From Dysgonamonadaceae bacterium (GTDB lineage: Bacteria > Bacteroidota > Bacteroidia > Bacteroidales > Azobacteroidaceae): a DNA stretch of 42,699 nt. The notes under the pieces were generated by a model. It worked only from the letters and a program-made list of their open reading frames with translations. It was not told the DNA's origin and ran no database searches. The position numbers and the translations under genes are program-made. The stretch spans positions 1 through 42,699 of the forward strand of contig JAISOJ010000093.1 of assembly GCA_031275735.1 (NCBI GenBank). The letters run 5' to 3'. Positions 1 to 42,699 of the stretch are shown piece after piece (the first letter of the stretch is position 1; each line of letters starts with the position of its first letter).

Positions 1-1351
1 TCGATCCGACGGGATAAGGGCCGAAAGTATGTACGACCTGTCCGTCCCTGTCCTTGATGGTATAAATGTTTTCGTCGGCATAATTATCGGGTTTAATATC
101 GACAAAAATGTAGGGCGTAGTTTCATTCGGCTTGATGAATGTTCCCAACAAGCGTGCGCCGCTAACCGGCGTTTCGTTTACTTCAACCGCTTCAATCTCA
201 AACGAATTGTTGTCCTGTATGGCGTAGGGCTGCACATCCAGACGAATGAGCCTGCTTTGATAAGCGGGAATATCGCCTGTCCACGCAACCGGCTGCGTTG
301 TATTATTGATTTTGACATTGAAATCAATCGCAGTCAGCAAATGATGCGATTCGTTTTTCACATTTAGCTCGAAAAAGTTGAAAGCGTAGCGCGAAGCATA
401 CCCTTCTTTCGGAGGTGATAACGCAATTTTCAGCGGCTTGGTATAATTGAGGTACGACGGTTTTCCGGCAATCACATTCAAAACATCGCCTTTTCCGGCC
501 GTCACAAATGCCAGCACATCAATATCTTCGGCTTTTACAGGGACTCCGTTTACTTCTTCGGGCAAAGTATAGACATATCGTTTTGTAAAATATTCACTTG
601 CCAGGGGTTGATGAATGGTATCGCCCCAGAGCGGCGTGATAAATGCTTTCAGTTGATGGCGGTGGACATAGTTATCACCGACCAGGCCGCCGGATTGCGG
701 ACCGATAATATTGCTTTGAGTAATTGCCAGATTCATAAAGTTCTCCGCCGAATCGGAATCGGCGGTGTAATACGCCTCCACATCGACCGTCAAGGTACGC
801 GAACTGCCCTCGAAGGCAGCGTTCATCCACAGATTGACCGGCGCATCTTCCTTATGCACTTCCTTGGCGGCTTTCGTCCAGCTGCCGCGACCGAGAATGA
901 GCGACAACAATTGTCCGCTGGTCGTCACTGCTTTACGGTTGATCATTCCGCTGGGATAACCATAATCGTTGGCTTGAAAATAGGCGTCAAAACTTTCCCC
1001 TTCGGGTATGCGGTAATCGGGCTCTCCTGTGTTGGGAACAGCGTAATGTCCCGAATGGATGGCGATGGTATAAACCGTTCCTTCCTGAGCGGTAACCAAA
1101 TTGTTGGCAATTTTATGTCCTTCGGGACAGTTGCCGCAGTGAATACCGGTAAATTCTTCCAGCAAGATGTTTTTCTTTTGAACTTCGGTGGAAACTTCGT
1201 GGGCATCGGCCGTGCTTAAAGAAGTAAACGAGTTGACGAGTAAACAAGTGAACAAGTAAACGAGTTGACGAGTTGACGAGTTGACAAGTTGACAAATAAA
1301 CGAATACCCACTTTTATGCTCTTGGGTGTGTGAAATAGATGGATGTTTCAT
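1..1351 (-). CDS. Omp28-family outer-membrane protein, 3' end beyond the window
   Basis: Reading the minus strand from the ATG at 1351-1349 gives one open frame of 450 codons running off the left edge, so the C-terminus is missing. Residues 61-80 carry the Omp28-family signature (NILLEEFTG, then HCGNC with Cys72 and Cys75), a thioredoxin-like opening common in Bacteroidetes surface or periplasmic proteins of unclear role. Residues 1-47 are encoded by a repeat element (50-bp head plus ten octamers). The octamers specify a hydrophobic stretch (about residues 29-45, LVYLFTCLLVNSFT) followed by SLSTADA, which could act as a signal peptide cleaved near residue 50. No other ATG with a conventional signal peptide lies between the repeat and the mature part. 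A good promoter (1408-1439) places transcription start just upstream of this ATG, supporting it. Family assignment is firm; N-terminal processing is inferred. Confidence 0.85.
   Translation of the reverse strand, partial: MKHPSISHTQEHKSGYSFICQLVNSSTRQLVYLFTCLLVNSFTSLSTADAHEVSTEVQKKNILLEEFTGIHCGNCPEGHKIANNLVTAQEGTVYTIAIHSGHYAVPNTGEPDYRIPEGESFDAYFQANDYGYPSGMINRKAVTTSGQLLSLILGRGSWTKAAKEVHKEDAPVNLWMNAAFEGSSRTLTVDVEAYYTADSDSAENFMNLAITQSNIIGPQSGGLVGDNYVHRHQLKAFITPLWGDTIHQPLASEYFTKRYVYTLPEEVNGVPVKAEDIDVLAFVTAGKGDVLNVIAGKPSYLNYTKPLKIALSPPKEGYASRYAFNFFELNVKNESHHLLTAIDFNVKINNTTQPVAWTGDIPAYQSRLIRLDVQPYAIQDNNSFEIEAVEVNETPVSGARLLGTFIKPNETTPYIFVDIKPDNYADENIYTIKDRDGQVVHTFGPYPVGS
1222..1351 (-). repeat. Octamer leader element, copy A (head plus 10 octamers)
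   Basis: On the minus strand a 50-bp head (1351-1302) is followed by ten direct octamers (1301-1222). They are variants of GTYWACTY: GTTTATTT, GTCAACTT, three GTCAACTC, GTTTACTT, GTTCACTT, GTTTACTC, GTCAACTC and GTTTACTT. The head matches copy B at 39 of 50 positions by hand alignment, including ATGAAACA at its start and CAAGAGCAT and GGGTATTC later. Here the array is in frame with, and fused to, the Omp28-family gene. Confidence 0.9.
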
Positions 1352-1407
1352 AAAAACAATTTTAGTTATATTAAAAAAGAATCAATTTAATATTATCTTT
1401 TTGTTTC

Positions 1408-1439
1408 CAAAAATAAACTGTTGGATTTCTTTTTGCAAA
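1408..1439 (-). promoter_or_regulatory. Bacteroidetes-type promoter for the Omp28-family gene
   Basis: On the minus strand TTTG (1439-1436) is followed after exactly 20 bp by TATTTTTG (1415-1408), a full match to the TAnnTTTG element. Transcription would start near 1400, giving a roughly 50-nt leader before the ATG at 1351. This supports the repeat-encoded start codon as the real one. Confidence 0.7.
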
Positions 1440-1609
1440 AAAAACACCTTTATTTGAGTACGCTAAAAAAAAAATCTCTTGAAAATTACTACGTCATATT
1501 CAGTTAAAAGTTTGAAAAATAATAATTTATATTTCCTTTGAATTTATTATAAATTTATATTATTTTCGTGAATTTTCAGAAAAAAACGATAAATCAGAAA
1601 ATAAAATTC

Positions 1610-1617
1610 TATTTTTG
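1610..1617 (+). promoter_or_regulatory. Probable -7 element for the TPR/HTH regulator
   Basis: TATTTTTG matches TAnnTTTG and lies 45 bp before the ATG at 1663. No clear TTTG is seen 19-20 bp upstream. The site covers a possible TTG start at 1615, which is therefore unlikely to be used. With the minus-strand promoter at 1408-1439 it accounts for the 311-bp divergent gap 1352-1662, which is otherwise A+T-rich and without a gene. Confidence 0.5.
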
Positions 1618-1662
1618 CACAGAAATCTATCTCATTCTAAAATAATATTGTATTTAAAAATC

Positions 1663-3495
1663 ATGGAAAAATTAAAGAAATATATTGTTTTGTTAATAAA
1701 AAATTGTTTTTTATTTCTTTTTTTTATTTTCACCACTGCTTCCGTTTATCCGGAAACGAATAATAAAACGGCCGCTATTTTATTGGATTCAAAACAACTT
1801 GTCATGGATGAATGTGGAGAGAACGACAGGACCTATTCTATTCTTCAGCTTTTAGATTCACTGGCTCGTGTACAAATTCTTTCCGAAACGGATTTCAGGA
1901 AAGCAATCAATCAAACCGGAGGACTCTTCAAGCAACAGGAGAAATTGATTCCGGCGGTTGAACTTTATCTAAACGTTATTTCTTATTATAAACAAATGGA
2001 GAAACCTTCGAGGGAACAAATCAAATCACTGGTATCTTTTTATATTCCTTTAGGCGCTTCGCATGAAGAATTGGGTATGTGGAATCGTTCCCTGAATTTT
2101 TATTTTGAAGCGTTAAATCTGGCTGAGGGATATAATTTCGAGCCGCAAAAAGCGATGATATACAATAATATGGGAGCAATTTATTACACTCGCGGCGAAC
2201 TGGAAAAAGCGGAATATTATCTACTGAAAGCCATCGATATTAATAAAAAATCAGGAGCAAAAAAAGAACTGTTCAATAATTATAATAATCTGGGCGGCAT
2301 ATACATTAAACGTAAAGATTATAACCGAGCGATGGAAACTTCCCTTTTGGCCATACAACAGCTGGACGATGAAGAAGATGCTTATTTGTACTATTTCATG
2401 CAAAATAATATTGCTACCATTTACCTGTTGAAAAACGATCCGAATTTAGCGATCAGCTATTTGTCGAATGCAAAAGAGCATCAGATCAAACACGAATTTA
2501 ATTCCGATCTGGTCAGAACCTATGCGTCCCTTTCGCGTGCATTTGAGATGATCGGAATGAAAGATTCCACCCGGTTGTATATCGAAAAATCGCTGCAACA
2601 AGTTCAATTGATAAATAACAAGCATATCGAAAGCCAGATACTGCAAGAGATGGCCGATTATTACGAAAGAAACGGGAATACGGCAAAAGCATACCACGCC
2701 CTGAAAAGGGTTGCACAGATAAACGATTCTATCTCGCGCGTCGATAATCAGCAGAAAATGAACGATTTGGAAAGGATGTATTTGGCAGACAAGAAAATCA
2801 GGGAAAACGAATTGGAAATCAAAAATATTACTTTGCAAAAATTGGCGTCGGACCGCTTATGGATTATTTCGGCGTCTATTGCTATACTGCTCATTATCGC
2901 TGTTTTGTATTTGATTAATTATTCGAAAAACAAAGAGAAAGAACGAAAAAATGAGGAATTGCTGTTGCAACATCAAGCCGAACTGCACGAAAAAGAAAAA
3001 GAATTGCAGAAACAAAAGGAAATGGACCTGAATGATACAATTGACAAAAAGAACAGGGAATTGGCTTCTTATACGCTTTATGTGATTAAAAACAATGAAT
3101 TTATTGCCGGTATAAAAGAAGAATTGAAACAATTGCTATTGGAACTTAATCCGAAAGATCGCCGCACTCGGGAAGAGATCCGGCAATTGATCAATAAACT
3201 GAATCAACAACATTCTACGGACAATTGGGAGGAATTCAGTTATTATTTCGAAAAAGTGCATCCTTCCTTTTACCACAATTTGGAAGAACGTTATCCGGAT
3301 TTAACTCCAAAAGAAAAAAGGCTTTGCGCTTTTTTGAAGTTAGGACTTTCTTCAAAAGAAATTTCCGCCATTACGTTCAAAGAGGTTCGCAGCGTAGAAT
3401 CGGCACGCAACCGGTTGCGAAAAAAACTGGGAATCAGTCCGGAAGACAGCCTAACCGAGTTTTTACAGAATAACATTCTTTCATTAAATGGTTGA
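1663..3495 (+). CDS. TPR-containing membrane regulator with LuxR-like HTH
   Basis: This 610-aa protein starts with a basic residue cluster and hydrophobic run (about residues 2-30, MEKLKKYIVLL then a Phe/Leu-rich core) that is a signal peptide or anchor. Residues about 95-355 hold tandem TPR motifs (for example the block with NNMGAIYYTRGELEKAEYY). A membrane helix spans about 398-420, followed by a charged coiled coil rich in K/E, then a C-terminal helix-turn-helix (about 546-590, LTPKEKRLCAFLKLGLSSKE) of the LuxR/GerE-like type. The architecture suggests a periplasmic TPR sensor joined to a cytoplasmic DNA-binding domain, a common Bacteroidetes design with mostly unknown ligands. I chose ATG 1663 over the in-frame TTG at 1615 because the latter lies inside the promoter. 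The gene converges on the HTCS gene with only 6 bp between stop codons. Confidence 0.85.
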   Translation: MEKLKKYIVLLIKNCFLFLFFIFTTASVYPETNNKTAAILLDSKQLVMDECGENDRTYSILQLLDSLARVQILSETDFRKAINQTGGLFKQQEKLIPAVELYLNVISYYKQMEKPSREQIKSLVSFYIPLGASHEELGMWNRSLNFYFEALNLAEGYNFEPQKAMIYNNMGAIYYTRGELEKAEYYLLKAIDINKKSGAKKELFNNYNNLGGIYIKRKDYNRAMETSLLAIQQLDDEEDAYLYYFMQNNIATIYLLKNDPNLAISYLSNAKEHQIKHEFNSDLVRTYASLSRAFEMIGMKDSTRLYIEKSLQQVQLINNKHIESQILQEMADYYERNGNTAKAYHALKRVAQINDSISRVDNQQKMNDLERMYLADKKIRENELEIKNITLQKLASDRLWIISASIAILLIIAVLYLINYSKNKEKERKNEELLLQHQAELHEKEKELQKQKEMDLNDTIDKKNRELASYTLYVIKNNEFIAGIKEELKQLLLELNPKDRRTREEIRQLINKLNQQHSTDNWEEFSYYFEKVHPSFYHNLEERYPDLTPKEKRLCAFLKLGLSSKEISAITFKEVRSVESARNRLRKKLGISPEDSLTEFLQNNILSLNG

Positions 3496-3501
3496 GGATT
3501 T

Positions 3502-6500
3502 TCATCTTTTTGGGAAGTCAATATTTTTATCCTTTACACTCTTTTTTCGTTTTTTATTTAGATTCGTATGGCCATTCATGTAGTCTTTAGGCGAAACCCC
3601 ATAAAATTCTTTAAAACAGGTCGAAAAATGAGCAAAAGAAGTAAAACCTACTGCGGTATAAACTTGAGAGATTGAATGTTTTTTATTTATTAACAATTCT
3701 CCTGCTTGTTTGAGTCGAATAGTACGAATGAAATCACGAGCCGATTGATTGGTTAATTCCTTCAGCTTTCTGTATAAATGCACCCGGCTTATGCCGACTT
3801 TCGCACTTAACATTTCTCCGCTTAATTTGGGATCTTCAATATTATCATTGATGATTTTCATAATTTTTCCCATTAGCATTTCATCAAATGATTTTATTTC
3901 AATTTTATTGATTAGACCTTCGGACTGATTTTGAGCTTTACCTTTCAATCGTTCCCTGTTGGCAATCAGATTAGCAACCGTTTTTTTCAATATTTCCGGA
4001 TTAAACGGTTTTGCCATATAAGCGTCGGCTCCAATATCCAACCCTTCGGCGCGATCTTCTTCCTTCTTTTTAACGGTAAGTAAAAGAACCGGAATATGAC
4101 ATATATTTACATTGGATTTGATTTTTCGGCAAAGCGTGATACCGTCCATTTTCGGCATGAGGATATCACTGATTATTACATCCGGTTTTTCTTTCAATAT
4201 AATTTCCAGGGCGTCTCGTCCGTTATCGGATTGGCTTACTTTATATAAAGAAGCTAATTCCGCTTTAATATAATTGCTGATCTCTATGTCGTCTTCAACA
4301 ATTAATACCCTGTATTTGGTTCGGGCATTCGTCGTTGGATATTCGTCTGTTTCAGGCTCTATATCAATCATATCTTCTTTTTTTGAAAATAAATTGATTG
4401 TCGGCGGCGTTTGTTCTGAGATGATTTCTATTTCATCCTCTTTCAAATGAGCGTTTCCTAAAGGCAGGCGAATAACAAAACAACTACCTTGACAGTCGGT
4501 TCTATTCTCGGCATATATAATTCCATGTTGCAATTCCACTAATGAACGAGCAAGATGTAAACCGATACCGGTGCCAAAATTAGAATGAGTAACTTCATTG
4601 TTAATTTGATAAAAGCGTTCAAATATCTTATCCATTTTTTCTTTATCAATTCCTATTCCCGTATCCAATACACGAATTTCAAAATAATTTTTAAGCGCTC
4701 CTACAGATGAATAATCACTGCCGGTTGCAAGTTCAACCGTTATTTTCCCTCGTTCCGGAGTAAATTTAAATGCATTAGAAAAAACATTAAACAAAACTTT
4801 ATCAAAATTATTTAAATCAATCCACGCCTTTAAAACAGGCAAGGGCGAGTTAAATTCAAAGACAATATTTTTCTTCTGCGCCATGTATTCGAATGACTGC
4901 ATAATATCCTTGATAAAACCGATTATATCGGTTTCCCTGGATTTTAGCCGCATCTGGCCCCTGTCGATTTTACGAATATCCATTAGCTGATTAATCAAAC
5001 GCAAAATACGTTGCGCGTTTCTATATATTAATAGATAAGTATTTCGTAAAGTTTCATCATTGTTTTTCATCAATAATTTTTCCAAAGGACCGATAATTAA
5101 AGTCATAGGGGTACGTATTTCATGGGAGATATTAGTGAAGAACTGTAATTTGGCTTCACTGATTTGTTCGGCATGTTCCAAACGCAACATTTCATTCCGC
5201 TGTTTGATGCGGGAAGCCAAATAGGCATAGATACTATATAAGCCAAGTAATACGAGAATAATATAGATGATTTTGGCAACAATTGTTTTGTACCAGGGAG
5301 AACGAATGATGATTTCAATCGTTTTAATATCCGATTTATTTCCTTTATCAACAGCTTGAAATAAAAGCCGGTATTTCCCCGGATTTAAATTCGTATAAGT
5401 AATTCGATTTATCCCCATAGGCGTATTTACCCATTCCGAATCAAAATTTTCAAGCCTGTAACGGTAAGAAATCGCTTCCGGATTTCCATATTCTAAAGCA
5501 GAAAATTCAAAACTAAACACATTATCTTTATGAGCAAGCGAAATACGCAAGGCGTCCATTACGGCTTTGTTCAAAATTTCTTTTTTCCCCGATTTTTGTC
5601 CTTTATACACTGCTTTCCCAAACAAATAAAAATTAGTGATATAAACATTCAGGGTTTTATTATTGGAACGGATATCTTTAGGATAAAAACAAGTAACCCC
5701 ATTTAGTCCGCCAAAAAACAATTCTCCATCAACTGATTTGAAATGAGCGCCTCTGCTAAATTCATTTTCTTGCAAACCGTCGGAAGCATAGTAATTGGTA
5801 AATTCTCCTTTTATCGGAGAATACATCGTAATTCCTGACAAAGTACTCATCCATATATTTCCGCTTTCGTCTTCATCAATGGAACATATATGGTTGTTCG
5901 ACAAACCGTCTTGTATGGAGTACACTTTCATTTCTCCATTGTTCTTGTTATAGCAAGCTAATCCGCCGTCTGTTCCTATCCAAATTTTATCATATTTGTC
6001 TTTTTTCAAAGTAAACACGATATTACTCGGTAATTTTGAATTTTCTTTTTTATAAATATCGAATGTACCTGTGTGAACATTTAAACAGCCCATACCATTG
6101 TAAGTGCCGATCCACAACAAACCTTCTTCTTCATAGAGCAAGCTATTGATCCAATTACTCGTAAATTCATCATCTGTTTCATCGTTCCGATAATAATGTT
6201 CAACAACCGACCGCAAAGCCATATCATATTTATACAATCCACCGCCATAAGTTCCAACCCATAATCCTCCTTTTTTATCATCGGTCATACAATATATCTT
6301 ATTACTTGTAATAACTTTGTTTGTCCGGTTATTCACATAACTACATTCCCCTGTTTGTTTATTAAGCAATGCAAAACCATTCAGGTAAGAACCAATCCAG
6401 AGTTTATCTCCGCTTGTTTCCAGAATACACATAATAGTATTGGGTATGGAGTTCTGCTCGCCGGTATTGGCGTAATGCCGCACCTGCTGCGTTGTTTCGT

Positions 6501-7749
6501 TAATTGCATACAAGCCGTCGTTATCCGTTCCAATCCAAAGAATATTATCTTTGTCTTTATAAATAGCCGTTACACAATTAGAACCGATATTATTTTTCCG
6601 AAACGACTTATAGCCATAATAATTAAATCCGCTCGGATTGGCTGGAATAAAAAATACGCCTTTTTGGAAAAGACCTGCCCAGATATTACCGTCGCTATCT
6701 TCCAACAAGCTGTGTACTTTTGTTTTATGAAAATCGAAAGGAGAGGAAAAAGGTTCATACTCTTCCAATGCTTGTTTTTCAGGATTATACGTTTTAATTC
6801 CGTAACCATCGGTTCCCACATACAATTTTTTATTTCTATTATACAGCAAAGTTTTTACCGGAATATGCTTGTTTCCGTCCGTTCCATGAATAGGCGTAAT
6901 TTTTTGTCCGGATAATTCAAATTTATTCAATCCCCCATCCAAAGTCCCAACAAAAACAGTTCCTTTTTCACTTTCGCAAATAGCTGAAATAGAATTACTT
7001 GTTATTCCATTTCCTTCTTTGGAGGAAGTTGTGTAAAGACTTAATTCGCCAGTATCAAAAGAATACACATTCAATCCGCTGTTTTCTGTCCCAATCCAAA
7101 GATTATTGCTTGAATCCTCATAAATTACCGTTAGATAGAGGCTACTTAAATATTCATTTAGAAGAGTTTCCTGCGCACATTGGGTTTCGCCTTTTTTAAT
7201 TGAAAACAACCCCATGCCGGAAGTTGCAAACCAAATATCACCGTTTTTTCGCTCCAGAATTGATAAAATAGCAAAATTCAACGGTTTTCCGGTTTTATCC
7301 TTAATTACTACTTTAGTAAAAGAATCGGTATCACGATCGTATTTCATTAGTTCACCCAGACATTCCACCCAAAAATTCCCGGAAAAATCTTCCAGTATCG
7401 TTTGTACATGATTTTTCTTCAACGAAGTAGAATCGCCCGGAATTGTCCTGTAAACGAAAAACTGTGTTCCGTCGAATTTATTCAACCCGCTTTCGGTAGC
7501 TACCCAAATAAACCCTTTTTTATCTTGGTAAACCTGATTAATATAACTATTGGATAATCCTTGTTCTGTAGAATAAAATCTTGTGTTTTGGGCAAAAGCG
7601 CAACAGCAATTCAAAAATAAAAACAGATAAAAAAAAGTTAATATCAGACAATATTTCACATTAAAAAATGAAACTTTATAAATAAAAAATAAAAGATTGA
7701 TTTTATTTTTCCTTGCGTTACCCGGATATGTACGAGTATATGGATACAT
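3502..7749 (-). CDS. Hybrid two-component system protein (sensor kinase, receiver, AraC regulator)
   Basis: A 1415-aa one-protein signalling system (HTCS). In order: a signal segment (LTFFYLFLFLN, then CAFAQ); about 14 beta-propeller Reg_prop repeats with motifs such as IWVATESGLNKFDG; a Y_Y_Y domain around 735-800; a membrane helix around 825-850; HisKA with phospho-acceptor His876 (NISHEIRTPM); HATPase_c with GTGIGLHLARSL; a receiver with phospho-acceptor Asp1195 (ISDILMPKMDG); and a C-terminal AraC-type HTH (about 1310-1400). HTCS proteins usually sense glycan breakdown products and activate nearby polysaccharide-use genes, but no susCD pair is visible here, so its target is unknown. The ATG at 7749 leaves about 30 residues before the signal peptide. 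An in-frame GTG at 7659-7657 would give a conventional signal peptide and may be the true start. Confidence 0.93.
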   Translation of the reverse strand: MYPYTRTYPGNARKNKINLLFFIYKVSFFNVKYCLILTFFYLFLFLNCCCAFAQNTRFYSTEQGLSNSYINQVYQDKKGFIWVATESGLNKFDGTQFFVYRTIPGDSTSLKKNHVQTILEDFSGNFWVECLGELMKYDRDTDSFTKVVIKDKTGKPLNFAILSILERKNGDIWFATSGMGLFSIKKGETQCAQETLLNEYLSSLYLTVIYEDSSNNLWIGTENSGLNVYSFDTGELSLYTTSSKEGNGITSNSISAICESEKGTVFVGTLDGGLNKFELSGQKITPIHGTDGNKHIPVKTLLYNRNKKLYVGTDGYGIKTYNPEKQALEEYEPFSSPFDFHKTKVHSLLEDSDGNIWAGLFQKGVFFIPANPSGFNYYGYKSFRKNNIGSNCVTAIYKDKDNILWIGTDNDGLYAINETTQQVRHYANTGEQNSIPNTIMCILETSGDKLWIGSYLNGFALLNKQTGECSYVNNRTNKVITSNKIYCMTDDKKGGLWVGTYGGGLYKYDMALRSVVEHYYRNDETDDEFTSNWINSLLYEEEGLLWIGTYNGMGCLNVHTGTFDIYKKENSKLPSNIVFTLKKDKYDKIWIGTDGGLACYNKNNGEMKVYSIQDGLSNNHICSIDEDESGNIWMSTLSGITMYSPIKGEFTNYYASDGLQENEFSRGAHFKSVDGELFFGGLNGVTCFYPKDIRSNNKTLNVYITNFYLFGKAVYKGQKSGKKEILNKAVMDALRISLAHKDNVFSFEFSALEYGNPEAISYRYRLENFDSEWVNTPMGINRITYTNLNPGKYRLLFQAVDKGNKSDIKTIEIIIRSPWYKTIVAKIIYIILVLLGLYSIYAYLASRIKQRNEMLRLEHAEQISEAKLQFFTNISHEIRTPMTLIIGPLEKLLMKNNDETLRNTYLLIYRNAQRILRLINQLMDIRKIDRGQMRLKSRETDIIGFIKDIMQSFEYMAQKKNIVFEFNSPLPVLKAWIDLNNFDKVLFNVFSNAFKFTPERGKITVELATGSDYSSVGALKNYFEIRVLDTGIGIDKEKMDKIFERFYQINNEVTHSNFGTGIGLHLARSLVELQHGIIYAENRTDCQGSCFVIRLPLGNAHLKEDEIEIISEQTPPTINLFSKKEDMIDIEPETDEYPTTNARTKYRVLIVEDDIEISNYIKAELASLYKVSQSDNGRDALEIILKEKPDVIISDILMPKMDGITLCRKIKSNVNICHIPVLLLTVKKKEEDRAEGLDIGADAYMAKPFNPEILKKTVANLIANRERLKGKAQNQSEGLINKIEIKSFDEMLMGKIMKIINDNIEDPKLSGEMLSAKVGISRVHLYRKLKELTNQSARDFIRTIRLKQAGELLINKKHSISQVYTAVGFTSFAHFSTCFKEFYGVSPKDYMNGHTNLNKKRKKSVKDKNIDFPKR

Positions 7750-7931
7750 GTTATTTTAACAATAGCTTAAATCCGTAACCTTTTTATTAAGAATTGGAAA
7801 GAGCTTAATCGCACTGCCGGAACGGGGAAATAACATACCATAATTACCGGCGGTGAAAATTTTCCGGTAAAGTGGTAAAAGCGGTATTTGTGTCAAAACA
7901 CATTTCATAGCATGAAATAATTACGTGTTTA
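7750..7931. other. Intergenic region upstream of the HTCS gene with two short dyads
   Basis: There are two perfect short inverted repeats: TTACCGG (7844-7850) with CCGGTAA (7864-7870), and ATTTCAT (7902-7908) with ATGAAAT (7912-7918) around a 3-nt loop. They could be operators or small hairpins. No convincing TAnnTTTG promoter was found for the minus-strand HTCS gene. Confidence 0.35.
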
Positions 7932-8228
7932 TTGAACTATTTGGCAAAGTTACATATAAAAATGAAAATTAGCAAACATGCACCACTTACCATCGACAAA
8001 ATTACTGAAATCTATTGTATTGAGGGTAAGTTCAAAGACTATGAAGTAGCGTCAATTCCTTTCAAACAGTTTCTTAAAAGCCGTCCTTTCCGCCTCGTTG
8101 TCGTGCGTGAAAAAACCGGAAACCGGCAATATTATTTTTATTCAAACAATAAAGATTCGGAAGCCGACAATTTTGTCAATTGTTTTTCAAAGAAGAACTT
8201 TTTCTCTCCAAAAGCCGGTTTTAGTTGA
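7932..8228 (+). pseudogene. Possible transposase remnant
   Basis: A 98-aa open frame whose middle (about residues 18-75, with DKITEIYC and FRLVVVREKTGNRQYYFYSNN) faintly resembles pieces of Bacteroidetes IS transposases. The last 24 or so codons run antisense into the end of the KamA-family gene, where the minus-strand protein is clearly the real product, so the authentic part probably stops near 8140. No terminal inverted repeats or target duplication were seen. It may also be a chance open frame. Confidence 0.3.
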
Positions 8229-9463
8229 TCAAACCACGTCGCTTTCGAATCGTATTCAGCAAAGAAAGGAATATCCACCCATTGCGGGTTACGTCCTTGC
8301 AGAAAACGGAGAACAAATATTTTTTCTCCTTTTATTTCTTGTATTCCCAGTATTTGTATTTTTCCGGCATGAGCGCTCATACTGGGGCCTCGTACTGTCC
8401 GGCATATCCCGCTGACTTGTCGATAAGCCTTCCGGAATATTTGCCAACATTTTTCCAAGGGTAATTCAAAATAACGCTTGGAGCCTGTATCGCGGGCGAC
8501 GAACATATAATAAGGGATACAACCCAAATCTACCTGTTTTCGCCACAGTTGCGCCCACAATTCGGGTTTATCGTTGATATTGCGTAATAAAGGCGATTGC
8601 GTTCGTATCTGCGCTTTTGTCGATCGTATCCGGTAGATAGCCTGTTTGACCGCGTCGGTTGATAATTCACGCGGATGACTGAAGTGCGCTTGTATGGAAA
8701 GATTTTTTCCCGCATCATTAATCATTTCAAATAAACGGATGATATCGTCGCTGTCTTTATCGGTCAAATACCGGTAAGGCCAATAAGCCAAAGACTTTGT
8801 ACCTATCCGGATTGAATGAATATGGTTAAATTCCGGTTTCAGTAAAGGTCGGATATAGGACTCCAATACGGAAGCGTTCATTACCATCGGATCGCCGCCG
8901 GTGAAAAGAATATCGGTCACCTCTTTATGTAAGCGGAGGTATTTGAACATTAAATCCGCTTCTTTCATAGCAAATTTCAATTCATTCATCCCTGAAAATT
9001 GCGGCCATCGAAAACAGAAAGTACAGTATGCATGGCAAGTTTGCCCTTGGCTAGGGAAAAATAATATCGTTTCGGGATATTTATGTTGAATTCCTTTCAA
9101 TTTAATTTCACCTAAGAAAGGTACGTTATGCTCCTGTCCTGCCGGATTAGGATTCAGCGACAAACGAATCTGTTGGATTTTTTTATCCATTATTTCTTTT
9201 CCGCCATCTTCTTTCCACAATTTTTCCACAGCAATATAATGCTTTCTATCCAGCATTTCGCGTCTTGGAAAATTCAAAGTAAAGATAGGGTCTGTTTTTA
9301 CATTATCCCAATCAATCAGTTCGTTTACCACATAATTATTGGTTTTGAAAGGCAATACTCTCCCTACGACTTCAATATCTTTAATCATCTCTTCGGATAA
9401 GGATAAAATCTGAGGAATGTTCCGGTAATTGTGTAGCGTATATGTTTTTATCATTTCTCTCAT
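8138..9463 (-). CDS. KamA-family (lysine 2,3-aminomutase-like) radical SAM protein
   Basis: This 441-aa protein has the radical SAM cluster motif CxxxCxxC at Cys143, Cys147 and Cys150 (TCHAYCTFCFRWPQF), followed by FTGGDPMVM, the SAM-binding GGD-type motif. The order fits the KamA family of PLP-dependent radical SAM aminomutases. It is not an orthodox lysine 2,3-aminomutase: the cluster motif has aromatic/Pro neighbours instead of the usual CRHCTRRR, and the substrate-side segment reads VARDTGSKRYFELP where true aminomutases have a different signature. The substrate is therefore unassigned. Start at 9463 or at the Met three codons later (9454). It has its own strong promoter at 9479-9510 and appears monocistronic. 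Confidence 0.82.
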   Translation of the reverse strand: MREMIKTYTLHNYRNIPQILSLSEEMIKDIEVVGRVLPFKTNNYVVNELIDWDNVKTDPIFTLNFPRREMLDRKHYIAVEKLWKEDGGKEIMDKKIQQIRLSLNPNPAGQEHNVPFLGEIKLKGIQHKYPETILFFPSQGQTCHAYCTFCFRWPQFSGMNELKFAMKEADLMFKYLRLHKEVTDILFTGGDPMVMNASVLESYIRPLLKPEFNHIHSIRIGTKSLAYWPYRYLTDKDSDDIIRLFEMINDAGKNLSIQAHFSHPRELSTDAVKQAIYRIRSTKAQIRTQSPLLRNINDKPELWAQLWRKQVDLGCIPYYMFVARDTGSKRYFELPLEKCWQIFRKAYRQVSGICRTVRGPSMSAHAGKIQILGIQEIKGEKIFVLRFLQGRNPQWVDIPFFAEYDSKATWFDQLKPAFGEKKFFFEKQLTKLSASESLLFE

Positions 9464-9478
9464 AATGCACGATTTTTA

Positions 9479-9510
9479 CAAATTTACAAAATTTTGAGAT
9501 AACGGCCAAA
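9479..9510 (-). promoter_or_regulatory. Bacteroidetes-type promoter for the KamA-family gene
   Basis: On the minus strand TTTG (9510-9507) is followed after 20 bp by TAAATTTG (9486-9479), a full match to both consensus elements. It lies 15 bp before the ATG at 9463. The rest of the 9464-9637 gap shows nothing else. Confidence 0.65.
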
Positions 9511-9637
9511 ATTTTTTATTCCGACGGCGGAATATTAATAAAAAATAACTAATTATCCGGATTTTAAATATAATTTCAATCCTATTCAACCATCTACTGA
9601 AATTGATTTCTGCCAATTACAAGATTCTCCAAACGAA

Positions 9638-11494
9638 TCAAAATTGAAAGTAAATAAATTTCTGCAAATCGGCAGTAATAAACTGGTAGATAATAAAAAT
9701 GCAAATTACTACTACCATAATCAATCCTATCAAAGGTAAGCGAGCGAAAACAATACGGTAACGTCTTTTGAATTTTTCAGGTAACCAATGGATAATCATT
9801 CCTATAACAATCAATATAAAAACAGAACGATAAGCGTAAATTATTTCCCCCAGTTGTGAAAAATCCCATTTACCGCCAATTTGAGCCACCATATTTTTAG
9901 CCGTATTCCATGCGGTCTGATTAGCCTCTACCGGGTTCAGATTCGAACCTGAACGGAAAAATAAGCGGGTAAAAGAAATAAATATAAAAGTTTGGAAAAT
10001 TGCCCAAGCTGTTTGCAAGCGCGGATAAGTTCCTTTCCCCCCGAAAAAAGAATAGACATAACGAATAAGCGTTCCCAATAAAATAATACCTGCCCACGCA
10101 ACTCCGATATGGAATAAGGGCGATTGAAAGGCGCAATACAAGAGATAACACAAATAGGTAATCGCACCGAGAATCATCATCCGAACAAACAAATCCCAAT
10201 CTTTCCAAAATTTGTAAAAAAGAATGCCTATACCATTTAACCCACCCCAAATCATAAAGTTCCAGCTCGCTCCATGCCAAATTCCACCGATCAACATGGT
10301 ATTCATCATATTGAGATTGGTATTGATTTTCTTTCTTTTTTCCGGATATTTCCGGGCAACGTATACCAGAGCGCTTGCAATTAACAGCAATATTATTCCA
10401 ATCCAAATGCTGCCGGAAAGAATTAAAGCTATCAAAGCGATGGCTGCGATTAAAAAATAGGTAGAAAAAGTAACACTCCTGTTTCCCCCCATCGGAATGT
10501 ACAAATAATCCTGCAACCACTTGGAAAGCGATATATGCCAACGTTTCCAGAAGTTGCCCGGATTCGTTGCTTTATAAGGCGAATCAAAGTTTTTAGGCAA
10601 ATAAAATCCCATCAACATGGCTACTCCAATGGCAATATCGGTATATCCCGAAAAGTCGGCATAGACTTGCAGGGAATAAGCAAACAAAGCTATTAAGTTT
10701 TCAAATCCCGAAAACATAGACGGATTTTCAAAAACTCGATCGACAAAGTTGACGGCAATATAATCGCTAAGGATAATTTTTTTTGCCAAACCATTCATAA
10801 TCCAAAATAAAGCGATTCCAAATTGCTTGCGCGACAGAAAATATTTCTTGTATATCTGAGGAATGAATTGATTGGCGCGGACAATGGGTCCAGCTACCAA
10901 TTGAGGGAAAAAACTCACATAAAATCCAAAATTGAGTAAATTTTCCACCGGTTCGACCCGTTTCCGGAATATATCCATCAAATAGCTGATATTTTGGAAA
11001 GTATAAAAGGAAATACCTACTGGTAAAAGAATGACGCTTGTATCGAATCGTTCTTTCCCTTCCATTACGTTCCCAATCCGGGCAAAAATATCAAAAACAA
11101 CCCAGTGCGTTTCAAAAATATTATTGATTACATCCGTAAAAAAATAAGCGTATTTAAAATAACAAAGGAAAAATAGATTAACAAGCAGTCCGGTAAATAG
11201 GTGGAATTTTTTCCTGTTTTCAGTTTTGGAATGGAAAATAATTTTTGCATGATAAAAATTGTATATCGTAGTGAATATCAAAATCAAAACAAATAAACCG
11301 CTGGTTTTGAAGTAAAAGAAAAGGCTGATAAAAAAAAGAAAAGTATTCCTCAATAAAATTTTGTTTTGTAGAAGAGCAAATCCGGCGAATACGATAGCAA
11401 AAAAAGCCCAAAAATAAAACTGGGTGAAAAGGAGTGGAGAATCAGCATTAAAAGAAAATATATTCTTTAAAAATTCAAAAAGCATATCATTCAA
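9638..11494 (-). CDS. MBOAT-family membrane O-acyltransferase (AlgI/DltB-like)
   Basis: A 618-aa polytopic membrane protein with MBOAT hallmarks: FFPQLVAGPIVR, an ADFSGYTDIAIG stretch, WKRWHISLS with His320 and GGIWHGASWNF with the catalytic-type His407. Family members such as AlgI, PatA and DltB move acyl groups, usually acetyl, across the membrane onto polysaccharides, peptidoglycan or teichoic acid. At 618 aa it is longer than the usual 460-500, with an extended C-terminal set of hydrophobic segments. It overlaps the preceding SGNH gene by 8 bp, so the two are translationally coupled. The acceptor cannot be read from the sequence; lipopolysaccharide or another surface glycan is likeliest in this Gram-negative. 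Confidence 0.92.
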   Translation of the reverse strand: MNDMLFEFLKNIFSFNADSPLLFTQFYFWAFFAIVFAGFALLQNKILLRNTFLFFISLFFYFKTSGLFVLILIFTTIYNFYHAKIIFHSKTENRKKFHLFTGLLVNLFFLCYFKYAYFFTDVINNIFETHWVVFDIFARIGNVMEGKERFDTSVILLPVGISFYTFQNISYLMDIFRKRVEPVENLLNFGFYVSFFPQLVAGPIVRANQFIPQIYKKYFLSRKQFGIALFWIMNGLAKKIILSDYIAVNFVDRVFENPSMFSGFENLIALFAYSLQVYADFSGYTDIAIGVAMLMGFYLPKNFDSPYKATNPGNFWKRWHISLSKWLQDYLYIPMGGNRSVTFSTYFLIAAIALIALILSGSIWIGIILLLIASALVYVARKYPEKRKKINTNLNMMNTMLIGGIWHGASWNFMIWGGLNGIGILFYKFWKDWDLFVRMMILGAITYLCYLLYCAFQSPLFHIGVAWAGIILLGTLIRYVYSFFGGKGTYPRLQTAWAIFQTFIFISFTRLFFRSGSNLNPVEANQTAWNTAKNMVAQIGGKWDFSQLGEIIYAYRSVFILIVIGMIIHWLPEKFKRRYRIVFARLPLIGLIMVVVICIFIIYQFITADLQKFIYFQF

Positions 11495-12767
11495 TATTAT
11501 TCTGTAAATAGAAATCTACTAAGGCGTTATATAACAAATCCCCTAACAATTCGTAGCCGGGTCTTGTAAAATGGACTTTATCCGCTTTTGCCAATCCTTT
11601 CGCCTGCCAGGTTTGCATAGATTTTAAGCCTCCCATGATGGAAAATAAGTCCCATACGCCTCCTTGATTCTCTTTTGCTATTTCAAAAAAGGCGTCCTTG
11701 GCTGCAAGTCCATTTAAATTGACCGAGTATCTTCTCCTTTTTATTTTTTTAAATGAATCGTTGTTTGTAATAAAAATAAATGCACAATCTGGAAAAATCC
11801 GTTCTATCCGTTTTACCAATAAATTATAATTGTCGATGAATGAACTTGCCGAAAATGTTTTGCCGAATGTATCGTTAATACCTATTTCAAAGATAACCAA
11901 ATCAGGCATAAGCAAAGGAAGCTCGTCTTCAAAAAACTCGCTGTTCAGGTAAGAAGGGACTGACGCGCCGTTCACGCCAACCGCATGATAAACAATACCG
12001 GGCGTATCTTTTTCAGGAATAAAACCAGTAACGACAAACGTATGTGGAATTGAATCTTCCTGCAGGATATCCAAGCGGAAAGAATCGGCATATTCCGGAA
12101 GTTCAAAAAGATATGTATTACTAATTACATCAAGATAAGGTTCTATCAATGTGTCCTTATAGTGTAAAACCGGTTTTACCTTTTCACTTCCGTCTTCGGT
12201 ATAACCCAACAATCGCAAGCGATCGAAGTTCCAGCGTCCAAACAATTCTCCCGGATTTAAAGAAACGCTTATACTGGCTTTCGGGTCATTAGTATAAACA
12301 GCAATTCCTCCTAATCCTACCGATATTTTCCGATTCATTTGGACATTCCTCACAGCTTTCCATTTTCCGGTATAATACACCTCATAATTCGTCGGGTTAT
12401 TGGTTTTGGCGACTGAGAAAGGAAAAATAAACCCTCTTGGCGTTTGAAACCGTGAATTAAACATATCTAAGTCGCAACGTACCTGATGCGGAAACATATC
12501 TGCCTGGACATGAGAGCCTCCGATATGCAGAATATTGATTTGTCCTTCTCCGGCGGTTAAAAGTTTATCCATCTTTTTGTAAAAAACCTTTATCCGAGAA
12601 GAATCTTTTCCCGGAATTTGAATCTTATTCGAAACGTAATCAATGAAATCATATTCCGGAAGATCAATTCTGGGAAGAATCACTTTATTTTCCTGACAAA
12701 ACAAAATATTAATTCCTAAAAAAAATAAAGACAATAATATTATAATACGCTTATTCATAAAAATCAT
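11487..12767 (-). CDS. SGNH/GDSL-type hydrolase or acyl-transfer partner (exported)
   Basis: A 426-aa protein with an N-terminal signal peptide (MNKRIIILLSLFFLGINILFC; Met4 at 12758 is an alternative start). The SGNH family is indicated by block I HIGGSHVQAD with nucleophile Ser85, block III around VIFEIGINDTFG, and the C-terminal HFTRPGYELL carrying the catalytic His. Exported SGNH proteins paired with an MBOAT often complete acyl transfer to the glycan in the periplasm, as AlgX and PatB do. Its ATG directly abuts the stop of the upstream SGNH gene and its 3' end overlaps the MBOAT gene by 8 bp, so the three form one operon. Acetylesterase activity is an alternative. Confidence 0.85.
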   Translation of the reverse strand: MIFMNKRIIILLSLFFLGINILFCQENKVILPRIDLPEYDFIDYVSNKIQIPGKDSSRIKVFYKKMDKLLTAGEGQINILHIGGSHVQADMFPHQVRCDLDMFNSRFQTPRGFIFPFSVAKTNNPTNYEVYYTGKWKAVRNVQMNRKISVGLGGIAVYTNDPKASISVSLNPGELFGRWNFDRLRLLGYTEDGSEKVKPVLHYKDTLIEPYLDVISNTYLFELPEYADSFRLDILQEDSIPHTFVVTGFIPEKDTPGIVYHAVGVNGASVPSYLNSEFFEDELPLLMPDLVIFEIGINDTFGKTFSASSFIDNYNLLVKRIERIFPDCAFIFITNNDSFKKIKRRRYSVNLNGLAAKDAFFEIAKENQGGVWDLFSIMGGLKSMQTWQAKGLAKADKVHFTRPGYELLGDLLYNALVDFYLQNNIE

Positions 12768-14201
12768 CTATTGTTCGATTTTTTGCTTATGGTCCTTTTG
12801 GAAGTTATAATAATCATAATAAATCATCAACGATTCGTAAAACAATTCGGCAATCCTTTCAGCGCCTTTCGGCGTGAAATGAATATAATCGGGAGCAGCT
12901 AAAGAGGGTTTATTTTTTACCCAGCTAATCATTGAATTTTCCCCGCCCATTACTTCATACATATTCCAAAAAGCGGCCCCGTTTTCTAATGCGGCTTCTT
13001 TCATTCCTTGTACGGCTGCTTCCAACATAGGATAAGTTTGTAATTTTCCATTCTTTTTGGTAGACATATCGGCCGGACCGATTAACAAAATTTTTGATTC
13101 GGGATATAAGTCTTGAAAATAAGAAATTTGTTGAATCATCCTGTTCTTATAATCCTCTACATTCTTTTCTTTCTTTATAGACGGCATCATATTTCCTCCA
13201 AATTCCAAAATAATCAGCTTCACATTCAGATCTTCCAACATCGATTTCATTGTAGACTTTTCTATTCGGGTGAAAAAAGTTCCCGAACTTCCCCTTAAAG
13301 GAATGTTATCGACTGCCACTCCATAATCGCCATCGACCGATATTCCATAAATTTCGGCAGCCCCGGATAAATTTAACGTAAACTTTTTAACGGGTTCCGG
13401 CATATTCCACGTCATAACACTCAAACCTTGTTTCCTTTGATCCAACTTCTGTACGATGGATTTACCATTGATCAAAGTTAGATTCGCTTTGAAATTAGCC
13501 GGCGTATTTCCCACATATATCCTTATTTTGGAAAACTCTTTCACATTTTCGAAAGTATTTTTCCAATTTCGGGCAACGACAGATACCAAACCGTTTCCAT
13601 CCAGATGAGCGACTTGTCCTAATGCGCCATAACGACGATGAGATGCTTGATTGGCAAAATTTCCGGCAATAATGTAACGTCCCATATTTTCGGAAGCCGT
13701 TTGTTCGATAGCCGATGAAGGAATTGATTGAACAGCAGGAATTAAACCGGGCCCTATGCCCCCGAATTTTTCTTGTAGTCGCTGACGGATATATCCGGTG
13801 ATACGATCGCCTTCTATTTGAGAATCGCCATAATGAAGTATGTGGATGATTTCCTTTCTTGCCTTGCAACTATCTAAATCTTCGAATAAATAGTCCAGAA
13901 AATTCCAATTATTGTCAGGAAAATAAAACCGAGAAGGATGCGCTTGAAAAAATTTTGTGTAAAAAGCAAGCGAATCTTGGTAAGCCTGTATTAATGAATC
14001 ATTCATACGAAAACTTTTTTCCATTTCATTTATCTTTTGCGAAATATTTATAATAGTTTCTTTTTTCAATACATCTTCAAGAGAAGGAAAATACAACTGT
14101 TGCGAACCCACTGATATCCCGTTTTTGGGAAATAAAGACGATACCATTCCCAATACAAAAAATACAAATACAATGAAAAAAAATGTCTTACCGGCTTTCA
14201 T
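12768..14201 (-). CDS. SGNH/GDSL-type hydrolase or acyl-transfer partner (exported), second paralogue
   Basis: A 477-aa first gene of the acyltransferase operon. A hydrophobic signal or anchor occupies residues 5-24. Block I is LHYGDSQIEGDR with nucleophile Ser127; LIILEFGGNMM resembles block III; DYIHFTPKGAERIA carries the C-terminal Asp/His pair. It is a distant paralogue of the next gene, whose N-terminal half also holds a block-I motif followed by a beta-rich insertion. Two SGNH partners for one MBOAT may give two acceptor sites, or one transferase and one esterase. This is inference from gene order. Confidence 0.84.
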   Translation of the reverse strand: MKAGKTFFFIVFVFFVLGMVSSLFPKNGISVGSQQLYFPSLEDVLKKETIINISQKINEMEKSFRMNDSLIQAYQDSLAFYTKFFQAHPSRFYFPDNNWNFLDYLFEDLDSCKARKEIIHILHYGDSQIEGDRITGYIRQRLQEKFGGIGPGLIPAVQSIPSSAIEQTASENMGRYIIAGNFANQASHRRYGALGQVAHLDGNGLVSVVARNWKNTFENVKEFSKIRIYVGNTPANFKANLTLINGKSIVQKLDQRKQGLSVMTWNMPEPVKKFTLNLSGAAEIYGISVDGDYGVAVDNIPLRGSSGTFFTRIEKSTMKSMLEDLNVKLIILEFGGNMMPSIKKEKNVEDYKNRMIQQISYFQDLYPESKILLIGPADMSTKKNGKLQTYPMLEAAVQGMKEAALENGAAFWNMYEVMGGENSMISWVKNKPSLAAPDYIHFTPKGAERIAELFYESLMIYYDYYNFQKDHKQKIEQ

Positions 14202-14259
14202 TTTCTATTTCGATTCCTTAATTATCTATGAAAAACGCCGTAAAATTAATACAATTCCT

Positions 14260-14290
14260 CAAAATTAACACAGGTTTTTCCTATATCAAT
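14260..14290 (-). promoter_or_regulatory. Promoter for the SGNH-SGNH-MBOAT operon
   Basis: On the minus strand ATTG (14290-14287), one mismatch from TTTG, is followed after 19 bp by TAATTTTG (14267-14260), a full TAnnTTTG match. It is 58 bp upstream of the ATG at 14201. Confidence 0.55.
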
Positions 14291-14366
14291 TAAAAAATGA
14301 ACTATTACAAAAAAAAGAAGTACTTTTATGCTGTTTTATTTTTTATTCTAAATTTTAATATAAGTT

Positions 14367-17261
14367 ATGAAGAAAATCTCATTTTTTTACGTATTATGTT
14401 TTTTAAATTTAGTAACTTTTCGTTTGTATGCAGTTCCGGCAAATCCAAATCCGGTTGAAATGGTTTTGTCAGATGGGACAAAGATAAGTTATTTTGTCAG
14501 AGGTGATGAACGAGTGCATTGGCTTCAATCGACGGATGGTTATACTTTATTGTTCGATTCCAACCAGAATTTAGTCTATGCAGAAAAAGATTCGGAAGGA
14601 AATTTAGTTCCTTCGACGTTGAAGTATGGTGATAAAAACTTAATCGTTTCCAAATTAAATGATTTTCTTGTAAAAACGCCGAAAGACCTTCGTTATAGCA
14701 AAACTCAAGTAGCAACGCTTATTCAAATTTGGAAAATGACCGAATCGGAAGTACAGAAATCTTCCGTAATAGGTCCCAAAAAAGCTATTTGCGTATTGAT
14801 GGGATTTAAAAACCGTCCTTTTACCAAAACAATTGAAGAATTTGAAAACTTGATGAACCAAGTGGGTTATTCGACTGGAGAGGCTACCGGTAGTGTGAAA
14901 GATTTTTATAGGGAAAATTCGTATGGACAAATGGATTTAACTGTTACGGTAGTAGGTCCGTATACTACCGAAAATAATGCAAGTTATTATTGTACACAAT
15001 CTTATGATATGGGTTATCAATATTTTGCATCAGAAGCTATACACGCCGCAGACGATGATGTAGACTTCAGTGAATTTGCTAATGAAAACGGAGAATTGGA
15101 AACTTTTCACGTCATTTTTGCCGGTTATGGAGCTGAAAACGGTTTGTCTGTCTCAAATTATATTTGGTCGCACAAATGGGAATTTTATACTCCGCTCGTC
15201 TTGGATGGAGTAAAAATAGCCGTATATTCTTGCTCGCCCGAATTAAGAGGAAGTTCCGGTTCTGAGATTTCCGATATTGGAGTGATCTGCCATGAACTTT
15301 GTCATGTTTTTGGCGCAGACGATTATTACGATACGGATTATGAGGGATCCGGCGGAAATTATCTGACAACTGGGGCATGGGACTTAATGGCATACGGGTG
15401 TTGGAATAATTCAGGATGTACGCCTGCACATATCAACATGTTCCAAAAAATCTTATACGGATGGGTGAAACCGATGGAACTAAATTCTCCTAAAACGATT
15501 GAAAATATGCCTAATTCGGCAGAAAATCCGGTGGCTTTGACTATAAAACCTCATACTAATGATGAATTATATGTATTGGAAAACAGGCAGCAAAAAGGAT
15601 TTGACAAATTTGTTCCCGGTAATGGCTTATTGATTTACCATATACATAATTCTGCGGCTAACGGATCTATCAATAACACGCAACACCCACAACAAGCATA
15701 TGTAGTTTCTGCAAATGCTCTCCAGGCCATTCCTTCAAATTCGGTAAGTTCTTATGGAAATATAAGCACCGGTACGGCTCCATTTGCCGCTGTAGCTGGC
15801 AAAAATACATTTTCAGGAACTTCTACTCCCCGTATGTTCAGATGGAACGGAAATTCGGGCATAGTTGTAGAAGACAAGCCGGTAACCGAAATTACCCAGA
15901 CTAATGAGAAAATTTCATTCAAGTTTCAAGAAGGACGTAGCGAGGATGAAGAACCTCGGTTCAATCCGGTAAAGAATCTTCAATATATGCTGGAAGAAAA
16001 TATTGTCACCATAAGTTGGGATTTACCGGATAATGATATTTATCCCGATTCATTCCGAATTTATTGTGATAATGAACTTATATCAGAACTTCCTGTGAAT
16101 ATAAGAAATTTTTCGGATGATACCAAAACCCTAGGAGATATTCACAATTATTGTGTAGAAGCTATTTATCAAGAGGGAATTGCCGACAAAGAATGTGTAG
16201 AAGTCGATTTCTCAATATACGATTGCTTACCGGTAAAAAATTTAACGGCAACGATTAATCAAGATCTGATTCAGTTAACATGGGAAAACCCTTACAACAT
16301 AAGCTTAGTTAATTATAAGTACGATCTTTATTTGGAAAATGAACCAATAGAAAAAGATTTGGAAAATACATATTTCTCATACACAGTCCCTAAAGGCGAT
16401 AGTTACAATTTTTCGGTTATAGCTCATAGTGAAACCTGCGAATCTGAACCGGTTAACATAAAGGTAACTTATATCACGATTTCCAAACAACCGGAAAACG
16501 CTACTATATGCGAAGGAGAAGAATATACATTGCGAATAGAAGCGGAACCGGAGAATCTTATTTATCAATGGTATCATAACGACGCTCTTATAACTGAAGC
16601 GACAGAAAAAGAATACACGATTCAAGTAAATGAAGAAACCGTAGGTAGTTATTATGCCGTTCTTAAATCTTCGGTAGATGATACTCAGTTACAAACCGGT
16701 TCTGTGTCCATAGCTATGATTAGCGCTTCTGCAACAGGTTTTGAATTTACAGGTATTCCGGAAAAATTATATATTAATGAAACATATTTTATTAATTTAG
16801 AGCCTTATCCGGAAGAATCATTGCAAATTACGAATCTTAATTGGAATTTTTCGAACGATCTGGCGACAATTGTTCAGGGAGAAACTGCTAATAGCATTGT
16901 GTTAACTACCGGTCCGGTAACAGGAACAGGTATCTTATCTGTAGATATTTCTTATTTATGTGGTAAATACACATTTGATAAAACAATGATAATAAATAAT
17001 ACAGATAGGATTAATCTGGTTTCGGAGACTCCGTTTGTCTTATATCCTAATCCGGTTTCGGAAGCATTGATTGTTTCCGATAATGCCGCTATTTCGGTTA
17101 TTACCATTACCGATGTGGATGGTCGGGTAATATATGCCAACTCGTATCCTCATGCCGTCAATAAACAAATCATTAATACATCCTCTTGGTCAAAAGGGAT
17201 TTATTTTGTTCGGCTATTAAGTAATTCCGGCGTTAAAGTAGGTAAATTAATGAAAAATTAA
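14367..17261 (+). CDS. M6-family metalloprotease with T9SS sorting domain
   Basis: A 964-aa secreted protease. It begins with a signal peptide (MKKISFFYVLCFLNLVTFRLYA), then a propeptide-like N-domain (about 25-130), then the M6 (immune inhibitor A-like) zinc protease domain with HELCHVFGADD: His309, Glu310 and His313, then Gly316 and Asp319, matching HExxHxxGxxD. After about residue 530 come two fibronectin-III-like modules (NLQYMLEENIVTISWDLPDN and NLTATINQDLIQLTWENP), an Ig/PKD-like module (ISKQPENATICEGEEYTL), and a C-terminal T9SS type A sorting domain (LYPNPVSEALIV, ending VKVGKLMKN). It should be exported by Sec and then across the outer membrane by T9SS. Monocistronic, with a clear terminator downstream. 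Confidence 0.92.
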   Translation: MKKISFFYVLCFLNLVTFRLYAVPANPNPVEMVLSDGTKISYFVRGDERVHWLQSTDGYTLLFDSNQNLVYAEKDSEGNLVPSTLKYGDKNLIVSKLNDFLVKTPKDLRYSKTQVATLIQIWKMTESEVQKSSVIGPKKAICVLMGFKNRPFTKTIEEFENLMNQVGYSTGEATGSVKDFYRENSYGQMDLTVTVVGPYTTENNASYYCTQSYDMGYQYFASEAIHAADDDVDFSEFANENGELETFHVIFAGYGAENGLSVSNYIWSHKWEFYTPLVLDGVKIAVYSCSPELRGSSGSEISDIGVICHELCHVFGADDYYDTDYEGSGGNYLTTGAWDLMAYGCWNNSGCTPAHINMFQKILYGWVKPMELNSPKTIENMPNSAENPVALTIKPHTNDELYVLENRQQKGFDKFVPGNGLLIYHIHNSAANGSINNTQHPQQAYVVSANALQAIPSNSVSSYGNISTGTAPFAAVAGKNTFSGTSTPRMFRWNGNSGIVVEDKPVTEITQTNEKISFKFQEGRSEDEEPRFNPVKNLQYMLEENIVTISWDLPDNDIYPDSFRIYCDNELISELPVNIRNFSDDTKTLGDIHNYCVEAIYQEGIADKECVEVDFSIYDCLPVKNLTATINQDLIQLTWENPYNISLVNYKYDLYLENEPIEKDLENTYFSYTVPKGDSYNFSVIAHSETCESEPVNIKVTYITISKQPENATICEGEEYTLRIEAEPENLIYQWYHNDALITEATEKEYTIQVNEETVGSYYAVLKSSVDDTQLQTGSVSIAMISASATGFEFTGIPEKLYINETYFINLEPYPEESLQITNLNWNFSNDLATIVQGETANSIVLTTGPVTGTGILSVDISYLCGKYTFDKTMIINNTDRINLVSETPFVLYPNPVSEALIVSDNAAISVITITDVDGRVIYANSYPHAVNKQIINTSSWSKGIYFVRLLSNSGVKVGKLMKN

Positions 17262-17278
17262 AATTAGGTTGTAAATAC

Positions 17279-17313
17279 AAAACCGTCTTTTCATCTGAAA
17301 GGGCGGTTTTTTA
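17279..17313 (+). terminator. Rho-independent terminator of the M6 protease gene
   Basis: A 13-bp stem (AAACCGTCTTTTC with GAAAGGGCGGTTT, two G-U pairs) around a 4-nt loop is followed by a run of T. It sits 18 bp after the stop codon. Confidence 0.8.
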
Positions 17314-17351
17314 TATTTTGCATGTAAAATTTTAATTCCCTACCTTTAGCC

Positions 17352-17400
17352 AATAAAACAGTAGCGGTTCAGGGAAGTAATTACTCCCTGAATCGCTGCT
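17352..17400 (-). terminator. Terminator of the HU gene
   Basis: A long hairpin pairs AGTAGCGGTTCAGGGA (17360-17375) with TCCCTGAATCGCTGCT (17385-17400), with two mismatched or wobble positions and a GTAATTAC loop region. On the minus strand it is followed by TTTTATT. It begins 2 bp after the HU stop codon. Confidence 0.75.
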
Positions 17401-17402
17401 AA

Positions 17403-17669
17403 TTAACAACCTAATAATGTGGGAGTTGCTTTGAATTTAACCACTTTTTTGGCAGGAATTTTGATAGGCGCTTTCGTTCTAGGATTGATACCTGTTCTTG
17501 CGCTTTTTTCCACAACCTGATAAGTGCCATGACCAACTAAAGTAATTTTGCCGCCCTTTTGAAGTTCCTTTGATACTGAGGTAAGAAATCCATCTAACGC
17601 TCGTCTCGAGTTAGCTTTACTTAATCCTGATTCTTCTGCTATAGCAGAAATTAATTCTGTTTTGTTCAT
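17403..17669 (-). CDS. HU-family nucleoid DNA-binding protein
   Basis: An 88-aa basic protein beginning MNKTELISAIAEESGLSK, with the HU/IHF fold markers: helical dimer half (residues 1-40), GKITLVGHGTY beta segment, and the DNA-contacting arm ending in the NPRTKAPIKIPAK motif (RNPRTG-type). It bends and compacts DNA as a dimer. I use the Met at 17669 because this matches the normal HU start; an in-frame Met three codons upstream exists. The C-terminal ATPTLLGC is slightly unusual for its final Cys. Confidence 0.93.
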   Translation of the reverse strand: MNKTELISAIAEESGLSKANSRRALDGFLTSVSKELQKGGKITLVGHGTYQVVEKSARTGINPRTKAPIKIPAKKVVKFKATPTLLGC

Positions 17670-17714
17670 AAATATCAATTAAATATTAAATCTATAAAAA
17701 TTAAAGTGTGGGTA

Positions 17715-17744
17715 CAAATATAATATTAAAATGACCAAACCAAG
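17715..17744 (-). promoter_or_regulatory. Promoter for the HU gene
   Basis: On the minus strand TATATTTG (17722-17715) matches TAnnTTTG; 18 bp upstream lies CTTG (17744-17741), 3 of 4 bases of the -33 element. The -7 match is 46 bp before the start codon. Confidence 0.5.
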
Positions 17745-17891
17745 ATTGTTTGTCTGTTTTTTTTCAAAAATCGGCAAAAAAAATGCATCTTTTTTCAAAA
17801 TCATTTTAATATTTAAATTTTCCAACAACAAAGTATTATAATCTAAACGATATTTTGTTGTTGTCTTTCAATTATAAAAAACAATATGGAT

Positions 17892-17899
17892 TATCTTTG
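17892..17899 (+). promoter_or_regulatory. -7 element for the PatB-type gene
   Basis: TATCTTTG is a full TAnnTTTG match 20 bp before the ATG at 17920, leaving a very short 5' leader. A TTTC lies about 22 bp upstream as a weak -33. The remainder of 17670-17919 is A+T-rich with no gene. Confidence 0.5.
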
Positions 17900-17919
17900 C
17901 AGAAATTTTTGAATTTACT

Positions 17920-19086
17920 ATGAAGCAGTATAACTTTGATAAAGTCGTCGATAGGGAAAATACAGGAGCGCTTAAAATGAATGTGCTAAAGGAGCGATAT
18001 GGCCAAACGGATTTAATTCCACTTTGGGTAGCCGACATGGATTTTCGTTGTGGCGATTTTATCATCGATTCCATGAAACAACGAGTCGACCACGGTATAT
18101 TCGGATACACCATCCCTCCACAAACCTATTACGATTCGGTGATCAACTGGATAAAAGACCGTCACGGTTGGCAAATCGAACAAGAATGGTTCAACTACAT
18201 TCCGGGTGTTGTGAAAGGTATCGCTTTAACTATCTTGAATTTCACCAATCCTCAAGATAAAATCATTATTCAGCCGCCGGTTTACCATCCTTTCAGACTA
18301 GTACCATTGATGCAAGGCCGAAATATTGTAAATAATCCTTTATTAGAAGAAAATGGCCGTTACCGGATGGATTTAAACGGGTTAAAAAAGATCATCGACA
18401 AAGATTGCAAGTTATTGCTCCTTTGCAATCCTCACAATCCGGTCGGAATCGCCTGGCCGCAAGAAACATTGGAAGAGTTGGCCGAAATATGCTATAACAA
18501 TAAGGTATTAGTGGTTTCCGATGAAATTCATTCGGATATGTGTTTATTTGGAAATAAACACATCCCTTATGCCACCGTTTCGGAAAAAGCCAGGGAAAAC
18601 AGCATTACATTCATGGCGCCGAGCAAAACCTTTAATATAGCAGGTATCGTCAGTTCCTATTCTATTGTTCCCAATGCCCGAATAAGGCAAAGTTTCTATG
18701 ATTTCCTTCATGCCGGAGAATTGGACGAAGGAACGATTTTTGCTTATGTAGCCACTCAAGCGGCTTACGAACAAGGTTTGGATTGGATGTATCAGATGCT
18801 CCGGTACGTGGAAAGTAATATTCTTTTTGTCGATAACTATTTGAAAAATAATATTCCCCGTATAAAAATTATCATACCGCAAGCTTCTTTCTTGGTTTGG
18901 TTGGATTGCCGGGAATTGAAATTAAATCAACGAGAATTGAACAATTTATTTGTGGAAAAAGCGGGTTTAGCGTTAAACGACGGAGAAATGTTTGGGAAAG
19001 AAGGCATTGGATTCATGCGAATGAATGTCGGGTGTCCACGCTCTATTTTGGAAAAAGCATTAGAACAATTATCTGTAGCGCTATAA
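17920..19086 (+). CDS. patB: PatB/MalY-type PLP-dependent C-S lyase (cystathionine beta-lyase-like aminotransferase fold)
   Basis: A 388-aa fold-type I PLP enzyme. Markers are the N-terminal LIPLWVADMDF (typical of the PatB/MalY branch), PPVYHPF, CNPHNPVG, SDEIHSDM with the cofactor-binding Asp, and APSKTFNIAG with Lys236 forming the Schiff base. This branch cleaves the C-S bond of cystathionine or cysteine S-conjugates, releasing thiol, pyruvate and ammonia, and some members act on signalling or regulation. Full length and intact. It is the last core gene before the recombinase island. Confidence 0.88.
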   Translation: MKQYNFDKVVDRENTGALKMNVLKERYGQTDLIPLWVADMDFRCGDFIIDSMKQRVDHGIFGYTIPPQTYYDSVINWIKDRHGWQIEQEWFNYIPGVVKGIALTILNFTNPQDKIIIQPPVYHPFRLVPLMQGRNIVNNPLLEENGRYRMDLNGLKKIIDKDCKLLLLCNPHNPVGIAWPQETLEELAEICYNNKVLVVSDEIHSDMCLFGNKHIPYATVSEKARENSITFMAPSKTFNIAGIVSSYSIVPNARIRQSFYDFLHAGELDEGTIFAYVATQAAYEQGLDWMYQMLRYVESNILFVDNYLKNNIPRIKIIIPQASFLVWLDCRELKLNQRELNNLFVEKAGLALNDGEMFGKEGIGFMRMNVGCPRSILEKALEQLSVAL

Positions 19087-19423
19087 CCATACCGAGCATA
19101 ATAATAACAAGTAACGCCGACGATTATTTGTCTTTTTATATATTGCGATTACAGCAATTATTCAGTGACAATTGCTACCTTCGCGAACCTACCTCAAAAA
19201 AACGCATCAGAAAGCAGAATCGTGTAATTGATTATAAACCGGCATTTTTCGGCTTCGATTGTCTTTTGTTGCGGCGGCAGTGATTGTCGACGGGACGCAT
19301 TACTTTCCTATATAGTTGATATTCATTATATTAAATAATAATCTAACCTTTGCAGATGTATAACGACGGTCTAATGACCGTCTTTTTTGCAGCATTAACT
19401 TAATCAAATTTGTTTTATTATAA
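19087..19423. other. Intergenic junction between the core genome and the recombinase
   Basis: A 337-bp gap without a convincing gene. It contains TACCTTCG (about 19175), one base from TAnnTTTG, which may be an orphan promoter left from a displaced gene. It also holds TAACCTTTG near 19344-19352, possibly the recombinase promoter with one extra base, and a hairpin described separately. It is a plausible left boundary of an inserted island, but no attachment-site duplication was found. Confidence 0.35.
19365..19388 (+). terminator. Hairpin with T-run upstream of the recombinase
   Basis: GACGGTC pairs with GACCGTC around a TAAT loop, followed by six T. It can terminate readthrough from the PatB-type gene. 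If the weak promoter at 19344-19352 is used, it could instead attenuate the recombinase transcript. Confidence 0.6.
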
Positions 19424-20620
19424 ATGCCAACATCTGTAAAAATAAAATTTTCGCCTTCAAAAATCAGAGGTAAAGAAGGCGTTATCTACTTGCAACTTAT
19501 TCACAACAGGAAAATTAAGTTGATCAGAACCCGATTTGGGATTTTTTCAAACGAGTGGGACGAAAATGCACAAGCAGTGAATTTAATTATTGATTCGCCC
19601 GAAAGAACGAACCAATTATTCGCTATAAAATCAGGATTGGACGCGGAAATCCATCAGATAAAAGAACTTACCCGCTTGCTTGAAATGAAAGGCGAATATT
19701 CCGTCGGCGAACTTGCCGAATTGTATGCCAATAACTCGTTCAACGGTTGTTTCTTTCCGTTTATCGACTTTACAGTCAATCAAATGCGCAAAGCCGGACG
19801 CAATAAATCATCGACTGTTCTTTTGACTGCCAAACGAAGTTTTGAGCGATTTCGGGCAGGGCAGGATATTTTGCTTACCCAACTCGATAACAACCTTATT
19901 CAGAAATACGCTCATTGGATACAATCATCAGGCATCAGGAAAAATACGCTCTCCTGCTATCTACGCACCTTGCGAGCGGTTTACAATCAGGCGGTTAAGC
20001 GAGGATTAACTACTCAAAACTTCCCTTTTGCAAACACCTATACAGGCATTGACAAAACCGTTAAACGCGCTGTAAACGAAGACGTAATCATCCGTTTGAA
20101 AAATCTCGATTTATCCGAGCATCCCGCACTTGCACTTGCTCGCGACCTCTTTCTGTTCAGTTTTTATATGCGGGGCATCTCGTTTGTCGATATGGCTAAT
20201 CTTCAGAAAACCAACATAAAGAACGGCTATATCGTTTACCTGAGGAGCAAAACCCGACAGATGCTGACCGTCAAAATCGAACCCTGTATGCAGGAAATCA
20301 TTGCCCGTTACGCTCATCAAACTATCGACGATTATCTGCTGCCTGTCTACACCTCTCATAATTGCGACAATACAAGTCAGTTGCGCAATCACAACCGGCG
20401 GCTGAAACGCATTTCCGAAAAACTCGGTTTGGAAAAGCCGTTGAGTTCGTATGTTTCCCGGCATACTTGGGCCACCATAGCCCTTCGGCGCGGCGTACCC
20501 ATCGAAGTTATCAGCGAGGGAATGGGGCACGAGAACGAATCGACAACAAGAATTTATCTTGCTTCTCTTGGACAATCGGTTGTAGATAAGGCAAATGCCG
20601 AGGTAATAAATTTGGAGTGA
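19424..20620 (+). CDS. Tyrosine site-specific recombinase, probable DNA invertase of the adjacent segment
   Basis: A 398-aa Bacteroidetes-type tyrosine recombinase. The N-terminal arm-like domain (MPTSVKIKFSPSKIRGKEGVIYLQL) and a SAM-like core-binding domain (about 105-210) precede the catalytic domain. Catalytic residues seen are Arg in FYMRGISFVDM, Lys near YLRSKTRQML, SRHTWATIA carrying the second Arg, GHENESTTR carrying the His, and Tyr in RIYLASL. As usual in this branch, the first position of HxxR is not His. Relatives in Bacteroides (Tsr family) flip nearby promoters, while others integrate mobile elements. The inverted repeat pair starting 348 bp downstream favours the invertase role. 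Codon usage is richer in G+C than in the flanking core genes. Confidence 0.9.
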   Translation: MPTSVKIKFSPSKIRGKEGVIYLQLIHNRKIKLIRTRFGIFSNEWDENAQAVNLIIDSPERTNQLFAIKSGLDAEIHQIKELTRLLEMKGEYSVGELAELYANNSFNGCFFPFIDFTVNQMRKAGRNKSSTVLLTAKRSFERFRAGQDILLTQLDNNLIQKYAHWIQSSGIRKNTLSCYLRTLRAVYNQAVKRGLTTQNFPFANTYTGIDKTVKRAVNEDVIIRLKNLDLSEHPALALARDLFLFSFYMRGISFVDMANLQKTNIKNGYIVYLRSKTRQMLTVKIEPCMQEIIARYAHQTIDDYLLPVYTSHNCDNTSQLRNHNRRLKRISEKLGLEKPLSSYVSRHTWATIALRRGVPIEVISEGMGHENESTTRIYLASLGQSVVDKANAEVINLE

Positions 20621-20967
20621 TTATCGGTTGAGTTCCCTGTTGATAAAATTCTGAAGAACTTTTTTGTCCGGAAGATTTACAAGATATTGAAAAACAAACA
20701 GATGATCGTCCATCCCTGCGGTAGCGAACTCGACTAAATCATATTCACACCCAAGCGATGCGCCGTCATGTCGACCGAGCGCAAGCGAGCGGAGACATCT
20801 TACGTCGAACTCAGGTTATAGAGGAAAGATACGACATTTTTCCGTAAAAATTGCCAACACATCAGATTTTTGTAATTCTGTATCCTCCGCTTCGGCATTT
20901 TTTGCCACACATCATCATTATCCGTAATCAAACTGATTAAACAGCCTGAAAGTTTGGTTTTTAATGA
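20621..20967. other. Intergenic region between recombinase and invertible segment, with a REP-like dyad
   Basis: This gap has no convincing gene. It holds an imperfect dyad of the kind dispersed in Bacteroidetes genomes: ATGTC (20768-20772) and GACAT (20794-20798) around a G+C-rich centre with the direct repeat CGAGCG. One copy only is seen in the window. It has no strong terminator for the recombinase. Confidence 0.4.
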
Positions 20968-20992
20968 CCGCCTATTACAAAGAGGAGGACAC
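20968..20992 (+). repeat. Left inverted repeat of the invertible segment
   Basis: This 25-bp sequence pairs with the reverse complement of 21323-21347 at 24 of 25 positions. The inner 18 bp, TTACAAAGAGGAGGACAC (20975-20992), match perfectly and the single mismatch is at 20974. The match stops sharply on both sides. Such repeats next to a tyrosine recombinase are the usual crossover sites of an inversion. Confidence 0.9.
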
Positions 20993-21013
20993 AATGTGTC
21001 AGTTTACGAGGTA

Positions 21014-21045
21014 CAAAGATATAAAATAATTCTGAATTAGACACA
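21014..21045 (-). promoter_or_regulatory. Promoter inside the invertible segment, facing away from the operon
   Basis: On the minus strand TGTG (21045-21042), 3 of 4 bases of TTTG, is followed after 20 bp by TATCTTTG (21021-21014), a full TAnnTTTG match. A second full -7 match without a good -33 (TATTTTTG) lies at 21061-21054. Plus-strand candidates in the segment are weaker, the best being TATGTTTA at 21117-21124. Confidence 0.55.
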
Positions 21046-21102
21046 TATAATTTCAAAAATATTTTTTTTACATTTCAACTTTTAGCATAAAATCCATTTA
21101 TA

Positions 21103-21119
21103 ATATTGATAATCAATAT
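21103..21119. promoter_or_regulatory. 17-bp palindrome inside the invertible segment, operator candidate
   Basis: ATATTGAT and ATCAATAT are perfect 8-bp inverted arms around a single A. The palindrome overlaps the weak plus-strand -7 candidate TATGTTTA. A smaller dyad (CAATCA-TT-TGATTG) lies at 21173-21186. Confidence 0.4.
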
Positions 21120-21267
21120 GTTTAATTGTTTGTTTTTACTTTTTTACGATTAGAGAAAATTAATCAGATCGACAATCATTTGATTGATAGTTTGATATGA
21201 TCCTATCGCGTCGTTTACTATAAAAATTGTTTTACAAAATGTTTCTCCTGGGGCTTAATGACGGTTT

Positions 21268-21310
21268 TTTGCAAATTTTATCATGCTGATAATAGGTAAT
21301 TTGCAAATTT
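21268..21310. repeat. Pair of TTTGCAAATTT direct repeats inside the invertible segment
   Basis: TTTGCAAATTT occurs at 21268-21278 and again at 21300-21310, 32 bp apart (about three helical turns), and its core is palindromic. The phasing would suit a protein bound on one DNA face, for example an accessory factor of inversion or a regulator. Confidence 0.45.
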
Positions 21311-21322
21311 GGCATTTTCCGC

Positions 21323-21347
21323 GTGTCCTCCTCTTTGTAAGAGGCGG
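21323..21347 (-). repeat. Right inverted repeat of the invertible segment
   Basis: The reverse complement of the left repeat at 24 of 25 positions, with the 18-bp core GTGTCCTCCTCTTTGTAA perfect. It ends 52 bp before the first operon ATG, leaving room for a short leader. Confidence 0.9.
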
Positions 21348-21399
21348 AACCGGTGTAGAATATGGAATAATAAAGAACATAACTGAAAAATGAACGATA

Positions 21400-24300
21400 A
21401 TGAATTTAATTGCCAATACCGGCATTCAGATGGTTACTGTCCCGATGGATATTAACCTGAACGGCGGTTTTAAAATGTTTTTTCACGAGTGGTACGATCC
21501 TGCCGAACAGCAGTTAAAATTAGAAATTGCGCACTATTTTTCGGAAGAAGACGTATGGGTGGCAAAACGGGACCTGGCGGAACTTGGTTATGCTATGAAC
21601 GGAAAAGTAGACTGTACGTGGGAAACTATTCAAAAGGATTTTGATGCCGAGGGTAAAAAAACGATTACAATCGAAACGGATGATGCAGTAGATTCGGGCT
21701 GTTTTCAGACGTCAATCAGCCGCCTCAACTGGAACAAGTTTGAGAACCTATGGTTTCCGGTGCCTTTTTTCCTGCGCAACGGCCACAATCGGTCGGAATT
21801 TGGACCGACCAACTGGTGCCGTTTTCGCCTGATTCCCATTACGACCGGAGGAACGGAACGAAAATACAACTTGCTGCTGGCTTTCGACACGAGGAGCGAA
21901 TTTGAAACCGACGACGAAGAACTGAACGAAACGCCTGTATTTACAAGCATTTACGACAGACAAAAAAAATACGGAATCTGCAACGACGAGCATAAGCTGG
22001 TAAATTACTGTTCGCAGGCTTCCAACTGTGGATGGGTGGACAAATATATTCTGAAACGGTTTCATAACATCGACGACATCAATGACTTGAAAGCGCCAAA
22101 GCCTAAACTTAACTACCTTGCCCAATACATTATTTTGCTGCGCTACATCGGACAACTCGAAATTTTGCCCCAAATAACCCTCCATTCCAATTGCAATGCG
22201 GCTCACAGCAATGTAGATTTGGTGGTTGATATCGGCAACTCACGCACTTGCGCCGTTCTTTTCGACGGAGGAGATTTTACTAAAACAAGCCCTCTCGAAT
22301 TGCAGGATTTTTCCGAGCCTATTTTTGACGGCAAACTCAACAAACACCGCGATCCGTTTGATATGCGTCTTGCATTTCGTGAAGCCGATTTCGGCGGTAA
22401 TTTCGGAATTGCCGACAGCCGGCAATTTGTTTATCCGTCGATGATTCGGCTCGGAAAAGAGGCCAACAGTCTGATACACAAAGCAACTAATATAAATACC
22501 GGCGCAGAGAAAACAAGCACATTTTCGAGTCCCAAAAGGTTTTTGTGGGATACGAAACCGCAAAGACAGGAATGGGAATTTGTGCTGTTGGCGGACGAAA
22601 CCGCTAAACCGATTTACATCAAAGGGATATCGGAACAGTTGAATACCGACGGCTCGCTGAATACCGGCGGCGACGGCGGAATCTTAATGCACTATTCGCG
22701 TAAAGCGTTGATGACATTTGCTTTTCTCGAAATTCTGGCACAAGCAAAAATGCAAATCAACAGTTATGAACAGCGAAGCCACTGGGGAAACGAAACCATG
22801 CCGCGCAAAATCGGGCGGATCATCGTAACCTGTCCAACTGCCATGTCGCGCGTAGAGCAGGTTGCCTTACGAAAATGCGCAGAAGACGCTGCAATCATTC
22901 TGAATCGTTTCTTTGAAGAAGCGCCTGCCGCCATTGTGATTCCTTCCCATAAAAATTTGTCTGCCAAGGAAGAACCTGCCGAATGGATCTACGACGAGGC
23001 GGCATCCGCGCAGTTTGTATTCCTATATGCCGAAATTCGAGAACGTTATCTGAAAAACGTAAAAGAATATTTCGAATTCTATGGAAAAATACGAAACGAT
23101 ATGGCGAATTACAATAAGAAATCTCTCACAATCGGTTCAGTAGACATTGGAGCGGGGACGACCGATGTCATGATTGCCGCCTATAAATACGAAGACGGCG
23201 TACAGTGCGCTCTAATACCGGTACCGCTATTTTGGGAAAGTTTCTACCTTGCCGGCGACGATTTGCTGAAAGAACTTATTCATCAACTCGTGATAGAGGG
23301 TGAATATTCGCCTGTTGAGAAAAAAATACGGACGATGGGCAATAACCCGGTCGAACTGATGCAGCCGTTTTTGGGTACCGATAATGGCGTTTCGTTTCGC
23401 AACAGGCAGCTGCGCAGTGATTTCAATTTGCAAATTTCGGTGCCGATCGTTTCGCATTATCTCGAATTACTGAAAGACGACCAAAAGGAAAGCATGAATT
23501 TGTCGTATGATGATATTTTTGCAAATAATCAGCCGACAAACAACGTATTGGAGCATTTCCGCCGGCAGTTCGGTTTTGAATTTCAATCTCTGCAATGGCA
23601 ATACGACAAAAAAACCGTTGCCGCAATTATCGAAAAAACCTTCGATTCGCTGATAGGCAAAATTTCTTCGCTGTTTTCGTATTATGCCTGCGATATTGTG
23701 TTGATTTCGGGACGTCCGACTTCGCTCAAACCGCTTGCCAACCTGTTTTTGAAGCATTATGCAATTGCCCCAAACCGTTTGAAAACGATGAACGATTATC
23801 GTGTCGGGCGTTGGTATCCCGAAGACAAACGATATCCGTTTATCGACGGCAACGGCAAATTTATCAATCCGAAATCAATCGTTACTACCGGCGCAATGAT
23901 TGGATACAGGGCGGAAAACGGAGGACTGAACGGTTTTTCACTCAATCTGAACGAACTGAAAGCAAAACTGACTCCGAAAACAAATTATTTCGGCATTCTC
24001 GACGAACAGTTGGAATACGGGGCGACAATTATCTCGCCCGAAACAAATCGCGCCGCAATTGAGGTTTCTTCTTTGCCTCTCCGCATTGGCGTCCGCCAGT
24101 TGGATATTTCCGCATACCCTTCGCGCCCGTTCTACACGCTTGATTTTAACGACATTAAATTGGAAGACAGAATTTTGGGCAAGTTGGAAAATGAAAACGA
24201 CAGAAATGCCGTTCAGAACGCTATCGACGAGGCTAAAACAAAGATTCGCATGAGTATGCCGCTGAAAATTATTGTAGAACGCGATTTTAACGATGATATT

Positions 24301-24450
24301 GAACAGTTGCGCATCGAAGAAGTAGTTGATAAAAAGGGAGAAACGCAGAACAGAAACTTTTTCTCGCTACAAATTCAAAGTATGAGCGAAGTAGAAAATT
24401 TCTGGCTCGATTCGGGTATTTTCCCGTTGAATATCAAACATATAAAGTAG
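21400..24450 (+). CDS. srfB: SrfB-like actin-fold ATPase
   Basis: This 1016-aa first gene of the operon resembles the SrfB family (named from the Salmonella srfABC locus, function unsettled). A family-specific N-terminal region (1-270) precedes an actin/Hsp70-like ATPase core. Phosphate-1 motif DIGNSRT is at 277-283, phosphate-2 DIGAGTTDVM starts at Asp582, and the adenosine-type loop LISGRPTSL lies near 768-776. No signal peptide or membrane helix is seen, so it is cytoplasmic. It probably couples ATP binding to assembly or conformational change with the SrfC-like protein encoded 13 bp downstream. The ATG at 21400 is the first good start after the invertible segment. The protein is intact and full length. 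Assignment to SrfB is from recalled family motifs, not from a search. Confidence 0.82.
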   Translation: MNLIANTGIQMVTVPMDINLNGGFKMFFHEWYDPAEQQLKLEIAHYFSEEDVWVAKRDLAELGYAMNGKVDCTWETIQKDFDAEGKKTITIETDDAVDSGCFQTSISRLNWNKFENLWFPVPFFLRNGHNRSEFGPTNWCRFRLIPITTGGTERKYNLLLAFDTRSEFETDDEELNETPVFTSIYDRQKKYGICNDEHKLVNYCSQASNCGWVDKYILKRFHNIDDINDLKAPKPKLNYLAQYIILLRYIGQLEILPQITLHSNCNAAHSNVDLVVDIGNSRTCAVLFDGGDFTKTSPLELQDFSEPIFDGKLNKHRDPFDMRLAFREADFGGNFGIADSRQFVYPSMIRLGKEANSLIHKATNINTGAEKTSTFSSPKRFLWDTKPQRQEWEFVLLADETAKPIYIKGISEQLNTDGSLNTGGDGGILMHYSRKALMTFAFLEILAQAKMQINSYEQRSHWGNETMPRKIGRIIVTCPTAMSRVEQVALRKCAEDAAIILNRFFEEAPAAIVIPSHKNLSAKEEPAEWIYDEAASAQFVFLYAEIRERYLKNVKEYFEFYGKIRNDMANYNKKSLTIGSVDIGAGTTDVMIAAYKYEDGVQCALIPVPLFWESFYLAGDDLLKELIHQLVIEGEYSPVEKKIRTMGNNPVELMQPFLGTDNGVSFRNRQLRSDFNLQISVPIVSHYLELLKDDQKESMNLSYDDIFANNQPTNNVLEHFRRQFGFEFQSLQWQYDKKTVAAIIEKTFDSLIGKISSLFSYYACDIVLISGRPTSLKPLANLFLKHYAIAPNRLKTMNDYRVGRWYPEDKRYPFIDGNGKFINPKSIVTTGAMIGYRAENGGLNGFSLNLNELKAKLTPKTNYFGILDEQLEYGATIISPETNRAAIEVSSLPLRIGVRQLDISAYPSRPFYTLDFNDIKLEDRILGKLENENDRNAVQNAIDEAKTKIRMSMPLKIIVERDFNDDIEQLRIEEVVDKKGETQNRNFFSLQIQSMSEVENFWLDSGIFPLNIKHIK

Positions 24451-24463
24451 AGGAGACATAACA

Positions 24464-27280
24464 ATGGAAAAACAGATACAGCATCAACTCGAAATAATAG
24501 AACAAGCCGGCAAGTGGATTGATAATTACCTCGACGGCGAAAAGAAAAAAGCCGCCTATCGCAATATGGCAAACTGCCGCCGCACCTTAAACCGCAAGAA
24601 GTTTGCCCTTGCAAGCAATCCTGCCGCAGCTATGTACGGCGAAAGCCAGGTAGGAAAATCATACCTCATCAGCAGTTTGCTGTCGGAAGAAGGCAATCCG
24701 TTCGGCATAAGCGATGAAAATGGCGGCAAGCATAATTTTATCGAGGAAATCAACCCGCCGGGAGGAGGCTCCGAATCGACGAGTCTTGTTTCGCGTTTTT
24801 CGGTAAGCTACAAGCCCTATAATCAACAATTTCCAATAAAAGTCGTCCTGCTCTCCCCTGCCGATATTGTACTTGTACTTTGCGACAGTTTCTACAACGA
24901 TATAAAGGGGATTCACGATTGGGCGTTAAAATCGGAAGAAATCAACACTGAAATTATCGCTTTGAAAGACAGGCTTAAAGACCGACAACAGCAACAAAAT
25001 GTGTTTGGCGAAGACGATGTACTTGATATGCAGGATTATTTTGAGAGTAATCTGACAAAAGCGGGCAATGCGCTATCGTCGATTTTTTTTGACGAAACAT
25101 CGCAGTTAATTTCAAAGGCGCGTCCAGGCGAATGGAAAGAAATTTTTCCTCTGCTGTGGAATAAAAATGAGAAATTTACAAATCTTTTCGCCTCCCTGAT
25201 TTCGGAATACGAAAAACTGAATTTTTCAAAAGTCGTTTATTTGCCGTTGGAGGCCGTATTTTGCAGATACGGCACGCTGCTCGATGTGAAACGGTTGATG
25301 GAAATATACGGCACGCCCGACAATATTCTGCCTGAATATCGAGCCGAAACCAAAGTTTTGCTCGACAACGGACAGGAAAATGTTTGTGCAAAATCGAGTT
25401 TGTGCGCCTTGGCAGCCGAAATTGTTTTCAGTCAGCCCGAATCATTGCTTGACAATAAACCGTTTCTGAAAGAAACCGACCTGCTCGACTTCCCCGGCGC
25501 CCGCTCACGCCTTACATTACCTGAAAATAACATTGAACGCGAAAGTATTCCCGAATTGCTGATTCGCGGCAAAGTGGCATATCTCTTCAACCGATATTCC
25601 AATGCCGAAAAAATCAATATCCTGTTGTTTTGCGCAAAACACGAGCAGGCGGCACAACGTTCAATGCCCGAAATGCTGAACAACTGGATTTGCAAAACCG
25701 TCGGCGGCACTCCCGAAAAGAGAGACGCATTCATCAAAAAATCGCAAATTCCTCCGCTTTTCATTATCGGCACGTTTTTCAACATCAACATGCAATACGA
25801 TCCGCTTTTGGACAAGCCAGACAACAACGTTGCCCTCGAAAACCGATGGAATCAGCGCTTCGAGCGCACCATGGCAAACGAACTGCTTAATACGGAAGCA
25901 TATAAATGGTTTGACAATTGGACTGTTTCGCAGCCCTGTTTTCAAAACATCTTTCTGCTTCGCGATTTTGAAAAATCGGAAACGCCGAGCCATATTTTTT
26001 CAGGATACAATGCCAACAAACAGGAACAAGAAGAAGTCATACCCCCCGCCTTCCCCGATTTCCGCCAAAAACTCCGTCAATCTTTCCTCGAATACGACTT
26101 TGTGCGCCGTCATTTTGCAAATCCCGCCGAATCGTGGGACGAAGCGGCAAGCATTAACAAAGACGGCACAGGATTGATTATTCGACAATTGACCATTGCC
26201 GCAAATAACATCAATGCCGCCCGCAGCGAGAAAACGCTTGCAGAACTCAAAGAAATCGAAACAAAAATCCGGTCGGAACTTCTAAAATATTTTCACAACA
26301 ACGACAAAGACGAAGAATTGCAACGTGCAAGAGCCGCAGCAGGCGAAATTCAAAAAACGCTTGATGCGGCATTCTGCGCCGACGGAATAAAATTCTACGG
26401 ACAAATGATGAAAGAACTGATGCTCGACGAGGCCTCCGTACTTGAACTTTACCATCGCAAAATCGGCGACATTGAACATCGCGAAGTAAAAAATCTCGAC
26501 GTCTATAATATGTACAGAATGCAAGTACCTGTCGTCGATAACGATTCTGTTGAGACATATTTTGAGCGCCTCTGCATTCATTACGAAAAAACAACGGAAG
26601 AACAGAAGAAGCAATTCCGCGCCGAACTTGAAGAAAAGCAAATGGATTTACAGGAACTCATCGACGGAAATTCCGAACTCGTAAAGAACAATGCACAACA
26701 ATTGGCAGAAACACTGCTCGAATACTGGCTGGATTCGGTTTCACGCCACGACCGTCAAATACTGCGTCGTATTTTGGCACATAACGGCTCGACGGCTTTG
26801 CAGGACATTATCGAAATGTTTCAAAAACTGTTCCGAAAAACAGGCATTGCCCGTCGGATTGCCGAAAAAATACGCCGCTATGTCGATGGACACAACAAAA
26901 CCGATTGGCCCTACGAGATAGTTGCCGACATCAGCGCCGAACTACTCAACAAGTGTATCAACACAGTAGGCTTCCAATATCTCGACGAGTCGGAAATCAA
27001 CGATTTGCGGCAGGCAAACGAGAAAAACAACCTTGGCCTGGTATTGGAACAAAATACCAATCAAACGGAAAAATCTGTTGAAGAACTGTTTAAAAAAATC
27101 GAAAACAGAACGGAAATTATCCATTCCAAGCCGGAAGAAATGAAAACATTGCCGAGTTACCGCAACTATCTTGCGTGGTACAACCGCCTTAAAATCGGTT
27201 TTGTATCTGTCTGCAACATACCGAATTACGATGTGGCGGCAAACGAAAGGCTGGGGACCATAATAAAAAACATAAAATAA
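24464..27280 (+). CDS. srfC: SrfC-like P-loop (dynamin-like) virulence-factor protein
   Basis: A 938-aa protein with a Walker A / G1 motif GESQVGKS at residues 59-66 and a G3-like DFPG at 342-345, with a long insertion between them. A G4 motif is not obvious; IGTFFNIN is the nearest candidate region. The C-terminal half (about 560-930) is predominantly charged helical and coiled coil, as in dynamin-like proteins. The layout fits the SrfC / Virul_Fac family that accompanies SrfB. No signal peptide or membrane helix was seen, so it is cytoplasmic, possibly membrane-associated. A purine-rich GAGGAG lies upstream of its ATG, unusual in a phylum that mostly lacks such sites. Probable partner of the SrfB-like ATPase. 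Confidence 0.8.
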   Translation: MEKQIQHQLEIIEQAGKWIDNYLDGEKKKAAYRNMANCRRTLNRKKFALASNPAAAMYGESQVGKSYLISSLLSEEGNPFGISDENGGKHNFIEEINPPGGGSESTSLVSRFSVSYKPYNQQFPIKVVLLSPADIVLVLCDSFYNDIKGIHDWALKSEEINTEIIALKDRLKDRQQQQNVFGEDDVLDMQDYFESNLTKAGNALSSIFFDETSQLISKARPGEWKEIFPLLWNKNEKFTNLFASLISEYEKLNFSKVVYLPLEAVFCRYGTLLDVKRLMEIYGTPDNILPEYRAETKVLLDNGQENVCAKSSLCALAAEIVFSQPESLLDNKPFLKETDLLDFPGARSRLTLPENNIERESIPELLIRGKVAYLFNRYSNAEKINILLFCAKHEQAAQRSMPEMLNNWICKTVGGTPEKRDAFIKKSQIPPLFIIGTFFNINMQYDPLLDKPDNNVALENRWNQRFERTMANELLNTEAYKWFDNWTVSQPCFQNIFLLRDFEKSETPSHIFSGYNANKQEQEEVIPPAFPDFRQKLRQSFLEYDFVRRHFANPAESWDEAASINKDGTGLIIRQLTIAANNINAARSEKTLAELKEIETKIRSELLKYFHNNDKDEELQRARAAAGEIQKTLDAAFCADGIKFYGQMMKELMLDEASVLELYHRKIGDIEHREVKNLDVYNMYRMQVPVVDNDSVETYFERLCIHYEKTTEEQKKQFRAELEEKQMDLQELIDGNSELVKNNAQQLAETLLEYWLDSVSRHDRQILRRILAHNGSTALQDIIEMFQKLFRKTGIARRIAEKIRRYVDGHNKTDWPYEIVADISAELLNKCINTVGFQYLDESEINDLRQANEKNNLGLVLEQNTNQTEKSVEELFKKIENRTEIIHSKPEEMKTLPSYRNYLAWYNRLKIGFVSVCNIPNYDVAANERLGTIIKNIK

Positions 27281-27300
27281 TTTTTTGATCATAACAGATA

Positions 27301-29898
27301 ATGGCAACGGTAAAAGGCAAAGTAGAAATGTTTCGCGCCGATTTGAAGCATTTCAAAGAACAGGCAGGAATTGGCGGTTGGCCGCTCTTTGAGCGCTATC
27401 CGGCGCTTGCAACTATTGTAAAAAACAATATCGGCGCTCGCTATCAAGACTTTTTATCTTATCCGACAAAAGAAGGCGGCAAAGTTACGTTTCATGGAAA
27501 AAAATATACAGAAACTCCCCGCATCCTGCCCGACTTGCCGAATGAAGAACAATCCAAATATCAAACAATTAAAAATGAAACAATTGCGCATTACAACAGC
27601 AAAATCGAGATGCTCCGAAATGCAGGCAAAACCCCGGAAGCCGATTTTCTCGCCGAAGCCATCAAACATATCGACGACCGATTTGTATATGGCTACGACG
27701 ACAGCGTTGTCTTGGGCGTATGGGGAATGAAACTTAAAGAAAACGCAAGCGTAGAAGATGGCGTTTTCCGCTGCCATTTGCGGCCCGGAAAAACGACGAC
27801 CCCGCCTAAGGAGCAAGACGATACCGTCGAACGTAAAGAAGAGCCGCCCATTTCTATTGTAGTAATCGACCCACCCGAGCCGCCTGATCTGCCGCCACGT
27901 CCCTGGTGGAAACGTTTTTGGCTATGGTTGACCGAATTGTGGGCCGGCAAAGGGTGCCTCAAATGGTTGCTTTGGCTGTTGCTTGCATTACTGTTGCTGC
28001 TGCTGTTATTATGCTTGCTTCGCAGTTGCAGTCATCACTCTGCCGGTGGAGGCGCTCTCGGCGCAAATGATTCTGCGTGGCTCGGCAACGACCCGAGGCG
28101 AGTTAGCGATGGCGGGGGCATATACGACCCGTATCATCCCTACGACCCTGTCCCGACGCCGCCCGAATACAGCGGCGTTTTGCCGCCGTCGCAAAACGTC
28201 ATCCCGCCTGTCGATACTGCACATATTATTCGCAAGCCGGGCGAACCCGTGGTTGTAGGAAACCGTCTGAATATTCTGATGGAAAACGAAAATAAGACGA
28301 TTATGCAGTTGGCAAAGGATTTCAAAACAAAATATCCCGACAACAAATATCGAGTTGTCTATTACGACAATACGGTCAAGCGCATGCAAATTGAACTCCC
28401 TTCGGAAGAGCGCGAGCGGCTGAAACAGGAAATACCTGACGCCTTTTCGCCCGATTACGAACTGTTTGTATTCGACGAATCATTGTTTGAAAGCAACTAT
28501 TCACCTTCCGACCCTGCATTTGCCGACAGCGAGAAAACCTGGTATCTGCAAGCGATAAAAGCCCCCGAAGCCTGGGATATTACTCGCGGCAATGCGGAAA
28601 TTGTAGTCGCGATTATCGACGGAGGTTTTAATCTTGCGCATCCCGAACTGAAAGACCGCGTTGTTTCGCCTTACAACGTATGGACCCACACCGACGAAGT
28701 ATTTCCGCAAAAGTTAGACCACGGCACGCACGTCGCCGGAATTGCACTTGCCGCAATGAACAATGGCAAAGGACTTTGCGGCATAGCGCCCGAATGTCGG
28801 TTCATGCCTGTGCAAATAGCCGACCGGCAATGTGTTATGACAACCACCTCCGTTCTTGACGGAGTACTTTTCGCCCTCTACCAGGGAGCAGATGTGGTCA
28901 ATCTTTCGCTCGGCGCTCAACTAACGGGACTTTCGGAATACCCTGTTGAAGTGCAGGCAGACTTGATCCGCAATCACTTCAAGGAAGAAGAAAGGCTTTG
29001 GCGCGAGGTAATGCGCATAGCAGCCAATCATAACTCCACCATTGTGGTTGCGGCAGGCAACGACAATGTACTGGCAGGCATTACTCCCATACAACGTCCG
29101 GAACAGACAATTACCGTTTCGGCAGTAAACAGGAACAGACAAAATATAGAAAAAGCCGAATTTAGCAATTACGGACCGTATTCCGACATATCGGCGCCCG
29201 GAGTAGGCATTTTCAGTTCGATCGGCAAAAACAACTACGCCGTCCATGAAGGCACAAGCATGGCCGCTCCGATTATTTCGGGAAGCATAGCGCTGATGAA
29301 AAGCCTGAACGATTCGCTGACTACCAAGCAAATACTCTGTATTTTGCAAAACACGGGATGGCAGACACAGGATAACATCGGGCAATTGATTCAATTGAAC
29401 AAAGCGCTCGAAAAAGTGAAATCGGGCGAGGAATGTATAGAACCTCCTTCGCCCTGCAATTCGATAGTGGCCTCCGGAGGCGACGAGGGGTATGTGGGAA
29501 GTTTTGAGATGGGACAACAATCAGGCGCCTTTATTTTTGCTTACAATACGCAAAATGTACCGGATAAAATAACATTATACGATGGCGTCAATACAAATGG
29601 GAAAGTTATTTTTACATACGAAGGAAGCACAAGAACGCCTCTTGCTTCAAACGTTCAGTTTCATCAACCGACAATTACAGTTGAAATTATTGGAGGAAAT
29701 GAAACTTACTGGGAATTTTTGATCAATTGCCCCGGGCAAAAATTTGAAATCGGTAACCCTCAAAATTCCGTTCCACCCTATACTAATTATTCGTCGGCAG
29801 ATGTCCGCCGTTCGCAGTTGGAGAACGAGCGCAACCGATTGCAACAAGAACTTGACAACGTGAACAGCGAATTGAGAAAAATTGAAAACGGCAGATAG
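27301..29898 (+). CDS. Membrane-anchored subtilisin-like (S8) serine protease
   Basis: An 865-aa three-part protein. Residues 1-175 form an unrecognised cytoplasmic domain; 183-197 is Pro-rich (DPPEPPDLPPRP) and followed by basic, Trp-rich residues; 219-243 is a Leu-rich membrane helix. After a linker, an inhibitor-I9-like pro-region (about 310-400) precedes the S8 domain with Asp440 (AIIDGGF), His474 (DHGTHVAG), oxyanion Asn587 (AAGNDN) and Ser653 (GTSMAAP), a complete catalytic set. A beta-rich C-terminal domain (about 725-835) and a short coiled coil end the protein. Positive charges before the helix put the protease in the periplasm and the first domain in the cytoplasm. In the operon it could be the effector or a maturation protease, gated by its cytoplasmic domain. 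Confidence 0.88.
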   Translation: MATVKGKVEMFRADLKHFKEQAGIGGWPLFERYPALATIVKNNIGARYQDFLSYPTKEGGKVTFHGKKYTETPRILPDLPNEEQSKYQTIKNETIAHYNSKIEMLRNAGKTPEADFLAEAIKHIDDRFVYGYDDSVVLGVWGMKLKENASVEDGVFRCHLRPGKTTTPPKEQDDTVERKEEPPISIVVIDPPEPPDLPPRPWWKRFWLWLTELWAGKGCLKWLLWLLLALLLLLLLLCLLRSCSHHSAGGGALGANDSAWLGNDPRRVSDGGGIYDPYHPYDPVPTPPEYSGVLPPSQNVIPPVDTAHIIRKPGEPVVVGNRLNILMENENKTIMQLAKDFKTKYPDNKYRVVYYDNTVKRMQIELPSEERERLKQEIPDAFSPDYELFVFDESLFESNYSPSDPAFADSEKTWYLQAIKAPEAWDITRGNAEIVVAIIDGGFNLAHPELKDRVVSPYNVWTHTDEVFPQKLDHGTHVAGIALAAMNNGKGLCGIAPECRFMPVQIADRQCVMTTTSVLDGVLFALYQGADVVNLSLGAQLTGLSEYPVEVQADLIRNHFKEEERLWREVMRIAANHNSTIVVAAGNDNVLAGITPIQRPEQTITVSAVNRNRQNIEKAEFSNYGPYSDISAPGVGIFSSIGKNNYAVHEGTSMAAPIISGSIALMKSLNDSLTTKQILCILQNTGWQTQDNIGQLIQLNKALEKVKSGEECIEPPSPCNSIVASGGDEGYVGSFEMGQQSGAFIFAYNTQNVPDKITLYDGVNTNGKVIFTYEGSTRTPLASNVQFHQPTITVEIIGGNETYWEFLINCPGQKFEIGNPQNSVPPYTNYSSADVRRSQLENERNRLQQELDNVNSELRKIENGR

Positions 29899-29922
29899 AT
29901 AACCAATTAAAAATTAAACGAT

Positions 29923-30870
29923 ATGAATCAGTCAAAATTCTCCTTAGCCGATGTGCTGACATTGCTTGCAGCCCTTGCTTTCGGCTTTGAATGCTTTCTC
30001 GGCGCCAACTTCCTTGCTTTGGGCGATACAGGGCCAAGCATTATTCTCGCGGCTATTATCGCCGTTCTGCTCGGAGGACATGCTTTCGGCATTAAACTGC
30101 TGAAACGGACAAGCCGCAACTTCAAATCCTGTTTTATCTGGGAAATGATTTTACTCGCGGCATTTGTCGGGTTCGCTGTCGTTTTTGCGAACTCGCCGTT
30201 CCCCCACTACTTCACCGTGTCGAGTAAAAAAGCGGATATTCAGACCAAACTTTCGGAGAGCATCACTCAAGCCGAAAACATGTTTGCCGAATATGAAAGT
30301 TATGCCGCAAACCGCGAAAAAATTTACGAAACCAAATTGCGCAGCGTGGTTGCGTCGGCAGATATAAATCCGGGCGAATATGCCGAATACGGCTTCGTGA
30401 ACGGCGTAGCGGCAGAAACACAAATAGAAAACAAGATGTTTACCGTTCACGCCGACCTGTTTCCGTCGAACTATACCGACACCATCGGCGGCAGCGGAAT
30501 AAAAGAAGTTGCACACGAGTGGCTTGCGAAGGCAAAAAAAACTACAAACGGATGGAAACCCATCGGCATTGTCGCTGTCGTGAACGAAGTGGAGCAAAAC
30601 TCAACCAACTGGCTCAATACCTTGATCGAACTGTCCAAAGTGCGTGAAAAAGGCGAAGAGGCAGCCGATTTTGCCTGTCCGCTCTCCTTTGAAGACACAA
30701 AAAAGGCTTTCAAAACGCTTGGCAAACCTACTCCGCTCACAATCGGACTCGCGGTACTGGCTTATGCGCTGATGCTGCTGTCGTGGTCTGTAACCAAAAG
30801 ACACACAAAATTTCCGGGACTGAAAATTCTTTTCGGAATGGGCGGATCAATAACCGGCAACGAACTGTGA
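29923..30870 (+). CDS. Four-helix inner-membrane protein of the Srf-like operon
   Basis: A 315-aa protein, not recognised. Three hydrophobic helices lie at about 9-30, 36-57 and 69-90, and one at about 270-292 (LTIGLAVLAYALMLLSW). Between them is a roughly 175-aa soluble domain with a helical opening (TKLSESITQAENMFAEYES) and a beta-rich remainder. The four helices put both ends on the same side; the soluble domain would then face the periplasm. No catalytic motif is visible. Co-transcription with the protease (24 bp gap) and the GTPase-like gene (26 bp gap) suggests a membrane scaffold or channel subunit. Confidence 0.75.
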   Translation: MNQSKFSLADVLTLLAALAFGFECFLGANFLALGDTGPSIILAAIIAVLLGGHAFGIKLLKRTSRNFKSCFIWEMILLAAFVGFAVVFANSPFPHYFTVSSKKADIQTKLSESITQAENMFAEYESYAANREKIYETKLRSVVASADINPGEYAEYGFVNGVAAETQIENKMFTVHADLFPSNYTDTIGGSGIKEVAHEWLAKAKKTTNGWKPIGIVAVVNEVEQNSTNWLNTLIELSKVREKGEEAADFACPLSFEDTKKAFKTLGKPTPLTIGLAVLAYALMLLSWSVTKRHTKFPGLKILFGMGGSITGNEL

Positions 30871-30896
30871 TTATTAATTTAATCATTTGACAAATA

Positions 30897-32252
30897 ATGA
30901 ATAAACAACATATATTAGACAACGTTGACAACCTGACGGCAGAGCAACTCTACAGTTGTATCAGTCAAGGAATTGTTTCTCTCGACGAATTGAAAAAAAC
31001 CGGTAACTTAGACGCATCTAAACGAGCAGCAATACAAAAATTGCAATCCAAACACGATAGCGAAGACGATGCAGCATGGGAAGAATGCCGATACGGTAAC
31101 GAAACCGGGCTGGCCGACTATATTTCAACCCATCCCAAAGGCAGGCATGTGAATGAAGCAAAACAAAGAATGGATGACCTGAGGCAAGAAAGAGAAAACA
31201 TCAGAGCGCAAAAACAGGATATTTTGGATAAAATACGCCGCAATTCAAATGCATATTACCCGAGCCAAATACTCGAATATTTGAGCAATGGCACTCTTAC
31301 CCAAAGCGAGTTGAAAAATTGCGGCATTCCTCAAACTGTGATCGACAATTTGGACAAGGTAGAAACGCCGCGCCTACAAATAGGCGAAACGCCGGACGAA
31401 ATACCTTCGGGCTACACCGAAGTATATTTTTGGGGCGGAACAGGTTCAGGCAAAACCTGCGCTTTGGGCGCTGTTTTGCAAATGGCCGAAGAGAAAGGCT
31501 ATTTGAATATTGCTCCCGGACCGGGTTGCCTGTATGCAACTCAACTGAAAAATATTTTTAGCGACGACGATGTTGCCAACGACTATCTGCCTGCGCCAAG
31601 CCCGCTCGAAACAACTCAATACCTGCCATTTACATTGAAACGCCCCAACGAAAAGCATAGCCGCTCCGTTTCTCTGATTGAATTAAGCGGGGAAATCTTC
31701 AAGTGTTTTTTCCATAAAAATGCAGGGCAACAATTGCCCACTCTATCGCACGAAAATACGTTCAATTCGCTGAATAATTTTTTGAAAAGCAACAATCGCA
31801 AAATTCACTTTTTCTTTATCGATTATGACGAGAAAAATGCGCCCGATGGCGATGGACTGAAACAGAGCGACTATTTGGCTGCCGCATCCACTTATTTCAA
31901 AAACAACGCCGTTTTCGGAAAAACAACCGATGCCATATATGTCGTTCTGACAAAAAGCGATTTATTGACAGACGAACTCGGCAAGAAAGTGCCGCCGGAA
32001 AAAAGGGTGGAGTACGCAAAAAAACATTTGAGCGCTAAAAGTTTTACTTCGTTCATCAATACACTGAAAGATAACTGCAAAAAATACAGCATCAATGCAG
32101 GAAAACTGACGGTTGAGCCGTTTTCGCTCGGCGGTGTTTATTTTCAGCAAATCTGTAATTTCGAGGGCAGCTCGGCAGAAAGAATACTCGAAATATTGAT
32201 GGACAGAATTGAGGTTAGCAAGAAAAGTATTTTGGATATATTGAATCAGTAA
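30897..32252 (+). CDS. P-loop GTPase-like NTPase with N-terminal adaptor repeats
   Basis: A 451-aa protein. A helical module of about 35 aa appears twice (about 14-48, with ISQGIVSLDELKKTG, and about 118-146, with LSNGTLTQSELKNCG). Between them is an AWEE...GLADYISTHPKGRHVNEA unit (about 59-98), of a type common in Bacteroidetes signalling and conflict proteins. The NTPase domain has Walker A GGTGSGKT at 180-187, a Walker B / switch-like SLIELSGE near 260, and a G4-like TKSD at 352-355, which suggests GTP. No membrane helix. The repeated modules look like adaptors that recruit a partner. The stop is 6 bp before the next gene, whose product is the most likely partner. The fold resembles GTPases of recently described conflict systems, but I cannot place the subfamily. 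Confidence 0.78.
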   Translation: MNKQHILDNVDNLTAEQLYSCISQGIVSLDELKKTGNLDASKRAAIQKLQSKHDSEDDAAWEECRYGNETGLADYISTHPKGRHVNEAKQRMDDLRQERENIRAQKQDILDKIRRNSNAYYPSQILEYLSNGTLTQSELKNCGIPQTVIDNLDKVETPRLQIGETPDEIPSGYTEVYFWGGTGSGKTCALGAVLQMAEEKGYLNIAPGPGCLYATQLKNIFSDDDVANDYLPAPSPLETTQYLPFTLKRPNEKHSRSVSLIELSGEIFKCFFHKNAGQQLPTLSHENTFNSLNNFLKSNNRKIHFFFIDYDEKNAPDGDGLKQSDYLAAASTYFKNNAVFGKTTDAIYVVLTKSDLLTDELGKKVPPEKRVEYAKKHLSAKSFTSFINTLKDNCKKYSINAGKLTVEPFSLGGVYFQQICNFEGSSAERILEILMDRIEVSKKSILDILNQ

Positions 32253-32258
32253 AGAGCT

Positions 32259-34925
32259 ATGAAGATAAAGATATTTGTACAGGGGACAAAAGACGGTTAC
32301 AACGTTTTGTATCCGCAACCGACGCCGAATGAGTTTTTTCAGTTTGCGGGCGATATGAGGCATAGGAATGTCAATAATGGCATTTTTCGCGGAAAATCAT
32401 TGTATTCGTTAGCGTTTGCAAAGGACGGCGGCTGTATTTTTACAAAATACGTTATCGTTCACGATGTGCAACGCTACAGCTTGGGAAATATCGGGCTTTC
32501 GTTTTTTATTCCAAAGGAAAACAAAATAACAGGCGCCGATGCAATAGCGCTTTTAGATGAACTTGCAAAGACATACGTGAACAATTATTGCCCGGATTAT
32601 AATCTCGGCAAAAAGCAGGAAGACTGGCCATTATTGACCTTGAAAGCAAATACTTACGACCTTCGATTACAATCCCTTTCCCCCGACGACGTCGACACCA
32701 TGCCATCCGGAACAACCGACGCCGCATTTATCTATTACCGCGACAACACAGAACTGCAACGCTATTTCGATGCACCATACCAAGACGAATACATGCAGTA
32801 TCGCCAAATACTTTTTGTAAGCGCCGATTTGAAAAACCAACCCGAAAATCCGCTCAATGCCTTGCGACATTCGGGAACAGACTTGACGGGAAAGATTGAT
32901 TTGGAAAATCCGAAATATAAATTGCGATTCAATGAATACGAAAAGAACGGATTAAAAATCAACGTAACAGCCAATGGAACAAGGAAATGTAATAATGATA
33001 AAGTAAGAAGAAAAAGCAAACTTGAAATTTCATACGAGCAGGAGTACCGCAAACCGGCGTACTATCCCGGCTCTATTGCAAATAATCTTCAATGTATAGA
33101 TATTGATGAACAGAACAAAACAATTACAATAAAACCTGTTATGCTTGAAAAAGAAAAAAAAACTGTAAACATTTGTGCGACAAATATAAACGGAAAATCA
33201 CTTTCAATTACACAAATAAAATGTAGAAATAGTTATCAACAAACAGAAAAGCCCATTACAGGCAATAGTATAACATTCGAAGGGGATGAATTAGGGGATT
33301 ATTGGGATATAGAAGTAGAAGTAAATGGCTATGAGAATAAAAAATGTCGATATAAACCGACGGAATATCCTGACAATAACTCCATTCCTTTTAAATTGGA
33401 AGAACAAAAAATCATTGAAATACAGTTGTCTGACGACAATGATCAGCCGATTGACAGCAGATATGTGATGATAAAAGTATTTTACCACAGGAGAGATGAG
33501 ATGCCTAAATATTGCATCAAAAACAACAAAAATAAATTTGTTTTTGTTGGAAATGAAATTGATAAGAAATGGCAAGTAGAGATTGAAAGCGATTATTATG
33601 AAGATAAGCACTTTACTACGATCAATCCAAAAATGATGCAAGGACATATTGAAAAAATCAAGTTAAGTAAAAAACCCATGCCTGTAAGAGATAACGAAAT
33701 TCCTCACAATGAGGATATCATTTTTTATTTTAAAGAGGGCAAACATGGTAAATGGCCAAAAAAAGAAGAACGCAATAAACCAAAAATACTTCCATATAAA
33801 CCAAATAAACCAAACACTTTTAATATTAAGGAAAACGCTCCTAAAGTTAGACCTGATTTTTTCTTTCAATTAGACAAATGGCAAGCAACTAAAAAACAGG
33901 GAGAAGAAAACAGAATTTGCTATACTGCTCAATATAAACCGAATTGGGTAAGTATAATTTTGAGTTCCATGGTAGTTGTTGCTGTTATTATCGGACTTGT
34001 TTGTTGGGGATTGGGCGTATTTAATGGAAAAGAAAATAAGAATAAGATTTCTACTCAATCCTTAGAAATATATATTGCCGATAACGAACTACGGCTTTCG
34101 GTATTAGAAGATTCCTTACAAACTAAATTTAGTAATCCGCCTGAAGTAAAAATAGAGAAAAGTTTTGGGCAGTCAATCCTTGGTATCTTTGGTATCGGCG
34201 ATAAGGAAGAAAAGCGGGATTCTACTGATTATAATAAGTGGATAAGTAAAAAGCAGCAGTTGGAAAATGTTATTGCTTTACGTAAACGGATAGACGAGAA
34301 GAAGTTTTGCGATTCATTGGTAATTAATTACGTCTATTCCGACCGGCAAAAATGCTTCAAAAATGCAATAGACACGGTTCTAAAAGCAAATAAATGTGAA
34401 GAAGTTGCTCAAAAGTTTGATGTTGATACCGTTTCTTCTATGTCTTTGACACAAATTGCCGAAAAGATTAATTCGATTTTGCAGCCGCCGAAGGAAGAGA
34501 AAACAATAACGGATGATGCAGGCAAGCAGAGTAATCCGCCAACAAATCTGCAAAATGCACCAAATACGACGACAAAATCAAATCAGGATAAAAATTCTGG
34601 TGATGCTCGGCAAGATATTATCCAATACATCAAAGGCAATGAATTAAAAAAAGATGTGTTAGAGAAATATATGCGCGATATTGGTAAAGACGATGCATTG
34701 AAAGGCAGCATTAATTTATGTATAAAATTTTGGACATTAGATGGTTCAAAAAATAAATCATATTCCTCTTTTCAAAAAGAAATAAATAACGATACCGTTC
34801 TTCAAAACAGCGAATTAAATAATTTTGTAGATAAGATGTGCAACGTTGAAAAACCAAAGTATTTGCCAGACATAAGAGGAACTAAAACAATCTCTACTTT
34901 ATCCCAATTAAAAAATCTCCAATAA
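32259..34925 (+). CDS. Large single-pass membrane protein, possible GTPase partner
   Basis: An 888-aa protein, not recognised as a named family. Residues 1-250 form a globular domain opening MKIKIFVQGTKDGYNVLYP, loosely like N-domains of GTPase-associated proteins in conflict systems (weak resemblance). Residues 270-470 hold at least two similar beta-rich modules (each with an N-K-F/I-x-F-x-G/E-x-E-x-x-x-W-x-I/V-E pattern, at ITFEGDELGDYWDIEVE and FVFVGNEIDKKWQVEIE). A membrane helix spans 563-588, then a helical C-terminal part, with a polar Gln/Asn/Thr-rich linker near 750-785. With no signal peptide, the N-terminal 560 residues are probably cytoplasmic and the C-terminal 300 periplasmic. 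From about 32940 the DNA becomes strikingly A+T-rich, unlike the start of the gene. The next gene begins 1 bp after the stop. Confidence 0.72.
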   Translation: MKIKIFVQGTKDGYNVLYPQPTPNEFFQFAGDMRHRNVNNGIFRGKSLYSLAFAKDGGCIFTKYVIVHDVQRYSLGNIGLSFFIPKENKITGADAIALLDELAKTYVNNYCPDYNLGKKQEDWPLLTLKANTYDLRLQSLSPDDVDTMPSGTTDAAFIYYRDNTELQRYFDAPYQDEYMQYRQILFVSADLKNQPENPLNALRHSGTDLTGKIDLENPKYKLRFNEYEKNGLKINVTANGTRKCNNDKVRRKSKLEISYEQEYRKPAYYPGSIANNLQCIDIDEQNKTITIKPVMLEKEKKTVNICATNINGKSLSITQIKCRNSYQQTEKPITGNSITFEGDELGDYWDIEVEVNGYENKKCRYKPTEYPDNNSIPFKLEEQKIIEIQLSDDNDQPIDSRYVMIKVFYHRRDEMPKYCIKNNKNKFVFVGNEIDKKWQVEIESDYYEDKHFTTINPKMMQGHIEKIKLSKKPMPVRDNEIPHNEDIIFYFKEGKHGKWPKKEERNKPKILPYKPNKPNTFNIKENAPKVRPDFFFQLDKWQATKKQGEENRICYTAQYKPNWVSIILSSMVVVAVIIGLVCWGLGVFNGKENKNKISTQSLEIYIADNELRLSVLEDSLQTKFSNPPEVKIEKSFGQSILGIFGIGDKEEKRDSTDYNKWISKKQQLENVIALRKRIDEKKFCDSLVINYVYSDRQKCFKNAIDTVLKANKCEEVAQKFDVDTVSSMSLTQIAEKINSILQPPKEEKTITDDAGKQSNPPTNLQNAPNTTTKSNQDKNSGDARQDIIQYIKGNELKKDVLEKYMRDIGKDDALKGSINLCIKFWTLDGSKNKSYSSFQKEINNDTVLQNSELNNFVDKMCNVEKPKYLPDIRGTKTISTLSQLKNLQ

Positions 34926-34926
34926 T

Positions 34927-35868
34927 ATGAAAGCATTCAAAATCAGTTTAGCAGTAGCCTTCGTCGCGGTTATCGGCTTTTTTGCCGTAAAGTCGCTCGT
35001 CACTATCGGCGAGAAGGGCGATTATGAGCCGCCCATAAATCAGTTTACCGAAAAGTTGAATTGTGAGATAGATACTGTCCTGCCTAAAATGCCGGACAGC
35101 AATTTTTGTCCCGAAAAATACGCCGAAATAAAATGGCTCATTTCGACTTGGCACAAAGAAAATCGGCTCGGCAAAGATAAACTCGACACACTTGGCAACC
35201 GCCTGTCGAAAGAGTTCTTCGAGAGCAACCTCTATGCCGCTTACGCCCACAAGTTCTATAATCAGGCATTTTACGTATTCGACAGAAACGAATGGAATCC
35301 CGACGACTTGAATTTTATCCGTAGCGAATATCAAACGTTGCAAAAATCGAGTTTTCTTCAAGCAGGCAGCCGCGTGGCTAAAAAGTTCGACGAAATCAGG
35401 CAAATTTTCGCCAAATACGACGAAATCAACGTTTTTATCGCTTCCTGTAAAAATTTTGGTTATTCAGGAACATCACTGTCCGACCGTTTCCCTGTTTCGG
35501 AGGTGCAAGGCAAAATCCAGCAGACTGCAAATTATCGCAATAATTGGGGCAAGAGTTATGTCAACAACTGTACCCGCCTGCACGACGGACTTCGGGAAGC
35601 GCCGCAGTTGCTGTTTCAAGCGCACGTCCGTTATTTAGACAAAAAAATCGACGAATGGACAGGGCTGTATTCAAACTACCACTCACAAAAAGAATACAAA
35701 GAACTGTTTTACGACAAATTGAAAGCGGAAATCGACCGGCTCGACAGCAGCGCCTACAATGTTGGCGATGACACAGTGGACAGGGAATACCAGCGATTGA
35801 AAAACAAATTGGACACCGACAGCCGCGATGCATATAACTATTTCAGTAACAAACAATCGAATTTATAA
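34927..35868 (+). CDS. Membrane-anchored periplasmic helical protein
   Basis: A 313-aa protein, not recognised. An N-terminal hydrophobic anchor (about 6-27, ISLAVAFVAVIGFFAVKSLV) without a cleavage-like AxA motif suggests a signal anchor, leaving a roughly 285-aa periplasmic domain that looks all-helical and highly charged. Its stop shares one base with the ATG at 35868 (TAATG), which opens the repeat leader of the next gene, so translation of the leader is probably coupled to this gene. Confidence 0.72.
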   Translation: MKAFKISLAVAFVAVIGFFAVKSLVTIGEKGDYEPPINQFTEKLNCEIDTVLPKMPDSNFCPEKYAEIKWLISTWHKENRLGKDKLDTLGNRLSKEFFESNLYAAYAHKFYNQAFYVFDRNEWNPDDLNFIRSEYQTLQKSSFLQAGSRVAKKFDEIRQIFAKYDEINVFIASCKNFGYSGTSLSDRFPVSEVQGKIQQTANYRNNWGKSYVNNCTRLHDGLREAPQLLFQAHVRYLDKKIDEWTGLYSNYHSQKEYKELFYDKLKAEIDRLDSSAYNVGDDTVDREYQRLKNKLDTDSRDAYNYFSNKQSNL

Positions 35869-35870
35869 TG

Positions 35871-36032
35871 ATGAAACAATCATGTTTAACAAACACCCAA
35901 GAGCATGTAAACGGGTATTCGTTTACTCGCCAACCCGTCAACTCGTTTACTTGTTTACTCGTCAACTTGTTTACTTGTTTACTCGTCAACTTGTTTACTC
36001 GTCAACTCGTTTACTTATTTACTCATTTACGT
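35871..36032 (+). repeat. Octamer leader element, copy B (head plus about 14 octamer units)
   Basis: A 50-bp head (35871-35920, 47/50 identical to copy C) precedes octamers from 35921: GTTTACTC, GCCAACCC, GTCAACTC, GTTTACTT and so on, twelve GTYWACYY units in all, then ATTTACTC and ATTTACGT up to the ATG at 36033. The element stays open and in frame with the downstream gene, giving a 55-residue N-terminal extension from ATG 35868. It is two octamers (16 bp) longer than copy C. Confidence 0.9.
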
Positions 36033-36950
36033 ATGAAAGAAATACTTATTTCGATATTTTTCTTATGCACCGTCCATCAAGCATATGCACAGGATGATTT
36101 GATAGACAGAATTGCAAGTCAGGCAGTCGAAATCAACAGTTTAAAAAAAGAACTGGCTGCCGCGATAACTTCAAATGAAAGCTATATAACTCAGGCACAG
36201 TTCAGTTTGAAAAACATGAAAGATTCCGTCAGATTGCTGAAAGCCAACCTTGCCGAACTGGAAAAATTCAAATCAGGCAAGGAAGAATTCGACTCCCGAC
36301 TTAAAGCGAAAACCGATTCAATCAATTTGCTGAAAACCCAACTTTCCGACGAACGGCAAAATGGCAGGCGGACAGCAAAAGAAGAGCGGGAAAGAGGCAA
36401 AAACGAGGCATTGGAAAGTATTGTCCGCAACTACCAAAGTCGTCAATTCGACGATTTAATCAAATCATCCACAAGAGAATCCGTTCAGCGCGATTTGCGG
36501 CTTGCGGGCGACAATCCCGACGTGAATAAAACGCTGTCTGATTTGGATAAATATTTCAGCGCCCAAGAGTTATTAACAAAGAGATATGACGAGTACGGCA
36601 TAAGTAACGCACAAACTCAACTGAAAGCAGTCAATCAACACTCTGAACTGCTCAACAGCCTGAAAGACAAGGTAGAAAATTACAGCATTTTCAGTACGGG
36701 ACTGAAAGAAACCATGAATAAAATTGCCGAATTAGACCAAAACGAGTCTGTTTCAGGGCTGGGCGAAGAAATTGAAAAACAGAAATTTAACAAAATTCTG
36801 AAAATTCTGACGGAAATTTCATCATATATTTTCAATTACGATTTCATGTTGCCTGACTATCCCTTTCTGTCCGACATTCTGCTCGAAATCATAAAGCGCA
36901 AGTGGCCGGACGCTGATGCCGATATTTCCGATTTGTTGCAAAAACTATAA
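36033..36950 (+). CDS. Exported coiled-coil protein
   Basis: A 305-aa protein from ATG 36033, with a signal peptide (MKEILISIFFLCTVHQAYAQ, cleavage after AYA). Residues 20-130 form a long coiled coil (AVEINSLKKELAAAI, SINLLKTQLSDERQNG), and the rest is helical. No enzymatic motif is seen. A periplasmic rod or spacer linking inner and outer membrane parts would fit. The frame is open upstream to ATG 35868 through the octamer element, so a 360-aa form with a 55-residue leader before the signal peptide is also possible. Such a leader, with its own hydrophobic repeats, would alter export. I favour 36033 as the functional start. Confidence 0.75.
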   Translation: MKEILISIFFLCTVHQAYAQDDLIDRIASQAVEINSLKKELAAAITSNESYITQAQFSLKNMKDSVRLLKANLAELEKFKSGKEEFDSRLKAKTDSINLLKTQLSDERQNGRRTAKEERERGKNEALESIVRNYQSRQFDDLIKSSTRESVQRDLRLAGDNPDVNKTLSDLDKYFSAQELLTKRYDEYGISNAQTQLKAVNQHSELLNSLKDKVENYSIFSTGLKETMNKIAELDQNESVSGLGEEIEKQKFNKILKILTEISSYIFNYDFMLPDYPFLSDILLEIIKRKWPDADADISDLLQKL

Positions 36951-36962
36951 TATACAACAAAT

Positions 36963-37108
36963 ATGAAACAATCATGTTCAACAAACACTCAAGAGCATGA
37001 AAACGGGTATTCGTTTACTCGTTTACTTGTTTACTTGTTTACTCGTTTACTTGTTTACTCGTTTACTTGTTTACTTGTTTACTTGTTTACTTGTTTACTC
37101 ATTTTCGT
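36963..37108 (+). repeat. Octamer leader element, copy C (head plus 12 octamer units)
   Basis: A 50-bp head (36963-37012) is followed by eleven perfect GTTTACTY octamers (37013-37100) and a final ATTTTCGT directly before the ATG at 37109. It is the most homogeneous array of the three, all GTTTAC with no GTCAAC units, as expected of a recently expanded or homogenised array. Confidence 0.92.
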
Positions 37109-37112
37109 ATGA
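36963..37112 (+). CDS. Putative 49-aa repeat-encoded leader peptide
   Basis: From the head ATG the frame encodes a polar opening (MKQSCSTNTQEHENGYSF), then hydrophobic octapeptide repeats (TRLLVYLF-like), and ends in a TGA whose first two bases are the last two of the downstream ATG (ATGA at 37109-37112). This overlap allows translational coupling to the outer-membrane protein gene. It starts 12 bp after the stop of the coiled-coil gene. Whether it is translated is unknown; openness, coupling and the conserved head argue for it. Confidence 0.45.
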   Translation: MKQSCSTNTQEHENGYSFTRLLVYLFTRLLVYSFTCLLVYLFTCLLIFV

Positions 37113-38470
37113 AACGTATTACAATCTTGCTATTTACTTTATTTTCAACGATCCCCGCTTTTTGCCAAACGTTGTTGGAAGAAGGCGACGACTGTTTTGA
37201 CAAAGGAAATTACGACTGTGCAATAGCCAAATATCGCGAAGCAATGAGTGTATCAAGCGGAAAAGACAAAAATATAGCAGAAATAAAATTTACGCGTGCA
37301 AACCGCTGCTCCGAATACAGCAAGACTGCTTATCGGGCGTTGAACAACAAAGATTACAGTCAAGCAATACAAAATTATCAAAACGTACTTGATGGGAATC
37401 CAAAAGACGAATATGCAAAGGCACAGATCGAAAGATGCAATACGGAACTAAACCGACCGCCGCTGCGCAAGGCAACTACAGCAGAACTAACCGATATTTG
37501 GAATAACAAATACGGCACTATGCAGGAAAGGCGGCAAAAACTGCTTGCAGCCGGTATTGACCCCAACGATGCTCAAAAGCGCATCAATGCAGGTGAGGGA
37601 AAACCGGCAAGTAAGACTGCGGCAACTCTTACCACTTCATCGCAATACATCTCTTTCGATGAGATAGGCGGCAGAGCAAGAATAGATATCAAGACCAATG
37701 TTGACAATTACAATGTGTCCCTTTTACCTGACTGGTGCAGGTTAGGCTCCAAAAATAACGGATGGTTTTCAATCTTTTGCGATGCTAACAAAGGCAGCCA
37801 ACGTAGCGGTTGGTTTAAAGTTACGGCAGGAGGAAAAGAAGTGAAAATTACTGTAAGTCAGGAAGGTAATTATTTTTCATCAAGAAATTTTACGGCAAGC
37901 AACCATAATTCTCAAAAACATCAAAAGACATACAACGGCAACAAATCCTGTTTCAACTGCGCTAAAAACAGCGAAAAATGGGGAATCGCAGTCGGTTACA
38001 TTCAACGTTCGCTCGACGATGATACTATGGACGGAATTCAGGCAGGCTTACGTTTTGAGCCGCTGTTCAAATATGGTTTGGGGCTGAATATCGGACTGAA
38101 CTACGAAAACTACTCAAAGACTTTTACCGATTATAGTTACGCCGACTATGGCGGATACAGTCTTTACACCTATCGGGAGCATGTTCTGAACATCCCGCTG
38201 CATTTGGAATATCATTTCAATTTCTCAAAATATTTCAATCTTTTCGCTTACGGAGGCGCAGCGCTTGATGTTGCAACTGATTCCGATTTCAGCGATTATG
38301 TATTTCGCACATCGCTCGAATACGGCTGCGGACTGCGCATTGACCACGTCCAGTTCACAATCGGGCGCAGTTACCTGATTGGCGAAAATTCCAATTATGT
38401 GGAGCGGATCAGCGACATAAGATACAACAAATATAAAAATTGGGCGGTTGCCCTGTCGTATTTGTTTTAA
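37109..38470 (+). CDS. TPR-BACON outer-membrane beta-barrel protein
   Basis: A 453-aa protein from ATG 37109, with a signal peptide (MKRITILLFTLFSTIPAFCQ). Next come about three TPR-like helical repeats (25-130, GDDCFDKGNYDCAIAKYREA), a BACON-like beta domain (about 175-265, ending EVKITVSQEG), a short Asn/His-rich linker, and a C-terminal barrel of about 160 residues with alternating amphipathic strands and a terminal Phe (WAVALSYLF), the signature of BAM-inserted proteins. It is probably the outer-membrane end of the system. An upstream in-frame TTG at 37067 lies in the octamer array and would put repeat residues before the signal peptide; ATG 37109 is preferred. Last gene of the operon; no clear terminator follows. 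Confidence 0.8.
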   Translation: MKRITILLFTLFSTIPAFCQTLLEEGDDCFDKGNYDCAIAKYREAMSVSSGKDKNIAEIKFTRANRCSEYSKTAYRALNNKDYSQAIQNYQNVLDGNPKDEYAKAQIERCNTELNRPPLRKATTAELTDIWNNKYGTMQERRQKLLAAGIDPNDAQKRINAGEGKPASKTAATLTTSSQYISFDEIGGRARIDIKTNVDNYNVSLLPDWCRLGSKNNGWFSIFCDANKGSQRSGWFKVTAGGKEVKITVSQEGNYFSSRNFTASNHNSQKHQKTYNGNKSCFNCAKNSEKWGIAVGYIQRSLDDDTMDGIQAGLRFEPLFKYGLGLNIGLNYENYSKTFTDYSYADYGGYSLYTYREHVLNIPLHLEYHFNFSKYFNLFAYGGAALDVATDSDFSDYVFRTSLEYGCGLRIDHVQFTIGRSYLIGENSNYVERISDIRYNKYKNWAVALSYLF

Positions 38471-38774
38471 TGTCGTCAATATCAATAAATTATGGATGCA
38501 AAGCAAAACGGCAATTTCAGCTCGCGTCCGAGCAGTGCAGGGGAGGCTCTGTATTTTTCGATATATCCCAATTGGTTTTGTGATGCTTCTATAAAATAAA
38601 CAAACTTGAATTTGCCAATTTAAAATAAAATAACTACCGCAGACGAAAGCAGTCCGCTCGGTTCTAAATCGTTACCCGCAAAACATTCGCTTTCTATAAA
38701 AAACTGTTTTTCAGAGAGGGTATTCGGGAAAATTCACTACCTTTGCGCTCAATTAATAATAAAACAAGTTAATA
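38471..38774. other. Intergenic region at the right end of the island
   Basis: A 304-bp stretch without a gene. It has a small dyad (GCTCG at 38520-38524 and CGAGC at 38529-38533, 4-nt loop) and the slyD promoter near its right end. Nothing here clearly repeats the left boundary at 19087-19423, so no attachment site can be named. Confidence 0.4.
38738..38745 (+). promoter_or_regulatory. -7 element for the SlyD-type gene
   Basis: TACCTTTG is a full TAnnTTTG match 29 bp before the ATG at 38775. No good TTTG is seen 19-20 bp upstream. It marks the return to independently transcribed core genes. Confidence 0.5.
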
Positions 38775-39326
38775 ATGAAAATTTCAGATGAAAAAATGGT
38801 ATCCCTAATATACGACTTAACAGTAGATGAAGGAGATAATCGGGAATTGATGGAACGTGCAACTAAAGAACGTCCACTAATATTTATGTTTGGGATGGGT
38901 ATGATGCTCGACGCTTTCGAAAAAAATATCGAAGGTTTGCAGGTAGGCGATAAATTCTCTTTTCGGTTAGCTCCGGACGAGGCTTATGGTGAATACATAG
39001 AGAATAATGTAGTCGAATTACCCAAACAGATTTTCGAAGTAGAAGGGAAATTCGATGAGGAAAGAATTTACGAGGGACAGACTCTTCCGATGATGGATAA
39101 CCAGGGCAATCGTTTAATGGGTTCGGTTCTGGAAATTAAAGCAGATGTAGTAGTGATGGATTTTAACCATCCCTTGGCCGGCGAAACTTTGAATTTCGAC
39201 GGTGAAGTGATTGACGTCCACGAACCGACCGCAGAAGAAATAGCAGCATTAACTCATGAAAGCAGTTGTGATTGTGATGGTTGTGATTCTTCTCATGATA
39301 AACAAGGTTGTTGCGGATGTAACTAA
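38775..39326 (+). CDS. slyD: FKBP-type peptidyl-prolyl isomerase, SlyD family
   Basis: A 183-aa cytoplasmic protein. The FKBP half-domains (RPLIFMFGMGMMLDAFEKNIEGL and FRLAPDEAYGEY) flank the insert-in-flap chaperone domain (about 75-125), and VMDFNHPLAGETLNFD is the SlyD signature near the end of the fold. The tail (about 160-183) is rich in Cys, His and Asp (CDCDGCDSSHDKQGCCGCN), the metal-binding tail of SlyD. It catalyses prolyl isomerisation and assists folding; in Escherichia coli it also delivers nickel to hydrogenase. Intact. Confidence 0.92.
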   Translation: MKISDEKMVSLIYDLTVDEGDNRELMERATKERPLIFMFGMGMMLDAFEKNIEGLQVGDKFSFRLAPDEAYGEYIENNVVELPKQIFEVEGKFDEERIYEGQTLPMMDNQGNRLMGSVLEIKADVVVMDFNHPLAGETLNFDGEVIDVHEPTAEEIAALTHESSCDCDGCDSSHDKQGCCGCN

Positions 39327-39332
39327 AAATGA

Positions 39333-40409
39333 ATGAATACGTTCGGAAACATATTCCGGCTGACTTCTTTCGGCGAATCGCACGGAAAATTCATGGGGGG
39401 AGTAATCGACGGTTGTCCTGCCGGTATTTTGTTAGATAACGATTTTATACAAAAAGAATTAGACAGAAGAAGACCTGGACAATCCGACATCACGACTTTT
39501 AGGAACGAAGCTGACAAGGTAGAATTTCTTTCCGGCATTTATGAAGGCAAAACGACCGGTACGCCGATTGGATTTATTGTTCCTAACAATAATCAACATT
39601 CATCCGATTACGATGATTTGAAAAATTTTTACCGGCCTTCCCATGCCGATTATACTTACCAAATTAAATACGGAATACGAGACCCTCAGGGAGGAGGACG
39701 TTCCTCTGCGCGTGAAACTATTGCCAGAGTAGTAGGCGGCGCAATAGCCAAATTAGTTTTAAAAAATATAGGAATACAAATTATCGCTTATACTTCCCAG
39801 GTAGGTACTGTTCAACTAAATAAACCTTATACCGAGTTAAATTTGGAAATGGTTGAATCAACTCCTGTTCGTTGTCCGGACAAGAAAACCGCTCAACAAA
39901 TGATCGACTTAATCCGGCAAGTCAAAACTGAAGGCGACACGGTGGGAGGCGTTATTTCCTGCATATGTAAAGGCGTTCCGGCAGGATTGGGCGAACCGGT
40001 CTTCGGCAAATTACATGCCGCTTTGGGTAATGCCATGTTGAGCATCAATGCCGTAAAAGGTTTCGAATACGGTTCGGGATTTGAAGGCGTCTGCTATAAA
40101 GGTTCCGAAATGAACGACCTTTTTTATCGCCGGACAGATGGAAAAATCGCTGTGAAAACCAATCATTCAGGAGGAATACAAGGGGGTATTTCCAACGGAG
40201 AAGACATTTATTTTCGAGTTGTCTTCAAACCGGCAGCAACGCTTTTGAAAGAACAAGCTACCGTCGATAAGGGTGGAAATGAAACTATTTTGCAGGTAAA
40301 AGGAAGGCACGATCCTTGCGTACTGCCGCGTGCCGTTCCCATCGTGGAAGCGATGGCGGCAGCGACTATTTTGGACTATCACTTACTGAGTAAAATAAGT
40401 CGCATATGA
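39333..40409 (+). CDS. aroC: Chorismate synthase
   Basis: A 358-aa enzyme converting 5-enolpyruvylshikimate-3-phosphate to chorismate with reduced FMN, the last step of the shikimate pathway. Conserved motifs are [15 protein letters not shown] at the N-terminus, [33 protein letters not shown] and the C-terminal [10 protein letters not shown] choose ATG 39333 over the ATG at 39329, which is out of frame. Its stop overlaps the ATG of kdsB (ATGA), so the two are translationally coupled. Confidence 0.96.
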
Positions 40410-41161
40410 AATTTTTGGGAATCATTCCGTCGCGCTATGCCTCTACCCGTTTTCCGGGCAAACCTTTGGCCGATATGTTGGGCAAGCCAATGATTCAACG
40501 GGTATATGAACGGGTGGCCGGCCTTTTGGACGAAACCCTGGTCGCCACCGATGATGAACGTATTTATACCGTTGTAAAAAGTTTTGGCGGAAAAGTCATT
40601 ATGACTTCTCCTGACCATCAGAGCGGAACCGACCGTTGTTACGAAGCATATATGCGGTTAAGCGAAAAGTTCGACATCGTTATTAATATACAGGGCGACG
40701 AGCCTTTCATTCAAGTTTCTCAAATCGAATTGTTGAAGGCTTGCTTCGAAGACGAAAAAACACAAATCGCCACTTTGGTCAAACCGTTTTCCGCTGATGA
40801 TGATTTCGAGAACCTGTTTAATCCCCATACGCCGAAAGCGATTATCACCCCGCAACGGCAAATCGTTTATTTCAGTCGTTCGGTTATTCCCTATATCCGC
40901 AGCAAACAATATACAGAATGGCTACAATCGCATGTATTTTACAAACACATAGGCATTTATGCTTATCGAACCGAAGTATTGAAAGCCATCGCTTCCCTCC
41001 CCCAATCTCCGTTGGAAAAAGCCGAATCGCTGGAACAACTCCGTTGGATAGAAAACGGCTACCGGATTCAAGCGGGAATTACGAATGAAGAAACTATCGG
41101 AATCGATACGCCCGAAGATATGGAACGTGCGTTGAACGCATTGCGTTCTCAACGAAAATAA
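40406..41161 (+). CDS. kdsB: 3-deoxy-manno-octulosonate cytidylyltransferase (CMP-Kdo synthetase)
   Basis: A 251-aa enzyme of normal family length that activates Kdo with CTP for the lipopolysaccharide inner core. Motifs: [19 protein letters not shown] (nucleotide-binding loop), [17 protein letters not shown] (metal-binding Asp) and HIGIYAYR. It overlaps aroC by 4 bp and ends 2 bp before the convergent antiporter gene. No terminator is visible between the two. Confidence 0.96.
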
Positions 41162-41163
41162 TA

Positions 41164-42699
41164 CTATATTTCGCTCATTTTCAATATATTTCGATTTTCT
41201 CCTATCAGCCAGAGAATATCATTTTTTTCTAGTATCAAATCTAAATCCGGATTCAGCATCGAAAAATCATTCCGTTCGACACCCACCAATAAACAATTGT
41301 ATTTCTCCTGTATGCCCGAATTGCGAATGGTCTTTCCGTTCAAATGCGACTCCGCATCAATCTGAATCTGCTTCATTTGAACTTCAGGCGACTGTTTTTC
41401 TTCCATATTCGCATATTTCAAACGTTTTTCTTCCAGTCGTTGCTGAAACAACTCCATTTGCTTATCCGTTCCTAGTACAACAATATGATCGCCCGGATAA
41501 ATCCGTTCCTCGCCTTTCGGAATGTTAATATGCACACCTCCCCGTACAATAGTCACCACATTTACACCGAAAAATTGTCGGAAATTAAGCTCTTTTAAGG
41601 TTTTTCCTACTATGGAATAATAAGGCTGTATCGGAAATTCGGACAAATGCAAATCCCTATCCAACACGTGGTTAACAAATCCTTTGGTGACAGGAGCTTT
41701 CGATTCTTCATATTTTTCTTTCTCATTCAAATTTTCTTTAAAACGGTGCTCAAACACAAGAGAACGACGCTTCAACCGTTTGGATACAATAAACAACGCC
41801 AAGATAATCAGTGCTAAGGTAAAAGCGATAACAAACGGCGTGTGAAACAGATAAAACAAAACATACATAATTAATCCGGCACACAACAATATCCGAATTA
41901 TGATCGTAAAAATCAAAGGCCCGCGATTGATTTTATTGCTTTTCCAAAGAGTATAAAACTCTTTAGAACGGTCTTTAACAATAATTGCCCGTAAAAAAGG
42001 AGAAAGTGCAAGCAGGATAAACGTAGCGGAAAGCAAACGCCCGTTTATTCCGGGAATCCATTCTTCTACGTAAGGAAGAGCATATTTCAGAAAAAAGTTC
42101 ACGAGCATGATGCAAATGAAAAAATAAATCAGAACGACAGTGAACATCTCACGCAACAATTTTTTCCAAAGCGTATCCTGATTGACCGGACGAGCTGCAG
42201 AAAAGTCTTTATTGAGGAAACGTTGCCAATTTAAGGGCAATTTTTTTTCTAAAAACTGATTAGCCGGCCCGGCTAATTTCATCATAAACGGAGTAGCAAA
42301 AATAGTAATCACCGAAGCTGAAACGATAATTTGGTACAAGGCATTATCTATCACGCCCAAACTCAAACCAAGGGCGCCGATGATATATGAAAATTCGCCG
42401 ATTTGCGTCAGCGAAAAACCGGAAAACACAGCCGTTTTAAGATTCTGTCCCGACAACAATACGCCTCCCGTCGCAATAGACATCTGCCCAATAATCACTA
42501 CCAGACTGATAATCAAAATAGGGACAATGTATGCTCCCAAAGAAGTGACCTGAATCATCATTCCCACTGAAACAAAGAAAATAGCGCCGAAGAAGTTCTT
42601 AATAGGTAGTATTAAATGCTCAATTCGTTCCGAATCAATTGTTTCAGCCAGTATTGAACCCATGATAAAAGCGCCTAAAGCAGAAGAAAATCCTGCTTG
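41164..42699 (-). CDS. Kef-type (CPA2) cation:proton antiporter, 5' end beyond the window
   Basis: The frame is open to the right edge: codons before the first internal Met (42663) read QAGFSSALGAFI, a conserved CPA2 membrane segment, so the N-terminal part is missing. The visible 511 residues hold the rest of the membrane domain (FFGAIFFVSVGMMI, GFSLTQIGEFSYIIGALGLSLG), a second cluster of hydrophobic helices (about 185-305) and two C-terminal TrkA-C/RCK-C domains (around VVTIVRGGVHINIPKGEERI and MLNPDLDLILEKNDIL). No TrkA-N (NAD-binding) domain is seen between, unlike classical KefB/KefC. Likely a ligand-gated K+ or Na+/H+ antiporter. Confidence 0.88.
   Translation of the reverse strand, partial: QAGFSSALGAFIMGSILAETIDSERIEHLILPIKNFFGAIFFVSVGMMIQVTSLGAYIVPILIISLVVIIGQMSIATGGVLLSGQNLKTAVFSGFSLTQIGEFSYIIGALGLSLGVIDNALYQIIVSASVITIFATPFMMKLAGPANQFLEKKLPLNWQRFLNKDFSAARPVNQDTLWKKLLREMFTVVLIYFFICIMLVNFFLKYALPYVEEWIPGINGRLLSATFILLALSPFLRAIIVKDRSKEFYTLWKSNKINRGPLIFTIIIRILLCAGLIMYVLFYLFHTPFVIAFTLALIILALFIVSKRLKRRSLVFEHRFKENLNEKEKYEESKAPVTKGFVNHVLDRDLHLSEFPIQPYYSIVGKTLKELNFRQFFGVNVVTIVRGGVHINIPKGEERIYPGDHIVVLGTDKQMELFQQRLEEKRLKYANMEEKQSPEVQMKQIQIDAESHLNGKTIRNSGIQEKYNCLLVGVERNDFSMLNPDLDLILEKNDILWLIGENRNILKMSEI

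Follow-up and report, generated by a model that had tools for sequence, protein, structure and literature searches.

Promoter inversion by tyrosine recombinases is established in Bacteroidales, as the original prediction for the present locus had stated for surface loci, and the Tsr19/IVp-I system of Bacteroides fragilis is among the closest described cases (PMC4747536). In the accessible sections of that report, the tyrosine recombinase Tsr19 (BF2766) has a promoter inverton directly downstream, which precedes an operon; the cargo consists of genes for exopolysaccharide, and a distant promoter is inverted by Tsr19 as well. Groups of invertases and invertons, and the links between them, have been described for gut Bacteroidota (PMC11892184). 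There, too, tyrosine-type recombinases lie near invertons and are oriented such that the inverton promoter cannot drive them; the available text stresses surface genes, and 'tellur' and 'terd' each have 0 occurrences in it. Invertible promoters with non-capsule cargo are found before resistance genes of Bacteroidales, with the invertase just upstream in one class, according to the accessible part of PMC8748976.

Here we describe a locus in the window (the whole stretch of 42,699 nucleotides that was analysed, equal to contig 35 in an assembly of 2.43 Mb and 75.9% completeness), in which a tyrosine recombinase gene, a probable promoter inverton and a Srf operon follow one another. We liken its recombinase to Tsr19 by arrangement, not by sequence. 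The locus differs from Tsr19/IVp-I, as far as the latter is covered by the sections cited, in its Srf cargo and in having one site pair in its own incomplete assembly; it differs from the switches before resistance genes, which are on integrative elements and derive from capsule loci. The SrfB and SrfC-type genes are adjacent as in the enteric srfABC operon (PMC6950479, the accessible part of which does not mention inversion), but the operon of the window has a nine-gene form with a subtilase.

Recombinase and inverted repeats

The features of the locus are as follows.

19424-20620, plus strand: tyrosine recombinase, 398 aa, probable invertase (Pfam Phage_int_SAM_5, Phage_integrase and Arm-DNA-bind_5)
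20968-20992, plus strand: left inverted repeat, near-palindromic, probable recombination site (repeat comparison)
20993-21322, no strand: probable invertible segment, 330 bp, non-coding (ORF list; homologue oppositely oriented in a related locus, L099)
21014-21021, minus strand: -7 box TATCTTTG of a putative outward promoter, with TGTG 20 nt upstream (motif); reads toward the recombinase gene (OFF)
21323-21347, minus strand: right inverted repeat, probable recombination site (repeat comparison)
21400-24450, plus strand: srfB, first operon gene (PF07520, 2.3e-183)
24464-27280, plus strand: SrfC-type gene (Virul_Fac; PF10139, 3.3e-119), P-loop pattern at residue 59
27301-29898, plus strand: S8 subtilase (PF00082; PADLOC subtilase model)
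29923-30870, plus strand: operon gene, no Pfam match; homologue in the same order in genome G433
30897-32252, plus strand: operon gene, no Pfam match; homologue in the same order in G433
32259-34925, plus strand: operon gene, no Pfam match; homologue in the same order in G433
34927-35868, plus strand: operon gene, no Pfam match; homologue in the same order in G433
35868-36950, plus strand: operon gene, no Pfam match; homologue in the same order in G433
37067-38470, plus strand: ninth gene, TPR and outer-membrane beta-barrel type; homologue in G433

Re-measurement returned the geometry that had been claimed for the repeats: two arms of 25 nt, complementary at 24 of 25 positions with the inner 18 perfect, around a 330-nt loop, 347 nt after the end of the recombinase reading frame and 52 bp before the operon. 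The segment (20993-21322) is without any ORF of at least 90 aa in the ORF list, and Rfam gave zero matches over 20500-21500 at E up to 1. The repeat score of the arms (matches minus mismatches, arms at most 1.5 kb apart) was 23; among 60 dinucleotide shuffles of the window, 59 yielded 12-18 and one yielded 20. The inner 16 nt of the arms have 2 exact copies in the assembly, both at 20968-21347; at 3 mismatches, 8 more places were found versus 29 for the reversed control. When one mismatch is allowed, the arm core is found in its own incomplete assembly only as this pair, in G433 as the pair of its Srf locus plus one more place, and in G013 at two one-mismatch sites. By eye, the arms are nearly palindromic, each with two half-sites of some nine bases separated by a centre of three, which suits a core site of a tyrosine recombinase. 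A MITE-like dispersed inverted-repeat element is not supported, the sole near-full-length match of the segment in its own assembly being the segment itself. A separate dispersed repeat (20749-20820), with 8 other places at 91-94% in the assembly, lies between the recombinase gene and the left arm.

The Pfam domains agree with the tyrosine recombinase that had been predicted 347 bp upstream of the segment. R250, K276, R346, H369 and Y378, which we take to be the catalytic residues, are invariant across 15 aligned homologues, and the locus has a tyrosine recombinase of its own with intact active-site residues. NCBIfam returned only Xer/integron models below cut-off for this protein. A promoter switched by an adjacent serine invertase (Mpi-type) was considered and rejected, the recombinase beside the segment being of the tyrosine type. 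The 29 relatives of the recombinase are nearly all titled Bacteroidales or Bacteroidia, with two MAG records titled Clostridium and Paenibacillus; many of the MAG series presumably derive from termite guts. In a tree of 24 recombinases, that of the window groups with those of L099 and L098 (99/97), then with those of L057 and L058 (100/100). The close relative of the L099 recombinase at L098:2427-3623 is without a repeat pair in the 1763 nt downstream.

Promoter motifs and orientation

The promoter TGTG-20-TATCTTTG, described earlier as lying on the minus strand and facing away from the operon, is present as described; the distance between the 3' end of the box and the outer limit of the left arm is 46 nt. 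By its motif, it is a putative outward promoter of the Bacteroidetes type within the segment. At 25-60 nt from the operon-side end of the segment, no TAnnTTTG was found in the window. A sigma-70 scan gave 4 sites against 3.5 expected. A terminator-like hairpin (20988-21000, minus strand) overlaps the inner end of the left arm, just past the promoter. By symmetry it would also precede srfB in the ON form, so that either it does not act as a terminator or it speaks against the model.

The check that had been proposed, a search of related assemblies for the flipped form, identified one in a genome titled Tannerella sp. Pcl387_bin3 (JAITJX010000068.1; locus L099, same contig as G433:C51). The order of recombinase, segment (loop 327) and Srf operon is that of the window, all nine operon genes have homologues in the same order, and the downstream flank is common to both. 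Identities between the two loci are 67% for the recombinase, 86-87% for SrfB and 86% for SrfC. The segments, compared without their arms, are moderately similar and scored 73 inverted and 23 direct, against a maximum of 54 in 500 dinucleotide shuffles (best of both directions). A third segment (L125) has the direction of the window (55) and is opposed to L099 (49 inverted). The window and L099 thus present both orientations at one locus among relatives.

The end carrying TGTG-20-TATCTTTG adjoins the recombinase in the window, and its counterpart (TTTG-20-TATTTTTA, a match of only 5/6) adjoins srfB in L099; the window is therefore most likely OFF and L099 ON. The only full box of L099 near an end, TAACTTTG, faces the recombinase and was counted as such; the ON assignment consequently rests on homology, and by boxes alone L099 would not be called ON. 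With this reading, which combines the direction of the box with the position of the homologous end in L099, the predicted OFF state of the window assembly is probably correct.

Cassettes at other recombinase loci

We compared 34 recombinase loci (the window, the 29 relatives and 4 from further genomes). At 18 of them, arms of 20-32 nt enclose loops of 314-365 bp downstream of the recombinase gene; the segment starts 5-75 nt after that gene in 16 of the 18, 347 nt after it in the window and 632 nt after it in L099. By eye, a single loose pattern is common to the arms of the remaining cassettes. Shorter loops are present at two loci, L120 (166) and L122 (221); the latter was left out of the 18 on account of its better pair (17/17, 221-bp loop) versus 17-nt arms with 15 matches and a 335-bp loop. 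An arm-like pair is absent from the remaining 14 loci within 1.8 kb downstream or the remaining contig, L113 having a chance-like pair only and L108, L112 and L124 having less than 300 nt left on the contig. As a control, 160 other ORFs of the same loci (some contigs counted twice) were scanned, and one had a pair with a score of at least 16 and a loop of 300 to about 420 bp; all 18 cassettes pass this score, the lowest with 20. The lone control match, L070, has a 40-aa recombinase remnant. Among more distant recombinases of the order (28, of which 25 were anchored, not L129, L139 and L144), 16 of the 25 have a downstream repeat pair with loops of 141-404 bp; 5 of the 25 have less than 200 nt left.

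Outward-facing TAnnTTTG boxes occur 25-60 nt from the end at 20 of the 36 segment ends (mean 1.38 and maximum 6 in 500 shuffles), in a zone chosen after the boxes had been viewed. Every segment has at least one; the boxes face only the recombinase in 14 segments, only the operon in 2 and both in 2. As candidate arm-type sites, TTTGTTT (present in 14 of 19 loops against 5.3 expected) and TGTTTAA (in 11 of 19 against 4.1 expected) are enriched in the loops; they were chosen from all 7-mers in AT-rich sequence, with one of the 19 loops later excluded, and no claim is made of them. Three further pairs of homologous segments are reversed relative to each other, each beyond 500 shuffles: L059/L102 (118 inverted, 32 direct), L118/L119 (425 inverted, 22 direct) and L100/L103 (573 inverted, 25 direct). 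L059/L102 and L118/L119 have a common downstream flank, so each pair represents one locus in two states; L100 and L103 are two copies in one genome with different downstream genes.

Going beyond the original prediction, related recombinases have such segments before varied operons. In classes of our own, based on part of the downstream ORFs, the 18 cargoes comprise Srf 2, TerD 5, other kinase/NTPase-type 4, surface or transport 3 and no assigned class 4; 11 of the 18 are of intracellular NTPase, kinase or stress type. Srf cargo is found in the window and L099, and TerD cargo at L059, L102 (as L061), L125 (as L065), L111 and L117. The TerD-linked recombinases fall in two clades of the 24-recombinase tree, indicating that cargo and recombinase are not strictly tied. 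The other kinase/NTPase-type loci have kinases behind an HU-type and an FtsW/transpeptidase gene (L057), FHA/trypsin and PP2C (L107), a HerA-like ATPase as third ORF (L101) and a DO-GTPase as second gene (L100); DO-GTPases have been described as parts of NTP-dependent conflict systems (PMC7159879, accessible part). Surface or transport cargo consists of SusC/D (L106), a solute-binding protein (L110) and a glycosyltransferase (L118). No class was assigned to small DnaJ-zinc-finger-like proteins (L103, L109), a 58-aa fragment (L060) and the first gene of L119, which lacks a match although L119 and L118 have the same flank.

Two loci deserve separate mention. At L070:3656-4277 an inverton precedes branched-chain amino-acid ABC transporter genes; the remnant there is C-terminal (40 aa, 83%), and the inverton is possibly served by a recombinase encoded elsewhere. 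At L065:4171-5166, on the contig of L125 and next to an inverton and TerD genes, the recombinase frame is open and is without residues 144-211 relative to the window.

The Srf operon and its relatives

A nine-gene operon of the SrfB/SrfC type had been predicted to start 52 bp past the segment, and this was borne out, with srfB beginning at 21400 and the SrfC-type gene adjacent to it. P-loop patterns are present in the SrfC-type protein and in a 451-aa operon protein, and we read the SrfB sequence as bearing ATPase motifs of the actin/Hsp70 type. Other products of the operon have hydrophobic N-termini, and one is of the outer-membrane type. Its likeliest role would be that of an NTP-driven complex for envelope stress or conflict, the continuous expression of which is costly. 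NCBIfam had no match for SrfB, SrfC and the five unnamed operon genes, and PADLOC found the subtilase only. Searches of solved structures by sequence gave none for SrfB and 8 chance-level antibody-like matches (E 0.12 to 1) for the SrfC-type protein; a structure prediction for SrfB was discarded (two-row alignment, mean pLDDT 27.5).

Tandem arrays of 8-bp repeats (GTTTACTC/GTCAACTY type) are present at 1228-1303, 35919-36030 and 37013-37099, two of them preceding operon genes 8 and 9. A three-unit pattern of the repeat has 108 forward and 100 reverse matches in the assembly, partly overlapping; the reversed control has 0. Regulators of the hybrid two-component type, which combine a propeller, a histidine kinase, a response regulator and an AraC-type HTH, are encoded at 3502-7749 of the window and at L070:102-3656.

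Among sampled genomes, SrfB was detected in 24 of 393 from the order and 3 of 45 from the family, both counts including the genome of the window. Arms like those of the window were seen at none of 24 other SrfB loci with upstream DNA (26 loci minus L021 and L087, which are without DNA upstream of srfB; 285 to 1524 nt scanned, judged by eye); 8 of the 24 have AT-rich or otherwise chance-like pairs. One genome of the same genus (G027) has the first eight operon genes in order, where the stretch ends (SrfB 58%, SrfC 62%). No match of the window recombinase was found in its 20 kb, 4.3 kb of which is upstream of srfB. A box, TACCTTTG, lies 256 nt before srfB. Farther upstream, at 421-1479 nt from srfB and outside this box, is a repeat pair of 21 nt (19 matches, loop 1017), which is unlike the window arms. 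From these sequences, the window lineage appears to have acquired the switch as an addition to its Srf operon, or G027 may have lost it.

Proposed mechanism and alternative explanations

Overall, the reversal in L099, the recombinase family and the recurrence of recombinase plus segment all support the inverton reading first put forward, and we consider it very probable that 20968-21347 is an invertible promoter flipped by the adjacent tyrosine recombinase, with the Srf operon OFF as assembled. The recombinase would bind and synapse both near-palindromic arms and invert the 330 bp between them. As assembled, the outward promoter would read toward the recombinase gene and leave the Srf operon OFF; transcripts would then extend antisense toward the recombinase gene, provided that they are not terminated at the 20988-21000 hairpin. 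After inversion, the box would lie on the inner side of the right arm, about 98 nt before srfB, reading into srfB (ON). Flipping is predicted to continue within populations, with ON and OFF differing in transcription.

It is unlikely that a formerly working switch is now locked, with lineages fixed for either orientation and the difference between the window and L099 being old rather than phase variation. One orientation per genome was seen, and the 67% identity of the recombinases places the two loci far apart in time, but the reading frame of the recombinase is unbroken and its aligned active-site residues do not vary among the 15 homologues. Moreover, the arms are nearly identical within each of the 18 loci and different between loci, as expected if recombination is kept up. 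Still less probable is a decayed mobile element, with the recombinase as its integrase, the repeats as its old end or attachment sites and no flipping: the arms are inverted, not direct, the order of recombinase and segment recurs at 18 loci with loops of 314-365 bp, and homologous segments are reversed in four pairs. These features outweigh the homologues at about 40-45% identity on 93 plasmid and 68 phage records (all identities below 60%) and the dispersed repeat inserted between recombinase and left arm.

The segment could also flip and set the recombinase (e.g. by antisense RNA), the Srf operon being a bystander with its own promoter. In 16 of 18 segments, a box is directed at the recombinase gene, which is convergent with it (14 only there, 2 at both ends), and G027 has a Srf operon with the TACCTTTG box before srfB and no such recombinase found in its stretch. 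However, the window is without a comparable box in the 52 nt between right arm and srfB, and at two loci, the Ter locus L102 and L119, the box points toward the operon; this explanation, too, appears highly improbable.

Implications

The original prediction knew of no Srf-type operon under such a switch. This holds for the open-licence PMC literature, where, among the matches listed, neither SrfB nor TerD was found together with inverton or invertible-promoter terms. With a mechanism known from Tsr19/IVp-I and Srf/TerD cargo not found in print there, the locus represents a known kind of switch with an unusual cargo.

More tentatively, the cassettes may form a modular recombinase-plus-inverton unit placed before intracellular NTPase, kinase and stress-conflict operons (Srf, Ter, DO-GTPase, HerA, FHA/PP2C) in Bacteroidales, which would restrict production of a costly multi-protein complex for defence or stress to part of the population; an OFF promoter antisense to the recombinase might help to hold the OFF state. 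Comparison of the window, L099 and the switch-less G027 shows that the switch was gained or lost beside an operon common to all three. Most discussion of phase variation in Bacteroidales concerns capsules and outer-membrane proteins; here, related local switches precede SrfBC and TerD operons, whose roles are poorly understood. The opposite orientations at one locus, and the carriers named as isolates for HerA, TerD and other versions (L101, Paludibacter sp. 221; L109, Parabacteroides sp. PH5-46; L111), would allow a comparison of ON and OFF, which could reveal these roles.
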